Under the pieces are notes generated by a model that ran no database searches, was not told the origin of the DNA, and was given only the letters and a program-made list of their open reading frames with translations. A DNA stretch of 64,000 nt from Candidatus Methanomethylophilaceae archaeon (GTDB taxonomy: Archaea; Thermoplasmatota; Thermoplasmata; Methanomassiliicoccales; Methanomethylophilaceae), in contig JAFWTC010000086.1 in the NCBI GenBank assembly GCA_017519045.1, positions 1-64,000 of the forward strand, in the 5' to 3' direction. The translations under genes and the position numbers were made by a program. Shown here piece after piece: positions 1 through 64,000 of this stretch. How positions within the stretch are numbered: the first letter of the stretch is position 1; each line of letters starts with the position of its first letter.

Positions 1-512
1 ACATAACCGTCGGCACCGGCATCGGGATCGGGTTCACCATCGACGGGCGCCCCCTCCACGGCCTCATGCATCCTGAAGGCGGCCACTCGAAGGTCATGAT
101 GCATCCCGACGAGACCATATCCAGCGTCTGCAGGTTCCACCCCGACTGCGCCGAAGGTTTCGCAAGCGGTCCCGCCGTGGAAAGGCGCTGCGGCAGGCGC
201 GGGGAATCCATACCGAAGGACGACCCCGTCTGGGAGATCGAGGCCTACTATCTTTCCCAGCTCGTGCGCAACTGCATGCAGATCCTCTCGCCCAACGTCA
301 TCGTGATGGGCGGTGGCGTGATGGAGCAGTCCCATCTCTTCCCGATGGTCAGGGATGGCGTCCGGGAGCAGCTCCACGGCCACTACGTGCGCGCCGAATC
401 CGCGGACTTGGACACCTACATAGTGCCGTCCCTGCTTGGAGGGAGCCAGGCGCTCCTCGGATGCATCCGCATGGCGTCGGAGGTTTTCGGTCACCCCCTC
501 TCCCATCTATAA
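1..512 (+). CDS. ROK-family sugar kinase (fructokinase/glucokinase-like), 3' part
   Basis: The frame is open from the window edge (first full codon at base 3) to TAA at 510-512, so only the C-terminal ~169 residues are seen. The visible part opens with the glycine-rich phosphate-binding segment TVGTGIGIGF, followed by HPEGGH and a CxxHxDCAEG segment. That matches the ROK zinc-binding motif of bacterial and archaeal fructokinases. Later GGGV and LLGGSQALLG segments fit the ROK C-terminal lobe. By family it would phosphorylate a hexose with ATP in the cytoplasm; the substrate cannot be told from this fragment. Confidence 0.85.
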   Translation, partial: ITVGTGIGIGFTIDGRPLHGLMHPEGGHSKVMMHPDETISSVCRFHPDCAEGFASGPAVERRCGRRGESIPKDDPVWEIEAYYLSQLVRNCMQILSPNVIVMGGGVMEQSHLFPMVRDGVREQLHGHYVRAESADLDTYIVPSLLGGSQALLGCIRMASEVFGHPLSHL

Positions 513-562
513 ATAACGCTTCGATGTCGTCCGATGGGGGCTCCCTCCCATCGGGTGGCCAT

Positions 563-1378
563 ATGTCCGACTCCAAATCCCCTATCTCCAGCGCTCGCCT
601 CGATTCCGTCAAGTCCTCGGTACTCAGGGGGAAGTTCGTGTCCGCCGACAGGTTCCTGTCGATATACGACGACCGCCTCCACTCCAGGCGCATCCCCGGA
701 TGCTATGTCATCCTGGTCTACAAGGGCCGGCATGCGTCCAGAAACCCCGAGAACTACCTTATGGGATACGTGGGACAATCCGTGAACGTGTTCTCGAGGG
801 TCCATGAGCATCTCGTGGGCGAAGGGAACGAGGGCGTCCGCTCCGCCATCAAGGCAGGAAGGCGCGTCATGGTGCAGCCCTTCCCCTGCTCAGCCGAGTC
901 TCTGAACGACATGGAGCGCCTTCTGATCGCCGCGATGAGCCGCGACAGGCTTTACAACATGACCGACGGGGGGTCCGCTTGGAGGTGCAGGGACAGGTCC
1001 GACTTCATCCTCGCGGACAAGAGGCTGACGTTCGATTGGGATTCTCCCCCTATGCCGCTCTGCAGGACCCTGGCCTCCTGCTACGGGAGGTCTGGTAGGA
1101 TACGCCTGAGGGTCGACGGCATACCGGTCTCGACCCTCTCCGACGGCTCCCTGATAAGCTTCGACCTGCCCAAGGGGCCCCACTCCATCAAGGCCTCCCG
1201 CATCGGAAGGTCCTCAGGAACGATGGAGGCCAGCATTGGCGACGGGTGCGAGATCGTCGTATCGTCCGGGATGCTCAAGGTCGGAGTCAAGGTGCTCCGC
1301 CGGCGCCAAGACGTCCCGGTCCCGTCCAAGCAGAGCAGAAGGGAGGATTGCCTCGAGTTCAGGAACCCTGAGTCCTGA
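563..1378 (+). CDS. GIY-YIG-like nuclease domain protein
   Basis: This is 271 residues from an ATG preceded by GGTGG four bases upstream; a TATA-like TATAAATA lies at 508-515. An upstream ATG at 524 is too close to the TATA box. The first half carries a GIY-YIG-like pattern: GCYVILVYKG, then GYVGQS, an arginine and histidine (RVHEH), a later glutamate (DMERLLIAAM) and a final YN. These are the catalytic-type positions of the superfamily. The second half (about 170-270) looks beta-rich, possibly a PEGA-like domain. It stands alone between a ROK kinase and a zinc-ribbon miniprotein. A nuclease role is inferred from the motif only. Confidence 0.65.
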   Translation: MSDSKSPISSARLDSVKSSVLRGKFVSADRFLSIYDDRLHSRRIPGCYVILVYKGRHASRNPENYLMGYVGQSVNVFSRVHEHLVGEGNEGVRSAIKAGRRVMVQPFPCSAESLNDMERLLIAAMSRDRLYNMTDGGSAWRCRDRSDFILADKRLTFDWDSPPMPLCRTLASCYGRSGRIRLRVDGIPVSTLSDGSLISFDLPKGPHSIKASRIGRSSGTMEASIGDGCEIVVSSGMLKVGVKVLRRRQDVPVPSKQSRREDCLEFRNPES

Positions 1379-1488
1379 CGATTAGAAGTATTCTAACCGA
1401 TTTAATAATCCAACAACCTTTCACGTTGGATAGTCCCGAAAGGGTAAGACAGAACCGCTTATAACCGTCCGACAATTAACCTTCCACC

Positions 1489-1611
1489 ATGAACTGCGCA
1501 TACTGTGGATGTGAGATATCCGCCCTTTGCCCGTTTTCGATGTGTCCGAACTGCGGGCAGCCGTTCATGAAGCCTGAGCCTTCTGACTCGAGCAACACAA
1601 CCGTTTATTAA
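1489..1611 (+). CDS. Zinc-ribbon miniprotein (40 aa)
   Basis: Forty residues starting MNCAYCGCE and containing two CxxC knuckles (CAYC and CPNC) plus extra cysteines, so it probably binds one zinc ion. A TATA-like TTATAAC sits about 27 nt upstream of the ATG, which suggests a leaderless mRNA. It stops at TAA 1609-1611, just upstream of the HAD gene promoter. Function is unknown; small double-zinc-ribbon proteins of this kind are common in archaea. Confidence 0.6.
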   Translation: MNCAYCGCEISALCPFSMCPNCGQPFMKPEPSDSSNTTVY

Positions 1612-1661
1612 ACCGTTCGACCTCCGATGGACCCGAGGGGAAACGGGTCCTCGGAGGAATC

Positions 1662-2127
1662 ATGTACAGACTGGCGATTTTCGATTTGGACGGGACTCTC
1701 GCCGACCTGTCCGGATGGCCCTATGCCGGCGCCGACATGTACCCCGACATGAGGGATGCCGTCGGGATCCTCCGTGATAACGGCATCGTCCTCGCCCTCG
1801 CCACCCTGATGGACGGAGATTCGGCCGAGAGCGTCCTCCGCGGATGGGGCGTCAGGGAATCGTTCTCATGCGTCATGGGACGCTCCTCGACGTACGACAA
1901 GGGGGCGCTGATACGCGGATGCCTGGAATTCCTCGGATGCTCCCCCGCCGACGCCCTCATGATCGGAGACAGCCCCGGAGACCTCAGAGGCGCCAGGTCC
2001 TGCGGGGTGGACTTCGTGGGGGCACCTCGCAGCGATTTCGTCGCGTCCTACGACGGCATCTACGTCCCCATGGACGGATATGCCCTCTGCAGATTCGTCT
2101 TCGGAAGGAACCGATGCGCTCAATTAA
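1662..2127 (+). CDS. HAD-superfamily phosphatase, apparently frameshifted at its 3' end
   Basis: The start ATG follows a strong GGAGGAATC ribosome site. The protein shows the HAD motifs in order: FDLDGT near residue 7 (nucleophile aspartates), the motif II region ALATLMDG, and motif IV MIGDSPGDLRGA near residue 108. About 150 residues match a complete small phosphoglycolate-phosphatase-like protein. The frame does not stop there but stays open to 3776, straight through the protease genes. The natural-looking stop TAA at 2125-2127 is one frame away (+1). I therefore place the end there and infer a one-base indel, sequencing error or decayed 3' end. Substrate unknown. Confidence 0.6.
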
Positions 2128-2151
2128 ATACAGGCCGCATGATTGGAGCAC

Positions 2152-2835
2152 ATGTTCTCGGATGCGTACGGACTGGTAAGGAGGTTCACGCGTCCGGTGG
2201 TGCTTTCACATCCCGATTCGGGCTCCGTCCCGTTATGCGGGACGCTCATCGCGGTCAACAGGAGCGGATGGATGCTCACGGCGAAGCACGTCCTCGCCGG
2301 AAGCGGCCGGATGGAGCCTGGCTCCCTCGGAGAGCGCCTGATGCTCGGGTGGCCCGGACTCGGGGTCGAGGACCTCATCGTCGATTCCAAATCCGACCTC
2401 GCCCTGGCCAAGGTGGGCCCGTTCGATTCCGAACTGACGAACGAGTATCCCTCGTTCCCCAGGGAAGGCGGCGTGGAGGCCGGGATGAGCGTGGGAAGGC
2501 TGGGATTCGCCCCGGAATCCGCCGGAAGCGGCTTCGAGTCCGCCGGCATCCTGTTCAACGAGGGAATCGTCTCGCGGATCTACCAGAAGGACGGAGTGAA
2601 GTACTTCATCACCTCGTCCCCGGGGATCAAGGGGCAGTCCGGAGGCCCGGTCTTCGACCGCGACGGAACGGTCGTGGGAATCCAGACCTCCACCCGCAGC
2701 GCCGAGATAGGCTACGCCATGATAACCGACTCGGGGTCGGCGGCCGGGCTGAAGTCCAACGAGGGCATAGCCATACACGTCGAGACCGTCCGCGACTTCC
2801 TCGACGCCGCCGGCGTGTCCTACAGGCTGGTCTGA
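2152..2835 (+). CDS. Trypsin-like (S1/HtrA-fold) serine protease, cytoplasmic
   Basis: This protein of 227 residues has the chymotrypsin-fold triad in order: His46 in LTAKHVL, Asp82 in KSDLALAKV, and Ser163 in GQSGGPVF. There is no signal peptide or transmembrane segment, so it is predicted to be intracellular. No PDZ domain follows, unlike DegP/HtrA. The start at 2152 lies about 26 nt from a TTAAAT box, suggesting leaderless expression; a TTG at 2143 is an alternative. It converges on a homologous but serine-less gene at 2847-3713. Confidence 0.8.
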   Translation: MFSDAYGLVRRFTRPVVLSHPDSGSVPLCGTLIAVNRSGWMLTAKHVLAGSGRMEPGSLGERLMLGWPGLGVEDLIVDSKSDLALAKVGPFDSELTNEYPSFPREGGVEAGMSVGRLGFAPESAGSGFESAGILFNEGIVSRIYQKDGVKYFITSSPGIKGQSGGPVFDRDGTVVGIQTSTRSAEIGYAMITDSGSAAGLKSNEGIAIHVETVRDFLDAAGVSYRLV

Positions 2836-2846
2836 TCCCGCCGGGG

Positions 2847-3713
2847 TCACTCCACGATCCTGAACTCCTGCTCGTCGTCGTAGGACGAATACCTCACGTT
2901 CTTGGAGTCGAGGAACTGCCTTATGGTCTTGACGTGGACGCCCCTGCCTATGCAGCAGTACTGGTCGTCCAGGGGGCTCTTCTCCTCCGAGGTGCTGTGG
3001 AACCCGAAGGGCACCGCGAACGAGTTGACCTGCATTGCGCAGACCCGGCCCTCCTTGTCGACTATGGGCCCTCCGGCCTGTCCCCTGTATCCCGGCGTGG
3101 AGGTGTCGAGGTACATGGCGTCGAACGGGCTGTTGCCGGCCTTCTTCATCGTGACGATCTTGGACACCACGCCGTCGTTCACGAAAAGGGCGGAGTCCGA
3201 GTCTATCTTCGGGATGCGGAACGCGTTCATCTTGGCGTCGAACTCCGTCGGCGGATCCATGAAGGGGTGGCCGACCCTGCATACGCTCATCCCGAGGGAG
3301 ACCTCGTCCGGATCCGCGAAGACAGGATAGTTGCTGATCATTTTCGGCTTGAAGTTCACCAGCTTCACCAGGGCGATGTCCACCCTGCGGTCGATGGTGA
3401 CCTCGCTGATCATGACTCCGTCCCATCCCCACCAGAAGGAATGGTTGAGGATGAACTTGGGGTCCAGCTTGGGAGGGGCCCTGGAGGAGCCGTCGGCGGG
3501 CGCCTGCATGTTCTCGATCTCGGCGATCTTCTTCCTGTCCGCCTCATGCTTCACCAAGGAGTCGAAGGTGTGGGCGGCCGTTATGGCCCATCCGTCGCGG
3601 TTCACCATGATGAACGAGTTGAGGGTGGTTCCGACCGTGCCGTCCTGATAGCGGAGGGAGGTCGCCACCGGACGGGTGAATCCTTTCGCCTTGCGGCATG
3701 CGTCCACGAACAT
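2847..3713 (-). CDS. Trypsin-fold protein with catalytic serine replaced by alanine
   Basis: A 288-residue paralogue of the neighbouring protease. It keeps the His (ITAAHTF, His48), the Asp (VDIALVKL, Asp112) and the oxyanion-hole glycine context, but the nucleophile motif reads GQAGGP with Ala213 where Ser is needed. The codon is GCC, so more than one base differs from the common serine codons TCC and AGC at most by one step; no frame damage is seen. An insertion of about 40 residues follows the His motif. It is likely a pseudo-protease that binds peptides or regulates its active neighbour; that role is inference. Confidence 0.7.
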   Translation of the reverse strand: MFVDACRKAKGFTRPVATSLRYQDGTVGTTLNSFIMVNRDGWAITAAHTFDSLVKHEADRKKIAEIENMQAPADGSSRAPPKLDPKFILNHSFWWGWDGVMISEVTIDRRVDIALVKLVNFKPKMISNYPVFADPDEVSLGMSVCRVGHPFMDPPTEFDAKMNAFRIPKIDSDSALFVNDGVVSKIVTMKKAGNSPFDAMYLDTSTPGYRGQAGGPIVDKEGRVCAMQVNSFAVPFGFHSTSEEKSPLDDQYCCIGRGVHVKTIRQFLDSKNVRYSSYDDEQEFRIVE

Positions 3714-3806
3714 GAGGGGACATACGGCCTACGGTATAAACGAACATCGGACGCGCGGAGACGGGCCCTTCATTAGTTAATAATACAGGTTCCCCATTGT
3801 TCGGAC

Positions 3807-4235
3807 GTGATCTCCAAGAACGTTCAATATATGCTGTACGCCGGGACGAGGAAAGAGGACTACTCCGGCTGGAGGAAGGTGGACGTGCAAGGCGACGAGG
3901 GCATGGACTACTGGTCCCTGGACCTCGGGGGCGGCTACTCCTTGGAGAGGATCTCCCGCAAGGTCAAGAGGCTCCTTTGGACCAAGTGGGTCAGGATCAA
4001 CGCCCTGAGGCACGACGGGACCATCGAGGACCCCGACGGAGACTACATGGACTCCATGATGAGCGTACTCTTCAACGTGCGCATAACCGTGGACGACGAC
4101 ACTATAAAGTTCGAGTCGAAGAACGAATCCTTCGCGGTGATCTCCAGGGAGCCGGTGGACTGGAAGGACTTCGAATCCGGGAAGCCCGACTTCGAGGAGA
4201 CGGACACCTCGAACTGGTCCAGCTTCTACTCCTGA
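3807..4235 (+). CDS. Hypothetical protein (142 aa)
   Basis: Starts at GTG, about 27 nt from a TTAATAAT box, so probably leaderless; the next in-frame ATG is nine codons on. It is an acidic, soluble protein rich in Trp and Tyr with alternating hydrophobic segments typical of a small beta-sandwich. There are no transmembrane or known catalytic motifs. I do not recognise the family. It lies divergently from the serine-less protease gene, and the two may share the promoter region at 3714-3806. Confidence 0.5.
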   Translation: MISKNVQYMLYAGTRKEDYSGWRKVDVQGDEGMDYWSLDLGGGYSLERISRKVKRLLWTKWVRINALRHDGTIEDPDGDYMDSMMSVLFNVRITVDDDTIKFESKNESFAVISREPVDWKDFESGKPDFEETDTSNWSSFYS

Positions 4236-4295
4236 GACTAACAACCTTAATTCATCCTTGAAACGCTATAATCGGTCATCCCCGCTCGACGGGGC

Positions 4296-6383
4296 ATGGA
4301 TCGCGAAGTCCTCTCAAGGATGCTGAAGGAGTCTGCGGCGGCCGTCCTGTCGTACGTCGAGGACATGCAGTTCGCCACGGATCCGCCGATGGGCGTGAGC
4401 GTCTCCGAAGTGGGGTCGTACGACGTCTGGGACGGATACGCGGTGCTGCACCTCCAGTCCCTTCCCCAGGACACCGGGTCCCTCGAGCTTATGGTGGACG
4501 ACAAGGTGTACTCGGACGAGGAGGCGGGGTTCACTCGCTACGACGAGGTCTCCCGCACCATCGTCATACGCCCCGACCCCTCCCTGCTGTCGCTGATGTC
4601 CATCTCCCATCCGCGCGTCCGCGTGATATCGGACATGAAGTTCCTTCTCCGCGCGATGGCGGCGTTCCTGGACAGGTACTCCGGGATGATACGGCTTCCC
4701 GACGTCCCTCCTTGCGTCGGAGAGCCCTGCTTCCCTGAGGGGAGCCCGCCCTCCGAAGAGCAGGTCTCCGCGGTCCGCGCCATCCTGTCCAACGGCATGT
4801 CGTACGTCTGGGGGGCCCCGGGCACCGGAAAGACGCAGTTCGTCCTCGCGACCTGCATCAAGACGTGCGTCAGGGACGGCCTCAAGGTCGCTGTGTTCGC
4901 GCCCACCAACAACTCCGTGGAGCAGGTCCTTAGAGGCATTCTCAAGGCGTTCCCGGAGAGCGAACTGGGCGGCGGGATCCTGCGCCTCGGCGTGCCCACG
5001 AGGGAGTTCTTGATGGAGCACCCGGAGATGTGCGAGGACAGGCAGGCGCAGCGCAGGGCGGACAGGCTGGAATGCAGCATCAGGAACCTGGAGGAGGTGA
5101 TCTTCGAGAGGACCTGCGAGCGCGTCAGGAAGGACGTTGACGCCATCGCGGAACGCCTATCCCGCATGGACCCGGGGCGTCCGCCGGATCCAGACCCGGA
5201 GCTGGAGGCGATGATCTCGCCGATCCTGGCCCTCTGCTCGGCCATGAGCGGCGCCCGCGATTCCGGCTCGGACCTGAGGAAGACGCTATACGAAGCCCGC
5301 TCCGTCCTCTACGACAGGGACAGGCCGGCCCTCGGGATCCCCGAATACTCGGACATGTCCGATTCCGAGATATCGGACCTGATAAGGTCCCTCAAGGACG
5401 AGGCCGAGAGAATATCGTCCAGATGCACCAGCAGAAGGGTCAAGGACGTCTCCGTGATAGCCGGGACCCCGCTTCAGTTCATATCCCGCTTCAGGCCCAG
5501 GGGCTCCGAGGACGACGGCCGCATGGAGCTCGACGCCGACAGGATATTCGTCGACGAGGCCGGATACTGCAGCCTCATGCATGCCCTGACGCTGTTCTCC
5601 AACGGCGTCCCCGTCTCCTTCCTCGGAGACCACATGCAGCTTCCGCCCGTCTGCGAGATCGACCCCGCCCTCATCCTCTCCAGCATGGCCAAGGGAAGCG
5701 GGCTCAGGAACGCCTTCCTCTGGGACATGAACGCCATCTACAGCGAGGAGCTCCTGACAAAGGGGCGCGGACGTCTGGCCGCATCCTACGTCGACGGGCT
5801 GGCCCCGGACCTGGAGGCCACCGTCCGCAGGGATCTGACGGAATCCCACCGGTTCGGCCAGAACCTGGCGGGGATACTGGACAGGCACGTCTATCGCAAC
5901 GGGATGACCGGATGTGGCGAAGGCGACCTGAGGATCTTCTTCGCAGACGCCCCCTGCGGGGAGAGGACGGACAGGAAGAACGAGGCCGAGGCGGAGGCCG
6001 TGAAGGGCATTCTGGAAATGTCGGCGCCCGAGCCGTCGGAGGTGGCCGTGCTGACCCCGTACGTCTCGCAGGTGAAGCTCCTCAAGGGGATGCTCGGAAG
6101 GTACAAGGACTGCGTGATGACCGTCCACGCCTCCCAGGGGAGGGAATGGAGGACCGTGATCCTCAGCGTGGCGGACAACGACTCCCTCACCAAGGAGGTC
6201 CCACTGAGGTTCACGAGCTCCTCCACGGGAATGGGCCTGCGGATAATCAACACGGCGGTCTCGAGGGCGAAGGAGACCCTCGTCCTCGTATGCGACGCCG
6301 GATTCTGGACCTCCCGCAAGGACGAGCTCATCTCCGACATACTCGAGGAGGCCCTTCCTCTGGCATCGGGTCAACAATTATGA
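4296..6383 (+). CDS. Superfamily 1 (Upf1/Dna2-like) helicase
   Basis: A 695-residue protein with the SF1B helicase motifs: Q-motif region SEEQVSAV, Walker A GAPGTGKTQ near residue 172, motif II VDEAGYC, motif III GDHMQLPPV, motif IV/IVa SHRFGQ, motif V VMTVHASQGREW and motif VI NTAVSRAKETLVL. An insertion rich in Arg and Glu between motifs Ia and II probably forms a coiled coil. It unwinds nucleic acid using ATP. The ATG is about 28 nt after a CTATAAT box. The small gene at 6411 follows 27 nt later and is probably co-transcribed. DNA versus RNA preference cannot be told. Confidence 0.8.
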   Translation: MDREVLSRMLKESAAAVLSYVEDMQFATDPPMGVSVSEVGSYDVWDGYAVLHLQSLPQDTGSLELMVDDKVYSDEEAGFTRYDEVSRTIVIRPDPSLLSLMSISHPRVRVISDMKFLLRAMAAFLDRYSGMIRLPDVPPCVGEPCFPEGSPPSEEQVSAVRAILSNGMSYVWGAPGTGKTQFVLATCIKTCVRDGLKVAVFAPTNNSVEQVLRGILKAFPESELGGGILRLGVPTREFLMEHPEMCEDRQAQRRADRLECSIRNLEEVIFERTCERVRKDVDAIAERLSRMDPGRPPDPDPELEAMISPILALCSAMSGARDSGSDLRKTLYEARSVLYDRDRPALGIPEYSDMSDSEISDLIRSLKDEAERISSRCTSRRVKDVSVIAGTPLQFISRFRPRGSEDDGRMELDADRIFVDEAGYCSLMHALTLFSNGVPVSFLGDHMQLPPVCEIDPALILSSMAKGSGLRNAFLWDMNAIYSEELLTKGRGRLAASYVDGLAPDLEATVRRDLTESHRFGQNLAGILDRHVYRNGMTGCGEGDLRIFFADAPCGERTDRKNEAEAEAVKGILEMSAPEPSEVAVLTPYVSQVKLLKGMLGRYKDCVMTVHASQGREWRTVILSVADNDSLTKEVPLRFTSSSTGMGLRIINTAVSRAKETLVLVCDAGFWTSRKDELISDILEEALPLASGQQL

Positions 6384-6410
6384 ATAGCGATAAGTGGGTG
6401 AGGCTGACAG

Positions 6411-7070
6411 ATGGACGACGACACCGGCGCACGCGAAGAGGACGAGTTCAGGATAAAGGAGGACGCGTCGCCCTCCGGGCCTAGATTCCCGATAGTGAAG
6501 ATGATCAAGCAGGAGGTCCTGTTCTCATCATGCGACCCGGACGAGCTGCTGAAGCGTTATGGGATCTCCGGGAACGCGTATTCCCTAGACGATCTGGACG
6601 ACGACGCGGTGGAGGAGCTGACGGAGTTCGTCGGCTCCAACCCGGAACATCCCGAGGCGTCCAAAGTATCCCTGATCCTCGCCAGGGCCCGCTGCAACAA
6701 CGGCTTCGACATATACGATCCGGAGAACGTGGGGTCCCTGTTCGAGTCGGACCCAGCATGCGGGGCGATCTACGCCTGCAACGAGATACTGGACTCGCTG
6801 ATCTACGTCATGGGGATCACCGAGGTCATGGACAACGTATCCTACGCCCTATGTGTCTTAAAGGCGGTGCAGGAGGGCATAATCACGGCCGAGGAGCTGC
6901 CGCATGCCGTCGAGCTCTTCTCCTACAGGAACCGCTGCGCGACGGAGATCTATCCCGGACGCCCGGACCCCGGGTCGGTGGAGGCGTGGAAAAGCATCCT
7001 GTTCAAGACGATGTCGATGATGTTCGGGAAGGCCGCGGACGGCGGAGAGAAGCGTGAGGTGACGGGTTAA
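6411..7070 (+). CDS. Hypothetical acidic alpha-helical protein
   Basis: This is 219 residues, strongly acidic at the N terminus, then mostly helical with several cysteines (NNGFDIY, DPACGAIYACNEIL). No motif is recognised and there are no membrane segments. It lies 27 nt downstream of the SF1 helicase on the same strand, so a functional link to the helicase is plausible but unproven. The gene ends at TAA before a convergent gene. Confidence 0.5.
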   Translation: MDDDTGAREEDEFRIKEDASPSGPRFPIVKMIKQEVLFSSCDPDELLKRYGISGNAYSLDDLDDDAVEELTEFVGSNPEHPEASKVSLILARARCNNGFDIYDPENVGSLFESDPACGAIYACNEILDSLIYVMGITEVMDNVSYALCVLKAVQEGIITAEELPHAVELFSYRNRCATEIYPGRPDPGSVEAWKSILFKTMSMMFGKAADGGEKREVTG

Positions 7071-7151
7071 GGGGTTTCATTCCAACACCAGTTTCGTTCG
7101 TACCCGTCACGTTCGTTTTCTTCCATCCGTGTCGACCGTATTTATCTTTAT

Positions 7152-7754
7152 CTATCGGTTTCCGCAGGGGTGGAAGCATGTCCGAGATCGGCGAGATCGC
7201 TTCTTGCCCTTCTTGGCCTTCTTCTTCGACTTCTTCTTGGAGTCGTCGACGAGGCCGCTGAGCTTGGAGAAGAGCTCGTCGTCGTCGAAGATGGTCTCGC
7301 CGATCACGCTCAGGATGTACGGGTCCTTCAGCATGTGCTTCACCATCTTCTTGGACTTGAGCGCCTGCTCGCCGATGTCCCTGTACCAGCAGTCGAGGAC
7401 CAGGGCGCAATGGTCGGCGCGTATCTCGTCCGCCTTCATCTCCTGGTCCACGACGTCGCTTCCCTGGGATTCCAGGTACCTGTCGTAGCAGTCAGGACGG
7501 TCAACCTCGTCGGGATTGTCGATGTCCAGGCCCTCGAGGATGGAGTCGTCCTCCTTCATGTCGGCCAGGACCGTGATGTACGAGATCATGTCGGCGTTGA
7601 TGTAGCGGATGAGCTCCGAGACCGCGTCCTTCTTCTCCTGCTTCCTGTAGCGCTTCAGCTTGCCCTCCAGGTCGGAGATCTCCTTCTTCTTCCTCTCGAT
7701 GACCGCCGAGATCGTGTCTATGGAGTCCTGGAGACTGTATTCGCCGTCTGTCAT
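7152..7754 (-). CDS. Hypothetical coiled-coil protein with lysine-rich tail
   Basis: This has 200 residues. Residues 1-60 form a coiled coil (ISAVIERKKKEISDLEGKL). The middle is helical with Cys/Trp-containing YRDIG segments. The C-terminal ~30 residues are extremely basic, with KKKSKKKAKKGKKRSRRSR, which could bind nucleic acid. It starts 3 nt after the stop of the Sel1-repeat gene at 7757, so the two form an operon. Function unknown. Confidence 0.55.
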   Translation of the reverse strand: MTDGEYSLQDSIDTISAVIERKKKEISDLEGKLKRYRKQEKKDAVSELIRYINADMISYITVLADMKEDDSILEGLDIDNPDEVDRPDCYDRYLESQGSDVVDQEMKADEIRADHCALVLDCWYRDIGEQALKSKKMVKHMLKDPYILSVIGETIFDDDELFSKLSGLVDDSKKKSKKKAKKGKKRSRRSRTCFHPCGNR

Positions 7755-7756
7755 GC

Positions 7757-8449
7757 CTATGTCATCCCCACATGCGGATTAATACGTTTGTCGGATCGGT
7801 ACTTCTTGTCCCTGGGGACTATCTGCACCGGGGCGCCGCAGAACGGGCAGCGGTCCAGCACCGCGTCCATCCCGTCCTTGTCCTCACCGAGGAGGGCGGG
7901 GCCCTTGAACGAATCTATGAACACTATGTCCTGGGCCAGAAGGGCGTCCAGCATCGGCTTGCAGCAGGCCGCCTCGACGTCCACGTCGGATATCTGGAGC
8001 TTCAGCAGGGGCCTCGCGCGGAGGTTCCTGTTCCTCTGCTCGGTGAGGACCGCATCGACCCTCTCCGCATCCACGTCCGCTCCGGGGAATCCCATCTCCG
8101 CCGCGTATGCGAGCATGCGGACCGCCTTCTGCATGTCCTTCGGGACGCCGGTCCCCACCTCGTACATGAGGCCGAGGTGGTAGAGCGCGCTGGGATCCAG
8201 CGAATCGGCGGCGTCTCCGAGATACCGTATCGCCTTCTGCATGTCCGGCTCCACCCCCTGCCCGGAGGCGTACATTATCCCCAGCTCCCTGCGGGAGGGC
8301 ATGTAGCCCTTGGCGCAGGAGGCCTTGAAGCATTCGGCCGCCTTGGCGTAATCCTTGGGGGCGTCCGTGCCGTAAAGGTACGAAAGGCCGAGCTGGTACA
8401 TCTTCTCAGCGTCGTCGAGGTCACCCGGGTGAACGTTCTCTTCAGGCAT
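7757..8449 (-). CDS. Sel1-repeat (TPR-like) protein
   Basis: This 230-residue protein holds three Sel1-like repeats in its first ~130 residues (YQLGLSYLYG..DYAKAAECFKAS; RELGIMYASGQGV..MQKAIRYLGDA; YHLGLMYEVGTGVPKDMQKA). It ends with a CPFCG half-knuckle near residue 200. Sel1 repeats are helical protein-binding scaffolds. No signal peptide is present. It is upstream of, and nearly contiguous with, the lysine-tailed coiled-coil gene. Partners are unknown. Confidence 0.75.
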   Translation of the reverse strand: MPEENVHPGDLDDAEKMYQLGLSYLYGTDAPKDYAKAAECFKASCAKGYMPSRRELGIMYASGQGVEPDMQKAIRYLGDAADSLDPSALYHLGLMYEVGTGVPKDMQKAVRMLAYAAEMGFPGADVDAERVDAVLTEQRNRNLRARPLLKLQISDVDVEAACCKPMLDALLAQDIVFIDSFKGPALLGEDKDGMDAVLDRCPFCGAPVQIVPRDKKYRSDKRINPHVGMT

Positions 8450-8530
8450 GTTATCAGTCGGAGGATTCCCTGCCCGTTAATCTAACTTGCCTATGGACGG
8501 CTGGCATCTCCGCCTAAGGTACATCTCGAC

Positions 8531-9454
8531 TCACTTGAACAGCTTCCCGAACAGGTCCCCGGACTTCTTCTTGGGCTCCGGCTTCACGTAGTTGAATCCT
8601 CCCCTCGGCTCGTCGTCGATCATGAAATACACGCCCGGGGAATCGGCTCCGCCGTCGAAGCAGTGCTCGGTGTCGGCATGGCAGCAGATCCCGTCTACCA
8701 TCTTGTACAGGTGTTCGTCGCTGGGATACTCGCCGGCGGTGCGGAATCCGTTCTCCTTGAGGACCGCGCGGTATTTCTCAACGGCCGCCTCCGCCCCTTC
8801 GGGATCCTTCTCGAACCATGCGCCGAAGAAATAGCGATTCTCCTCAAGCTTGGTGAGCTCGAAATCCGTTCCGCCGCAGCTCCACACCGGATACTGCGGG
8901 ATCTTATCCTTCCATCCCTCGAGGACCTTGTCGTCCTTCTTGCGCTGGAATGCCTCCTTGTATTCCTTGTAGGGCAGCTTCGCTCCGCAACCGGTACAGA
9001 AATCGGTGCCGACGTCGTTCTGCTTGCTGCATTTCTTGCAAAGGGCCATCTCCATGACCGTCTCCGCGGGAAGCTCCGCTCCGCACTTGGGACAGAACTT
9101 CTGGTCCCCCTTCACCGGCTCGTCGCATTCGAAGCAGACGCGCACGCCCTTCAAGGCATCCTTGGCCATGCTCTCCAGATAGGAGGTCGCCTGCTCCCAC
9201 TGCTCCGGGGTGATGTCCTTGGTGGCCTCGTCGGCCTCTTTGATCGAGGCGTTCATATTGTCCACGGCGTCCTTCAGATCGTCCATGACGTCGGATGCGC
9301 CCTTCCCCACGGTGTCCGCAGCATCGCTGACGGCTTCTTCGGCGGCCTTGTCCTTCAATCCATCGGCCACAGCCTTCGTCTCCTCCTCGACGGCCTTGGC
9401 AGCATCCTGCAATCCTTTCGTGACGTCTTTCAACACCTTGTCGAACAGTCCCAT
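8531..9454 (-). CDS. Double zinc-ribbon protein with helical N terminus
   Basis: A 307-residue protein in three parts. Residues 1-95 are an Ala/Asp/Lys-rich amphipathic helix resembling LEA/apolipoprotein-like stretches. Residues ~105-165 hold two zinc ribbons (CFECDEP..FCPKCGAE and CKKCSKQ..FCTGCGAK). The last ~130 residues form an unrecognised alpha/beta domain rich in aromatic residues. It ends in a lysine tail and DLFGKLFK. No membrane segment. It is separated from the Sel1 gene by ~80 nt and divergent from the 5S rRNA gene. Function unknown. Confidence 0.6.
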   Translation of the reverse strand: MGLFDKVLKDVTKGLQDAAKAVEEETKAVADGLKDKAAEEAVSDAADTVGKGASDVMDDLKDAVDNMNASIKEADEATKDITPEQWEQATSYLESMAKDALKGVRVCFECDEPVKGDQKFCPKCGAELPAETVMEMALCKKCSKQNDVGTDFCTGCGAKLPYKEYKEAFQRKKDDKVLEGWKDKIPQYPVWSCGGTDFELTKLEENRYFFGAWFEKDPEGAEAAVEKYRAVLKENGFRTAGEYPSDEHLYKMVDGICCHADTEHCFDGGADSPGVYFMIDDEPRGGFNYVKPEPKKKSGDLFGKLFK

Positions 9455-9528
9455 GTGAAACCCCGAGTTGGTATCATTGTACGAGTTATTAGATTCTTTT
9501 TTGGGTAAAAGTCACTGAAATAGAAAAA

Positions 9529-9537
9529 TTATATATA
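9529..9537 (+). promoter_or_regulatory. TATA box of the 5S rRNA gene
   Basis: An A-rich element followed by TTATATATA lies 27 nt upstream of the predicted 5S rRNA 5' end, the usual archaeal TATA-to-start distance. Confidence 0.7.
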
Positions 9538-9559
9538 GTATGGTGCACTCCACGGTTTC

Positions 9560-9682
9560 GCAAGACGGCCATAGCGGCGGGGAAACACCCGGTCCCATCC
9601 CGAACCCGGCAGTAAAGTCCGCCCGCGTACCTGTCTGTACTGTACTGCGCAAGCGTACGGGAACTCAGGCACGCTGTCTGCA
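9560..9682 (+). rRNA. rrf: 5S ribosomal RNA
   Basis: The conserved 5S core is present: GGCCATAGCGGCGGGGAAAC, then ACCCGGTCCCATCCCGAACC in the loop B/C region. The ends GCAAGACGGC and GCTGTCTGC pair as helix I with one bulged A, giving about 123 nt. T-rich DNA (CTTTTCTTCTTC) follows as the likely terminator. No 16S, 23S or tRNA gene is near. This matches the unlinked rRNA genes of Thermoplasmata and Methanomassiliicoccales. End positions are accurate to a few bases. Confidence 0.92.
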
Positions 9683-9844
9683 CTTTTCTTCTTCATTTCT
9701 TCGACAGCGCACGCTCGAATCGGCGCGTCATCGAATCGATGCCCATTGGAACCGCGGTTGACATTGCCCTGGGATCCGGCGATTCAGAAGACGGACTTGA
9801 AAACGGAAGGACGAGGGAAGGCGCAAGGGCCTCCCCCCGAGGTT

Positions 9845-10924
9845 TCAGAAGGCAGCGTTCTTCCTCTGCTTGTACAAGAAGTACATGAACAGGGGGCTTC
9901 CGATCAGGGCCGTGATGGTCCCCACCGGAAGGCTGCCGGGGATGATGCGAACGACGACGTCCGAGACGACCACCAGGATGGCCCCTATGACCGCCGACGT
10001 GGGGATCAGTATCTTGTTGTCGCTGCCTACGAACAGCCTGGCGATGTGAGGTCCCACGAGACCGACGAATCCTATGGACCCGGTGAAGCATACGCACACC
10101 GCCGTGGCCACGGACATCATCAGGAAGGTGACTATCCTGAGCCTGATGGGGTTGACCCCGAGGCTCTTGGACATGTTGTCCCCCGTGCACATAACGTTGA
10201 TCTTGTTGGCGATGACCATGGCGAAGACCAGGATGAGCGCGAACGCGGCGATCAGCGGGAGGGATGTGGAGGAGTCCGTCTTGGACAGCGTCCCTAGGCC
10301 CCACTCGTATATCTCGTGCAGGACCTCCGCCTCGGCGTTGAACTTCATGAACGTCGTGAACGCCGAGAACATGTACATCATTCCGATTCCGACGAGAATC
10401 ATCATCGTCGAGCTCATCTTCTTGAACGTGGAGACGAAGATTATCACGGTGGACGGCACCAGGGCAAGGACGAACGCGTTCACTATGGATGCGTTGTCCC
10501 CCTCGAAGAAGGGGATGATGCAGACGCCATAGCAGAGGGAGATGGCGACCCCGAACAACGCCGCGGAGGATATCCCAATGGTGTACGGGTCGGTGAGCGG
10601 GTTGCGGGTGATGGACTGCATCATGGCTCCGCAGACCGCCAGGGTCGCTCCCACGCAGACCCCTGCCACCGTCCTCGGGAGGTTGTCGTCCATTATGATC
10701 CGGTCCAGCATCCACTTGAGATACTGCTCGCCGGTCCCCCTCTGAGGAATGTTGCCGGTGAGGTGGTTCACTATGCTGGTTATGACGTCGTTCATGGTGA
10801 CGCCGAACTTGCTCACCGAGAGGGAATAAATGGACAACGCAAGGCAGATGACGACCAGCACGAGGATGTAGCCTATGCGGCGGTGCTCCCTCCTGCGGTA
10901 ATCGGCGACCTTCTCCGACCTCAT
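9845..10924 (-). CDS. FecCD/BtuC-type ABC transporter permease (second)
   Basis: This 359-residue polytopic protein shows the BtuC/FecCD signature: LPRTVAGVCVGATLAVCGAMMQ, then NPLTDPYTIGISSAALFGV, and a C-terminal GFVGLVGPHIAR..GSDN..LIP segment that contacts the ATPase. Nine to ten transmembrane helices are visible. It imports iron chelates or corrinoids as part of an ABC complex. It lies 1 nt after a paralogous permease and after the ATPase gene, so the two permeases probably form a heterodimer. Corrinoid import would suit the corrinoid methyltransferases here, but the substrate is not determined. Confidence 0.88.
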   Translation of the reverse strand: MRSEKVADYRRREHRRIGYILVLVVICLALSIYSLSVSKFGVTMNDVITSIVNHLTGNIPQRGTGEQYLKWMLDRIIMDDNLPRTVAGVCVGATLAVCGAMMQSITRNPLTDPYTIGISSAALFGVAISLCYGVCIIPFFEGDNASIVNAFVLALVPSTVIIFVSTFKKMSSTMMILVGIGMMYMFSAFTTFMKFNAEAEVLHEIYEWGLGTLSKTDSSTSLPLIAAFALILVFAMVIANKINVMCTGDNMSKSLGVNPIRLRIVTFLMMSVATAVCVCFTGSIGFVGLVGPHIARLFVGSDNKILIPTSAVIGAILVVVSDVVVRIIPGSLPVGTITALIGSPLFMYFLYKQRKNAAF

Positions 10925-10925
10925 G

Positions 10926-12011
10926 TCACCACACCCCGCTCTTCTGCCTGATGATCAGGTACAGGAATATGGGCGCCCCGATGAAGGACGTCACAACGCC
11001 CACCGGCACCTCCGCCTGGACGTCCAGGGCGCGGCTGATGATGTCGCACGCCGTAAGGAAGAACGCACCCAGAACCACCGATCCCGGAATCAGGAAACGG
11101 TTGTCCGAGCCGATTATCATCCTCACCATGTGGGGGATGACCAGCCCCACGAATCCGATTATCCCGACGTAGCTGACGATGGACGCGGAGATGAAGGACA
11201 GGATCACCAGGCAGACGATCCTGAGCCTCTCGCTGTTCAGCCCCAGGGACTTGGCGTCCTTGTCGTCCAGGGACATGAGGTTGAGCTTGTTCGAAAGCGG
11301 AAGGATTATCGCTATCCCCACGATGACCGAAATCGTCATCAGCGGCAGGGACCCCCAGCTCAGGTCGGTGAAGGAGCCCACCTGCCAGCGATAGACGATG
11401 TCCAGGTTGGCCTCGTCCGTCGAGACCAGCAGGATCGACGTCAAGGCGTTGAACATGTAGGACACCGCCACTCCGGCCAGAATCAGAGTCGACGGGGACT
11501 TGCGGAAGAACGGCGAGAACAGCAATATGACGACCACCGGCACCATGGCCATGAGGACGGCGTTCAGAACCGTGCCGACCCCGGCGATGCCGGAGCCGCC
11601 GAAGCTGAATCCAAGGGTGATGGCGATGGCGACTCCGAACAGGGCCCCCGACGACACCCCGGTGGTGTACGGGTCGGCCAGCGGGTTCTTCATGACGCTC
11701 TGCATGATCGCACCGGAGATCGCCAGCCCTGCCCCGGATATTATTCCGAACAGGGCCCTGGGGACGCGGTAGTTCCAGACTATGCTGTCGTCGAAGGCCT
11801 GCTGCGAGCGGGGCTCGTAGGTCACGCCCTGCAGATGCTTTATGAAGTAGTCGAAGACGGTGGCCACGTCGAGGTCGCGCGTGCCCACGCAAAGGGATAT
11901 CCAGAAGATGAAGAAAGTCAAGACCCCCAGGCCGGCGATGAACAGCAGCTTGAACCAGACGTAACGGCTGTACTCGGCCTTGAAGTCCTTGTTGGATGCC
12001 TGCTCCGTCAT
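10926..12011 (-). CDS. FecCD/BtuC-type ABC transporter permease (first)
   Basis: 361 residues, homologous to the adjacent permease: VPRALFGIISGAGLAISGAIMQ, NPLADPYTTGVSSGALFGVA and GFVGLVIPHMVRMIIGSDNR..IPGS. The N terminus has about 30 cytoplasmic residues before the first membrane helix. Its stop is 1 nt before the next permease start and it begins 12 nt after the ATPase stop, so the three genes are one transcription unit. Family role: translocation pore for siderophore, heme or cobalamin uptake. Confidence 0.88.
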   Translation of the reverse strand: MTEQASNKDFKAEYSRYVWFKLLFIAGLGVLTFFIFWISLCVGTRDLDVATVFDYFIKHLQGVTYEPRSQQAFDDSIVWNYRVPRALFGIISGAGLAISGAIMQSVMKNPLADPYTTGVSSGALFGVAIAITLGFSFGGSGIAGVGTVLNAVLMAMVPVVVILLFSPFFRKSPSTLILAGVAVSYMFNALTSILLVSTDEANLDIVYRWQVGSFTDLSWGSLPLMTISVIVGIAIILPLSNKLNLMSLDDKDAKSLGLNSERLRIVCLVILSFISASIVSYVGIIGFVGLVIPHMVRMIIGSDNRFLIPGSVVLGAFFLTACDIISRALDVQAEVPVGVVTSFIGAPIFLYLIIRQKSGVW

Positions 12012-12023
12012 GAGGACACCCGT

Positions 12024-12842
12024 TCAGAGGATGGAGGTGCAGACGGCGCTGTCGGCCATCGGGAGGCATTCGCCGCTTTCGAGGTCCTTGAGGACGAGAT
12101 GGGGCCTGCCGCCGTCGTCTATGATCTCCGAGTCCACGCCGTACACCGTCAGGACGTTCTCCCTGGTGAGGACCTGCGCCGGGGTGCCGACGGCGTAGAT
12201 GGCGCCCTCGTACATCAGGATGATGTTGTCGGAGTACTTCGAGGCGATGTTCAGGTCGTGGCTGATCATGATCACCAGTATGCCGTCCTCGTGGGACAGG
12301 TGCTTCAGAAGACGCGAAATCCCCAGCTGGTGCTTTACGTCGAGGTTGGATGTGGGCTCGTCCAGCAGAAGTACCTTGGGTCTCTGGACCAGCCCCCTGG
12401 CCAGCATGACCTTCTGATGCTGCCCTGCGGAGAGCTCGTTGAACGGGCGCAAGGCCAGATCCTCGATTCCCAGCTTGGACATCGTGTCGTAGACGATCTC
12501 CAGGTCCTCGTCGGAGGTCTTCCATCCTGCATGGGGGTGCCTCCCCAGGAGGATGGTGTCCACGACGCTCAAGGGGAAGGTGTCGGAAGAGGAGTACGGA
12601 ACGTAGCCGACCTCTTTGGCCATCTCCTTGAGAGAGTACTCCTTCACGCTTCTGCCATCCAGGAAGACCTTTCCGGCGGTCGGATCCAGGATCTTGTTGA
12701 TGCAATGGATCAGCGTGGACTTCCCGACGCCGTTCGGGCCCAGTATAGAGACGAACTGGGGCTCCCGTATGTCGAGACAGATGTCTTTGAGGACCGGGAC
12801 CGAGGCGTAACTGAATGCCATCTCTTCTATCCTAATCTCCAT
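12024..12842 (-). CDS. FecE/BtuD-type ABC transporter ATPase
   Basis: A 272-residue protein with Walker A GPNGVGKST near residue 35, signature ELSAGQHQ, Walker B VLLLDEPTSNLD and the switch histidine in ISHDLN. The signature has Ala in place of the second residue of the usual LSGGQ, a mild deviation that should keep function. It powers the two FecCD permeases downstream. No substrate-binding protein gene is present in the window, so the receptor must be encoded elsewhere. First gene of the operon. Confidence 0.9.
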   Translation of the reverse strand: MEIRIEEMAFSYASVPVLKDICLDIREPQFVSILGPNGVGKSTLIHCINKILDPTAGKVFLDGRSVKEYSLKEMAKEVGYVPYSSSDTFPLSVVDTILLGRHPHAGWKTSDEDLEIVYDTMSKLGIEDLALRPFNELSAGQHQKVMLARGLVQRPKVLLLDEPTSNLDVKHQLGISRLLKHLSHEDGILVIMISHDLNIASKYSDNIILMYEGAIYAVGTPAQVLTRENVLTVYGVDSEIIDDGGRPHLVLKDLESGECLPMADSAVCTSIL

Positions 12843-12914
12843 CTGATACTACCGCAGGACGATATGACCAATTAGTATTCAAAAACTATCTTGCGGAATT
12901 TGAAAGAATGGTGC

Positions 12915-12930
12915 ATGCATCCAATGCATC
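12915..12930. promoter_or_regulatory. Palindrome upstream of the ABC importer operon
   Basis: TGCATCCAATGCA (12917-12929) is a perfect 5-bp inverted repeat with a 3-base spacer, about 75 bp upstream of the ATPase start. It sits in the 200-bp gap shared with the divergent flavoprotein gene. It could be an operator for an iron- or cobalt-responsive repressor; that is inference. The 12-mer ATGCATCCAATG recurs at 58157-58168 before the marR gene. Confidence 0.3.
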
Positions 12931-13041
12931 TTCCGCAGGCGCCGAAGCAAGCGGCGGTTCAATTATCATCGATTAGAAACGACGTCACGATGCGACATGA
13001 TAAAAACGGACGAGCCATCCCCCGCCTAGGAGTACGAAGAC

Positions 13042-13659
13042 ATGAAAGTACTGATCATCAACGGAAGCCCGCATCCCAGCGGAAACACCTCGATCGCCCT
13101 GAAGGAGATGGAGGAGACGTTCCGCAAGGAGGGGATCGAGACCGAGACCGTCTGCATCGGGAACAAGGACATCAGGGGCTGCATCGGCTGCGGAAAGTGC
13201 TTCGAGAAGGGACGTTGCGTCTTCGATGACGTCGTGAACGAGCTTGCCCCCAAGTTCGAGGAGGCCGACGGCCTCGTCATCGGATCCCCGGTGTACTACG
13301 CATCTGCGAACGCCACGCTCGTGGCCTGCCTCCAGAGGCTGTTCTACAGCACCCGCTTCGACAAGACCATGAAGGTGGGCGCCAGCGTCGCGGTGGCCAG
13401 GCGCGGGGGATGCTCCGCGACCTACGACGAGCTGAACAAGTTCTTCACGATCTGCGGCATGCCGGTGGCCTCCAGCCAGTACTGGAACAGCGTGCACGGA
13501 AGGACGCCTGGGGAGGCCTCGCAGGACCTCGAAGGGCTCCAGACCATGCGCACCCTGGCCAGGAACATGGCCTTCCTGATGAAGTCCATCGCGCTCGGAA
13601 AGAAGGAGTACGGCCTCCCGGAGAAGGAGCCCGTGCAGCGCACCAATTTCATCCACTGA
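13042..13659 (+). CDS. NADPH-dependent FMN reductase / iron-sulfur flavoprotein-like
   Basis: This 205-residue protein begins with the flavodoxin-fold FMN phosphate loop NGSPHPSGNT. It carries a compact cysteine motif CIGCGKCFEKGRC near residue 50, as in archaeal iron-sulfur flavoproteins, and the SPVYYAS FMN-ring segment. It probably transfers electrons or reduces quinone-like or other acceptors in the cytoplasm. An SD-like CTAGGAG precedes the ATG. The flavodoxin gene follows 10 nt later, so they are one operon. Confidence 0.82.
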   Translation: MKVLIINGSPHPSGNTSIALKEMEETFRKEGIETETVCIGNKDIRGCIGCGKCFEKGRCVFDDVVNELAPKFEEADGLVIGSPVYYASANATLVACLQRLFYSTRFDKTMKVGASVAVARRGGCSATYDELNKFFTICGMPVASSQYWNSVHGRTPGEASQDLEGLQTMRTLARNMAFLMKSIALGKKEYGLPEKEPVQRTNFIH

Positions 13660-13669
13660 GGCATCCGAC

Positions 13670-14143
13670 ATGGGAAAAGTGCTTGTGGCGTACTTCAGCG
13701 CGAGCGGGGTCACGGCGGCGCTGGCCGGAAGGCTGGCCGAGGCCATAGGGGCGGACGTCTACGAGATAAAGCCCGAGACCCCCTACTCGGACGCGGATCT
13801 GAACTGGAGGGACAAGAACAGCAGGAGCACCGTCGAGATGAACGACAGGTCCTCCAGGCCGCCCATCGGGAACGACGTGGACGTCTCCCCTTACGACACC
13901 GTGTTCGTCGGTTTCCCGGTGTGGTGGTACAGAGAGCCTTCCATCATCGACACTTTCGCAGAATCCCACGACTTCAGCGGAAAGAGGATCATCCCGTTCG
14001 CGACGTCCGGCGGAAGCGACATCGGCCAATCCGGGGAGAACATCGGAAGGCTGGCCAAGGGGGCGGAGGTCCTGGGCGGGAGAAGGTTCCCCAGGAACGC
14101 CTCCGAATCGGAGCTGAGGTCCTGGGCGGAGCCCCTGATCTGA
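13670..14143 (+). CDS. Flavodoxin
   Basis: This 157-residue protein opens with VLVAYFSASGVT, the phosphate-binding loop of long flavodoxins of the Flavodoxin_4 type. It then has the FMN-contact segment FVGFPVWWYREP near residue 82 and TSGGSDIGQS near 113, typical of that group. It is an electron carrier, probably paired with the upstream flavoprotein. A hairpin terminator at 14151-14166 follows its stop and is shared with the convergent arsM. Confidence 0.85.
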   Translation: MGKVLVAYFSASGVTAALAGRLAEAIGADVYEIKPETPYSDADLNWRDKNSRSTVEMNDRSSRPPIGNDVDVSPYDTVFVGFPVWWYREPSIIDTFAESHDFSGKRIIPFATSGGSDIGQSGENIGRLAKGAEVLGGRRFPRNASESELRSWAEPLI

Positions 14144-14150
14144 ATGAAGC

Positions 14151-14170
14151 GGGGGTCCGCCCCCCTTTTC
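14151..14170. terminator. Bidirectional terminator between flavodoxin and arsM
   Basis: A GGGGG/CCCCC hairpin with a short loop is followed by TTTTC on the plus strand. It lies in the 31-bp gap between the stops of two convergent genes. Confidence 0.55.
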
Positions 14171-14174
14171 TTAC

Positions 14175-15209
14175 TCAACAGCAACCGGGGCCGTCCATGC
14201 GCCCGCCATGTCGGCCGAAGGCCCCATAATGCCTCCTTCTGTCGCCGCTGACCAGGAACGCCTCGGAATAACGGGTTTCGGAAAGCATCGAGGCGGTGTT
14301 TCCGCATACCCTCGCCCATTCGCCGCGACGGAAGCGGTGCCCGCGGTCGAGGTCGAAGAAGTCCGGATGCCCCGGGATGTTCCCCATATAGACTGCAGAC
14401 TGGCCGTAATCCTCGCATGCATCCTCGAGGCTGTCGAGCTTGAACGCCCGCACCGTTCTGGATGTGAACGAAGCGTCTCCCGTGACGCTTCTGATCCCTT
14501 CGTCGATCGAGACCTCGGCTACCGAGGTCTCCCTGAAGTCCAGGAATCCCGCCTGGCGCATGACCCGACGAAAATCGCCTATATACATGGCTCCTCCCAG
14601 ACACTCGCCGTGGACCACCGGGTCCTCATATGCCTCCTTGGGCACGCGCCTGTCGGCGAAGATGTCTGAGAAGTAGAGCTCTCCGCCCTCCCTCAATACG
14701 CGATGTATCCCGGAGAAGACCTTCCCCTTGTCCGGAGAGAGGTTTATCACGCAGTTCGAGACCACGAGGTCCACCGAACCATCCTCGATTCCGAGCTCAT
14801 CCAGATTCTCTATGCAACCTTCAATGAACTCCACGTTGGATCTGGAATATCCGAACCTGGCCATCTGCGAGCCTTTATGCCTCTCCGCCACCGACAGCTG
14901 CTCCGGCGTCATGTCCACCCCGATGACGTGCCCGTTTTGCCCGGCCAGCTTGGATATCACGTAAACGTCCCTGCCCGTTCCGCATCCCAGGTCCAAGACG
15001 GTGAGGCCGTCCAACAGAGGAGGTATGGGCGAACCGCATCCGTAGCATCTGTCCAGTATCTCCCCGTCTATGAGGGAAAGCGCCTCGGCGACCTCCGGTT
15101 CAGCAGGAGTCGAACAGCAGCAGGCGCTGGTCTTCAGATCCTTGCTGCCTTTCAGACGCTTCCCATAATAATCGCGGACGCCCTCCCTGACGCGGTCATC
15201 TCCTTCCAT
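14175..15209 (-). CDS. arsM: Arsenite S-adenosylmethionine methyltransferase
   Basis: This 344-residue protein has SAM motif I DLGCGTG (73-79) and the ArsM-specific CYGCGSP motif (Cys55, Cys58). Cys153 (SNCVINL) and Cys203 (GECLGGA) are spaced 50 apart, as are the As(III)-binding cysteines of characterised ArsM enzymes. An N-terminal CCC cluster at 30-32 and a terminal GCC may add thiols. It methylates As(III) to mono- and dimethylarsenicals. The start lies about 26 nt from a TTAAAT box. It is divergent from the polymerase IV gene, and no arsR or arsB is adjacent. Confidence 0.88.
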   Translation of the reverse strand: MEGDDRVREGVRDYYGKRLKGSKDLKTSACCCSTPAEPEVAEALSLIDGEILDRCYGCGSPIPPLLDGLTVLDLGCGTGRDVYVISKLAGQNGHVIGVDMTPEQLSVAERHKGSQMARFGYSRSNVEFIEGCIENLDELGIEDGSVDLVVSNCVINLSPDKGKVFSGIHRVLREGGELYFSDIFADRRVPKEAYEDPVVHGECLGGAMYIGDFRRVMRQAGFLDFRETSVAEVSIDEGIRSVTGDASFTSRTVRAFKLDSLEDACEDYGQSAVYMGNIPGHPDFFDLDRGHRFRRGEWARVCGNTASMLSETRYSEAFLVSGDRRRHYGAFGRHGGRMDGPGCC

Positions 15210-15318
15210 GCGCTGTCATCCGGATGGCTGGATTTAATATGGGCTGGCCGACGCCGAAAGGAGTACCGCCAAACGCTATATCCCCAGACGCGATACGCAC
15301 ATCGGGCCGGAGGAAGGA

Positions 15319-16539
15319 ATGGAGCGCATTATCATCCACGTGGACATGGACGCGTTCTACGCCTCCGTGGAGGCCCGCGACGACCCCTCACTCCGCGGAA
15401 AGCCTCTGATAATCGGGGCCATGCCCGACGAGAGGGGGGTCGTGTCCACCTGCAGCTACGAGGCCAGGGAGTTCGGCGTACATTCAGCCATGAACATCAA
15501 GGAGGCCTACAAGCTATGCCCGGACGGCGTGTTCATACGTCCCGACTTCGAGAAGTACAGGCGGGTCTCCGACCAGATCCATGAGATATGGGACTCGTAC
15601 TCCACGGCGTCGGAGAACATAGCGCTGGACGAGGCCTATCTGGACGTGACCGAGACCGCCGGGAGCCTCGACAAGGCCGTGGAGTTCGCATACGATATCA
15701 AGCGGCGCGTCGCCGACGAGGTCGGCCTCACGTGCTCGGTGGGCGTCTCCTACTGCAAGGCGGCGGCGAAGACCGCCAGCGAGGAGATGAAGCCGGACGG
15801 GCTGTTCGTGATCCCCTCCCCCGAGGACTTCGTCGACCTTGTGATCGACCGCGGCGTGCGCTCCCTTCCCTCCGTCGGAAAGAGGACGGCCGAGAAGCTC
15901 CGCGGAATCGGCGTGGAGACCGTTCGCGACCTCCTGGACCGCGAGAGCGAGGTGGCCTCGATGCTGGGAAAGCATGGCGCCGCCCTCGTCCGGCTTGCCC
16001 ACGGCATAGACGACAGGGACGTGGTCCCCTACAGGCCGGAGAACGCCAAGTCGGTGAGCAGGGAGATAACGTTCCAGGCCAACGTGTCCGACTTCGATTT
16101 CCTGAAGGACGTGCTCCTCCTGCTGTCGTTCAGCGTCGAAAACCGCGCAAGACGCCACGGACTGCGGGGATCCGGGGTTGTGCTGAAAATCACGTACTCG
16201 AACATGGAGAGCATCACCAGATCGAGGATGACGGCGTCATCGGACATCGCCTTCAACGTCTACCGCGAGACCTCGGACATGCTTAACACGATCGAAAGGC
16301 GGCCCGTTAGGCTGATAGGGGCGGGAATCTACAACACCTCGGGGTCGAAGACCCGCCAGACGACCTTGGACGAGATAGCCGAGCTGGGAAGCGGAAGGAT
16401 GCTGATGGAGGCCGCCTTGGAGGACCTCCAGGAACGCTACGGGATCGACCTTTCGGACGAGGCCGCCGGCGGATATCGCATAGAATCGCTACACGGGACC
16501 GTGGAGTACATGCGCACCCACAGGCCGAGGGCGGCATAA
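15319..16539 (+). CDS. dinB: DNA polymerase IV (Y-family)
   Basis: A 406-residue protein with the Y-family motifs HVDMDAFYASVE (Asp9, Asp11), CSYEAREFGV and ALDEAYLD (Asp104, Glu105), which supply the metal-binding carboxylates. A helix-hairpin-helix thumb region (LPSVGKRTAEKLRGIGV) and a C-terminal little-finger domain follow. The last ~35 residues contain QTTLDE, close to the archaeal PCNA-binding type (QxxLxxF-like). It performs error-prone translesion synthesis. It is preceded by GGAGGAAGG and a CTATAT box. Confidence 0.93.
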   Translation: MERIIIHVDMDAFYASVEARDDPSLRGKPLIIGAMPDERGVVSTCSYEAREFGVHSAMNIKEAYKLCPDGVFIRPDFEKYRRVSDQIHEIWDSYSTASENIALDEAYLDVTETAGSLDKAVEFAYDIKRRVADEVGLTCSVGVSYCKAAAKTASEEMKPDGLFVIPSPEDFVDLVIDRGVRSLPSVGKRTAEKLRGIGVETVRDLLDRESEVASMLGKHGAALVRLAHGIDDRDVVPYRPENAKSVSREITFQANVSDFDFLKDVLLLLSFSVENRARRHGLRGSGVVLKITYSNMESITRSRMTASSDIAFNVYRETSDMLNTIERRPVRLIGAGIYNTSGSKTRQTTLDEIAELGSGRMLMEAALEDLQERYGIDLSDEAAGGYRIESLHGTVEYMRTHRPRAA

Positions 16540-16621
16540 TATTGACGAATCATCAAAATTTGTCCTGGCTGCTAAGCGCCTTTTATATATCTCCCAATCA
16601 GATTATAAGTTGGAGGCTAAA

Positions 16622-17029
16622 ATGTACAAGAATATCCTCGTAGCAGTGGACGGAAGCGACAACAACAAGCCTGCTGTAAGGACGGCTGTGAACATGGCCG
16701 TCGAGTCCGGTGCCAAGCTGACCGCGGTCTACGTCGAGAACGTCGGTTACAGGATGGCTCCCAACGTGGCCATGGTGAACGATCCCCTCGTCAACGCGGA
16801 GAGCGTGTTCGAATTCATAAAGGCCGAGTCCCAGGCGAGATGCGTCAAAGTGGAGTACAAGGTCGTCATCGGACATCCGGGAGAATCGATCGCCGACATG
16901 ACCTCCGACTACGACCTGGTCATCTGCGGATCGCTGGGACGCTCCGGACTCAAGAAGGCGGTGCTGGGAAGCGTTTCCGAGATGATCACCCGCTTCGCCG
17001 AATGCCCCGTGCTCATCGTTCGCAAGTGA
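16622..17029 (+). CDS. Universal stress protein (UspA family)
   Basis: The protein is 135 residues, start chosen at the ATG after TTGGAGG. The N terminus NILVAVDGSDNN and C-terminal GSLGRSGLKKAVLGSVSE give the ATP-binding GxxG-x9-G(S/T) pattern, so it belongs to the ATP-binding Usp class. It is a small cytoplasmic dimer. TTTTATATAT about 40 nt upstream is the probable TATA box. A hairpin terminator follows at about 17037. Confidence 0.9.
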   Translation: MYKNILVAVDGSDNNKPAVRTAVNMAVESGAKLTAVYVENVGYRMAPNVAMVNDPLVNAESVFEFIKAESQARCVKVEYKVVIGHPGESIADMTSDYDLVICGSLGRSGLKKAVLGSVSEMITRFAECPVLIVRK

Positions 17030-17036
17030 GCCTTCC

Positions 17037-17066
17037 AAGGCCGTCCAGAGCGGGCGGCCTGCTTTT
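17037..17066 (+). terminator. Terminator after the usp gene
   Basis: A GGCCG/CGGCC stem with a T-rich tail (TGCTTTT) begins about 10 nt after the stop codon of the universal stress protein. Confidence 0.5.
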
Positions 17067-17139
17067 CACATTGGTCATATAATCGGTTAATTTACGACAG
17101 AAACAAAGCTTTATAGGTTACATAAACCATGTATCTTCC

Positions 17140-18849
17140 GTGGACAGATCCGACCGGTTTGAGGATATTTTCAGCGTCGTGGACGTAGGGCTGTTCATCG
17201 AGTCGCCTTCCAGGCTGATCCCTTACATGAGGCACCACGGGTTCGACGAGAAGGAGATCCTCTGCGTGAAGACGATAGCCGACTCCCACCCCGACGAGCT
17301 GTCGGACATCATCGGCGACGAGGACCCCCGGAAGGCCGAGGCGACCATCGCGAGGGTGGCCAGGACCCCGGGCGTCGACCGCATAATATCCGCATCGATC
17401 CTGCAGGACCTCCGCGACGCGTCCAACGTCAAGATGAAGAGGGACGCTTTCTCATCCAAGAAGTACGAGCCCGTATGCGTGGACGCCTACAGCAACGGGG
17501 GAAGACCCGCTTCAGACGACATGATGTTCGTCATCGTGCCGGATGGGGAGGCGAAGGTCGACAGGTACTCCGGCAACGAGATAGACGTCGTGATCCCGGA
17601 CGTGATAAACTTCGGAGGCGAAGAGTACAGGGTCACAGGGATAAACGAATGGGCGTTCGAGAGATGCTCGTCCATGGAGTCCGTGCGCCTGCCGTCCATG
17701 CTCGCCTCGATAGGGGAGAAGGCGTTCGTGGGGTGCTCCCGCCTGAAATCCGTCACCATCCCGAAACATCTGAAGGCGATCGGGAAGGACGCATTCGAGA
17801 AATGCCCCGGACTGGAATGGTTCGCGGTCGACCGCGAGAACAGGCATTTCAGCACGGATTCTCAAGGCATCCTGTATTCCGAGGACAAGAAAAGGCTCAT
17901 CAAGGCTCCTTGCGGGGTGTCCGGGGAGATTTGGATCCCCCTCGAGGTCACCTCCATAGAGGACAAGGCGTTCGAAGGATGCTCGGAGCTGTCCCGCGTG
18001 TCTATGGGGCCCGGGGTGTCGTCCATAGGCGACTGGGCATTCTCCAAATGCTTCCATCTGAGGAGCGTCGCGCTTTCTGACGGCCTCGTCGCGATAGGGA
18101 ACGGGACCTTCCACGAATGCTACGGACTGACGGAGATCGCGATACCCGAGAGCGTGAGGTCCATCGGCGCGAGGGCGTTCTCCGGATGCTCCTCGATGAC
18201 GAGCGCGACCCTTGGCGAAGGGCTTCGCTCCATAGAGAAATGGGCGTTCGAGCTCTGCCAATCCCTGACGTCGATATACATACCGTCCACGGTGTCCAGC
18301 ATAGGCGACGAGGCGTTCACCATGTGCACCTCGCTCAGACGCTATCAGGTCGGTTTAGGAAACAACTGGTACAGGTCCGACAGCAACGGCCTCCTCTATG
18401 ACAGGAGGCACAACGTCCTGATCAAGACCCCGAGGGCCATCTTCGGGTCCATAGACGTCCTGCCAGGCACCGTGACGATATACGAAAGGGCATTCGAGGG
18501 CTGCTCGAAAATGACTTCCCTGAACCTGCCCAGCAGCATCTCCACGATAGGCCGCAGGGCCTTCAAGGGATGCGTCGGGCTGGAAAGGGTCAGGATACCT
18601 AAGAGCGTGAAGTGCATATCCGACAGCGCCTTCTCCGAATGCGCCTCGCTGGAATCCGTCGAGATCCCGGAAGGAGTCACCAAGATAGGGTGCGGGGCGT
18701 TCGAGAGGTGCCCGTCCCTCAAAAGCGTCAAGCTTCCCTCCAGCCTGAAGTCCATAGGATACGGGGCGTTCGATCCGGACGTCGAGATCGTCAGGCGATG
18801 CCGTCATCTGATGCGGATGACCATGAGGCCGTCGTCCAAAGTGACCTGA
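17140..18849 (+). CDS. BspA-like leucine-rich-repeat protein
   Basis: A 569-residue protein. Residues 1-110 form a helical N-terminal domain, followed by about 15 BspA/LRR_5 repeats of the type (S)IGxxAFxxCxxLxSVxIPxSV, and ending at the last repeat. The GTG start is about 28 nt after a CTTTATA box. There is no signal peptide, sortase motif or membrane segment, unlike secreted bacterial BspA. The repeat fold is a protein-interaction solenoid. It overlaps the convergent coiled-coil gene by 46 bp. A shorter relative is at 31280-32188. Such repeats are common in gut and host-associated microbes and their spread suggests transfer. Confidence 0.88.
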   Translation: MDRSDRFEDIFSVVDVGLFIESPSRLIPYMRHHGFDEKEILCVKTIADSHPDELSDIIGDEDPRKAEATIARVARTPGVDRIISASILQDLRDASNVKMKRDAFSSKKYEPVCVDAYSNGGRPASDDMMFVIVPDGEAKVDRYSGNEIDVVIPDVINFGGEEYRVTGINEWAFERCSSMESVRLPSMLASIGEKAFVGCSRLKSVTIPKHLKAIGKDAFEKCPGLEWFAVDRENRHFSTDSQGILYSEDKKRLIKAPCGVSGEIWIPLEVTSIEDKAFEGCSELSRVSMGPGVSSIGDWAFSKCFHLRSVALSDGLVAIGNGTFHECYGLTEIAIPESVRSIGARAFSGCSSMTSATLGEGLRSIEKWAFELCQSLTSIYIPSTVSSIGDEAFTMCTSLRRYQVGLGNNWYRSDSNGLLYDRRHNVLIKTPRAIFGSIDVLPGTVTIYERAFEGCSKMTSLNLPSSISTIGRRAFKGCVGLERVRIPKSVKCISDSAFSECASLESVEIPEGVTKIGCGAFERCPSLKSVKLPSSLKSIGYGAFDPDVEIVRRCRHLMRMTMRPSSKVT

Positions 18850-19574
18850 TAGTCCGCCGGGCCGTCGAATCCTATCAGATCGGGAAGCGAAGGTATCAAC
18901 AGGACCCCTCCGGAGCATCTGACGCGCCCCTCCACGTCCGCCCTCAAGGTGATGCGGCGTCCGTCTCTCGAGAGCCTGGCGTCATATCTGGGGCAGTCGA
19001 AGAGGTCCGAGCGGAGCTCGGTCTCGGAGATCCTGGACACGACCGGCGCCTCTGCGGCTTGAATGGTCCTGCCTTTGCCTTCCCCGAGCTCGGCGCGAAG
19101 CCTCTCCACCTCCTCCGTGAGAGCCGCGTTGGCCGCAGTCAGGTCGTCCACCCTAGATTTCAGAGACGCGTCGTCCTTGGGGGGAACCTCGGGAACCCTC
19201 TTCAGGACCTCGACTTCCTTGCAGGCCTTCCTGAGCTCCTCGGTCACGGCATCCAGCTTGGCGCGGGTCTTGGCCAGCTCGCCTCCGAGATCGGTGTTCT
19301 TCCTGCGAAGCCTCTCGTTGTCGGAGCGGCACCGCTCCAGCTTCTCCTTGAGGGAGGCCTCCTCCCCGCCGGTATTCTCGGAAGCCCTGGCCTCCTGCAT
19401 CGAAGCGTTGCGGCCGGCTCTGCGGAAGGACCCTTTGCGATTCCCTGAGCCGGAGGAGGAGCCGTCATGCTCTTTCAGCCTGGCGAGGCTGTCGTTGATC
19501 TCCGCGATGGCGGACATGACGGACTCCACAGACTCCGAATCGGAAGGCGCACCAGCCGTTTCCCCGTTTTCCAT
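18804..19574 (-). CDS. Coiled-coil protein with beta-rich C-terminal domain
   Basis: This is 256 residues from the ATG at 19574, which lies 28 nt from a TTATTA box; an ATG six codons upstream is the alternative. Residues ~70-160 are a long coiled coil (LKEKLERCRSDNERLRRKN..). The C-terminal ~90 residues look like a small beta-sandwich (HSP20-like: DARLSRDGRRITLRADV..GVLLIPSLPDL..YQVTLDDGLMVIRIR). It may be a chaperone-like or structural protein; the fold guess is weak. It shares its 5' region with the divergent NYN gene. Confidence 0.55.
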   Translation of the reverse strand: MENGETAGAPSDSESVESVMSAIAEINDSLARLKEHDGSSSGSGNRKGSFRRAGRNASMQEARASENTGGEEASLKEKLERCRSDNERLRRKNTDLGGELAKTRAKLDAVTEELRKACKEVEVLKRVPEVPPKDDASLKSRVDDLTAANAALTEEVERLRAELGEGKGRTIQAAEAPVVSRISETELRSDLFDCPRYDARLSRDGRRITLRADVEGRVRCSGGVLLIPSLPDLIGFDGPADYQVTLDDGLMVIRIR

Positions 19575-19670
19575 CAGGACTCCAACGTTCATCGCAGTAA
19601 TAAGCGCAACGGCGCCGACTCGATGGGACGTGGACAGAACTATCTTTATCGGCGAATGCTATTACCGCTC

Positions 19671-20227
19671 ATGCTCTTCCTGGAACACCGGTACAGCCGC
19701 GTCATGGTGTTCGTGGATTACATGAACATCCGCGAATGCATTCAGCACGGGGGAAAAGACCCTGAGCTCGACCTCCTGAGGCTTACCAGGATCCTCGTCG
19801 GCAACAGAGAGTTGATGGGCGCCTACGTCTTCGACGCGTCGAAGAAGTACTCGACTGAGAACGACACCATGATCAGGGAGCACGACAGGCTCCGCATGGA
19901 CGGGTTCAGGGTCATCTCCAGGGAGTCGATGGAGAAGATGTCCGACGGACGGCTGGTGCAGAAGGAAGTGGACGTCTCCCTCGCCTGCGAGATGCTCGAG
20001 CATGCCCTGATGAACCATTTCGACGTCGCGATAGTCGTGTCCGGCGACAGGGACTTCGTGCCCGCGATGCAGAAGGTCCAGGCCGCCGGGAAAAGGGTCG
20101 AGGTGGCGTCCTTCAAGGGATCCGTCAACAAGGAATGCATCAAGACCGCCGACGTGTACCGCCAGCTGGACGACATCCCGTTCCTGATGATGCGCCCCGC
20201 CATAGACGAGGGAGGGGACTACATTGA
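19671..20227 (+). CDS. NYN-domain (LabA/PIN-like) ribonuclease, 3' end frame-disrupted
   Basis: From the ATG 25 nt after a CTTTAT box the protein shows the NYN pattern: VFVDYMNI (Asp16, Asn19), a middle acidic KEVDVSLACEML, and VVSGDRDFVPAM, which supply the metal-binding aspartates. It then has GKRVEVASFK. This is a complete ~180-residue nuclease domain. The frame does not stop, however, and stays open to 20813 over the next gene with arginine/glycine-rich nonsense. TGA at 20225-20227 lies in another frame and overlaps the next start in TTGA fashion, so a one-base deletion near 20200 is inferred. Confidence 0.6.
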
Positions 20228-21114
20228 GCGACGACTCGGAAAGGTTCGTGGAGTTCGACGAGTACGGGTACGAGAAGCTGAGGAAGGACGCCGAGCGCTA
20301 CAAGGTGCTGGAGTTCGAGACCAACAGGGTCCTGGGCGGAAGCAACCTGGTCGCATACACCGACGAGAACAGCATGATCTTCCTCAAAAGCGGATACGAG
20401 GACGTCGTCAGGCCGGGGGAGATCTGGCTCTGCTCAGTCAGCAAGAACGACAACGGGATAAGGTACGCCAAGCCTCTGGAGCAGGTCACCCTAGCCATGC
20501 TGATGCAGATGAGCGACGACCTCCGCAGGTCCATAGAGGACTCCCTGTGGGAGAGGAACAGGTCGGCATACGACGAGGCGTTCAGGGAGCGGTTCATCGG
20601 AGAGGAGTACGAGAGGATAAGGGACGAGGTCCAGAGCGAGAGCCGCCAGACCGTCGAGGACCTGGAAAGCAGGATACGCGACCTCGAGACCCAGCTGGAG
20701 CAGAAGAGGTTCGCCCTCGAGTCCATGCGCTACGGGGAGCGGGACGAGATAATTCTGTCCTCGGATCCGGTGAGACAGGTCGAGCGCCCCTCGTACAGGA
20801 TGATGTACCCTGACGACGAGCCCTATCAGGACGCCCGCGGCCGTCTCGTCCCTCCCGGCGCATTCAAGGTCCGCCGCTTCGGACCCAGGTCATTCCAGAG
20901 CGAGTTCTTCGTAGGGAGGCGCTGCTTCGTGCATATCAGCCCCAGCAGGAAGTACGTCCTGGTCCGTTTCCATGATGACGGGAACATCTACTGCTTCAAC
21001 CATACGATCTCGATTGGCGGCCTGGAAAGAATCTACGAGTACGTGGAGGGCGCCGAATACAATGCGGAATACAGCAAGAAATACGAAGGGATCCTCATCA
21101 ACCTTCAGTCCTGA
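20224..21114 (+). CDS. Coiled-coil protein, probable partner of the NYN nuclease
   Basis: A 296-residue protein from TTG with a strong GGAGGGG six bases upstream. Residues 1-85 are an OB-like beta domain (GGSNLVAYTDENSMIFLK..GEIWLCSV). Residues 95-175 form a coiled coil (RIRDEVQSESRQTVEDLES..). The end is another mixed domain with HISPSRKYVLVRF. Soluble, no known motif. The overlap with the end of the NYN gene implies translational coupling, or a single NYN fusion if the assembly lost one base. Confidence 0.55.
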   Translation: MSDDSERFVEFDEYGYEKLRKDAERYKVLEFETNRVLGGSNLVAYTDENSMIFLKSGYEDVVRPGEIWLCSVSKNDNGIRYAKPLEQVTLAMLMQMSDDLRRSIEDSLWERNRSAYDEAFRERFIGEEYERIRDEVQSESRQTVEDLESRIRDLETQLEQKRFALESMRYGERDEIILSSDPVRQVERPSYRMMYPDDEPYQDARGRLVPPGAFKVRRFGPRSFQSEFFVGRRCFVHISPSRKYVLVRFHDDGNIYCFNHTISIGGLERIYEYVEGAEYNAEYSKKYEGILINLQS

Positions 21115-21219
21115 ACGTCTCCGCCCCCGTTGTCTCTAATCGATGTCCCTGATTGCCCTGATCCATCGCCGACCATCCATGGGAAAGGAAAAATAAACTG
21201 ATAAGCGGTTCATCCGCTC

Positions 21220-21942
21220 ATGTCCAACCTGAGGATAGACGCGGACAAGTGCATCGGATGCGGCAAGTGCGTTAAGATGTGCCTGGCAGACAACCTGGAG
21301 GTCATCGACAAGAAGGTCCATGAGAAGGGGACCGGCTGCATAAAGTGCGGCCACTGCGTCTCATCCTGCCCCAAGGGAGCCATCGAGCTGATCGGCGAAG
21401 AGGGCGAGAAGCCGAGGAAGGGCTGGATGGACGGCAGCCTGATCTCCGACGAGGACCTCGGAAAGCTCTACGAGTCCATGGGCGGAGGAAAGACCGGAAA
21501 GGAGGGGGAGCACGTCTGGATGACCACCCTCCAAGGCGAGGAGCTGGACAAGTACATGGACGACGCCATAGGGATCCTCAAGGAGCATGCGTCCGACCTG
21601 CCCGTCGTCGGGGAGTTCGAGAAATGGCGGGAGCGCAACGACGTGCTGGAGCCCAACCCGATCCTCTGGGACGGCAAGCAGGTGATGTTCATCTTCTCGG
21701 ACAGCGCCGAACGCGCCTTCAACGCATCCAACAAGATGATAGCCAAGGGCTTCGGGATGGGGATAAGGGGCTTCCACTCCAACGCCCTGATGCTGGCCTA
21801 CAAGGAAGACCCGGAGAAGCTGGAGGCGTACTTCCCCGGAGCCGAAGGCAAGATGCACATGGCCTTCGTGATAGGGCACGGAAGGCGCCTGATAGAGCCA
21901 CTCTTCAAGCCTATCGAGAAGGTCAAGGGCTTATTCCGCTGA
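21220..21942 (+). CDS. 2x[4Fe-4S] ferredoxin fused to a remnant nitroreductase-like domain
   Basis: This 240-residue protein has two 4Fe-4S binding motifs in the first 55 residues: CIGCGKCVKMC and CIKCGHCVSSCP. The remaining ~170 residues resemble the C-terminal part of ferredoxin-fused nitroreductases (MIAKGFGMGIRGFHSNALMLAY, MAFVIGHG) but lack the usual N-terminal FMN-binding half. It probably takes part in electron transfer. The start is about 27 nt from an AAAATAAAC box. It overlaps the convergent gene by 12 bp. Confidence 0.7.
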   Translation: MSNLRIDADKCIGCGKCVKMCLADNLEVIDKKVHEKGTGCIKCGHCVSSCPKGAIELIGEEGEKPRKGWMDGSLISDEDLGKLYESMGGGKTGKEGEHVWMTTLQGEELDKYMDDAIGILKEHASDLPVVGEFEKWRERNDVLEPNPILWDGKQVMFIFSDSAERAFNASNKMIAKGFGMGIRGFHSNALMLAYKEDPEKLEAYFPGAEGKMHMAFVIGHGRRLIEPLFKPIEKVKGLFR

Positions 21943-22653
21943 ACGCCTGACCTCGACCCTGGGCCTGGTCCTCATCAGGACCGACCTGAGGTCTGCGACC
22001 TTGGCCACCAGCACGGTGTCGCAGTCTATCCTGACGGAGTCCTCGAACGGCTCGCAGCCTTCGTATTCCACGCGGAGCACGTGAGTCCCTGCAGGGACCT
22101 CCACCTTGACCGTGTCGCCCGTATACGCCTCCTTATACTGTCCGCAGACGGATACGGAGGCCGGTATATGCCCGGACCTGGGCGGATCCGACAGCTCGAC
22201 CCTGAGGTTCACCGAGACTGACGGATCCGGAGTCCCGACATCGTCAACAGGATCCAGGCAAACCCTCGGGAGGATCTTCAGCGACGGCCTGGACTCGCCC
22301 TTGACGGAGACCTTGTACGTCATGTCCCTGAACACGTCCAGATCGTCCTCGAAGGGCTTGTAGGAGTCCCCGAAGGAGACGGAGGCGTGATGACGGCCTT
22401 TGGGAAGCCAGAACTTGTACGTCTTCCCGGACAGCCCCTCCTGGTACTCCTCGCCGATCATGATTCTGACTCTTGCCAGAGGGGCGTCGGTAGAATCCAA
22501 GACGAGGGAGACGTGGTCGGAGGTTGGCGCACGGCCGGAGCCTCCCGCGCGGGCGGGCCTTCCGTCGGACCCGGACAGCGCATACCCGCACATGGTGCAA
22601 TACGTGACACCGCCGATGCCGTTGACCTCGACGCCGCAATTGGGACATTTCAT
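21931..22653 (-). CDS. Zinc-ribbon protein with PEGA-like beta domains
   Basis: A 240-residue protein. An N-terminal zinc ribbon (CPNCGVEV..YCTMCGYAL) is followed by a short Gly/Arg linker. Two PEGA-like domains come next (YKFWLPKGRHHASVSFGDSYKPFEDDL and VKVEVPAGTHVLRVEYEGCEPFEDS). PEGA domains are beta-sandwiches often found in host-associated archaea. No membrane segment is seen, so it appears cytosolic. The ATG is about 25 nt from the TATA-like ATAAAAA, so leaderless. Function unknown. Confidence 0.65.
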   Translation of the reverse strand: MKCPNCGVEVNGIGGVTYCTMCGYALSGSDGRPARAGGSGRAPTSDHVSLVLDSTDAPLARVRIMIGEEYQEGLSGKTYKFWLPKGRHHASVSFGDSYKPFEDDLDVFRDMTYKVSVKGESRPSLKILPRVCLDPVDDVGTPDPSVSVNLRVELSDPPRSGHIPASVSVCGQYKEAYTGDTVKVEVPAGTHVLRVEYEGCEPFEDSVRIDCDTVLVAKVADLRSVLMRTRPRVEVRRSAE

Positions 22654-22795
22654 GGTTGTGAAACGATAGCCGGGTTTTTATATCCATGCGAAGGACGGAG
22701 AATCTGGGTAAACACAGACGTCACCATCTTCCTGCGGATGGGATCGCGTCCGGATGTCGGAAACCGCTAAATCGGTATATCGGAATCGCCCGCCC

Positions 22796-23749
22796 ATGTG
22801 GGACCAGGAGGTCGCTCTAAGAGTCCGCGAACGGAAGATGGCCGAGATCGGCAACGTTGTCAAGTACACGAACGCCGACCGCAAGGCCAAGCTGCTCGGA
22901 GAGCTCGGGCGCGACATATGCATCTGCAACTGCGAGATATCGGGATGCGGGGTCTGCGTGATCCCGTCGGCGCCCGTCGACGACCCCGGATACAGGTCCG
23001 CGCTGTCCGGCCAGGACCTGGAGGACGAGGAGGCGCTGGACTCCGTCAGGATATCTCCCCCGCGTCTGGAGGCCCTCCTTAAGGAGGCCTTCGCAAAAGC
23101 CTCCGAGACCGCTGCGGAGGACAGGACGGCCCCTTACAAGGAGGCCTTGAAGACCGTCAAGGCCGAGCTGGCGGCCGCCAGGGACTCGGTCGAAGACCTG
23201 TCGGCGAGACTCGATTACTCGATGTCCCGGGCAGAGGCGTCCGAAGAGGAGTGCAAGGAGCTGAAGGAAGCCGTGTCCCGCCTGGAATCGGAGATACGCG
23301 TCCTCAAGGCCGGATCAGATCAGGCAAGAAGCACGAAGACGGCATCCGAAAACGTGGAAAGCCTACGTTCCGAGATCGACGCCATCAGGAGGATGAAATC
23401 ATCGATGATCGACAGGTTCATCGACGAGGCGCTTTCGAATGCCTCTGACGCCGACCTGTGCGACGAGATCGTGATGATGCTGAAGCGCGACATCCGCATA
23501 TTGGACGTCTTATCTGCTCCGGACGGAAGCCCAAGCGTGAAAGAAGGGATGACGGCTATTCCCAAGGATGAGACGTCGCGGGATCTGCGCGAGGCCTATG
23601 AATCTCGCCTGGACGGCAAGGAGCTCGCCATGGAGAGGCGCTTCCGCCGCTTGATGTCATCCAGATCGGCGCTTCGAAGCCTGCTTGACTATGTACGAGG
23701 ACCTGGACTCCTTCACCTCGTACCCGAAGGACTCCAGCCTCTCGGGTAG
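22796..23749 (+). CDS. Coiled-coil protein with Cys-rich N-terminal segment
   Basis: This is 317 residues from the ATG at 22796. Residues ~35-60 contain CICNCEISGCGVC, a possible metal site. Residues ~100-190 are a continuous coiled coil (LKTVKAELAAARDSVEDLSARL..). A helical C-terminal domain follows. The last ~30 residues overlap the convergent Sel1-like gene by 93 bp and lose coding character after the SSRSALRSLL segment, so the true end may be earlier or shifted. Function unknown. Confidence 0.5.
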   Translation: MWDQEVALRVRERKMAEIGNVVKYTNADRKAKLLGELGRDICICNCEISGCGVCVIPSAPVDDPGYRSALSGQDLEDEEALDSVRISPPRLEALLKEAFAKASETAAEDRTAPYKEALKTVKAELAAARDSVEDLSARLDYSMSRAEASEEECKELKEAVSRLESEIRVLKAGSDQARSTKTASENVESLRSEIDAIRRMKSSMIDRFIDEALSNASDADLCDEIVMMLKRDIRILDVLSAPDGSPSVKEGMTAIPKDETSRDLREAYESRLDGKELAMERRFRRLMSSRSALRSLLDYVRGPGLLHLVPEGLQPLG

Positions 23750-24538
23750 GTCGGGACAGTCCTTGATCTTCACCGAACAGCTTCCGTTGGCCCTCTGGGT
23801 CGCGGGGATGCCCATGTTCAGCAAGGTCTCCAGCATGGAGCGCTTCCTGGTCGGTCCGCGTCCGCTCTCCTCCACCGTCCCCGGATATTCCGGAGAGGAT
23901 TCGAAATATGAGTCGACGGTGAGGCTGTCCACCGGCTCCGAGTCGTCCAGGTCCAGCTCGTATCCCGAGGTGTCCGTGTCGGAGTACTCCTTGAGCAGCA
24001 TCACGACGTCGTAATAGCAGTTCCAGCCGCTCTTCAGCCACCCGTTAGTCAGCATCCTGGACAGCATGCCGATGGCCTCGTCGGAACGCTCCCCCTCGAC
24101 CTCCCAGTAGTACTTGAACAACAGGGCGGCGGGCTCGTAGCAGTCGCCTCCGAGCATGTAGTAGAAGCGTGCGAGGTCGTATAGGGCTGAAACCTCGCCC
24201 TCGGATATCGAGCGACGGTACCAGTACACTGCATAGTCCCTGAGAGTCCTTGCGGCCTCGCCCTCCGCGTCCAACGCCTTGGAGGCGTACCATCCGGCCA
24301 GATTCGACATCGCCCTGGCGGCGGGATTCTCGGATTCCTGGACACCTTCGATCGCCGCCTTTGCCTTGTCGCTGCCGCCGGACGAGGCCCTCTCCAGAAG
24401 CGACAGGGCCAAGTCCGCGTCGAAGGCCGCGCCGAGAACCCCTCCGAGAAGCCTCGTCCCGAGCTCGCAAAGGACGGCGGCGTCCCCTTTCTCGGACATT
24501 CTCTTGAGCTTCTGGGTAGGCGTTCTCTCAACATCCAT
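23657..24538 (-). CDS. Sel1/TPR-like helical repeat protein
   Basis: 293 residues of paired helices resembling divergent Sel1 repeats (CELGTRLLGGVLGAAFDADLALSLLERA; SNLAGWYASKALD..RTLRDYAVYWYRRSI; YDLARFYYMLGGDCYEPAALLFKYYW). The C-terminal ~60 residues form a small alpha/beta domain. No signal peptide. It diverges from the large helicase gene, with which it shares a 97-bp promoter region. It probably acts as a protein-binding scaffold. Confidence 0.6.
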   Translation of the reverse strand: MDVERTPTQKLKRMSEKGDAAVLCELGTRLLGGVLGAAFDADLALSLLERASSGGSDKAKAAIEGVQESENPAARAMSNLAGWYASKALDAEGEAARTLRDYAVYWYRRSISEGEVSALYDLARFYYMLGGDCYEPAALLFKYYWEVEGERSDEAIGMLSRMLTNGWLKSGWNCYYDVVMLLKEYSDTDTSGYELDLDDSEPVDSLTVDSYFESSPEYPGTVEESGRGPTRKRSMLETLLNMGIPATQRANGSCSVKIKDCPDLPERLESFGYEVKESRSSYIVKQASKRRSG

Positions 24539-24635
24539 CTGAACCGTCCAAGCGATGCGTGCGCCTGTTTATTACCTTTCCCGGCCAGGGCCCTTTTTCC
24601 ACCTTTTAAATACAGGCAATAAGTGCAGGTCTCAG

Positions 24636-27600
24636 ATGACCCCCGCACCATTCGCCACCAAACGCTCCGTGCAGACGGACAGGACGAGGAACGCCCGCAC
24701 GGTCAGTGAAGAGGCGAAAGAACCCGCCAGCACGCTGGTGCTCAACTTCTCGAAGTACTGCTACAAGTGGAGCACCGTCCAGGGCAAGCGCATCGTGCCG
24801 CTGAAGGAGCAGTATGCGGCCATGTCGGGGGAGATCTACAAGCATGGGAGCGTCGTCAGGTTCATCGCCGCCCACCTGTACGGAACGGAGGAGGAGCGCA
24901 CTATCCACCTGCTCCATCCGTCGTTCGACAAGTCCGCCAAGCTGGATTCCGGATCGCTCGAACTGGAGAACGTCGTGGTGAGGGTGGATTCCAAATCTGA
25001 TTCGAAGCTGGACCTGGTGGTGCAGGGGAACTTCGAGATGGATGACAAGACCCACGGATGGGACCTGATGGTCACCAAGGTGCTCCTGATGTCGCATACC
25101 GGCAGATACGTGGGCGAGATCGATGCCAGATGCAGGATATGCGCCATAGTCAAAGACGAATCGGAGTTCTATCTCAACGCAGAAGGCAAGGAGGTCAGCA
25201 GAAGGAGCCTTGGAACGGACCGCCCCTTCGTCACCCCGGAGCTGATAACGAAGCTCGTCGCGACCTATCCGGTGCTCAGGCCGAGGGAGACCGCCGCCGT
25301 CCTGAAGGACTGGTCGGACTTCCTGGACATGAGGGACCTGATAGCCGGGCTCAACGGCGAGAACGGGTTCAAGGTCCGCCGTCCCGAGTTCATCCAGGCC
25401 TGCTACGGGCCCGTCTCCTCGATTCCGGCTGACAAGACGCTCGTGGACGACGGCATCACCGCCTGGACAGATGATATACAGCCAGGACTGCCGCAGTGCA
25501 CCCTGGTGCGCGTGGTGCACGATATGGATCCAGTGCCCACAGGAGGGGAGCTGAGGGCCTACGTGGACGCGTTCAACGCCGCCACCAAGGGGATCGTGAA
25601 GGTCGTGAACCCCTCGATAGAAGGCGAGGAGTACGACGCAGACCCCGACGACCGCAAGAGGGACCACGACATGTCCCTCATCGGCGAACGCATCGCCGAG
25701 GTCCGCACGGGAAGGACGCTCACATCCGAAGACACGAGGGAGCTGGATTCCCTTCACAAGACGGAAACGGACTCGATAAGGAAGGAGTATACGGACAGGG
25801 CCGAGAAGGTGGCCGCCGCGGCTTTGGAAGCCTACAAGTCGTCCGAAGAGCTCGCCGAGGAGCTGGACAGGCGCGTCAGGACGTCCGAGGAATCCATCCG
25901 CATGGCGGCCGAGAAGCTGCGCCGCGGAAAGGCCGAGGAGACCTACCTGGACCTCATGGAAAAGGGGGGCTCGCCGGACTGGGAATCGGTCTACGCCGGA
26001 GTATCCCTGGACGACTGCCTCACCGAGGTCACGGCCGGATTCAGAAAGAACGAGGCCGACGGGATCCTCGACGGGAAGTTCAAGGACCTATCCAAGGAGG
26101 CGACGTCGAGGCTGAGGCCGGAGATGGAGCTGGAACTCAGGAACGCCGATTCCCGCCACAAGGCCCGCCTCTCGGAGCTTGCCAGAAAGCTCTCCAAAAG
26201 CAGCCTCACCGTGTTCTTCAAAATCCCCGCGGACGAGGGGAAGTCGGTCACCCAGGACGTGAAGGACCGCACGGCGTACTTCGCCGACCGCAGCGGGCTG
26301 GTTCTCGTGGAGGACGACGCCGCCGAGAGGAGCTCCGTGGACCGCCAGAGGCTGGCGATCAACGACCTGATTTACGGGACCATGCGCAACCCGTACCTCA
26401 TATCCTTCCTCTACTCGCCGGAGATCACCCCCCTGTTCGAGCCGGCCAAGGTGAGCCACACGTTCGGAAAGCGCTTCAACGAGCTCCAGATGAGGGCGAT
26501 CAACGGCGCCGTGTCCGCCAACGGGCTCTACCTAATCCAAGGTCCGCCCGGAACCGGGAAGACCCAGGTGATAGCCGAGATCACCGCGCAGGAGGTCATA
26601 CGCGGGCACAAGGTGCTGATAGCGAGCCAGGGAAACAAGGCGGTCGACAACGCCTTTGAGAGGCTCAGGCCGTACAGCTTCATCCGCCCGGTTCGCATAA
26701 TGGCGGAGAACAGGGAAAGCGCCTACGAGCTCAGGAACATAGTGTCCACAGTCTACGACGGGATACGCACCGCCCTGGAGGAGCGCATGGACCTGTTCGG
26801 GGACGCCGAATCCCGCGCTGCCATCTCCGAGAAGATCTCGGAGTTCAAGAGGTTCTACACCGACGTCTACCTGTCCAGGAAATCCGAGGCGGAATCCCTG
26901 ATCCGCAAGGTGAGGGCCGTCAGGAGGGAGCTGAACGAGCGCCTGGACAAGGTCAACTGCGAGAACGCCGCCCTGGATTCGGCCAGGAAGAGATACTACG
27001 AGGCGTGCGACAAGCTCAAGCGACTGGACGATTTCGAGAAGGAGGACTACTCCGAGTTCGCATCCGAGATAAGGGCGATGTTCCCGAACGCCGAGAGGGA
27101 CTCCGAGATATTCGGGCCGGACGGCCTCTGCAGGACGGTCATGTCCGTGTCAGAGGACGAAATGTACGACCTCATAGAACGCTACGAGGGGATGCGCGAC
27201 CGCGGGGAGCTGCCGGACGACAGGTTCTCGCCCCTGTTCAAGAACGGCGGGAGAAGGCTTCCGGAGATCAAGTTCTCGCTGGACGGAATCCGCGGAGCCG
27301 TGCGCGGAATGACGGAATCCGACAGGGACGAGGCCGAGAAGGCGTCGAGGTACGACCCCAAGCGGTCCGACGAGATAAGGAAGGTCTTCGGCTCCAAGAT
27401 GCAGTCGTACATGGAGAACGAGGCCTACGTCTCCTATCTGGAGGCGGAGTCGAAGGCCCAGTCGATGGTCTCGGAGCTGTTCTCGAAGCTCAGGGTCACC
27501 GACCGCTACGACACCATCGAGGAGGCCAGGCAGATAGTCGCCAAGGAGGAGAAGGTCCTGGAGGCCTTCGGAGGCCAGGGGGCCGAGGCCACCCTGAAGA

Positions 27601-28718
27601 CCCTGGAGCAGATGAGGGACTACCTCCGCGAGGAAGGCGTCGAAGGCATAGACTCCGACCAGCTGATAGACATGCTCACCGGCTACGTGAACGTCGTCGG
27701 AATGACCTGCACGGCCAAGGACAACGTGAGGAGGGTCAGAGAGCGCGAAGGTCCCGAGATAGACCTGCGGAAGATGGGCGCGGACGTCGTCATAATAGAC
27801 GAGGTGAGCAAGGTCCCGTTCCCGGAGCTGGTGCGTCCGATGTCCTACGGAAAGAAGATCATCCTTGTCGGAGACCACAAGCAGCTTCCTCCGGTATACA
27901 ACGAGAAGGCGGAGGACGACGACCTCAGGGAGCTCGGCCGCAAGTACGCGAGGATGTACACGGAGCCCCTCTTCAAGCGTCTCTTCGAGGAGGCCGACGT
28001 CCACTCCAAGACCATGCTCAGGACCCAGTACCGCATGACGTCCCAGATCATGGGGGTCATCAACCGCTTCTACGACGGGGAGCTGGAGATGCCCCGGGGC
28101 GTGCCCGAGAGGATGCACGGAATGACCGTCCTCGGAAAGACCAGGCCGATAATCACCCCCGAGGGCTCGGTCGTGTTCATCGACTGCAAGGGCAAGGAGA
28201 GGAGGGAGAGCGGCAGCACGTCCTACGTGAACGACTCCGAGGCGGAGACGGTGTCCAGGATGGTGAGGCTGATAGATGCCGCTAGAGAAGGCTTCGACGA
28301 GACCCTGACCATGGGCGTCATAACCCCATACGCCGACCAGATGCGCATGATAAGAAGGATGCTTCGCATGGACGACGAGAGGTCCCCCGACAGGCTCAGG
28401 CTCAGGAACTTCCTAGAGAAGGGCGAGGAGAGGTTCATGGTGAAGTCCGTGGACGACTTCCAAGGGGACGAGAGGGACGTCATCATACTGTCTCTGGTCA
28501 GGACGACGGAGTCCAGGTTCATCTCGGACTTCAGACGCATCAACGTCGCCATGAGCCGCGCCAGGCGCCTCCTGGTGATAGTCGGCAACGCGGACTCCCT
28601 CGCGGACGTTGCGGTGGACGTGGACGGCGACGGCACCCTCAGGAACGTCTACAAGGACATAATAGACGATTTGAAGATGGATGGATACGTGGTGGATTCG
28701 GAGGAGGTGCCTGAATGA
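24636..28718 (+). CDS. Large SF1 (Upf1/Sen1-like) helicase
   Basis: A 1360-residue protein; the ATG lies 28 nt after TTTTAAATA, so leaderless. The first ~600 residues hold an N-terminal beta-rich region and coiled coils. The helicase core has Walker A GPPGTGKTQ near residue 640, motif II IIDEVSK near 1054, motif III GDHKQLPPV, TQYRM, motif IV VITPYADQ, motif V SVDDFQGDERDV and motif VI VAMSRARRLLVI. A long insertion of ~350 residues, with coiled coils, separates motifs Ia and II. It overlaps the next gene by ATGA, so the pair is translationally coupled. Role unknown: nucleic-acid surveillance or defence are possible. Confidence 0.85.
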   Translation: MTPAPFATKRSVQTDRTRNARTVSEEAKEPASTLVLNFSKYCYKWSTVQGKRIVPLKEQYAAMSGEIYKHGSVVRFIAAHLYGTEEERTIHLLHPSFDKSAKLDSGSLELENVVVRVDSKSDSKLDLVVQGNFEMDDKTHGWDLMVTKVLLMSHTGRYVGEIDARCRICAIVKDESEFYLNAEGKEVSRRSLGTDRPFVTPELITKLVATYPVLRPRETAAVLKDWSDFLDMRDLIAGLNGENGFKVRRPEFIQACYGPVSSIPADKTLVDDGITAWTDDIQPGLPQCTLVRVVHDMDPVPTGGELRAYVDAFNAATKGIVKVVNPSIEGEEYDADPDDRKRDHDMSLIGERIAEVRTGRTLTSEDTRELDSLHKTETDSIRKEYTDRAEKVAAAALEAYKSSEELAEELDRRVRTSEESIRMAAEKLRRGKAEETYLDLMEKGGSPDWESVYAGVSLDDCLTEVTAGFRKNEADGILDGKFKDLSKEATSRLRPEMELELRNADSRHKARLSELARKLSKSSLTVFFKIPADEGKSVTQDVKDRTAYFADRSGLVLVEDDAAERSSVDRQRLAINDLIYGTMRNPYLISFLYSPEITPLFEPAKVSHTFGKRFNELQMRAINGAVSANGLYLIQGPPGTGKTQVIAEITAQEVIRGHKVLIASQGNKAVDNAFERLRPYSFIRPVRIMAENRESAYELRNIVSTVYDGIRTALEERMDLFGDAESRAAISEKISEFKRFYTDVYLSRKSEAESLIRKVRAVRRELNERLDKVNCENAALDSARKRYYEACDKLKRLDDFEKEDYSEFASEIRAMFPNAERDSEIFGPDGLCRTVMSVSEDEMYDLIERYEGMRDRGELPDDRFSPLFKNGGRRLPEIKFSLDGIRGAVRGMTESDRDEAEKASRYDPKRSDEIRKVFGSKMQSYMENEAYVSYLEAESKAQSMVSELFSKLRVTDRYDTIEEARQIVAKEEKVLEAFGGQGAEATLKTLEQMRDYLREEGVEGIDSDQLIDMLTGYVNVVGMTCTAKDNVRRVREREGPEIDLRKMGADVVIIDEVSKVPFPELVRPMSYGKKIILVGDHKQLPPVYNEKAEDDDLRELGRKYARMYTEPLFKRLFEEADVHSKTMLRTQYRMTSQIMGVINRFYDGELEMPRGVPERMHGMTVLGKTRPIITPEGSVVFIDCKGKERRESGSTSYVNDSEAETVSRMVRLIDAAREGFDETLTMGVITPYADQMRMIRRMLRMDDERSPDRLRLRNFLEKGEERFMVKSVDDFQGDERDVIILSLVRTTESRFISDFRRINVAMSRARRLLVIVGNADSLADVAVDVDGDGTLRNVYKDIIDDLKMDGYVVDSEEVPE

Positions 28719-30817
28719 GCGGCGGAATAGCGGTCCCGATAGAGCTCCCGGTGATGAAGGTCAGGTACACGGCCACCGTTCACCAGGTGAAGCGCGCCTC
28801 CGGCCTGGAATACGTCATCCTGAAGATGGTGGAGGCGGGGCACGAGACCGGATCCCCGAACATCGACATCGGGCAGATGATGGGCGTGCTCTCGATGCAT
28901 TCCGACCTGTTCCCGCTGGTCGCGGAGGAGATGGACCGCCTCAGGAAGGTAGGGATGCTGGACTACACGGTGTCGAGGCTGGAGCCGGGCACCCCCGTCC
29001 GCAGGATCAAGGTGACCGACATGGGCAGGGAGCTCCTGGCCAAGAACATCACCTCCTCCGAGAAGAAGCAGATGGAGAGGACGCTGGTCTACCGCCCCTG
29101 GAGGAAGGAGAGGTTCTCCGACGACGAGAACATACCCTTCATCGACCGCCCCGTCAGGATCGCGTTCGGCCAGGACAAGAAGGCGGAGGCGATAGCGTAC
29201 GTGGAGGAGCATCGGTTCGGATTCGGCATAGACCAGTCCGCCACGATCAAGAACCCCAAGATAGACGCCTCCAAGACGCCTTCAGGATATGCCGGATACG
29301 ACCTCGAGATGTACTTCGACAGGTCGGACGGGACGTTCCGCCTGATCGGAGCCGGCGATCTGGACATGGAATACCTCCGCGACGCGTACACCGGGGACGC
29401 CCTCATGAAGAAGCTCCCGGAGGGCCTCTTCGAGACCCCGCTGGCCCCATTCGAGATCAAGAAATGGTCGGAGTCCGAGCCGGCCGCCGGATGCTCGCTC
29501 ATGCTGCCGTCCGACCTGGAGATGGAGAACGGCATACTGTTCTACGGCCCCAACCTGTCCAAGGTGTCGGTCCCCAACAGGGCCAGGCTTCCCGACGATT
29601 CCGAATGCGACGCGGTCATCATAACCTCCAGGACCGAGGGCAGGATGCTTTGGTTCATCAGGAAGGAGAGCGCCGTCGAGGAATTCGACGGGAAGAGGAC
29701 CATCAAGATGGTGGCCTCGCACAAGATGGGGAGGTCCGAGATAGACCGCGCCGTGGACGGCCTCCTCGCCGACAAGCGCATATCCCGCTCGGAGGAGCTG
29801 AAGGACATCTATGAGACCGCCCGCGCCCTGAACGACGACACCGTCCTCGCCGACCGCGTGGCGGCAAGCCTGGTTCCAGGCGACGTGGAATCGCTCAGAC
29901 GCGCGTTCGGATACCTGGGAGCGTTGCAGGACCAGAGCTGGTCGGCGTCGCTGGGGAAGGCCCTGGAGGGCGTCCTGGGCGAGTGGATCGACGGAGGGCT
30001 GACCTCCGAGGAGGCGGAGCGCTTCCTTTCGACTTGCTCCAAGAAAGGCGTCACGGTGCCCGTCGACCGCGTCATCCCCAAGGCGTTCAAGCGCTACGGC
30101 CCGCTGGAGGCGGCGGAATGGGGGTTCTCGGCCGGAATCGACTCGTTCGTGAACAGGGCGGACCTGGCAGATGCCATATCGTCAGCCATACTGTCGGGAG
30201 ACGACGTTCAGGGCGCCTCCGAGGAGATGAAGGCGATCCGCGCTGCCTCGGAGTCCATGGCGGGGCTCAAGAAGATGACGGGGATCGTCTCGCCGGAAGG
30301 CTATCGCTTCGACCTCTCTTCGATCCCTGATGACGAGAAGGCGACGCTGGCGAAGCTCTCCGCGACGCTGGCGACGTCCATGGGATACGTCTCCGAAAGG
30401 TTCCCAGCAGTCCGCGGAACGGCGGCCTTCGCGGAGGCGCGCAGGCTGGGCGGCATCTACGCCCTGATATCCGACGCCGTCAAACGCGCAGGAAGGATCA
30501 GGAGGAGCGCGGACCTGGCGGCCGAGGCCAACGGGCTCCTCTTCTACTCGGAGGCGGAGAGGCTGGTCCTGTCCAAGCTCAGGGCGGCCTACGGGGACCT
30601 TCCCCGCGAAGACCTGCTGAAGAGGTTCAGATCCTCGGGAACGCTGCCGCTGTCGGACTACAAGCTTCTGGACGACATTTTCGAGGCATACGGCAAGCTC
30701 AGGTCCGGGGCGATAGACGTCCCGGTGCCCTCCAACGTCAAGGAAAGCTTCAGCGAGCTGACGTTCTCGATAGTGAAACTCAAGATGCGAGGGCGGATCA
30801 GCCGAACATCGGGTTGA
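28715..30817 (+). CDS. Unknown 700-residue partner of the SF1 helicase
   Basis: Starts inside the helicase stop codon (ATGA overlap), so it is co-translated with it. Residues ~20-110 look like a winged-helix or helical bundle (ILKMVEAGHETGSPN..MDRLRKVGMLDYTVSRL..KVTDMGRELLAK). The middle is alpha/beta. The last ~300 residues are all-helical (PRREDLLKRFRSSG..). No nuclease, protease or ATPase motif is seen, and no membrane segment. The 3' end overlaps the convergent YbjN-like gene by 20 bp. I do not recognise the family. Confidence 0.6.
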   Translation: MSGGIAVPIELPVMKVRYTATVHQVKRASGLEYVILKMVEAGHETGSPNIDIGQMMGVLSMHSDLFPLVAEEMDRLRKVGMLDYTVSRLEPGTPVRRIKVTDMGRELLAKNITSSEKKQMERTLVYRPWRKERFSDDENIPFIDRPVRIAFGQDKKAEAIAYVEEHRFGFGIDQSATIKNPKIDASKTPSGYAGYDLEMYFDRSDGTFRLIGAGDLDMEYLRDAYTGDALMKKLPEGLFETPLAPFEIKKWSESEPAAGCSLMLPSDLEMENGILFYGPNLSKVSVPNRARLPDDSECDAVIITSRTEGRMLWFIRKESAVEEFDGKRTIKMVASHKMGRSEIDRAVDGLLADKRISRSEELKDIYETARALNDDTVLADRVAASLVPGDVESLRRAFGYLGALQDQSWSASLGKALEGVLGEWIDGGLTSEEAERFLSTCSKKGVTVPVDRVIPKAFKRYGPLEAAEWGFSAGIDSFVNRADLADAISSAILSGDDVQGASEEMKAIRAASESMAGLKKMTGIVSPEGYRFDLSSIPDDEKATLAKLSATLATSMGYVSERFPAVRGTAAFAEARRLGGIYALISDAVKRAGRIRRSADLAAEANGLLFYSEAERLVLSKLRAAYGDLPREDLLKRFRSSGTLPLSDYKLLDDIFEAYGKLRSGAIDVPVPSNVKESFSELTFSIVKLKMRGRISRTSG

Positions 30818-31277
30818 GGTTGCGCTCCGAAGGCTCGGCGATCTTCTTGAGCTCACCGTCATGCTGGTCGACGGTCTCGATGACCAGCGCGAGCGTCGAC
30901 CTCAGGGTGGAGGAGCTGATGTTGGAGTCGGCGTAGATGAGGCCGTACTCGAAGCTCACGAACCCGTCGTCCGGATCCAGGTAGAACGCACCGAAACTGA
31001 GGGTCCTGTTGATGTCGTTGAGCCTCCAGCAGACGTCCCTGAACTTGTCGGCGTTCGCCTGCATGTCCAGAAGGCAGACGAACTGGACGGAGACCTCGGT
31101 GACCTTCATGAGCGTTCTTATCGGGAGGTCGTCGCCTTTGAACACGGCCCTGAAGATCTTCTCGGAATCGTCGTAGCCGTAATGGACGTCGCACTCGTCG
31201 AGGAACTTCTTGATGAGTCCCACGATCATCTCCTTGTCCGCCACGCTCTTCTTGTTGTCCTTCTTGATTCCGAACAC
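30798..31277 (-). CDS. YbjN-like protein
   Basis: A 159-residue protein whose pattern fits the YbjN/secretion-chaperone-like fold: IVGLIKKFLDECDVHYGYD, FKGDDLPIRTLMKVTEVSVQFVCLL, DVCWRLNDINRTLSFGAFYLDPDDGFVSFEYGL. Such proteins are small alpha/beta chaperone-like dimers. It starts 3 nt after the stop of the leucine-rich-repeat gene at 31280, so it is part of that operon. Confidence 0.65.
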   Translation of the reverse strand: MFGIKKDNKKSVADKEMIVGLIKKFLDECDVHYGYDDSEKIFRAVFKGDDLPIRTLMKVTEVSVQFVCLLDMQANADKFRDVCWRLNDINRTLSFGAFYLDPDDGFVSFEYGLIYADSNISSSTLRSTLALVIETVDQHDGELKKIAEPSERNLNPMFG

Positions 31278-31279
31278 GC

Positions 31280-32188
31280 TCAGGCCCCCTGGGCGACACG
31301 CCCATTCACGGAATCCGAATGCCTGAGTCGGAATAAAGCATTATCCGAAGTCCGGTCGGGAGGAAGGCGTCGGACTCTGCGAAGGACGCCGTCCGATCCC
31401 CTGAACTCGCACCCGCGAAGCATGTCCGGAGTGTGCGCCTGCTCGTCTCCGGAATCGTCGAGGAACGTCTGGCCGAAGAACGCGCTTCCCCCGAGGGATG
31501 TCAGGGACGAGGGCAGACGGACGAGGGAGAGGGAGATGCAATCGGAGAACGCGCCTCCGCCCACGGACTCGACCCCCTCCGGAACCGCCGCCTCCTTCAG
31601 CGAAAGGCATTTGAAAAAGGCCCATTCGCCTATGCGGACGATGCCGCCGGGAATCTCGGCCTCGATGAGGGAATGGCAATCGGAGAACGTCCCGTCCTCG
31701 ATGGCAGAGATGCCCTGCGGGAGTACGGCGCGGCGCATCGAGAAGCAGCCGGAGAACGCCCATGCGCCGATGGACGTCACGCCGTCCGGGATCTCTGCCT
31801 CCGAGAGGATCATGCAGTCCGCGAAGGCCTCCTCCCCGATGCACATCAGTCCGGGCGGAAGCCTGACGTCGGTCAAAGAGACGCATCCGTAGAAGGCGCG
31901 CGCTCCGATGAACATGAGGGTGGACGGAAGCTCGACGGAAGACAACGACTGGCATCCGGAGAAAGCCTCCTTGGCTATGTTGACGGTCCCCTCAGGGATG
32001 CGGACCGAAGCCACCGGCAGGCCGGAGAACGCCCCCTGGCCCACCGATATGACCGCGGCCCGGCCGGTCGAGGCGGAGACCGAGTCAGGAACCTCCACGG
32101 ATTCGGATGCCTGGCTCACCTTGGTCAATGTGGCTCCGTACTCGTCTATGGAGAACTCCATCCCGTCCTCGACCACTGTCTCGCCCAT
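31280..32188 (-). CDS. Short BspA-like leucine-rich-repeat protein
   Basis: This 302-residue protein has a ~40-residue cap (FSIDEYGATLTKVS) and about eight BspA repeats with the pattern IGxxAFxGCxSLxxVxLPxxL. A ~45-residue tail follows. No signal peptide or anchor. It overlaps the upstream MazG/acylase gene by 43 bp on the same strand and is followed closely by the YbjN-like gene, so all three are likely co-expressed. It resembles the longer LRR protein at 17140. Confidence 0.82.
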   Translation of the reverse strand: MGETVVEDGMEFSIDEYGATLTKVSQASESVEVPDSVSASTGRAAVISVGQGAFSGLPVASVRIPEGTVNIAKEAFSGCQSLSSVELPSTLMFIGARAFYGCVSLTDVRLPPGLMCIGEEAFADCMILSEAEIPDGVTSIGAWAFSGCFSMRRAVLPQGISAIEDGTFSDCHSLIEAEIPGGIVRIGEWAFFKCLSLKEAAVPEGVESVGGGAFSDCISLSLVRLPSSLTSLGGSAFFGQTFLDDSGDEQAHTPDMLRGCEFRGSDGVLRRVRRLPPDRTSDNALFRLRHSDSVNGRVAQGA

Positions 32189-33678
32189 GCTGCTCGATCC
32201 TCCTGCATGGAAGGGATGTCCGACAACTTGAAGAAATGCCTGCGCCCGGTCTCGTTAGGTATCAGGTCCAAGGTCTTCTCCTCGACGTCGTACACAGAGC
32301 AATGCCCGGTATGCCACATGTCGACCACGTCCTTGCCTTCGAAGCGGGAGAGGACCTTCTCTATCCTCTCTACCATCCAATCCTGCGGCTCGTCGCCGAG
32401 GCCGAAGTCGCCGTCGCCTTTGGCGGTGTAATCGTTGTAGTATTCGCTGTACCAGAACGGGTCCGTAGACCTGTCGTAGGTCTTGGAGTACCATGCCTGC
32501 CGCATGAGGTCCAGCATGCCGTCCCTGTCGCCGACGTCCTTGTATCCCTTGGAGAGGATGCGATACCTCTCGATCCCATGAGAATGCCTGTCCAGGTCGG
32601 CGAGGTTCCTGGCTCCGGACATGTGGAAATTCGACAGGATGCGGACGCCGTAGGTGACGCATATCTTGCCGTCCACGAACTCGATGACCGCGGAACCGTT
32701 GCGGTCCGCCACCATGTAATGCATCTCGAAGCCCCTCATGTGGCCCTTCGGCAGCGAGTGGACGTCGCGGGCCCTGAGGATGTCGACGGCCTCGTTGACG
32801 GATGACGCGTGATCCAGGACGGTGCGGACCACCATAGCCATGCTGAGCCTTTCGGCACCGGGGTTCGTCGACTCGGTCTTCCCCCTGTCGCTCACCGTGA
32901 TCCCGTTGACGCAGCATGCCAGCCCGGCGTCGTTCACCCCGTCCATGGTCATGAACGGCACATATTCGTAGAGCTCCGATTCGGCCCCGAAATCCACGAC
33001 TTCGGACGGGATCAGAGAGGAGGAGACGCCCATGGAGGCGTGCCTCCCGGGGGCCACCGGGACGAATATGACGAAATCAGCCTTGTCTCCGATGGCCCAG
33101 TCGTAGTTCCTCCCCATCAGGCGCCCCTTGGAGACGGCTGAGCATGAGAATCCCGAAGGCGGGTTCTCGGTGAAGTACCGCTCCCCAGCGGCATAGTCGT
33201 AATCGTCGTAGCGGATCGAATAAAGCAGATCGTCCAGCTTGACGGCCTTGCCGCGCCTGCATCCGCCATCCATGATGGCCGATGGGAGAGGACGGATAAA
33301 ACCGATTCGGGCTCGGAGCTCGTCGTACTTCAGGTTGCGGCCCCTGCTCTTGTCCACAGGGTACTTCGCGCCGTTCTTGGCCAGCTTCTCATCAAGCGCG
33401 TCGGAGAGGTCTATGCCGTTCATCTGGCCGAAGCGCAGCACGAAGTAGAGCACGTCCGCCAGCTCCTCCCTCACGCGCTCCGACCCCGTTCCGTCCTCAA
33501 GAATCGCGCGGCATTCCTCGTCCGATTTGAATCTGAAAAGGTCAAGAAGCTCCGAGGCCTCGGTCACGATGCCTATCGCGAGGTCCTTCGGGCCGTGGAA
33601 CGCGTCCCAGTCCCTCTCCTCGCAGAACTCCCGGACCTTTTCGGCCGCCTCGCGTATGGTGACTTCCGCATCGCTCAT
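32146..33678 (-). CDS. Fusion: MazG-like pyrophosphohydrolase + choloylglycine hydrolase-like amidase
   Basis: A 510-residue protein with two domains. Residues 1-110 are MazG/RS21-C6-like: EASELLD (Glu40, Glu43) and REELADVLYF (Glu72, Asp75) give the EExxE...ExxD metal site that cleaves noncanonical dNTPs. Residues ~165-500 are Ntn-hydrolase/choloylglycine hydrolase-like: FSCSAVS with candidate nucleophile Cys179, then GRNYDW (Arg190, Asp193), and later segments with conserved Asn and Arg. The Cys is internal, so autoproteolysis would be needed. Bile-salt or N-acyl amide hydrolysis is possible. No frameshift between the domains is visible. Confidence 0.75.
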   Translation of the reverse strand: MSDAEVTIREAAEKVREFCEERDWDAFHGPKDLAIGIVTEASELLDLFRFKSDEECRAILEDGTGSERVREELADVLYFVLRFGQMNGIDLSDALDEKLAKNGAKYPVDKSRGRNLKYDELRARIGFIRPLPSAIMDGGCRRGKAVKLDDLLYSIRYDDYDYAAGERYFTENPPSGFSCSAVSKGRLMGRNYDWAIGDKADFVIFVPVAPGRHASMGVSSSLIPSEVVDFGAESELYEYVPFMTMDGVNDAGLACCVNGITVSDRGKTESTNPGAERLSMAMVVRTVLDHASSVNEAVDILRARDVHSLPKGHMRGFEMHYMVADRNGSAVIEFVDGKICVTYGVRILSNFHMSGARNLADLDRHSHGIERYRILSKGYKDVGDRDGMLDLMRQAWYSKTYDRSTDPFWYSEYYNDYTAKGDGDFGLGDEPQDWMVERIEKVLSRFEGKDVVDMWHTGHCSVYDVEEKTLDLIPNETGRRHFFKLSDIPSMQEDRAAWARQWSRTGWSSP

Positions 33679-33716
33679 GCGACGAGAACGGAACGGGGAT
33701 AGAAAACATGGAGGGT

Positions 33717-33732
33717 CCGGGCCGGAGCCCGG
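33717..33732 (-). terminator. Hairpin between the MazG/acylase gene and the permease gene
   Basis: CCGGG/CCCGG inverted repeat just downstream of the permease stop on the minus strand, followed there by a T-containing tract (ATGTTTTC). Confidence 0.4.
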
Positions 33733-33744
33733 AAGAGGTTTCGC

Positions 33745-35253
33745 TCACTGGGAGCGCCTGCTGCTGGCCTCAGGCTTGGAAGCCTTGCCGACATCGAAGT
33801 TGATTCCGCAGGACATCTCGGGGTGATGCTTGTGGTTCCAGTACTGGATGAGCATCCAGCAGGGAACGTAGAGGAAGGTGGCGGCGATTCCGACGAAGAC
33901 GTACAGAAGCCCCATGGTGTCGTACACGTAGTAGAGCAGGCCGGGTATCATGAAGAAGAACTCGAAGATCATCATGAACCAGGCGCCGCAGTACCAGAAC
34001 TTGCCGACCTTGTAGACCCTCTCGACGTCCTTGAACCTGGGGTCCCTGCGGGACTTGATGAAGGCGCAGCAGCACATTCCCAGGGCGATGGCGAATCCGA
34101 GGGCGGAGACGGCGAGGATCTGGGACGCGGTGATGCCGGCCAGCATGACTATGAATCCAATGGCGGCCTCGAAGTACATGGCGAACATGGGGACGCCGTA
34201 CTTGTTGGTCCTGGAGAACAGCAGAGGGAAGTTCCCGTCCTTGGCCATGATCTGGATGGTCCTGGCGGTGGCGAGGAAGGCGCTCTGGATGATCATTACC
34301 ATTCCGGCGATGAGCAGGAAGACGGCGATGAGGCCGCCGATGTCTCCGAAATCGCCCTTGGCGATGGGGATGAGGGTTGAAGCCCCGGCCTCCTCGATGC
34401 CGGCGTTCCCGAGGGTTCCGTACATGCAGAAAGCGATGACGAAGTACATGAAGAGACAGAGGAGCCCGCAAGCGGTCAGCGCCTTGGGGACGTCCTTCTC
34501 AGGCTGCTTGTACTCGGCTCCGTAGGTGGCGGCGGACTCCCATCCGACGGCGCTCCACTGAGCGACGGTGAAGCATCCGAGGATCATCAGGATGCCGTTG
34601 CCGTCCCAGGCCCATCCGTCGGGGGACATCTGGCTTGTGATGTAGTCGAGATGGAAGTTCCCGTTCAGCAGAGGCACCAGACAAATGATCAGAATGGGGA
34701 CGATGGTGATTCCGGCGAGGATCAGCTGGACCTTCGCTCCGCCCTCGAGCCCCTTGCGCCCGGAGAGGATGATGAATCCGTAGATGAGCGCGCCCAGGAG
34801 TATGTAGAAGCCGGTGGCGGTCATTCCGTCCAGTCCGAGGTTGAAGTAGTCGTTGATGTAGACGCCCGTCATGATGGTGAATATCGGGATGACGGGAACC
34901 CACGTGGCGAAGTAGGCCCAGGCTCCGAGAGATCCGATGACCCTTCCGGTGTTGATTTTCTTGTTCTTGTATTTCTCGTCGTCCCTGTACACGTGCTGAA
35001 TCGAACCGCCGATTCCCGCGACGCCGAAGGTGGCACACATCTCCCCGAGAGGGAGGTTGAGCAGGAATCCAGAAAGGACGGAGAGCACCCAGATGATGAT
35101 GCTCATCGCCCAAAGCGTTAGAGATAAGTCGCACAACGACGGAACGATCAGAATGGGGATACCCATGGCGATGATGAGCCCCTGCTTCCAGTCGATAGTC
35201 CTGAGAAGCTCATACGTGCCGCCTTGAGTGCCGCTGCTTTCTGCGTCTGCCAT
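33745..35253 (-). CDS. APC-family permease (methylamine/amino-acid type)
   Basis: A 502-residue, 12-helix transporter. It opens with the TIDWKQGLIIAMGIPILIVPSL segment and has ATYGAEYKQPEKDVPKAL in the middle and SRRDPRFKDV before the last helices. It is closely related to the permeases at 40600 and 43033. In methanogens such APC permeases, annotated as MtmP, accompany methylamine methyltransferase genes, so methylamine uptake is likely, but amino acids remain possible. A TTTATAAAC box at 35308-35316 on the minus strand gives a ~32-nt leader. The leader has the inverted repeat GACCT..AGGTC at 35269-35282. Confidence 0.85.
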   Translation of the reverse strand: MADAESSGTQGGTYELLRTIDWKQGLIIAMGIPILIVPSLCDLSLTLWAMSIIIWVLSVLSGFLLNLPLGEMCATFGVAGIGGSIQHVYRDDEKYKNKKINTGRVIGSLGAWAYFATWVPVIPIFTIMTGVYINDYFNLGLDGMTATGFYILLGALIYGFIILSGRKGLEGGAKVQLILAGITIVPILIICLVPLLNGNFHLDYITSQMSPDGWAWDGNGILMILGCFTVAQWSAVGWESAATYGAEYKQPEKDVPKALTACGLLCLFMYFVIAFCMYGTLGNAGIEEAGASTLIPIAKGDFGDIGGLIAVFLLIAGMVMIIQSAFLATARTIQIMAKDGNFPLLFSRTNKYGVPMFAMYFEAAIGFIVMLAGITASQILAVSALGFAIALGMCCCAFIKSRRDPRFKDVERVYKVGKFWYCGAWFMMIFEFFFMIPGLLYYVYDTMGLLYVFVGIAATFLYVPCWMLIQYWNHKHHPEMSCGINFDVGKASKPEASSRRSQ

Positions 35254-35794
35254 GAAATGACCTCATCTGACCTCTAAAGGTCGTCAGTCGGCAACATACA
35301 GAACCGTTTATAAATTTATTGACGTGTAGACATTTTAATTGAGGGTTAAACATAAATTGATTGACAGATTAAGTTAAATTTAAATAATAGAACCAATGCA
35401 TTTTTCATAAGGACGGTTGAACCAGTCCTTAAACACCATTATATGAGCACATGTCTACCATTTTACGTGCTTATTGTCCATTATGACCTACCGATCCTGT
35501 GATAAATCAGTGCCGTATTTCTATCCATGATTGCGCTATAAACAGAATAATCCAACATATTCTGAGATGATTATCATCAATTATGGAAGAATAATAAATC
35601 CGTACATTGACTTATATAAAAATATTTCTTCATATGATCGCGGTTTCCGAATTGCATGTCTCAGCCTATGCATCGGCCGACATCCTCCTAGAACCGTTAG
35701 GAAACGGGCGCCGCGTGTTCATATGACTTGAAATTGGTCTGTTTTATCCGCCTGCCAGCACATCGGTTATATCAGCATACCGCGATTGCGTCGC
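35254..35794. promoter_or_regulatory. AT-rich divergent promoter region
   Basis: This 541-bp gap is far more AT-rich than its GC-rich surroundings. It holds the minus-strand TATA box of the permease (35308-35316) and a plus-strand TTATAT box about 25 nt upstream of the hydantoinase-like start. No convincing gene is seen in between; short frames there have poor codon use. Confidence 0.6.
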
Positions 35795-38116
35795 ATGGAG
35801 GTCTGCTGCGGCTTTCCGACCGATGACGAAGGATTCTCCGAACGCGTGGACCGCTTCATTTCCGATAGGGGATCCCATGCTGTGACCGGATTGAGGAGGA
35901 GAGGGCGCGAGCAGTTCGTGGACTACGTGGTCGAGGCGGCACGCGCAAAGGGCATGGACGCCTCCGTATTCCCTTCGATAGGCTCCGACATGACGGCGTT
36001 CTACAGTCGCGACGAGGCGGAGGCGATGGCTGAACGCGTCCTGAAGGAAAGACCCGGGACCGACGTCGTCTACGGCCAGGACCTCTGCCATCAGGTCCCC
36101 GCCGTCGTAAGATACAGGAGGCGATGCCGAATGACCCTTGGAATCGGGATAGACACTGGAGGGACGTTCACCGACGCCGTCATCATAGATCTCGAATCCG
36201 AGGAGGTGCTGCGCAAGAGCAAGTCCCCGACCACCCCCGAGGACCTCAGCATCGGCATCAGGGGCGCCATGTCGTATCTGGACAAGGGCCTGCTCAGCCA
36301 TGTCAGCGTCGTCTCGCTGTCGTCCACTCTAGCCACGAACTCCGTTGTGGAGGGGAAAGGGTGCAGGGTCGCCCTCATATGCGTCGGATTCGACGTGGAG
36401 AAGCCCGATGCGGAGGAATACGTATCCATAAAGGGCGGCCACAACATCCACGGCGGGGAGGAGCAGGACCTCGACGTGGCCAAGGCAAAGGAATTCATGT
36501 ACAAGATCCAAGGAAAGGTGGGCGCCTTGGCCATAAGCTCCTTCATGTCGGTCCGCAACCCGGACCACGAGAACCGGCTCAAGGCGATTGCGAAAGAGGT
36601 CCTAGGAGTGCCAACGGTATGCGGCCACGACCTCTCCTCGAAGCTCGGCTTCGGAGTCCGCACCTCGACTTGCGTCATGAACGCCAGGCTCATCCCGGTG
36701 ATGAGGTCGCTCATAGATTCGGTGAAGAAGGTAATGGCCGAATACGGGATCCGCGCACCGTTGATGATGATCCGCGGCGACGGGACCATGATGGGCGAGA
36801 CCGTGGCCATGGAGAAGCCCATAGAGACGATCATGTCCGGCCCGACCGCCAGCATGATCGGGGCGGTCAGGATGACCGGGCTCAAGAACGCCGTGGTCAT
36901 GGACATGGGCGGCACCACCACCGACATCGGCATCCTGAGGAACGGAAGGCCCGCGCTGGCCCCCGAAGGGATGACCGTGGCCGGGAAGAAGACGCACGTC
37001 CTGGCAGCCAGGATCTCCACCGCGGGCATAGGCGGGGACAGCAGGATAATGGTCAACGGGGGCAAGATCGTCCTCAAGTCCACCCGCGCCATCCCGCTCT
37101 GCGTCGCTGCCTCCAGATGGCCGTCCGTCGTGGATTCCCTGATGTCCCTGGGCGCCGACGTCCGTCCGGACCCCCAATACCCGGACGACATGGTATATCT
37201 GGATTCCGAGCTCTTCGTCACCGTGGGATTCCCTCCGAGCGGAGTGTACGTGTCCCCGGAGAGCAGGCTGTTCCTGGAGATGGCCTCGGAACGCCCCGTC
37301 ACCGCGCGCGAGGCCGCTGAGACCATCAACACGTATCCGTCCGCCTTAGACGTTCGCGGGCTGGAGGCGCGCGGATACATACAGAGGATAGCCTTCACCC
37401 CCACAGACGTGCTCCATGTTGACGGCACCTATCTGGAGTATGCCAGGGAGGCCTCCGTCATGGGCGCGCGCTACCTCTCCCGCAAGTGCGACATGACCGT
37501 GGGCGAGTTCGTGTCCGGATGCAGGGACAGGGTGAAGGCAAAGCTATGCACCGAGCTCATGAAGGTCCTTCTGGCCGACGAGCTCGGGGAGAGGCCTCTG
37601 GAGCCCTACTCGGCCAGCATGATCGCCAAGTCCGTCCTGGGAAGCTCCGGGGACTACGGGTGCTCCATCAGGCTGAACATACCGATCATCGGGATGGGGG
37701 CCCCCTCCGGGACGTACATCAGGTGGGCGGGGGACGCGTTCGGCACCAGGACCGTCATAGACCCGGACTCCGACGTGGGAAACGCCCTAGGCGCGATAAC
37801 CTCCACGATCTCGGAGACGGTGGAGATAGTGATATCGCCGGAGGACCTGGACTCCCCCCAGTCAGGATTCGAGGTCTTCTCGCCCGAAGGGAAGGAGACG
37901 TGCGAGAGCCTGGAGAAGGCCGTCGCCCGGGCGGAGGAGATCGGAAAGGCGATAGCCGGAGAGAGGGCGCGCCGCAGCGGGGCCACCGACATAGTGTTCG
38001 AGACCTCCCGCGGCAACAGGTATCTCCCCCTCAGGGGGATAGAGGTCCTCGTGGACTGCGTCCTGACCGTGACCGCGGCCGGTAAGCCGGGGGCGTTCGG
38101 CGCGCAGAAACTTTAA
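35795..38116 (+). CDS. Hydantoinase/oxoprolinase A-like ATPase with N-terminal extension
   Basis: A 773-residue protein. Residues ~112-773 are HyuA-like, with the actin-type phosphate loops IGIDTGGTFTDAV and VMDMGGTTTDIG, the TNSVVEGKG segment and MSGPTASMIGA. They belong to the ATP-dependent N-methylhydantoinase/5-oxoprolinase A family. The first ~110 residues (CCGFPTDDEGFSERV..HAVTGLRRRGREQF) are an extra cysteine-containing domain I do not recognise. No HyuB partner is adjacent. The start is about 25 nt from TTATAT. The context of methylamine permeases hints at methylated-nitrogen metabolism, as inference only. Confidence 0.8.
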   Translation: MEVCCGFPTDDEGFSERVDRFISDRGSHAVTGLRRRGREQFVDYVVEAARAKGMDASVFPSIGSDMTAFYSRDEAEAMAERVLKERPGTDVVYGQDLCHQVPAVVRYRRRCRMTLGIGIDTGGTFTDAVIIDLESEEVLRKSKSPTTPEDLSIGIRGAMSYLDKGLLSHVSVVSLSSTLATNSVVEGKGCRVALICVGFDVEKPDAEEYVSIKGGHNIHGGEEQDLDVAKAKEFMYKIQGKVGALAISSFMSVRNPDHENRLKAIAKEVLGVPTVCGHDLSSKLGFGVRTSTCVMNARLIPVMRSLIDSVKKVMAEYGIRAPLMMIRGDGTMMGETVAMEKPIETIMSGPTASMIGAVRMTGLKNAVVMDMGGTTTDIGILRNGRPALAPEGMTVAGKKTHVLAARISTAGIGGDSRIMVNGGKIVLKSTRAIPLCVAASRWPSVVDSLMSLGADVRPDPQYPDDMVYLDSELFVTVGFPPSGVYVSPESRLFLEMASERPVTAREAAETINTYPSALDVRGLEARGYIQRIAFTPTDVLHVDGTYLEYAREASVMGARYLSRKCDMTVGEFVSGCRDRVKAKLCTELMKVLLADELGERPLEPYSASMIAKSVLGSSGDYGCSIRLNIPIIGMGAPSGTYIRWAGDAFGTRTVIDPDSDVGNALGAITSTISETVEIVISPEDLDSPQSGFEVFSPEGKETCESLEKAVARAEEIGKAIAGERARRSGATDIVFETSRGNRYLPLRGIEVLVDCVLTVTAAGKPGAFGAQKL

Positions 38117-38138
38117 TCGGAACCGCTATGACCGGCCG

Positions 38139-40124
38139 ATGGCCTCCGAGATTTTCGACGTCGCCCTGAAAGGCGACAGCCAACGCATGCTGAGAAGAGG
38201 TAGGATCCCTGCGGGCTCCACCTTCGCGGACCTTGAAAGATACATCCTCAGATCCATGGGATGGGACCGTGACGTGGCCTGCGGATTCAGGATCCCGGGC
38301 TCCGATTCTCCGATGGAAGACAGGGACAGCCCCCTGGACGCCTACGGACGCATGCCAGTCGACTACTTCCATGGACGCACCACGCTCAGGATTACGCTCC
38401 TAGGGGTCTCCGACCCCGATTACTCGGACTCGCCGTACGCGTCGCACCGCAGCCCGGATCGCTCCAAGTCGATCCGCCTCTGCCTGAGAAGGTGGGAGGA
38501 ATCCCTGAGATCCTCGAGTTTCCTGGATGACGAGGCCCTTTCCAAGGTGGCCGCCGCGATATCGTCCAGCCGCAGGACGGACGCCTATCTCGACACGAAG
38601 ACTATGAAAGTCACTGAGAGAAACGCCGAAGGGGCCATCCTGATAAGACGCGGGGACTCGGCCTTCTTGAAGGATGCTGCGACGGAGTTCTGCCGCTCGG
38701 AGGGCCTCAGGCCTCCGGCACAAGGGGAGGGATGGTACGGGCGCTTCCTTCAGGACCTGTCCCGCTCTTCCAAGAACGAGAAGGCATGGCGCCTGTTCCT
38801 GGATGGGTCCTCGACGCGCGCCGCAGAGGAATGGGCGGAGGACAACGGGCTCCGCGGAGGAGAGCCGGACCCCTCGCATTCGGGACTGCTTCCGTGCAGG
38901 TATTGCGGAAAAAGGTACAAGGCCTCGGAGGACAGGAGCGGAATGCCGGTCATGGCCGACAGACCCCGGTATCCAATGGCCGTGTTCTGCCCCGACTGCG
39001 GGAAGCACAGCGTCCTGTCGCTATTCAACGACGGGTTCGGCCTGGAATACTGCTTCAGGGGGGAATCGCGCTCGTGCTGGGTGACGGGAGACCTGTCCGC
39101 TGCGAAAAGGAGGGCGGAATCCGAAACCGATCCGGACGAGAAGGCCAGACTGCTCCTTATGGCGGCCTTGGAGGCCTACCGCTGCGGGAAGGCCGAGGAA
39201 GCCGAGGAACTGGTGGAAAAAGCCTCAGAAAGAAGGCCGGAGGAATCGGCCGCCGTCTCGGCGTACATCGGTTATGGACAACCTTGCGAATACGGAGGCC
39301 GCGACCCTCTTTCTAGAATCCTGTCAGAATGCGTGCGGATGCGCTCGGAGACGGATTATCGTATCCTTTCTGAAGCGATGGACGCGGTGGATGGCGCCAT
39401 CGAGGAGCTTGAACTGCCTGAATGGCTCGAATGGGACCTGAGGCTCTCCGAGATCCTGGAGCTTTGCGACTGCAACGACGCCGCGAGGTCCTTCGGCCGG
39501 ATGGAGGGGATCATAGGATCATGCCTCGATTCCCTGAAAGAAAGAGGATCCGCCACAGGCGACGAATGCCGCCTCCTGTGTTCGATGACCGAGGCGGCGA
39601 CGCGCTTCTCCTTCTGCAATCTGGATCCCGAGCATCCCCTGCGCCTCCTAGACGAGGTGTACGAGGCGTTCTCTGAAGGCCCGATCAAGAACCCCCCCGT
39701 GGCTTCCGTCGTCCTGCTCAGAAGAGGGATCGTCAGAATGTCGATGTCGGACGACGACGGGGCCGTGGATGACCTCGTCGCCGTCATTGACGCCATGATG
39801 ACCAGATCCGGACGCGGGCCCGTAGCCGGAAGACGCGCGTTCGCGGCGATGCTGGCGCTGTATCCGTACGATCCAGAGAGCATGGACCTCATCACGATAG
39901 CGGTCAACAGCATGAACGCGATGTCCCTGAGCGGAGCGGTGACGGAGCATGAGCTGGAAGAGCTGCTGGATGCCGTGCCCAAGGCGCTCAAGGCGGGCGG
40001 CGAGTACTCCGAATCGAGAAAGGACGTCGAGGCCTGGACCAATATCAAGCTGGGGCCGGAGCCGGAGGAATTCCTGACTCCGTATGACCTGATGGACCTG
40101 AGGTTCAGCTACTATCTTCCCTGA
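38139..40124 (+). CDS. pRiA4b ORF-3-like domain fused to zinc-ribbon and helical repeats
   Basis: A 661-residue protein. Residues 1-90 match the pRiA4b ORF-3-like fold pattern (FDVALKGDSQRMLRRGRIPAGSTFADLERYILRSMGWD). A helical region follows, then a zinc site with CRYCGKRY and FCPDCGKH near 255-295. The remaining ~350 residues are TPR-like helices. No membrane segment. The ATG lies 22 nt after the preceding stop and about 27 nt after CTTTAAT, giving both a promoter and possible read-through from the hydantoinase gene. Function unknown. Confidence 0.6.
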   Translation: MASEIFDVALKGDSQRMLRRGRIPAGSTFADLERYILRSMGWDRDVACGFRIPGSDSPMEDRDSPLDAYGRMPVDYFHGRTTLRITLLGVSDPDYSDSPYASHRSPDRSKSIRLCLRRWEESLRSSSFLDDEALSKVAAAISSSRRTDAYLDTKTMKVTERNAEGAILIRRGDSAFLKDAATEFCRSEGLRPPAQGEGWYGRFLQDLSRSSKNEKAWRLFLDGSSTRAAEEWAEDNGLRGGEPDPSHSGLLPCRYCGKRYKASEDRSGMPVMADRPRYPMAVFCPDCGKHSVLSLFNDGFGLEYCFRGESRSCWVTGDLSAAKRRAESETDPDEKARLLLMAALEAYRCGKAEEAEELVEKASERRPEESAAVSAYIGYGQPCEYGGRDPLSRILSECVRMRSETDYRILSEAMDAVDGAIEELELPEWLEWDLRLSEILELCDCNDAARSFGRMEGIIGSCLDSLKERGSATGDECRLLCSMTEAATRFSFCNLDPEHPLRLLDEVYEAFSEGPIKNPPVASVVLLRRGIVRMSMSDDDGAVDDLVAVIDAMMTRSGRGPVAGRRAFAAMLALYPYDPESMDLITIAVNSMNAMSLSGAVTEHELEELLDAVPKALKAGGEYSESRKDVEAWTNIKLGPEPEEFLTPYDLMDLRFSYYLP

Positions 40125-40180
40125 CCGCACGCGTGCATGCACCATGCACCGTTAAACCCCGGTCCGTCGAACGGGAGGCC

Positions 40181-40564
40181 ATGGGAACGAGATGCTTCAT
40201 CTCAATGAAGGAGAACGGCAGGATCAAGGGAGTCACGTGCAACTACGACGGCTACATAGAATGCGCAGGGATGACGCTGTTCCTCGACTTCACGGACAGG
40301 GACTCGCTGCGCAGGCTCATCGACCACGGAGACATGAGCTCCCTGGGAACCGCTGTGAACAACACGGCGTTCCTGACCGGCGGAAACCATGGCGCGAGGG
40401 AATACCGCGGAGCGGATTCGATCTGCGAATCGGAATCGGTGGAGTACGCATACGTCCTGGACGAGAACCGGAGATGGCAGTATTACAGGCCGGGGGACGA
40501 CGACGCCCGCGACCTGGAATCCGACCTCAGGATATGCTGCCCCGGAATCTTCCAGATAACCTGA
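40181..40564 (+). CDS. Hypothetical small protein (127 aa)
   Basis: Start chosen at the ATG after GGGAGG. It reads MGTRCFISMKENGRIKGVTCNYDGYIECAG with later YVLDENRRWQYYRP. The pattern resembles small viral or mobile-element proteins of beta-hairpin type (xYRHxDGYPxxxG-like), which I cannot place firmly. Soluble, six cysteines. It converges on the permease gene at 40600. Confidence 0.5.
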   Translation: MGTRCFISMKENGRIKGVTCNYDGYIECAGMTLFLDFTDRDSLRRLIDHGDMSSLGTAVNNTAFLTGGNHGAREYRGADSICESESVEYAYVLDENRRWQYYRPGDDDARDLESDLRICCPGIFQIT

Positions 40565-40576
40565 ATCAAAAGGAAA

Positions 40577-40594
40577 GGAGGGGAGACCCCCTCC
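40577..40594 (-). terminator. Terminator of the permease gene (bidirectional)
   Basis: GGAGGGG/CCCCTCC hairpin in the 35-bp gap between convergent genes, followed on the minus strand by TTTCCTTTT. Confidence 0.6.
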
Positions 40595-40599
40595 GGGTT

Positions 40600-42060
40600 T
40601 CACGCGGCGTTCTTCTTCTGGACGGCGAGCCAGATGGGGACGTACGCGAGCAGGATGATGGCGGCGATCACGATTGCTATGTAGGCGGTAATGCCGGTGT
40701 CGGCCCCACCGTCGGAGCTCAGGTAGTAGCTCCAGTAGATCAGGCTGGGCAGCCACACGAAGAACTGGATGCAGGACATCACGGCGATGACGCCAGTCCA
40801 GCCTCTGGGCGCCTTGAAAGGCCTTTCCAGACCGGAAAACCTGGGGTCCCTCTTGGTCTTCACGTAGGCCGCAAGGGCTATTCCGTTGGCAAGGCAGTAT
40901 CCGATGGCCGAAGCGGTGAGGATGGTCATCGAGGTGGTGGAGAGCCCGTAGACCCAGGAGCTGGCCTCGAGGATCAGGAGAAGCACCAGGTTGAAAACGC
41001 TGACGAAGATCATGGCGTTGACAGGCATTCCGCGGGAGTTCTTCTTGCAGAACCAGGCGGGGAGGTTGCCCTCCTCGGCGATGGAGTTGAGCGACCTCGA
41101 GGATCCGAGGAACCCGGTCTGGATGATCAGGATCATGGCGACGATGAGGAAGAACAGGGCGATGTAGGACCCCATGTCTCCGAAGACGAACTCCGCGATA
41201 GGCTTGAGGGTGGCCGTTCCAGCCTCGGTGATGGCCTCGTATCCGAGGGACCCGTAGACGACGGTGGACACGAAGAAGTACATTATGAGACAGATGATCC
41301 CGCATCCGAAGAGCGCCTTGGGGACGTCCCTTCCAGGGTCCTTGTACTCAGGACCGTAGACAGCTGCGGTCTCCCACGCGCAGGCGCTCCACTGCCCCAG
41401 GGCGAAGCAGCCGAGAATCAGGACGACGTCCTCGGGAGACCAAGAGAATCCAGGACGGGTCCACTCGGAGGTGATGACGTTGAAGTCGAACATGCCCTTC
41501 GCGAGAGCGCCGATGAGGATGACCACGATAGGGATGAGGGAGACCAGCGCGAGGATGGTCCCGACGGTCGCGCCGCCCTCGAGCCCGCGTATGCCCAGAA
41601 GAAGCATGAGAGCCACGATGACGACTCCCACCACGAAATAGAAGCCGACGGCCATCCAGCCATCGAATCCGAGGTCGAACATCTGCATCAGGTAGTCGCC
41701 GATCATCATCGAGAATATGACCACGACGGGGCACCATGCGAACCAGTAGCACCAGGCGCTGAAGGCGCCCAGGAGCTTCCCCTTGTCTATGCCGTCGACC
41801 TTCTTGTCAGATTTGAAGACGGCTTGGGCGCACCCAGGCAGCCCGGTGGCGTTCGGGAACACGGTGACCATCTCCCCGTAGGCGAGGTTCTGGACGAATC
41901 CCTGCAACACCGAAACGGTCCAAACGAAAATACAGCAGCCCCACACGAGGGATGACACGTCTCCCAGCGAGGGGAGGATCAGCAGCGGTACTCCGAGGGC
42001 TATGAACATGCCCTGTTTCCAGCTAACCGACCTTGTCAGCGTGATGTTTTCTTCTGTCAT
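40600..42060 (-). CDS. APC-family permease (methylamine/amino-acid type)
   Basis: A 486-residue, 12-helix paralogue of the permeases at 33745 and 43033. It has SVSWKQGMFIALGVPLLILPSL at the N terminus, YGPEYKDPGRDVPKAL, KTKRDPRFSGLERPF and a C-terminal VPIWLAVQKKN. The start at 42060 follows AGGAAAGGATCGCAG; an upstream ATG at 42147 lies in AT-rich promoter DNA with TATATAGC-like boxes. Uptake of methylamine or a related amine is inferred from paralogy and context. Confidence 0.83.
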   Translation of the reverse strand: MTEENITLTRSVSWKQGMFIALGVPLLILPSLGDVSSLVWGCCIFVWTVSVLQGFVQNLAYGEMVTVFPNATGLPGCAQAVFKSDKKVDGIDKGKLLGAFSAWCYWFAWCPVVVIFSMMIGDYLMQMFDLGFDGWMAVGFYFVVGVVIVALMLLLGIRGLEGGATVGTILALVSLIPIVVILIGALAKGMFDFNVITSEWTRPGFSWSPEDVVLILGCFALGQWSACAWETAAVYGPEYKDPGRDVPKALFGCGIICLIMYFFVSTVVYGSLGYEAITEAGTATLKPIAEFVFGDMGSYIALFFLIVAMILIIQTGFLGSSRSLNSIAEEGNLPAWFCKKNSRGMPVNAMIFVSVFNLVLLLILEASSWVYGLSTTSMTILTASAIGYCLANGIALAAYVKTKRDPRFSGLERPFKAPRGWTGVIAVMSCIQFFVWLPSLIYWSYYLSSDGGADTGITAYIAIVIAAIILLAYVPIWLAVQKKNAA

Positions 42061-42318
42061 CTGCGATCCTTTCCTAAATAACAATATAATTTCCGTTACC
42101 GCATATGCTATATATTTAACTTTATCTAAAAATTTTCTAAAATTCAAATTTAGTTTATAAAGCTAACAGTATTAACGTTGACAAGTCCTTTAACCATATC
42201 AAATATGTTTCCTTATCAGCGTCTATTATAGATAATTTTATATATTACTTAAATTTGAAAACTAAGAATAATAGAAATATTTAATATAGATTAAACCCAG
42301 ATTCAAATTGAACCTGAA
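42061..42318. promoter_or_regulatory. AT-rich promoter region upstream of the permease
   Basis: This 258-bp, very AT-rich gap contains a minus-strand TATATA/TTAA box around 42108-42119, about 50 bp from the permease start. The rest shows no gene and no clear RNA structure. Confidence 0.55.
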
Positions 42319-42957
42319 TCAAATAAGCCAGTCCTTGAGCAGCCTGGGCAGAATCACGGAATGCTCCACATAGCTGCCGTGATCGGCGTCGGGGACTATG
42401 TACATATGTCCATGCGGGATGGAACCAGCTATGAACTCGGTGTCAGAGCGGTCCACGGCATCGAATTCCCCCGCTATCACCAGCGTCGGCACGCGGATGG
42501 CCCTCAGGTCCGCCTTCGTGATGTGCGGCTCCTCCAGCATCAGGCGCTGAAGGGGATCCTCCGGATCCACGTCGAATCCGCTCCAGTCGACGGCGGAAGG
42601 ATTCGTGTTGGCACCCCCGACGGCCAGCCTCAGAAGGTCATCGGGATGCTCCGAGGCCAGGATTAGCCCGGCTATGCCCCCGTCGCTATAACCGAATAGG
42701 ACCGGCCTGACCAGCCCCAGCTCGGTTATCAGCCCATGGACGTCCTCAGCCATGTCCGCATAATGGTACTCCTCCGGCGCCTGGCTGGAACCGTGGCCGC
42801 GCGAGTCCACCGTGACGACCTTGAAGAAATCCTTGAGCTCCTCGACGGCCACGTCGAAGATGGACATGTCCTCCCCGTTGCCATGAAGGAGTATCAGAGG
42901 ACGGCCCTCGCCCTCGACCTCGTAATGGATCCTGATGCCGTTCACCTCGGCGAACAT
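42319..42957 (-). CDS. Alpha/beta hydrolase
   Basis: A 212-residue protein with the alpha/beta-hydrolase layout: LLHGNGED oxyanion-type loop, RGHGSS, nucleophile elbow GYSDG (Ser near 92), acid in GEFDAVD and His in DADHGSY. No lid domain is seen, which suits a small esterase. It acts on an unknown ester in the cytoplasm. It lies between two minus-strand permease genes with a terminator upstream at 42999, so it has its own promoter. Confidence 0.85.
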   Translation of the reverse strand: MFAEVNGIRIHYEVEGEGRPLILLHGNGEDMSIFDVAVEELKDFFKVVTVDSRGHGSSQAPEEYHYADMAEDVHGLITELGLVRPVLFGYSDGGIAGLILASEHPDDLLRLAVGGANTNPSAVDWSGFDVDPEDPLQRLMLEEPHITKADLRAIRVPTLVIAGEFDAVDRSDTEFIAGSIPHGHMYIVPDADHGSYVEHSVILPRLLKDWLI

Positions 42958-42998
42958 GAGGAAGAGTAAGAAAGAGAAGTAGATAATAGATATGAAAG

Positions 42999-43017
42999 GC
43001 CGGGGAAAGACCCCGGC
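42999..43017 (-). terminator. Terminator after the permease at 43033
   Basis: GCCGGGG/CCCCGGC perfect hairpin with an AAA/TTT loop; on the minus strand it is followed by CTTTCAT. Confidence 0.65.
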
Positions 43018-43032
43018 GAGGTTTGGGAAAGC

Positions 43033-44538
43033 TCATTCAGCCTTGGCCTTTGCCCTTCTGGACTGGAGCACGAACCAGAGGGGGACGTAGAGCAGCAGGA
43101 TGACCGCGCCTATGATGACGGACATCATTCCGTTCTCGATTCCTCCGTTGATGCACCAGAACGCCAGGCAGGGAATCAGGATGAAGAACTGGTAGATCAT
43201 CAGGAAGCAGGCGACCGCGAACCATCCGCGGGGGGCCCTCCAGGGCCTGGGGAGGTCCTTGAAGCGGGGACTCCTCCTGGATACGATGAACGCCAGCATC
43301 CCCATTCCTAGAGCGAAGCAGAATCCGAACGAGGACGCCGCGAGGATCATTCCCACGGAGCCGAAGTTGATGATTATGATGAATATGATTCCCATGGCGA
43401 ACTGGAACATCATCGCCGCGATCGGGGCGCCGTTCTTGTTGGTCTTTGTGAAGAACTTCGGCATGTTGCCCTCGTGTCCCATGAAGTACAGGGTCCTGGA
43501 GGATCCGAGGAACGCGGTCTGGATGAGCATGACCATTCCGGACACCAGAAGGACGAGGGCGACGATCAGCCCTATGTCTCCGAAGTCGGCCTGGGCGATC
43601 GGATAGAGGGTGGATATTCCCCACTCGTCGATCTGCTCGGGCGTGAGCATTCCGTACACGCAGAAAGGCACGATGAAGTACAGGGCGAGACAGATGAGAC
43701 CGGCGGAGATCATGGCCTTGGGAAGGTCCTTTCCGGGGTTCTTGTACTCTGCTCCGTAAGTCGCGGTGGACTCCCAGGCGCAGGCGCACCACTGGGCGTA
43801 CGCGAACATTCCGAAGACCATCATCATGTCGGTGGCGGACCACTCCCATCCGTCAGGGGTGAAGTTCTGAGCGATGAGGTCGAGGCTGAAGTGCATCTCG
43901 TTGGACGAGAATCCGGTGAACGGGACGCAGACGACGACCAGAAGCGGAAGAATGGCTATCAGGGCGAGGACGAGACCGAGTTTCGCTCCTCCGGAAAGCC
44001 CCTTGGACCCCACATAGACGATGACGCTGAAGATCACCACTCCGAGTATCAGCTGCAGGATGATCGGCTCGAACGGGAGCTCCATGCCGAGGCCGTACTC
44101 GAGGTACTTGGTGATGTAATCGCAGGAAGTACAGGTGAAAATAGGGATGACGGGGGTCCATGTGAACCAGTACGACCATGCCGTGAACGCGCCCACGAAC
44201 TTGCCTAGATCGTACTTCTTGGGATTGGGACTCGTGAACACCTTCTGGGCGCATCCCCCGATACCGGGGGTCTCGAGAGCGGCGGCCATCTCTCCAATGG
44301 CGAAGTTCTGACAGAATCCCTGAAGGACCGATACGGTCCAGATCAAAATGCTGAGACCCCAGGCGGTTCCAGCGATGTCGTAAATACCAGGAAGGATCAG
44401 GATGGGGACTCCCATCGCGATGATCATTCCTTGCTTCCAGTCAATCGACTTGACGAGACCGCTATCGGAGGAAGGCTGCGGTTGTATGGCTTCCGTGCCC
44501 CCCTTGCCGTAGATCTCGATGTCTTCACTCAAATTCAT
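43033..44538 (-). CDS. APC-family permease (methylamine/amino-acid type)
   Basis: A 501-residue, 12-helix transporter related to the permeases at 33745 and 40600. Its N terminus has a longer acidic, glycine-containing tail before SIDWKQGMIIAMGVPILILP. It also has ATYGAEYKNPGKDLPKAM and SRRSPRFKDLPRPW. Start at the ATG after GGGAGGA. A minus-strand CTTATATAG box lies at 44600-44608, about 65 bp upstream. Methylamine uptake is inferred. Confidence 0.85.
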   Translation of the reverse strand: MNLSEDIEIYGKGGTEAIQPQPSSDSGLVKSIDWKQGMIIAMGVPILILPGIYDIAGTAWGLSILIWTVSVLQGFCQNFAIGEMAAALETPGIGGCAQKVFTSPNPKKYDLGKFVGAFTAWSYWFTWTPVIPIFTCTSCDYITKYLEYGLGMELPFEPIILQLILGVVIFSVIVYVGSKGLSGGAKLGLVLALIAILPLLVVVCVPFTGFSSNEMHFSLDLIAQNFTPDGWEWSATDMMMVFGMFAYAQWCACAWESTATYGAEYKNPGKDLPKAMISAGLICLALYFIVPFCVYGMLTPEQIDEWGISTLYPIAQADFGDIGLIVALVLLVSGMVMLIQTAFLGSSRTLYFMGHEGNMPKFFTKTNKNGAPIAAMMFQFAMGIIFIIIINFGSVGMILAASSFGFCFALGMGMLAFIVSRRSPRFKDLPRPWRAPRGWFAVACFLMIYQFFILIPCLAFWCINGGIENGMMSVIIGAVILLLYVPLWFVLQSRRAKAKAE

Positions 44539-44939
44539 TCCTCCCTTGGATGAATGACGTATCAATTCATCCAGTATGATGGATAAATGTTACTGCCAAC
44601 TATATAAGTTTCACTATTGTTTAACTAATAACTATATATATGATGATTCAAACAATGTTTTTATTTCATTAATTCTGTGAAATACTAATATATAATTTTT
44701 ACTATTATCAATTTTCATTATTACTGAAATTCAGATAAATTGTAACTATAATTAGATTTATTTATATTTATAATCAATCGGTTTCTAAACTAAGCAGATA
44801 ACCTTTTATTGAGCATTCAATATTAATGTACAGGAATAAAAGATAATTTTTAATACTAGTTTTAAACAGCACATAATTCTGCACCAACGCTTTATCAATA
44901 CATCATTTATAGGAACGAGCCATACTCCGACCGGTTAGA
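44539..44939. promoter_or_regulatory. AT-rich divergent promoter region
   Basis: A 401-bp AT-rich gap between the permease and the amber-containing coiled-coil gene. It has a minus-strand TATA box at 44600-44608 and a plus-strand TTTATA at 44906-44911, about 30 nt before the coiled-coil ATG. No gene is seen. Confidence 0.6.
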
Positions 44940-45653
44940 ATGCCTGGAAGCAAATACGACAGGGAAATCCGCTTCATGGCGAGAGAAGTCGATAGGCTTA
45001 CCGCCTAGAAATCCGAACTGGAGTCCTCTCAGACTCCTAGAGACGATCTGGACAAATGCATCGCCGAGATAGACCGTCTCGTGGACCAATACACCACGCG
45101 TCGCAAGGAGATCGAGGACTCGTTCATCGAATGCGGATTGGAGGTCCCGCTGGTAAGCAGGAACCTGAACGCCACGGTCAACCCCGTCGGCCCGTCCTTC
45201 GAGCCGGTGGGAAGGGACTACAGGGTCAAGGTGGAAGAGGAGGCGAAGAGCAGGCCCACGCCGGAATACAAGAGCACGTCGGCTGAAATCGATGAGGACG
45301 CGTCTCTGGAAGACCGCCTCAGAATGATATCGTCCAAAATCTCGAAGATCGAGGACGAGATCGTGAAGGCCGCCCTCGCCGACGACTACGACGCCCGTGA
45401 GCGTCTCGAGAGGGAGGCCCGCGACCTGAAGGCAAGACGCGAGACCATCATAGCCGAGATCAAGTCCTCGCGCTCCAGGCCCGCCGCCGACGAGGAGTCC
45501 CAGAAGAGGATAGAGGCCCTGGAGGCGGAATGCCGGGCGCTCAGGTCCCAGATCTCAATGATCAGAGGCGACATCGCCGATCTGATGAACCAGATGGACG
45601 AGGTCGCCCGCAGGCTGGGGATGGACGAGGATCAGGACGAAGACGACGACTGA
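44940..45653 (+). CDS. Coiled-coil protein with an in-frame amber codon (candidate pyrrolysine protein)
   Basis: The frame runs from ATG 44940 to TGA 45651-45653, 237 codons, with one internal stop: TAG at 45006-45008 (codon 23). Protein before it reads MPGSKYDREIRFMAREVDRLTA and after it KSELESSQTPRDDLDKCIAE; the charge and hydrophobic heptads continue across the codon. A TTTATA box ~30 nt upstream fits a leaderless start at 44940, upstream of the TAG. Residues 75-200 form a long coiled coil (EDRLRMISSKISKIEDEI..). A GTG at 45081 is a weaker alternative start. The organism has pylBCDS, so amber decoding is available. Confidence 0.6.
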
Positions 45654-45780
45654 GGCCGCGTCCGAGCCAATGGCGACGGAGTTCACACCGTTTAATACGT
45701 CGCCATTCCTCAAATATTATTATAAATAAAAACAAGGAACGGGATGTATCGGCTCATCCCAGAGTCAGGATATTGATACA

Positions 45781-46809
45781 ATGGCAAACGAGACGCTCCT
45801 GTTCCCATTCGTCCGCGTCGTCGGACAGGAAAAGATGAAAAGAGGACTCCTCCTGAACATAGTGGACCCCGGAATCGGCGGAATCCTCATCAAAGGGGAG
45901 AAAGGAACGGCGAAATCCACCTCGGTGAGGTCGCTGGCCCAGATCCTCCCTCCCAGGACCTCCGTCGTGGGATGCCCGTTCCACTGCGACCCCCGCTATC
46001 CGAAGAGGATGTGCATTCAGTGCCGCGAGAGGCTGGCCGCCGGAGAGAAGCTGGAATCGCAGGAGGTCCCCATGTCGGTGGTGGAGCTCCCCCTGAGCGC
46101 CACCGAGGACCGCGTGTCCGGTACCCTGGACCTGGAGCACGTGCTCAAGACCGGGGAGAAGAAGTTCGAGCCGGGAGTCCTGGCCCAGGCCAACGGCAAC
46201 ATCCTGTACGTAGACGAGGTTAACCTTCTGGACGACCACATCATTGACCTGCTCTTGGATTCTGCCGCGATGGGCGTCAACTACATAGAAAGGGAGGGCG
46301 TATCGTTCTCCCACCCCGCCAAGTTCGTCCTGGTCGGGAGCATGAACCCTGAGGAGGGTAGCCTGAGGCCCCAGCTGCTCGACCGTTTCGGCCTGTGCGT
46401 CGACGTGGAGGGCGACAAGGACGTCAACGTCAGGATGGAGGTCATCAAACGCAGGATGGCGTTCGACGCCGACCCTGAGGGATACATCGCGTCCTGCCAG
46501 TCCGAGATAGACGAGATGCGCGCCAAGATCATCGAGGCCCGCTCCGTCCTGCCCAAGGTCGTGCTCGACGACAAGATAATCCACGACATAGTCTACACCT
46601 GCATCCACTTCAAGATGGAAGGGCACAGGGCCGACATCACCATGATGAGGGCTGCCAAGGCGAATGCGGCCCTCGACGGAAGGACGGAGGTCACCAAGGC
46701 GGACCTCCGCACCGTCGCTCCGCTGGTCCTCGGCCACCGCCTGAAGAAGCGCGCGTTCGAGGAGGTCGCCTTCGACATGAAGGAGCTGGACCTATGCCTG
46801 GGCCTCTGA
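45781..46809 (+). CDS. ChlI/BchI-like AAA+ ATPase
   Basis: A 342-residue protein with Walker A GEKGTAKST near residue 39, a Cys-rich insertion CPFHCDP..MCIQCRE (70-85), Walker B ILYVDEVNLLDD and sensor 1 GSMNPEEG. It belongs to the magnesium/cobalt chelatase ATPase subunit group. The ATG is 16 nt before the end overlap with the ChlD-like gene, so the two make a complex. Methanogens do not make chlorophyll, and no CobN or BchH subunit is near. Metal insertion into, or remodelling of, a tetrapyrrole (corrinoid or F430) is the family-based guess. A TTATAAATA box at ~45720 precedes it. Confidence 0.85.
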   Translation: MANETLLFPFVRVVGQEKMKRGLLLNIVDPGIGGILIKGEKGTAKSTSVRSLAQILPPRTSVVGCPFHCDPRYPKRMCIQCRERLAAGEKLESQEVPMSVVELPLSATEDRVSGTLDLEHVLKTGEKKFEPGVLAQANGNILYVDEVNLLDDHIIDLLLDSAAMGVNYIEREGVSFSHPAKFVLVGSMNPEEGSLRPQLLDRFGLCVDVEGDKDVNVRMEVIKRRMAFDADPEGYIASCQSEIDEMRAKIIEARSVLPKVVLDDKIIHDIVYTCIHFKMEGHRADITMMRAAKANAALDGRTEVTKADLRTVAPLVLGHRLKKRAFEEVAFDMKELDLCLGL

Positions 46810-48737
46810 GCGCCCCGCAGTACCCGTTCTCAGCCGTATACGGGATGGAACAGGTGAAGAAGGCGCTGATGTGCGCCATGGTCAACCCCCGCGTCAAGAC
46901 CGTGCTGATAATAGGGGCTTCGGGCACCGGGAAGACGCTGGTGGCCCGTTCGCTGGGAAGGATATCCGGGAAGAGGATCGTGAACGTCCCCCTGAACGTC
47001 ACCGACGAGCAACTGTTCGGATGCCTGGACATCGAGTTCGCCATCAAGGAGGGAAAGATAGAGCTGCAGGACGGGCTCCTGAAGCGCGCGGACGGGAACA
47101 TCCTCTACATGGACGACGTCAACCTGTTCGAGCAGAGGATGACCAACGGGGTCATCGACGCCGTGCTGACCGGGAAGGTGAGGATAGAGAGGGAGAACAT
47201 CTCGACCTCGTACGACGTCGACACCATCCTGGTCGCCACGATGAACGTCCACGACTCCTATCTCAGCCCCGCGATACTGGACCATTTCGACATCTGCGTG
47301 AAGGCCGACTATCCCGACGACGAGGCCGGGAGGACGGAGATACTCAGACGCAGCCTCGCTTTCGACGAAGACCCGGACGCCTTCGCGGAGGCATACGCCG
47401 ACAAGGATGCAGAGGTATCCAGGAGGATAGCCGACGCGAAGGAGATCGTTAAGAGCCTGGCTCTGGACGACGAGGTACTGGAGGCCATCGCCACGGTCAG
47501 CGGCGGAATGGACATCCAAGGCTCGCGCGGGGACCTCTCGGCTACCAACGTCGCGATATCCCTGGCCGCCATAGACGGCAGGAGCACCGTGTCCTTCGAC
47601 GACGTGGAGGAGGCCTCCATGATGTGCCTCGCCCACCGCCGCAAGGTGATCGGAGGCAGGCGCGTGGACAAGATGGAGAAAGTGGTCAGGTCCAGCGTTG
47701 GATTCAACACAGAGTCCAGGGCGATCTTCAAGGCCGTCCACCCAAGCCGCGAGAATCCCAAAATCGATGACGCCGAGGCCGAGGAGGCGCCCAGCGCCGT
47801 CGACCCCCGCGCCGTGGCCAAGGAGGATGAGGGCAAAGGGAAGACCGAGGACGTCATAACCAAGATCGGGGAGACGTTCGAGACCATAGACCTCTTCGAC
47901 CGCGAGAGCGCCAAGGCCAGAGGCGTGTCCAGGAACAAGGGGAAGAGGGGGATGCAGAAGACCGACACCAGGACCGGAAGGTACGTCGGATCGCGCATCA
48001 CCGAGCAGAAGAACCCTGACCTCGCATTCGACGCCACCGTCCGCGCGGCCGCCCCGTATCAGCTCAAGCGCCACGCCGAGGCCGAGACGGACATGGCCGT
48101 GATCATCGAGAAGAGCGACATGAGGGAGAAGATCAGGGAGACCAGGACGTCGTCGACGTTCCTATTCGCGGTGGACACCAGCGGATCCCTGATCATCAGG
48201 AACAGGATGACTGCCGTGAAGGGAGCGATTCTCTCCCTGCTCAAGCAGCATTACATCAAGAAGGACCGCGTGGGGTTCCTGACCTTCAACGAGAAGTCGA
48301 TCACCATGCTGCTCCAGCCCTCCAAGGAGGTGGAATGCATCTACAAGCTCCTGGACGACCTGGCGATCGGTAAGAGGACTCCCCTCTCGGCCGCCCTGCA
48401 ATACCTGAGCGACTACATGTCCATGTACGTCAAGAAGCGTCCGAACGACGAATGCTACGTCGTCCTGGTGACCGACGGCGGCGCGAACATCCCCCTGGAT
48501 CCCGATGACACCGAGACCGACCCGCTGGAGGAGGCCCTCGGAATCGCCAGGAAGATGAACGTCCCGAACGTGAAATGGATAGTGATAGACTCCGAGAAGA
48601 GGTACGACACCGTCCATCACGCCAAGTCGTTCGCCGACGCCCTGCACGCGAGGTACTACACCTTGGACGAGCTCCGCATCGTCACGCACGAGGAGGAGCG
48701 CCTGGTGCACACGGCCACCCCCCATATAATCAAATGA
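46794..48737 (+). CDS. ChlD-like AAA+ / VWA-domain protein
   Basis: A 647-residue protein. Residues 10-330 are an AAA+ module (Walker A GASGTGKT, Walker B ILYMDDVNLFEQ). An acidic linker (~330-420) follows. Residues ~445-640 form a VWA domain with the MIDAS motif DTSGS..., TPLSAAL and VTDGGAN. This is the layout of chelatase subunit D. Its start overlaps the ChlI-like gene by 16 bp. The two subunits form an ATP-driven machine; with corrinoid-dependent methyltransferases downstream, a role in corrinoid or methyltransferase maturation is inferred. Confidence 0.85.
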   Translation: MPGPLSAPQYPFSAVYGMEQVKKALMCAMVNPRVKTVLIIGASGTGKTLVARSLGRISGKRIVNVPLNVTDEQLFGCLDIEFAIKEGKIELQDGLLKRADGNILYMDDVNLFEQRMTNGVIDAVLTGKVRIERENISTSYDVDTILVATMNVHDSYLSPAILDHFDICVKADYPDDEAGRTEILRRSLAFDEDPDAFAEAYADKDAEVSRRIADAKEIVKSLALDDEVLEAIATVSGGMDIQGSRGDLSATNVAISLAAIDGRSTVSFDDVEEASMMCLAHRRKVIGGRRVDKMEKVVRSSVGFNTESRAIFKAVHPSRENPKIDDAEAEEAPSAVDPRAVAKEDEGKGKTEDVITKIGETFETIDLFDRESAKARGVSRNKGKRGMQKTDTRTGRYVGSRITEQKNPDLAFDATVRAAAPYQLKRHAEAETDMAVIIEKSDMREKIRETRTSSTFLFAVDTSGSLIIRNRMTAVKGAILSLLKQHYIKKDRVGFLTFNEKSITMLLQPSKEVECIYKLLDDLAIGKRTPLSAALQYLSDYMSMYVKKRPNDECYVVLVTDGGANIPLDPDDTETDPLEEALGIARKMNVPNVKWIVIDSEKRYDTVHHAKSFADALHARYYTLDELRIVTHEEERLVHTATPHIIK

Positions 48738-48740
48738 GGG

Positions 48741-48770
48741 AGGGGGATGCCCCCTCTCAATCTTTCTTTT
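48741..48770. terminator. Bidirectional terminator after chlD
   Basis: GAGGGGG/CCCCCTC hairpin followed by TCTTTCTTTT in the gap between the convergent chlD and SMR genes. Confidence 0.6.
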
Positions 48771-49131
48771 CGTCTATGTATTCGACAGGGGTCAGCTTGA
48801 GCCCCACCACTCCGGCCAGGATAAGCGCCAGGCAGACGCCCATCAACGGGCTGAATGCGGTCTCCTCCAATCCGAGAATGTACGAGAGCACCACGGTGAA
48901 GAACACCCCTATCCCGATCCACACGGCATATGCGGTGGTAAACGGCACGCCCAGCCTCATAGGGTATTCCAGGCACACCATGCTCAGGAACAGGAAGACT
49001 ATGGTGACTATGTCCCATCCGATGTTGGTGAAGCTCTCGGTGTAGGCAAGCCCGATGGACCAGCCCAGCTGAAGGAACCCTCCGAGGATGATCAGAATCC
49101 ATGCGAAAGCAGTCTTGTTCTTTATCTCCAT
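48757..49131 (-). CDS. SMR-family transporter subunit lacking the conserved glutamate
   Basis: A 124-residue protein with four transmembrane helices, paired with the next gene (4 nt gap). In SMR exporters helix 1 has a membrane glutamate in a GxxxExxW setting; here it reads GGFLQLGW, so glutamine replaces it. The partner at 49136 keeps Glu. The tail ends in an acidic EYIDEKKD. Paired SMR subunits work as antiparallel heterodimers; this one would have only one proton-coupling glutamate. Likely exports amines or guanidinium-type cations. Confidence 0.8.
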   Translation of the reverse strand: MEIKNKTAFAWILIILGGFLQLGWSIGLAYTESFTNIGWDIVTIVFLFLSMVCLEYPMRLGVPFTTAYAVWIGIGVFFTVVLSYILGLEETAFSPLMGVCLALILAGVVGLKLTPVEYIDEKKD

Positions 49132-49135
49132 TCGA

Positions 49136-49471
49136 TCACCCCGAGATCATCCTCACTCCGATTATTCCCACCACGATCATGGCGATGAACAGCAGCTTTC
49201 TGGCCGTGAGCTTCTCCTTGTACAGCACGCGGCCGATCAGAACGATTCCGGCCGCCCCTATCCCGGCGAGGATGGAATACGACACCCCCGGCCCGATGTT
49301 CTCGGGGTTAGACGGGATGGATAGGAGGTATAGGCACAGCAGGACCAGGATCAAGGCAGCGGCCCCCCAGCCCTTCTTCTTGAAATTCTCGGATTTATCC
49401 AAGCAGGTGACCCAAATGGGCTCGATGACGCTAGCCACCAGCAGGATAACCCACGCCATAAACAAATCCAT
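49136..49471 (-). CDS. SMR-family transporter subunit (with glutamate)
   Basis: A 111-residue, four-helix protein with LLVASVIEPIWVTCL containing the conserved helix-1 glutamate. A second ATG four codons in is also possible. It is the first gene of the SMR pair and lies 4 nt before its partner. Located directly downstream of ramA (minus strand), about 180 nt away. Substrate unknown; quaternary or methylated amines fit its context. Confidence 0.8.
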   Translation of the reverse strand: MDLFMAWVILLVASVIEPIWVTCLDKSENFKKKGWGAAALILVLLCLYLLSIPSNPENIGPGVSYSILAGIGAAGIVLIGRVLYKEKLTARKLLFIAMIVVGIIGVRMISG

Positions 49472-49649
49472 ACAGAATAATCGAATTGTTGTAATAAAAA
49501 GGTATAGCAATTATTATATATTATTGGTTGTCCAAAACGCTATTCTCGGACTTGATGAAAACAAGGCTGGCTCATTGGCACCCAAATATCCAGAAAATGG
49601 AAAGATATTTATCCGGCCCGTCAGCCAGGCCGGAATTGTTGGAAAGACG

Positions 49650-51275
49650 TCACTGGACGATCTCGAACTCCCTGAGAGACAGGAACCTTCCCTCGCAAGC
49701 CTGCTCGCAGCGCCTGCAAGCGGTCCCGGCGCACCTGTCCGACTTCACGTAGGCGTGGACGCCGTCGTCCTCCAGCTCGATGGACAGTGCCTTCTCCGGG
49801 CAGGCCTTCATGCACTTGCGGCATCTGATGCATCCGTTAACCTTCCCCGTCAGGACGGTCCTGGATTCCTCGAGCATGATGACTCCCCTCTTCTCCACGT
49901 CGGGCAGGTCGGTCTTGGCGAGCCTCTCGACCTTCACGTTCTCGGAAGGCTCCGAGAGAGGAGGAAGGCCGTATATGTCGAGCATGGGGTTGTACTGGTC
50001 GGCGGGCATGCCAGTGCACCAGAGCGAGTACTCGATGGAATAGATGTTCTTGAACGTCTCGGAGGTTGCGAACATGACGTGGGTGGCCCTCAGCTCCTTA
50101 GCGAACTCGCGGAGCTTGAGCAGGTCGACCTTCCCGAGGGCGACCTTCCTAGCCATCTCTATGGACGTGTTCCCGAACTGGATCAGATGCGTCGCGCCAG
50201 GACAGACCATGCCTATCCCCAGGGCCTTGATCGCATCGACGTAGAGTCCGGAGGCGCCGGACATGTACGCCTTCTTGACGTCCCCGGTCCACAGGCCGGC
50301 CTCGTGAAGCAGAGTGAGGAATCCGGCGCGGAGCGCCCCGATCGCCTTCCCTGCCTCCTCCACGTCATGGGACGTGATGCATACGTCGTCCTGGAGATGG
50401 ATCCTCTCGTCGGGCGTGAGGATGGCTGGAGTCTTGATCAGGCCGCCGTATATTCCGCAGTACAGCGTGGCCACGACGCCGGTTCCGGTGACTCCGACCG
50501 CAGGCTGCTTCCCTTTGGAGATGACCTTTCCCGTGCAGGGATCGACAACGTCGGATTTCGTGTCGATTATGGAGCCGTTCAGCACGGTGCACTCCCATCC
50601 GCCCTCCACAGGGTCGACATCGGAAATCGCGCCGGGTGCGGCCAGCATTCCGCGCTCGATCTCCTGTCCTTCGAGGGCGGGACCGGCTGCCGCGGATCCG
50701 GTGTAGATCTTCCCGTCGACGACGAGGGCCATCTCGGCGTTGGTTCCATAGTCGACGACGATGACCGGCTCCTTCTCGTCGACTATCCCGGTCATCTTGA
50801 GCATGGCGATGGCGTCGGCCCCGATCTCGTGGGTGACCGCGGGAGGAATAATGACCTCGGCGTCCGGCATCCCCACGAGCCCGAGCTCGGAGGCCTTCCT
50901 GATGGAGCCGTTCCTCTCCGGAGGGATGACGCCCATGCTCTTGAGCGCGTTCTTCCCGGCGTAAGCCAGGTCCCTGATCTCTATGTTCTCGAACAGGGAC
51001 ATCTGGAAGGTGTTGCCGCAGACGCCGATCCTCTTGACCTGCGTGAGGTCAATCCCGAGCGCGGCGAAGAGGTTGTTGGCCGCATTCACTATCAGCCCGT
51101 GGGCGACGTCCTCGCCGGACTGGATGGCGAAGTTGACGTGGTCGATGACGTTCATCCCGGGAATGGGATGACGCTGTGTGATTGCTGTGCCGAGAGTTTC
51201 GCCGGTATCCAGGTCGAGGGCCTGGCAGCGGAGTCCGCTGGTGCCGATGTCCAATGCGATTCCATAGTTGGCCAT
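49650..51275 (-). CDS. ramA: Methylamine methyltransferase corrinoid protein reductive activase
   Basis: A 541-residue protein. It begins MANYGIALDIGTSG, the ASKHA-type ATP-binding fold seen in RamA, with IVVDYGTNAEMAL in the second half of the fold. Two C-terminal iron-sulfur clusters (CIRCRKCMKACP and CAGTACRRCEQAC) complete it. RamA uses ATP and an electron donor to reduce inactive Co(II) corrinoid to Co(I). A terminator at 51422 separates it from the mtb/mtt operon, and a TTAAATAA box at 51326-51336 gives its own promoter. The start at 51275 follows a weak ribosome site. Confidence 0.9.
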   Translation of the reverse strand: MANYGIALDIGTSGLRCQALDLDTGETLGTAITQRHPIPGMNVIDHVNFAIQSGEDVAHGLIVNAANNLFAALGIDLTQVKRIGVCGNTFQMSLFENIEIRDLAYAGKNALKSMGVIPPERNGSIRKASELGLVGMPDAEVIIPPAVTHEIGADAIAMLKMTGIVDEKEPVIVVDYGTNAEMALVVDGKIYTGSAAAGPALEGQEIERGMLAAPGAISDVDPVEGGWECTVLNGSIIDTKSDVVDPCTGKVISKGKQPAVGVTGTGVVATLYCGIYGGLIKTPAILTPDERIHLQDDVCITSHDVEEAGKAIGALRAGFLTLLHEAGLWTGDVKKAYMSGASGLYVDAIKALGIGMVCPGATHLIQFGNTSIEMARKVALGKVDLLKLREFAKELRATHVMFATSETFKNIYSIEYSLWCTGMPADQYNPMLDIYGLPPLSEPSENVKVERLAKTDLPDVEKRGVIMLEESRTVLTGKVNGCIRCRKCMKACPEKALSIELEDDGVHAYVKSDRCAGTACRRCEQACEGRFLSLREFEIVQ

Positions 51276-51421
51276 GTTATCAATCCGTTCTCCAGATGCA
51301 AAAGATGCCTCTGTATCCATCCGACATTATTTAATGATGTAGACGGGACCAGGAACGATGGGCGGAAGGACGTCCCGAAGCGCTGAAAAGCCAGACGGAA
51401 TAAAAGAAAGGAAGAGGTTTT

Positions 51422-51441
51422 CCACCGTGGCATAGCGGTGG
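51422..51441 (-). terminator. Terminator of the mtb-mtt operon
   Basis: CCACCG/CGGTGG perfect hairpin followed on the minus strand by AAAACCTCTTCCTTTCTTTT. It lies after the small membrane-protein gene and before ramA. Confidence 0.65.
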
Positions 51442-51472
51442 ATTGATTCGATTGAACGACGTTCAGCCCGAA

Positions 51473-51616
51473 TCACAGCTTGCTATACATCCACCTTGCG
51501 ATGTACAATCCGGCAAGGGCGACGCCGATGATGAACACCGTGCTCACTATGTCGGAAGCGGGAATGATCCCGTCATCGAAGAATGCGGAGTATGCGTCCC
51601 AATTTACGTTAGACAT
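51473..51616 (-). CDS. Small single-pass membrane protein (47 aa)
   Basis: A 47-residue protein starting MSNVNWDAYSAFFDDG, with one hydrophobic helix (IVSTVFIIGVALAGLYIARW, about residues 23-42) and a basic C-terminal end, so an N-out/C-in orientation is likely. A strong GAGGTGATGAG ribosome site precedes the ATG. It lies 13 nt after the winged-helix-like gene and is the last gene of the mtbC...mttP operon, just before the terminator. A permease subunit or corrinoid-protein anchor is possible. Too short for most gene callers. Confidence 0.7.
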   Translation of the reverse strand: MSNVNWDAYSAFFDDGIIPASDIVSTVFIIGVALAGLYIARWMYSKL

Positions 51617-51629
51617 CTCATCACCTCGC

Positions 51630-51950
51630 TCACTCGGGCGTATAGTGCCTGACCTTTGCCTTCAACTCGTCCAGCGTCTTCTTCCCGTAAGGCGTGAGCT
51701 CATACTTGGTGAGAAGCCTTCCGGGGTGCTTGGAATCGAACTTGGAGCCGTCGGTGTCGATGGCCCAGTCGATCTCCTTGCAGAATCCGGCCGAGACGGC
51801 CTCGATGCAATCGTAGTTGATGTTGTCACGGCCGATGGCGGAATTCAGATGATACTCGTCCTTGAGTATGTCGACTATCTCGTAGTTCCACATGGGCTTC
51901 TTCTCGATGACTTCCAGGATTCTGAACTTCAGAGGCGCGCCGACTATCAA
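51630..51950 (-). CDS. Small winged-helix-like regulator (about 106 aa)
   Basis: Sequence VGAPLKFRILEVIEKKPMWNYEIVDILKDEY suggests a winged helix with a PadR-like wing (RLLTKYELTPYGKKTLDELKAKV). The start is ambiguous: TTG 51950 after GGAGGTGAG is preferred; GTG 51959 and ATG 51977 are alternatives that overlap mttP. It is co-transcribed with mttP upstream and the 47-residue membrane gene downstream, so it may regulate the methylamine operon. Confidence 0.55.
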   Translation of the reverse strand: MIVGAPLKFRILEVIEKKPMWNYEIVDILKDEYHLNSAIGRDNINYDCIEAVSAGFCKEIDWAIDTDGSKFDSKHPGRLLTKYELTPYGKKTLDELKAKVRHYTPE

Positions 51951-51951
51951 A

Positions 51952-53091
51952 TCACTCACCTCCCATGACGGAATCATCCTTGAGGGAGACCAGTCCCTCC
52001 GCATCCTCGGTAGCGATGAGATAGCTTCCGAACAGACAGATTATGAGTCCGCCTATAGTAGGCAGGACGTGGGCCATGTCGTGTCCGCCGATGGCGTTGT
52101 CGACACCGAAGAACAGGACCATGAAGACGATCGAGCATGCGGCGTAGAGCGATCCGATTGCCTGTCCGCGGGCGACCCCAATGAAGGGGAAGGACTTGTA
52201 CCAGGTGACGTAGCACCAGGCGAAGGAGAATCCCAGCAGGATGACCACGAGCAGGATGTACGGGTCGGTGACGACGCTGGCGATGGTGGAGAAGATCGGG
52301 ACTCCGGTGATAGCGAGGACTCCGCAGACGATGAACCAGAGGACCATCTCCCAGAAGAACCTGAGCTGGATACCGCAGTCGGGCTCGCAGTAGTCGAGCG
52401 CCTTTCCGGCGAAGGTTCCCTCAAGACCCCAGCATATGGCGCACATCGCGCCTCCGATGACTCCGAGGGCCATGTTGGCGGACTCTCCTCCACCGAAGAT
52501 CGTTCCGGCGAACAGGACGAAAGCACCGACAATCATGATGACGACAGCGATGTATCCCCTCTTGGTGACCTTCTGGTGGAGGTACAGGACGGACATGATG
52601 GTTCCCACGAGGGCGTACAGGACACCGGCGACGGCCGCGAATCCAGGGTTGAGGAACTGAGCGGCGACGTAGGTTCCGAAGACGGCTCCGGCTCCGCAGA
52701 TACCGGCGTAGACGAAGTATATGTTCGCGGCCTTGAACTCGACGAAGGTCCTCTTGAGCTCCCCCATCTTTCCGAGGGCCCCGTTCCAAATGAACAGGAT
52801 GAGGGTGTCGATGATCGCATTCACCAGACAGAGGAGAATGCATGCCATCGTGTATGTGACGTCGGCTCCGTAGCCGGCATCTATCATGTTGTCCATAACC
52901 GCAGGAAGGAAATCGGGCATCTCCCAGACCGCGTATCCGGGGACGTACCAGACTCCCCAGTAAATGGCACACAGCAGAGCGGCTATGATACCGAACTGGA
53001 ATTTCTTCTTATGATTGGCCTTGATGAACTCGTCGAGGGATGAACTCGCGACACCAGGGCTCGCATTCGTACTTGTTTCCTTAACATCCAT
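51952..53091 (-). CDS. mttP: Methylamine-type permease
   Basis: This 379-residue protein has about ten transmembrane helices in the DMT/EamA-like arrangement. It sits directly after mttC, in the position of mttP in Methanosarcina trimethylamine operons. It probably imports trimethylamine. The start MDVKETSTNASPGVASSS has a soluble tail before helix 1. A perfect hairpin (53115-53143) lies between mttC and its start. Confidence 0.82.
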   Translation of the reverse strand: MDVKETSTNASPGVASSSLDEFIKANHKKKFQFGIIAALLCAIYWGVWYVPGYAVWEMPDFLPAVMDNMIDAGYGADVTYTMACILLCLVNAIIDTLILFIWNGALGKMGELKRTFVEFKAANIYFVYAGICGAGAVFGTYVAAQFLNPGFAAVAGVLYALVGTIMSVLYLHQKVTKRGYIAVVIMIVGAFVLFAGTIFGGGESANMALGVIGGAMCAICWGLEGTFAGKALDYCEPDCGIQLRFFWEMVLWFIVCGVLAITGVPIFSTIASVVTDPYILLVVILLGFSFAWCYVTWYKSFPFIGVARGQAIGSLYAACSIVFMVLFFGVDNAIGGHDMAHVLPTIGGLIICLFGSYLIATEDAEGLVSLKDDSVMGGE

Positions 53092-53114
53092 ATGTTAGCC
53101 TCCGATAACGGAGA

Positions 53115-53143
53115 ACGGCCGGAACCCCGAAGAGCCCGGCCGT
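53115..53143 (-). promoter_or_regulatory. Intercistronic hairpin between mttC and mttP
   Basis: Perfect 8-bp stem ACGGCCGG/CCGGCCGT with a 13-base loop in the 94-bp gap. It could terminate or process the transcript or protect the mttBC part. Confidence 0.55.
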
Positions 53144-53185
53144 ATAAGATTTAGGTAAGAGGTTTGAAGAAGATAAAGACTGTGC

Positions 53186-53833
53186 TTACTTCTTCTCGAA
53201 CGCGGCGGTGAACTTGGCGGCGGCGTCGGAAGCGTTCTCGGTGTAGAGGTCGGCTCCGATCTCGTCGGCCCACTGCTGGGTGACAGGAGCTCCACCGACG
53301 TTGGTCAGCAGGGAGTCCCTGATTCCGGCAGCCTTGAGCTTCTCTTCGAAGGTCTTCTGGTGGACCATGGTGGAGGTCATCAGAGCGGAGGTTCCGACGG
53401 CGACGGGCTTGTACTTCTTGCAAGCATCGACGATCTGGTCCAGGGGAACGTCCCTTCCGATGTTCTCGACCTTGAATCCGGCGACCTTCAGCATGATGGC
53501 CACGATGTCCTTTCCGATGGAGTGGATGTCTCCCTCGATCGTACAGATGACGACGGTTCCGAGTCCGGCAGAGACTTCGGCACCGCGCTTCTCGAGCTCG
53601 GGGTTCAGCACATCCATGGCGGCGTTCATCGCGGCAGCGGCGGCCATGACGTGGGGAAGGTAAACCTTCTTGGCCTCGAAAAGGGCTCCGACCTCGGTCA
53701 TTCCGGCGGAGAATCCCTTCTCGATGAGCTCGACGATGTCGGCGTTCTCGGCGACTGCCTTCTTCGCGACTTCGACGGCTTTCTTGTTGTTGTAGGTCAT
53801 GACTGCGTTTTTTGCATCATCGTTAAGTGACAT
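53186..53833 (-). CDS. mttC: Trimethylamine corrinoid protein
   Basis: A 215-residue protein with the B12-binding motif DIHSIG (Asp102, His104, Gly107) and the later GGAPV segment. An N-terminal helical cap domain precedes it. It accepts the methyl group from MttB on the Co(I) corrinoid and passes it to the CoM methyltransferase. It follows mttB by 34 nt with GGAGGATTA as ribosome site. Confidence 0.93.
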   Translation of the reverse strand: MSLNDDAKNAVMTYNNKKAVEVAKKAVAENADIVELIEKGFSAGMTEVGALFEAKKVYLPHVMAAAAAMNAAMDVLNPELEKRGAEVSAGLGTVVICTIEGDIHSIGKDIVAIMLKVAGFKVENIGRDVPLDQIVDACKKYKPVAVGTSALMTSTMVHQKTFEEKLKAAGIRDSLLTNVGGAPVTQQWADEIGADLYTENASDAAAKFTAAFEKK

Positions 53834-53867
53834 TTTTAATCCTCCTTCAATTAATCGGTTTTCATTA

Positions 53868-55385
53868 TCAGTTGCCGGCTTTGAACTCGTCGTCGGCCGC
53901 CTTGACGATGGCCTTGATCTTCTCGAGCCTTGCCTCGGGGATGGGCTGAACGACGTGGTTCTTCATGACGTCCTCGACGATGTCGTGGGCGACCTCTACG
54001 CAGGACTTGGATCCCTGGGACTTCCAGTCTCCGAGCATGTCCCTGTTGAACACGAGGGGGTCAGAGGGCATCTCGAAGTGCTCCATGGTGGTGGGGTGTC
54101 CGATGAAGTCGTTTCCGACTCCGATCTCCTTGATGGGGTCCACGGCGAGGGTCTCGTCGTTGACGACGATTCCTTCCATGGCCTTCCTCTCCATCGCGAT
54201 GATATCGTTGTCGATGACCATCTGCTCCATGGAGAAGGTCTGTCCGAGCTCGAGCATTCCGGCTCCGTAGATAGCGTTGGCTCCGGCCATGGCGGGGAGA
54301 AGAGAGGTGATGGTCTTCTCGTGGGCGGCCTGGGAGTCAGGGACCTTGGCGTCAGTCTACATTCCGGCGACGTAGACGGGCAGTCCGTAGTACTGTCCGA
54401 GCTCTGCGACGGCCGCGGAGATGAGTCCGAGCTCAGGGGATCCGACAGGAGCGGTTCCGTGCTTGAGGTCGAAGGTGGTGGTGGAAGATCCGTAGTAGAC
54501 GGCCGCGCCGGGCTTCGCCAGCTCAGCGAGGACGATACCGGAGAGGATCTCAGCGCTGTGGGTGACGAGGGTTCCGGCCAGGTGGATGGAAGAGGAACCT
54601 CCGGCCATGGCCATGGACAGGACGTTGACGGGGATGCCGTACCTGGCGCCCTGGATGATGACCTGGCATGCGTTGAAGCTGAGCTCAAGGGGAGAGGTGG
54701 GGCACACGAGCATGGTCATGAGGGGCCTGTCGCGGGCCATCTTCTCATCGCCGTCGTACATGGCCTTGAGGATCTCCCAGTAGTACTTCACGTGTCCAGC
54801 GACGGGGTCGATGTGGTTGAAGCACTTGGTGGTGTTTACCATGGAGGTGTACATCTCGTGGACGTCCTCGGCTCCGACACCTGCCCAGTCCCTTGCGGAG
54901 ACGGCGAGGGAATAGAAGCTGATACCGTCGCACCAGTCGCACAGCTTGGCGGTCATGGCGAGGTCGTGGTCGTTGGAGTCACGGGTCTCGTACTTGCCGT
55001 CGCCGAGGTAGTCGCACATCTGGATTCCGGTTCCGAAATCGGTGTAGTGGACGCGTCCCTTCCAGCTCTGCTCGATCCTGTGCTCGTCAGTGTAGTTGCC
55101 GTCCTCGTCGAGGTCCCTTCCGTAGATGTAGAAGGTCTTGGGGGCCCTAGCCAGAGCGAGGTTGAGGACGAAGTCGGGGATCCTGACCATGTTGGTCTCG
55201 TAATCGACGATGCAGCCCGCATCCTCGAAGATGTGCCTGGCCTCGTCGTCAGAGACCTGGACTCCGTAGTTGGAGAGGACATCCCTGGTGGCGCGGTCGA
55301 TGGCCTCGAGGTTGTTCTGGGAGAACAGCTTGAATTTCGTTCCGATAAGGTCTCCCCTACCGGGATACTGAATCTCTTTGCTCAT
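53868..55385 (-). CDS. mttB: Trimethylamine methyltransferase, pyrrolysine-containing
   Basis: A 505-residue protein with an in-frame amber codon at 54357-54359, residue 343 (sequence VAGM before and TDAKVPDSQ after). It starts [12 protein letters not shown] after GGAGGAATC; the in-frame ATG 24 nt upstream lacks a site. MttB transfers a methyl group from trimethylamine to MttC, using pyrrolysine to bind and activate the amine. Reading the TAG as stop would leave a 342-residue fragment. Confidence 0.95.
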
Positions 55386-55460
55386 TTGATTCCTCCTATG
55401 CTTTCGCAAGCAATCTATGAAGTTGTTTATTGATAATCTGTTTCTGTCTATTAGTAATGT

Positions 55461-55482
55461 GGCCCGCCATTGCTGGCAGGCC
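55461..55482 (-). promoter_or_regulatory. Intercistronic hairpin between mtbB and mttB
   Basis: GGCCTGCC/GGCGGGCC stem, 8 pairs with one G-U, and a 6-base loop in the 105-bp gap. Confidence 0.5.
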
Positions 55483-55490
55483 GTTTAGAC

Positions 55491-56894
55491 TCACTTTCTG
55501 AGCTTCTCGCGGAACTTCTCGCAGCTGTTGATCTTGATGTCGAGAATGTTCTCGATGTTCATCTTAGCGAGAATTCCACGGGGTGCTCCGGGGATACCGG
55601 TGACGGATCCGATCTTGAGCTCCTCACGGAGGTCCCTCATGATGCACTCGTCGCCGAGGTCCATCGAGGTGACGCCGAGCTTCTTGGCGACGTACTCCTT
55701 GGCCTTGTCGAGCCTCATGTTCTTGGCGTACATCATCCTGGCAACCATGTCACCGGCGGTCCTGATTCCTCCCATTCCGGAAGCGACCAGGTGGGGGATG
55801 TCCATTCCCATGGGGTCTCCGACTCCGACCTAGACACCGTCGACCTTGGCGATCTCGACCATGGCCTTGTTGCACCTGGCGACAGCGTCGAGCGGAGGGG
55901 TCTCGAACATCGGGATTCCGCCGACTCCCATTCCCATGTCGACATGGACGGGTATGGGGGAGTCCTCGACGGCCTTCTTGATGAAGGTGACGGCCCTTCC
56001 GAGGTTCCAGGCAAGGGACCTGGAGGTGTTGGTGTTGCAGACGGCGCCGAAAACGTTTGCACCGGCCTTGGCGACGAGCTGAGCCTGCTGGTGGGGGTAG
56101 AGTCCGGCGGCGATCTCGCCCTCGAACTCGATCATTCCGTGGATTCCCATGACGGACTCTCCGGCGGCACCGACGTTGATGTAGGCCTCGGGGCAGAGTT
56201 CCCTGAGCTTCTTGACTCCGTTGAGAGTTCCGACGAAGTCAGCATCTCCGGCGGATCCAGTGGTGTCGAAGTTGAATCCGTCGGATCCGGCGGCCTGGAG
56301 CCTGGTGGTGACGAACTCGATGTCCCTGGCGAGGTGCTCGGCGGCGGCCTCGGAAGAAGCCATGGACTCCTCGATCTTGAACTCCCTCATGAGGTCGGCG
56401 GGGTTGCCGTAAGGTCCGTCGGGAGCGTAGTAGAGACCCATGTTGGGCATCGCTCCGTAGAAGTAGGGGGCGATGATCTCGGCCTGGATCTCCTCCATGG
56501 TCTGCATCTCCATGGAGATGACGGGCTTGACAGGCTTGATGGAATAGTCGGAGTGGGCCAGTTCGAAGGTGTCCGCTCCGAGCGCCCTCTCGTGGAGAAG
56601 GGCGGCCTCGAGCCTTCCCATGTCGACACCGTTTCCGGAGTTTCCGTTGTCTCCGGTGAAGTCCAGCTGCCCGATATCGTAGGTCATGACGACCTCGTGT
56701 CCGGGCTCGACTCCGACGACCCTGCTCTGGTCCATGATGATCTCGCACATGTGCTCGATGTCGTTGGCGTTGAGCGCGGGAATGCTGGCCATGTCTGCGG
56801 CATCTGCGGTTCCGGCCTGGATGTCATTCATGATCTGCTCTTTGGTCATGGTGACCCTGCGGCCATCCCCCATTCTCGTGTAGTACTCAGTCAT
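55491..56894 (-). CDS. mtbB: Dimethylamine methyltransferase, pyrrolysine-containing
   Basis: A 467-residue protein, the family length, with an in-frame amber codon at 55830-55832, residue 355 (VDGV before, VGVGDPMG after), matching the known Pyl position near 356 of Methanosarcina MtbB. It starts [13 protein letters not shown] after GAGGGG. It transfers a methyl group from dimethylamine to MtbC, leaving monomethylamine. The monomethylamine methyltransferase gene (mtmB) is not in the window. mtbC lies 29 nt upstream. Confidence 0.96.
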
Positions 56895-56902
56895 TATTTC
56901 CC

Positions 56903-56920
56903 CTCTTACGAAGATAAGAG
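56903..56920 (-). promoter_or_regulatory. Hairpin between mtbC and mtbB, overlapping the ribosome site
   Basis: CTCTTA/TAAGAG stem with loop TCTTCG in the 29-bp gap; its 3' arm touches the AAGAGGGG ribosome site of mtbB. Confidence 0.45.
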
Positions 56921-56923
56921 ATT

Positions 56924-57565
56924 TCAGGCTCCGAGGACGTCCTGGGCCTTCCTGGTGGTCTCAGAAGCAGACTCTCCGTAGATGTCCGCACCGATCTTGT
57001 CGCAGAATCCCTGAGTGATAGGAGCTCCGCCGACCATGACGGTGACCTGGTCACGGATTCCCTCGTTCTTGAGGTTCTCGATGACGGTCTTCATCTGGAC
57101 CATGGTGGTCGTCATCAGAGCAGACATGCCGCAGAAGGTGCAGCCAGCCTTGCACTCCTCGACGAACTTTCCAAGGGGAACGTCCCTTCCGAGGTCGTGG
57201 ACGTCGAACCCGGCGCACTGGAGCATGGTGGAGCAGATCGACTTTCCGATGTCGTGGACGTCGCCCTCGACGGTTCCCATGACAGCGGAGGCCTTCTTCT
57301 CTTCGGTTGCTCCAGAAGAGAGCTCGTCTCCAAGGGTCTCCATGGCTTTCTTCATTCCAGCAGCCGCGGAAAGGACGTGGGGCAGGAACAGCTTTCCCCT
57401 CTCGAAGAGGACACCGACATCGGACATCGCAGCGCCGAGGGCGTTGATTATGTCCGCTGCGGGCATGCCTGCGGCATGAGCCTCGTCAACAGCTTTGGAA
57501 ATCTCAGGTACTTTGCACGTGACAAGCGCATCGTGCAGTTTCTGGGCCTCATTCTCGAATGCCAT
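56924..57565 (-). CDS. mtbC: Dimethylamine corrinoid protein
   Basis: This 213-residue protein starts at ATG 57565 after GGAGGAATTAG. The B12-binding DVHDIG (Asp102, His104, Gly107) and VMVGGAP match MtbC. It is the first gene of the operon. A minus-strand TATTATATACA box at about 57661-57670 lies ~100 bp upstream, so the leader is ~75 nt. It carries methyl groups from MtbB. Confidence 0.93.
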
Positions 57566-58256
57566 TCTAATTCCTCCTTCAAGGCATGGCGAACCACGCC
57601 TTCGACCCGACAAACGGCTAGGACCAATTTATTGAGTCGTCAATGCGTCATTAACTAATCTGTATATAATGATGGTGTTTCGATCAATGTTTTTAGAACG
57701 AAAAATTGAAAGTTATGGACCGAACCAATCCATCTTTTCATCCATTTTCATGACTATCGTCCGTACAATAGAAAATTATTTATAAAATATTATTCAAATC
57801 TAATCAATTATATCGATAATCAGAAATTATTATCTCTTATACTGATGATTGTTTTATCGTAATTCTATTTACAACTGATGATTTATATTGATAAAAATTA
57901 ATTATTTAACTTTATTAATAACTCTAAAATAATAATATTTTATTGATATCTCCATAATATCATTACAAATATCTTGCAAAACTCATTATTCTTCATTGTA
58001 ACAAGCTCCCATCCGATTATTTATCTGAACGTATCATCCATCCATCCATGTTCCATCCATCAATAACATTGGATTCAGCACCATCATAGGGAATAATGTT
58101 CTATTAACAGGATGATATCAGAAGAATGTAGCCGAGTCTTTTTGATGGATGGATGGATGCATCCAATGAGAAGTGTCTAAAATAACACTTTCGGCTAAAA
58201 CCTATATTTCCGATGCTGTCGAATGCAATTAATAATATGAAAACAGTACTACTCCT
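57566..58256. promoter_or_regulatory. AT-rich divergent control region between mtbC and marR
   Basis: 691 bp of low-GC DNA. It has a mtbC promoter TATA box at ~57661-57670. CATC-type repeats (TCCATCCATCCATG) lie at ~58036-58050 with complementary GATGGATGGATGG at ~58144-58156, which could pair or bind a regulator. The 12-mer ATGCATCCAATG is at 58157-58168. TTAATAATATG lies about 25 nt before marR. No gene is seen. Confidence 0.6.
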
Positions 58257-58823
58257 ATGGGTGGCGGAGAGGACGTCTATTGGAACTCTTTTCTTCCGGC
58301 GTTCTTCGACAGAATGAGCGTGCAGATGCGCAAGAACATGACCGAGTTCGTCAAGGACCATGGTCTGACTAGCGCCCACGCGGTCTATCTGATCGCCCTC
58401 AGGCTCCAGGACGGACAGACGCTGGTCAGCCTTTCCCGGTTTCTCGACCTGGACACCGCGAACACCAACAGGGTCATCAAGGTCCTCAGGGAGAAGAACC
58501 TCGTATACGACGACCGCAAGTCCGAGAGCAGCAAGAAGTACTCCATTTACCTCACCGAGGAGGGGAGGATGCTGGCCGACCGTGTGATGAACGGCGTCAC
58601 CGAGCTCAACAACAAGTACTTCGAGAACATCCCCCGCGAGGACATCCTCCATCTGCGCAACACGTTGATCCGCATCCTCAACAACATGGAGCTGGACATC
58701 AACAGCTACATGGGCTCCAAGTACGAGGATCCGTTCTACACCCACCTGAGCATAGTCCCGGTGGATGACGACTACACGACGGAGCCCAAGCTGCTGGAGA
58801 ACAGGAAGCGCAGGTCCGCATGA
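58257..58823 (+). CDS. MarR-family transcriptional regulator
   Basis: A 188-residue protein with a winged-helix domain: GLTSAHAVYLIALRLQDGQTLVSLSRFLDLDTANTNRVIKVLREKNLVYDD, then the wing KKYSIYLTEEGRMLADRV. About 30 extra residues follow the core. It is divergent from mtbC across a 691-bp AT-rich region with repeats, so it may control methylamine genes or itself. The start ATG lies about 25 nt from TTAATAAT, a leaderless arrangement. Confidence 0.82.
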   Translation: MGGGEDVYWNSFLPAFFDRMSVQMRKNMTEFVKDHGLTSAHAVYLIALRLQDGQTLVSLSRFLDLDTANTNRVIKVLREKNLVYDDRKSESSKKYSIYLTEEGRMLADRVMNGVTELNNKYFENIPREDILHLRNTLIRILNNMELDINSYMGSKYEDPFYTHLSIVPVDDDYTTEPKLLENRKRRSA

Positions 58824-58882
58824 GCCCCTTCCTGGACTGGTTCCCTTGTATTCTTTAAATAGAGTCACTCCAATCACCGATT

Positions 58883-59482
58883 ATGAGCAAGGTAGTGGCG
58901 ATAGTTTCCAGCCCTAGGCACGAGGGAAACTCAGCGACCATAGTCGACAGCGTAATCGACGGCGCCATGGGACTTTCCACCAACATCATCTCGTTGCACT
59001 GCCTTCATACGATGCTGATCCACGGATGCAACGCATGCGGAGCGTGCAAGGTGAAAGGCCATTGCGTCACCGAGGACGAGCTCACTCGCGTACTCGACGA
59101 CATCAGGGACGCCGACGGCATAATCGTCTCGACCCCGGTCTACTTCGGCGGCCCGTGTGCCCAATACAAGATGTTCGAGGACAGGCTGTACTCGTTCATA
59201 TCCGACAAGGGCGTCTCGACCCTTCCCAAAGGGAAGAAGGCCGTCGTGGTTGTGACCTGCGGCGGGCCCGCCAAGGTGGGGAAGGCTGTATGCGACCGCA
59301 TCGCCAAGAACCTGGAGATGCTCGGAATCGAGATCGTGGGGGACATAGTGTACTCCGACGATGGAGGAACCAAGCGCGCCGAGGACGACGCCGACGTCCT
59401 TTCCAAGGCCAAGGAGTTCGGGAAGACGTTCAGGACGAACTACCGCGAGTACGATCCCCATTACCAGAGCCACGAGTCTTGA
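58883..59482 (+). CDS. NADPH-dependent FMN reductase / iron-sulfur flavoprotein-like
   Basis: A 199-residue flavodoxin-fold protein: SSPRHEGNSATIV phosphate loop, CNACGACKVKGHC cysteine cluster near 51, and STPVYFGGPCA. It is similar to the flavoprotein at 13042. The start is about 26 nt from CTTTAAATAG. It may supply electrons in redox metabolism; the partner is unknown. Confidence 0.82.
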   Translation: MSKVVAIVSSPRHEGNSATIVDSVIDGAMGLSTNIISLHCLHTMLIHGCNACGACKVKGHCVTEDELTRVLDDIRDADGIIVSTPVYFGGPCAQYKMFEDRLYSFISDKGVSTLPKGKKAVVVVTCGGPAKVGKAVCDRIAKNLEMLGIEIVGDIVYSDDGGTKRAEDDADVLSKAKEFGKTFRTNYREYDPHYQSHES

Positions 59483-59489
59483 GCCCGGC

Positions 59490-59828
59490 TCATTCGTCCT
59501 GCCCTCCAGTGACGATGTTGAGCCCCACGACACCTGCTATTATCAGGATCAGGAACAGGTAGCCCAGAAGGCTGGGGAACTCTCCGAACAGCAGCATCCC
59601 GACGACCACCGATCCGATCGCCCCTATTCCTACCCATACGGAGTAGCCGGGACCTATCGGGAGCCCTTCCCTCAGCCCCCTGTTGAGGAATATGACGCTG
59701 ATGGGGAGGATGAGGATAGTCACCACCGTCCAGAACAGGTCCGTGAAGCACTCCGAAAGGTCCATCGTCGTCGCCCAGGCCGTCTCGAACGCGCCCCCGA
59801 TCAGGATCCATAGCCATGACTTGTTCAT
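59490..59828 (-). CDS. SMR-family transporter subunit
   Basis: A 112-residue, four-helix protein starting MNKSWLWILIGGAFETAWATTM, with the conserved helix-1 glutamate. It overlaps its partner by 4 bp (ATGA). Together with the gene at 59825 it forms a second paired SMR exporter flanking the methylamine genes. Substrate unknown. Confidence 0.82.
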   Translation of the reverse strand: MNKSWLWILIGGAFETAWATTMDLSECFTDLFWTVVTILILPISVIFLNRGLREGLPIGPGYSVWVGIGAIGSVVVGMLLFGEFPSLLGYLFLILIIAGVVGLNIVTGGQDE

Positions 59829-60166
59829 GATCGCGCCCCCGCCGTCAGATGGAGTCCGACGACCCCGACCAATATCATGAAGACCAAGGCCACCTTGATG
59901 CGGTCCACCCTCTCGTGATACAGCAGGTATCCGGCGACCATGGTGAACACCGCGCCCATGCCGGTCCACATGGAATACGCTGTACCCAAATCCATGTCGT
60001 CCATGGCCATCCCTACGCACATCGGGCTCAGGTACATGAACACGACCGTCAGGACGAGCCAGACCCATTTCCTGCTCTTCGCGGTGTCATATTTCTTCAG
60101 CATGACCACCCATACGGGCTCCAACACGCCTCCGACAATGACCCAGAGCAAGGAAGCCGATATCAT
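59825..60166 (-). CDS. SMR-family transporter subunit
   Basis: A 113-residue four-helix protein, MISASLLWVIVGGVLEPVWVVML, with the helix-1 glutamate. The start at 60166 is about 28 nt from a GTTATC box; an upstream ATG at 60184 is too close to that box. First gene of the second SMR pair. Confidence 0.82.
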   Translation of the reverse strand: MISASLLWVIVGGVLEPVWVVMLKKYDTAKSRKWVWLVLTVVFMYLSPMCVGMAMDDMDLGTAYSMWTGMGAVFTMVAGYLLYHERVDRIKVALVFMILVGVVGLHLTAGARS

Positions 60167-60257
60167 GCGGCGCCCATGTCCCATCGTGTAGATAACGGTT
60201 GCACCCCATCCGAATCCGAAGATGCAAATTTTATGAACCCGGCATCCGATTCCATAG

Positions 60258-60809
60258 ATGGTCCTTATGTCCGACGAGAAGATAATCCAAAAACTGCTGG
60301 CGGCCCAAGGCGCCCGCGCCGCCTACCCCGCAGACGACGAGACCTTCAAGGAGGTCTGCCGCCTGGAGGAGGGCATAGTCGACACCACGTTCGGCATGCC
60401 CATGGAGAACAGGGCGCTCAAGGCATGCGTGGAAAGCCAGGGGCGGGCCGTGTTCTTCTGCGACTACTCCTTCGAGCCTCCGGATTGCCACGTGATGATC
60501 ATGGAGGACACGAACGGCAAGATGGTGGGATTCGACGTCCCGGAGCCCCTCAGGGAGAAGTACTCGTCCAACCCGGACCTGGTATGGATGGGCGAGGACT
60601 TCGCCATAGATCCGAACGCCGACATGGGTGAGTGCGTGATGGTCATGCTGCCCCAGGAGCTGAAATGCCTAGGGGAGTCCGAAGGCGTCAGAAGGTCGGT
60701 GATACTCTATCCGGCGCTGGAGGCCGACCAGTACCTCAAGAGGAAATACGGGGTCGACCTGGACGACCCCCAGATAGCCTCGGCCATCGTGGGCTTCGAC
60801 TATCTTTGA
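60258..60809 (+). CDS. Hypothetical protein (183 aa)
   Basis: This is 183 residues, soluble and acidic, with MPMENRALKACVESQGRAVFFCDYSFEPPDC. There are no known motifs. The start ATG lies ~26 nt from ATTTTATGA; ATG 60267 is an alternative. It is convergent to pylD, with a bidirectional terminator between them. Function unknown. Confidence 0.5.
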   Translation: MVLMSDEKIIQKLLAAQGARAAYPADDETFKEVCRLEEGIVDTTFGMPMENRALKACVESQGRAVFFCDYSFEPPDCHVMIMEDTNGKMVGFDVPEPLREKYSSNPDLVWMGEDFAIDPNADMGECVMVMLPQELKCLGESEGVRRSVILYPALEADQYLKRKYGVDLDDPQIASAIVGFDYL

Positions 60810-60813
60810 AAAA

Positions 60814-60829
60814 GAGGGGTCTCCCCCTC
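60814..60829. terminator. Bidirectional terminator before pylD 3' end
   Basis: GAGGGG/CCCCTC hairpin between the convergent genes; the plus strand continues TCCTTTCTTTTTT. The pylD stop codon is part of its minus-strand side. Confidence 0.55.
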
Positions 60830-61643
60830 ATCCTTTCTTTTTTATGGTGAACGCGGCGCTGTTGACGGCCATGACCGCGGTGCCGATCTCCAACGGGTCG
60901 TGGATGATGGCCTTGGCCTTCCTCCTGCCCTCGTCGTCGAACTGATGGGGCACCCCAGGGGTCGAGACTATGGAGCCCTCGGCCATTATCCTTCCGGGGA
61001 AGGATGCGGGAGCCGCGTTGAGAATCAGGCTGTGCGAGGATATGGCGGAGTCCTTGTCCCTGAGGGCCTTGACTCCGAACCTGGCCTGCAGGGCCTCGGC
61101 CTTCTCCGGCACTATGTCGGTAACAGACACCTCGGCGCCCATGCCCTTGAGGATCTGCACGGCCTCCGTACCCACGAACCCGGCGCCAATCACCAGGACC
61201 TTCTTGCCCTCCAGGCCGCCGGCGGCGTTTCTGAGGCAGACGGAGTATCCCATCGCGGTGCCCCAGGAATTGTTGGTCTGCCTGCCCTCGCGGACGTTGT
61301 ACGCGATGAACATGGTGTCGTCGGCCATCATGACTATGTCCGCGCCGTCGCGGATGGCCTCGGAGAACCCTTGGACGTCGGTGCCCGAGGTCACGTAGGA
61401 GTCCATGCCGAGCCTGCCCACGATGGCGTTGACGGATTCGGAGAATCCCCCGATGACGCCCAGCCCCGAGGTTATGGGGACGCAGGCGGCCCTGAATCCG
61501 GAAAGATCGACGTCTCCTTCGAGTCCGGCGGCCTGGATCGCCATCTGCTTGACCGTGGTTCCGCATGCCCTTCTGAGCACTGAGTCCAGGTCCATCTTGT
61601 CGTCCGGGACCCCCTCTATGAGGTCGGAAGTCAGCCTGGTCAT
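60828..61643 (-). CDS. pylD: Pyrrolysine biosynthesis dehydrogenase
   Basis: A 271-residue protein. Its ATG overlaps the pylC stop (ATGA). A Rossmann motif VLVIGAGFVGTEAVQILKGMGA at about residues 145-166 binds NAD. The N-terminal domain and ASSHSLILNAAPAS fit PylD, which oxidises the lysine-derived dipeptide so it cyclises to pyrrolysine. It ends at the terminator at 60814. Confidence 0.93.
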   Translation of the reverse strand: MTRLTSDLIEGVPDDKMDLDSVLRRACGTTVKQMAIQAAGLEGDVDLSGFRAACVPITSGLGVIGGFSESVNAIVGRLGMDSYVTSGTDVQGFSEAIRDGADIVMMADDTMFIAYNVREGRQTNNSWGTAMGYSVCLRNAAGGLEGKKVLVIGAGFVGTEAVQILKGMGAEVSVTDIVPEKAEALQARFGVKALRDKDSAISSHSLILNAAPASFPGRIMAEGSIVSTPGVPHQFDDEGRRKAKAIIHDPLEIGTAVMAVNSAAFTIKKKG

Positions 61644-62800
61644 CAGACCATCTCCGGGACGCCGTCGATGAACTCCTCGGCCGAGCACTCGTCCAGTATC
61701 TTCTCTATGCATCTTGCGGCCTTTATGTCCGCCTCCTTCTCGGTCGCGCCCGTCGATATGAGCGTCGCCCTCCATTCGGGCTTCCCGGGCTCGTAGTCCG
61801 TAATCGAGTTCTCGCATCCGAACAGTCCGGGAGCGAATCTCGGGACGTGGACGTGACCGAACTCCTTCTCCCCGCTGGAGCGGAGGACCCCGTCCTTGAA
61901 GACGACGTGGCGGTACACTGAACACCCTGTTCCAGGCCTTCTGCCGGCGGGCTTTCCGAAAGCGGTCGTGGCCAGCTCCTCCAGGAGGTTCACGCCAGTG
62001 GCCGCCTCTATGGCGGCGGGGGTCTGGCTCGGGATCCTCGCATCAATCTCGAGCACCCTGAGCCCCTTCGGGGTGAGTATGGCCTCGACGTCCATGAGAG
62101 CCTTCAGGCCCATCGCCTCGGCAACGTCCCTGCCTATCTTTCCGAAGAGCTCGTCGTCCTCGGGGGACAGGATTCCTGGATTGCACCTGACCATCTTGCA
62201 ATCGTAGTTGGAGTCGAGGCACACCTCGGTGGTGACGTAGGATGTCGCCTTCCTCCCGTTTCCGATGACTTCGATGGATACGCTCTTGCCGTGGACGAAC
62301 TCCTGCATCACAGGCTCATCCCCCAGCTCCTTGATGAACTTCAGGGCCTTTTCGACATCGGAGTCGTCATTGGCCACGGCCACGCCTATGCTTCCGCTCT
62401 GGCTCGACGGCTTGACGATCGCAGGGAATCCGCATTCCGGCCAAGGCTTGGGAAGAGGCACGCCCACGGACGCCATTATCTCGTTGGAGCGATTCTTGGA
62501 GCTGGACACCTTGTAGGATGCGAGGTCGAAGAGCAGCGGGACGTCCATCTTCATGGAGTCGAGCGTCTTCAGAAGGTCCATCTCCTCGCAGGCGGGGATG
62601 ACGGCGTCGCATCCGGAGAACACCTTCGCCGCGCCGGCAGGGTCCTTGGTGGGATCCAGGACGACCGGCTCGTCGCAGAGCGAGAGCGCGGGGGCCGAAG
62701 GCTTCCTGTCGAGGACCACGGTCTCGTAGCCTGCGGCCTTCGAGAGCAAGACGGCCTCCATGCCCTGAAGGGCGCCGCCCACGATCGCGATGCGGGTCAT
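61643..62800 (-). CDS. pylC: Pyrrolysine biosynthesis ligase
   Basis: A 385-residue ATP-grasp-like protein: IAIVGGALQGMEAVLLS at the N terminus, KPSSQSGSIGVAVA and LRVLEIDARIPSQT in the ATP-grasp core. It joins the pylB product (3-methyl-D-ornithine) to lysine. It overlaps pylB by ATGA and pylD by ATGA, so the three are co-translated. Confidence 0.94.
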   Translation of the reverse strand: MTRIAIVGGALQGMEAVLLSKAAGYETVVLDRKPSAPALSLCDEPVVLDPTKDPAGAAKVFSGCDAVIPACEEMDLLKTLDSMKMDVPLLFDLASYKVSSSKNRSNEIMASVGVPLPKPWPECGFPAIVKPSSQSGSIGVAVANDDSDVEKALKFIKELGDEPVMQEFVHGKSVSIEVIGNGRKATSYVTTEVCLDSNYDCKMVRCNPGILSPEDDELFGKIGRDVAEAMGLKALMDVEAILTPKGLRVLEIDARIPSQTPAAIEAATGVNLLEELATTAFGKPAGRRPGTGCSVYRHVVFKDGVLRSSGEKEFGHVHVPRFAPGLFGCENSITDYEPGKPEWRATLISTGATEKEADIKAARCIEKILDECSAEEFIDGVPEMV

Positions 62801-63852
62801 CTGAGCGCCTTCCTTCTGCGGGAGTCGAGATAGGCCTTGTACTCGGTGCTGGTGGCGTGCCTGTGGCCCGTCTCGTCCAGCATCTCAAACACGTGTTCCA
62901 CCGAACGGTTGCCGTTCTCGATGTCGAGCTCGTGCTGGGCGACTCCGGCCAGGTTCTTGCTGGGAGGGACAATGGACGTGACCACGTTCGCTCCGGCGTC
63001 GATCCTGGTCCTGAGGCCGGCTATGCCTTCGACGTCGAGGCTGCACGGAATCAGCTTGTCGTGGTTGAGCAGCCTCATGACCGCGATGGCCTTCAGCTCC
63101 TCGGTTGAATCGTAAGGCGTGAAATCCTGCATGGGGGTGCCCACCTGGGGCACGAAGGTCATGGCCCTCACCTGGTCGCATCCGAGGCTTCCCATGGTCA
63201 CGATGGTGTTCGCCCTGTCGCGGACGCTCTCGCCGAGGCCTATCATCATCCCGTCCTCGGTGAGGAGGCCGGCCTTCCTGGCCCAGATCTTCTGGTTGCG
63301 GCGGTCGTCGAAGCTCTGCTCCAGCCTGAGGGACTCGAACAGCTCCCTGTTGTACGTCTCCTGGTAGCATGCATACCAGTCCGCCCCTGCTTCCCTGACC
63401 ACAGGGAACATCCTCTCGGGAAGCGCGCCCGGAGATGCCATGATGCTGATTCCGACCTCGTCGTGCACGGCGCTGATCGTCTTGATCAGAAGCTTGTAGT
63501 CGTCGGCGTACATCATGGGGTCCTCGCCCATGGTGAGGTCGGACAGGTTGATGCCGGCGTCGAGGAGGCTCGCGGAGAGGTCGACGATCTCCTCCACGGT
63601 CTTCCTGTACCTGTCGATGCCGGTGTTGGACCTCCTGTAGTAGCAGAAGGTGCAGTTGTTCTTGCAATGCGTCGAGAAATAGACGAACCCGTACGTGTAG
63701 ATCCTCTTGCCGAAGACCTTGTCGCGGACCCTCCTGGCCGCGGCGTAGAGCTCCTCCAGCTCATTCTTGTCGTTTATGGACATCAGCCTGAAGACGTCCT
63801 TGGTCCCCAGCGGCTCCCCTCTCTCGGCTTTGGATATCAGCTCACTAACCAT
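62797..63852 (-). CDS. pylB: Pyrrolysine biosynthesis radical SAM lysine mutase
   Basis: A 351-residue radical SAM protein with the CxxxCxxC cluster motif CKNNCTFC (Cys63, Cys67, Cys70). It converts lysine to 3-methyl-D-ornithine. It follows pylS by 9 nt and overlaps pylC. The TIM-barrel segments GEDPMMYADDY and GLGESVRDRA are visible. Confidence 0.95.
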   Translation of the reverse strand: MVSELISKAERGEPLGTKDVFRLMSINDKNELEELYAAARRVRDKVFGKRIYTYGFVYFSTHCKNNCTFCYYRRSNTGIDRYRKTVEEIVDLSASLLDAGINLSDLTMGEDPMMYADDYKLLIKTISAVHDEVGISIMASPGALPERMFPVVREAGADWYACYQETYNRELFESLRLEQSFDDRRNQKIWARKAGLLTEDGMMIGLGESVRDRANTIVTMGSLGCDQVRAMTFVPQVGTPMQDFTPYDSTEELKAIAVMRLLNHDKLIPCSLDVEGIAGLRTRIDAGANVVTSIVPPSKNLAGVAQHELDIENGNRSVEHVFEMLDETGHRHATSTEYKAYLDSRRRKALR

Positions 63853-63861
63853 GGTCGCACC

Positions 63862-64000
63862 TCAGTCCATCTTGTATCCGTTGATGTAAGTCGTGCTCTT
63901 ACCCGTCTTCCTGACGTTGCTCTTGGAGTTCTTCAGCATCAGAAGGCGCTCGAGCCCGAAACCGACTCCGGCCCAGGGCTCATGGATGTCGTGGGCGGGG
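63862..64000 (-). CDS. pylS: Pyrrolysyl-tRNA synthetase, C-terminal end (partial)
   Basis: Only the last 45 residues lie in the window. They include EPWAGVGFGLERLLMLKNSK, the class II synthetase motif 3 (GFGLERL) of PylS, and end INGYKMD before TGA at 63862-63864. The enzyme charges tRNA-Pyl with pyrrolysine. Methanomassiliicoccales PylS usually lacks the N-terminal tRNA-binding domain, but that part and pylT lie outside the window. Confidence 0.9.
   Translation of the reverse strand, partial: PAHDIHEPWAGVGFGLERLLMLKNSKSNVRKTGKSTTYINGYKMD

Follow-up and report, generated by a model that had tools for sequence, protein, structure and literature searches.

A conserved in-frame amber codon coupled to a cysteine in a coiled-coil gene of the methylamine/pyl island suggests a selected role for pyrrolysine outside the methyltransferases

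In the methylamine methyltransferases MtmB, MtbB and MttB, pyrrolysine (Pyl) is encoded by a conserved in-frame TAG (amber) codon and resides in the active site or cavity of a TIM barrel. Its imine carbon accepts nucleophiles, as revealed by a sulfite adduct in crystals of MtmB and MttB (PMC9842639). In Methanomassiliicoccales amber codons have also been found scattered over other genes: 16 non-methyltransferase amber genes were predicted in M. alvus, and half of the amber cases of that genome have homologues without TAG (PMC4153887), while in-frame amber codons were reported in 46 genes of ISO4-H5, methyltransferases included (PMC5011839), and 25 Pyl genes in ISO4-G1, nine of them coding for methyltransferases (PMC4824259). 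A tRNA-His guanylyltransferase containing Pyl has, according to its citation in PMC4153887, been described as a case of neutral evolution. It is an open question whether selection ever maintains pyrrolysine in any protein but the methylamine methyltransferases; the remaining cases from outside this enzyme group have been interpreted as neutral.

The gene considered here, from a methanogenic archaeon of the gut, shares with mtmB, mtbB and mttB a conserved in-frame TAG, the same pyl system and the same genomic island. It occupies positions 44940-45653 (+) of the window, i.e. of the whole stretch of 64,000 nucleotides that was analysed, and its frame runs from the ATG at 44940 to the TGA at 45651-45653, giving 237 residues when the TAG is counted as one, followed by the stop codon. 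Codon 23 is a TAG (45006-45008, +), so that under the standard code the listing of open reading frames yields only a GTG-started frame of 190 codons, beginning at codon 48 (45081-45083, +). A TATA-like box, TTTATA, lies about 30 nt 5' of the ATG (44906-44911, +) and implies a translation start 5' of the TAG. In most orthologues of the gene such boxes are found at a similar distance from the ATG, namely CTTCTATATATA in seven of the eight alvus-clade genomes and TTTATAAG or ATTATAAG in two window-clade genomes. The amber codon in an otherwise open frame and the TATA box some 30 nt upstream, both part of the original prediction made from the window sequence alone, are thus borne out.

The surroundings of the gene are those of a methylamine/pyl island. 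Its divergent upstream neighbour codes for an APC-family permease (43033-44565, -), and 127 bp downstream follows a ChlI/BchI-type AAA+ chelatase subunit (45781-46809, +), which adjoins the gene in all five window-clade genomes, and then a ChlD/BchD-type AAA+/VWA subunit (46794-48737, +). Further downstream are located RamA, the methylamine corrinoid protein reductive activase (49650-51320, -; TIGR04270, 700.8 bits), and the genes for two known Pyl proteins with in-frame TAG, mttB (53868-55409, -; TIGR02369, 669 bits) and mtbB (55491-56894, -; TIGR02368, 681.5 bits), as well as pylC (61643-62800, -; TIGR03909, 306.7 bits), pylB (62797-63852, -; TIGR03910, 426.2 bits) and part of pylS (63868-64000, -; TIGR02367, 258.5 bits), which continues to C8:64509 beyond the window. 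The corrinoid proteins of the island were confirmed by profile. The pyl genes and the amber codons in mttB and mtbB that had been inferred before were accordingly recovered. ARAGORN places a tRNA-Pyl(CUA) just beyond the window on the same contig (L085:2629-2702), and the same tRNA was present in the five alvus-clade stretches that were scanned; every scanned stretch that holds the pyl cluster had it. PylS scored above the cut-off in all TAG-bearing genomes except G060, where it is a contig-edge fragment; the model of the PylS N-terminal domain (TIGR03912) had no match, as expected for this order. Three APC-family permeases are found near the island (33745-35253, 40600-42147 and 43033-44565), the first of which matches a TMAO permease model with 152 bits, below the cut-off of that model, and the window genome has four ChlI/ChlD-like pairs in all (G000:C8, C39, C62 and C84).

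When 102 genomes of the family were searched, full-length homologues were retrieved from 24 genomes of the genus (the window genome counted) and remoter homologues from a second genus, and an order-wide search of 147 genomes returned no homologue outside these two genera. The resulting alignment comprises the window protein and 25 homologues, with 11 TAG rows (the window genome, G057, G061, G069, G068, G063, G060, G059, G055, G054 and G050) and 15 rows with a sense codon. In one clade 11 of 13 genomes have the TAG at exactly codon 23, and the two other members, G065 and G058, have GAG; in the 13 aligned outgroup homologues a codon for Gln, Glu, Tyr, Ala, Gly or Lys is found at this position within an uninterrupted frame. 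Homologues hence either keep the TAG or read continuously through the position with a sense codon, in agreement with the predicted unbroken frame past the TAG. The TAG is kept among orthologues down to 38% protein identity, and, the near-identical pair G054/G055 excepted, these differ at 0.44-0.83 of their four-fold sites, i.e. near saturation. Only nine of 231 ungapped columns have a codon identical in all 11 TAG orthologues, the TAG being one of them, and its recurrence at one codon in 11 genomes excludes chance.

Codons 2-22, upstream of the TAG, have a pN/pS of 0.18 in the window clade and of 0.26 in the alvus clade, and judged by these ratios this stretch is conserved protein under purifying selection. 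Purifying selection also acts on the codons after the TAG, with codons 24-48 of the window clade being looser (pN/pS 0.66). A search for an RNA fold common to the orthologues after the TAG found none that is shared, and the constraint therefore looks to be exerted at the protein level. Translation from the GTG at 45081, or homologues with a normal downstream start and nothing conserved before it, would have refuted the original prediction; the column of this GTG is start-like in only four of the 11 TAG rows, no start codon downstream of the TAG is common to more than four of the 11 orthologues, and the codons before the TAG are constrained as described.

As controls, two other in-frame TAGs of the window genome were compared across genomes. 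The one in the UMP kinase gene (L141, G000:C4:7743-8411) is private to the window genome (1/26 genes); it lies inside the GGTxPGHTTD motif, at a site occupied by Thr, Glu or Val in other genomes. The one in a LarC-like gene is found in two of 27 genes, at the same aligned position in L167 (G000:C15:502-1680) and L177 (G062) and only in these two genomes. Set against these two controls, the level of conservation seen in the coiled-coil gene is thus unusual. A crude scan for internal TAGs by codon score gave mostly antisense false matches. A Sel1-repeat protein of the window genome (L099:18075-19716) has two in-frame TAGs. With respect to amber usage in general, TAG is the stop codon of about 10% of the sampled genes of the window genome (37/364), so that decoding at codon 23 must compete with termination, but of only 2% (2/101) in an alvus-like genome; the TAG at codon 23 has therefore been kept under two regimes of amber use.

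The most telling part of the evidence, which the original prediction did not contain, is a cysteine whose presence or absence follows that of the TAG. Alignment column 44, corresponding to Cys40 of the window protein (TGC, 45057-45059, +), is occupied by Cys in each of the 11 TAG rows but in none of the 15 sense-codon rows. Within the 13-member clade only columns 23 and 44 separate the TAG rows from the GAG rows, and in both of the latter column 44 is Arg (CGC in G065, CGT in G058). This Cys is the sole one in the alvus-clade TAG rows, apart from one extra in G054. Of the 56 columns that are invariant in the TAG rows, G065 (L007) alters only columns 23 and 44, and G058 (L014) only columns 23, 44 and 229, the third being a change from Glu to Asp. 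In trees computed without columns 23 and 44, G065 groups with G060 and G058 with G059, and an AU test, likewise without these columns, rejects a single loss of the TAG shared by G058 and G065 (p = 1.7e-6 for DNA, p = 4e-4 for protein). The change from TAG to GAG together with that from Cys to Arg hence happened twice, independently. The tree of the neighbouring RamA gene also places G065 with G060 and G058 apart from G065, but does not recover the pair of G058 and G059. As there are only three correlated changes of TAG and Cys on the tree, a sign test stays at p = 0.25, a value of 0.05 being beyond its reach; the chance that the column changed in G065 is among the two changed in G058 is, calculated by hand, 2/55 or about 0.04. 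Close to the end of the coiled-coil gene of G065 (L074), a TAA stands in frame where a Tyr is otherwise conserved, perhaps through an assembly error or because the copy is decaying.

No relationship to the methyltransferases could be detected at the level of sequence or fold. The window protein has no Pfam match at 0.001 and its relatives only weak, scattered matches to coiled-coil families; no methyltransferase profile matched, and the only NCBIfam matches, to coiled coils, remained far below cut-off. An SMC-like archaeal coiled coil (ASRP, NF045487) was rejected because its profile scored only 31.6 bits, the curated cut-off being 300, and the match covered a helical stretch only; to an RNA helicase there was no more than a weak coiled-coil match. 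AlphaFold models, run on 22 homologues with Lys in place of Pyl at position 23, are all-helical with hairpins and contain no strands and hence no TIM barrel, and a Foldseek comparison with the PDB gave nothing under an E value of 0.001, ferritin-like helices appearing at 0.06 or worse. In the model of the window protein, helices span residues 5-29 and 34-64 (pLDDT about 80-93), and the symmetry of the hairpin puts residue 23 opposite residue 40 on the other arm. In a second model, with a spacing of 21 residues between the two positions, helices span residues 5-29 and 35-68, and strict symmetry pairs residue 23 with residue 41, one turn from Cys44. A heptad reading of the alvus sequences leads to the inference that both residues might occupy g positions flanking the core. 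Since g positions make cross-helix ion pairs in antiparallel coiled coils, the replacement by Glu and Arg fits this inference.

The genomic context of the gene differs between the clades. In the window clade it is found about 4 kb from RamA with the ChlI/ChlD pair directly 3', whereas in the alvus clade RamA is its convergent direct neighbour and pylS is about 5-8 kb away where one contig holds both. Since the gene has a different neighbour in the alvus clade, it is ruled out that translational coupling to ChlI/ChlD is the mechanism in general. Divergent from the gene in that clade is a gene of about 111 residues (MEELC...HQVPA; L074:1566-1901, L072:4203-4541, L068:6183-6518). The sense-codon homologues reside elsewhere, directly 3' of another coiled-coil gene and near Sel1-repeat genes. 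Counterparts of these neighbours are present in the window at 7107-8449, 43-49% and 67-72% identical to those of the genus genomes that were compared, but the homologue of the coiled-coil gene is missing there; it therefore seems that the gene moved into the methylamine island in the TAG-bearing lineage. At the counterpart locus, the coiled-coil gene at 7107-7754 is followed by the Sel1 gene at 7751-8449, the frame of which ends with TAG GCA TGA, overlapping the next ATG.

The one reading frame, the conserved TAG, the coupled Cys and the pyl machinery are matters of observation. From these comparative data, all of which favour the original proposal that the codon could be decoded as pyrrolysine, codon 23 is very probably read in this way, incorporation as such remaining unproven without peptides. 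With a probability of roughly two in three we consider the gene to code for a non-methyltransferase Pyl protein of the methylamine/pyl island in which Pyl has been kept by selection together with a partner Cys; neither peptide nor mRNA data support this as yet. The main competitor is a neutral history, in which one ancestral TAG is read as Pyl without any special role and lingers through efficient decoding, a course that has been proposed for other Pyl genes outside the methyltransferases. Position 23 accepts six different residues in the homologues, the paucity of TAG stops in the alvus-like genome suggests that decoding is efficient, and many scattered amber genes have been reported in the order (PMC4153887, PMC5011839). 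However, neutrality sits poorly with retention in 11 of 13 genomes over near-saturating divergence, with comparable TAGs being found in only one or two genomes, with the joint loss of TAG and Cys in two lineages, and with conservation of the TAG also in the window genome, where so many genes still end in TAG; we therefore regard it as possible but unlikely.

Two further explanations appear far less probable still. If the TAG were a real stop, the first 22 codons would encode a leader peptide, possibly a regulatory upstream open reading frame, with re-initiation at a downstream GTG or ATG such as that at 45081. Such a reading could draw on the continued use of TAG as a terminator in the window genome and on the presence of the GTG-started frame, but a leader peptide with a downstream start is ruled out on comparative grounds by the lack of a conserved start, and the continuous frame of the sense homologues, the protein-level constraint on both sides of the TAG, the TATA box directly before the ATG and a linkage to Cys that would make no sense for a leader peptide all argue in the same direction. 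Similarly remote is a checkpoint of Pyl supply, by which an early TAG would tie full-length production to charged tRNA-Pyl irrespective of the chemistry of the residue: the early position of the TAG, the location of the gene inside the island and the proximity of the alvus-clade TAG orthologues to pylS, about 5-7 kb where both share a contig, would suit it, whereas a pure checkpoint would need neither the exact single-codon position nor the coupled Cys. Against the reading of a selected Pyl itself it must be noted that two pyl-bearing genomes, G065 and G058, do without Pyl at codon 23, where it is thus dispensable.

With a Pyl kept by selection together with its Cys, the following mechanism may be envisaged. 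Codon 23 of a helical-hairpin or coiled-coil protein of roughly 240 residues would be translated as Pyl by the organism's own pyl system, and Pyl23 would act jointly with Cys40, which lies across from it on the other helix of the N-terminal hairpin. The two side chains are inferred to be in contact, at positions that flank the core of an antiparallel coiled coil and at which Glu and Arg would form a salt bridge instead. It is a matter of conjecture that the electrophilic imine carbon of Pyl and the thiol of Cys might bond reversibly or make up a small reactive site. A reversible bond across the hairpin, be it as a thioaminal staple or as a reactive site opened by methylamine, ammonia or a change in redox state, is no more than a tentative proposal, for which the sulfite adduct at the imine carbon provides a chemical precedent. 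The likeliest setting, equally conjectural, would be the methylamine island beside RamA, with the protein sensing or handling methylamine, the redox state or the supply of Pyl. In contrast to MtmB, MtbB and MttB, Pyl would then be located on a helix facing a Cys and not in a barrel cavity.

The original prediction had also considered an amber codon in an unrelated coiled-coil protein to be new, and this claim stands only in part: non-methyltransferase amber genes had already been predicted in the order (PMC4153887, PMC5011839, PMC4824259), but the gene itself fits no entry of the M. alvus list (Table 7 of PMC4153887), the ISO4 gene lists being outside this comparison. Like those scattered genes it is a non-methyltransferase gene with an in-frame TAG in a pyl-bearing archaeon; the respective papers, however, contain no test of orthologues over many genomes, whereas here the TAG is found in 11 genomes along with a coupled Cys. 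It shares with the tRNA-His guanylyltransferase the occurrence of Pyl outside the methyltransferases, but while that case was described as neutral, the evidence here favours selection. New are thus the conservation test of the TAG and the link between Pyl and Cys, and we know of no Pyl-Cys pair that has been described before. A report from around 2025 on a proteome-wide Pyl code in archaea is said to claim that in some archaea numerous ordinary proteins contain Pyl, and the coiled-coil protein may be in its lists.

A TAG that is found at one codon clade-wide, is tied to one Cys and has twice been replaced along with it by Glu and Arg makes the question of selection for pyrrolysine testable, and the natural Glu/Arg versions offer controls against which the contribution of Pyl and Cys can be gauged. 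If the proposed pairing of the Pyl imine with Cys were true, Pyl would serve the methylamine island as a switch or sensor, a use distinct from methyl transfer. As TAG and Cys appear and disappear together, the data suggest that pyrrolysine is under selection for a task other than the only enzymatic role in which it is well understood.
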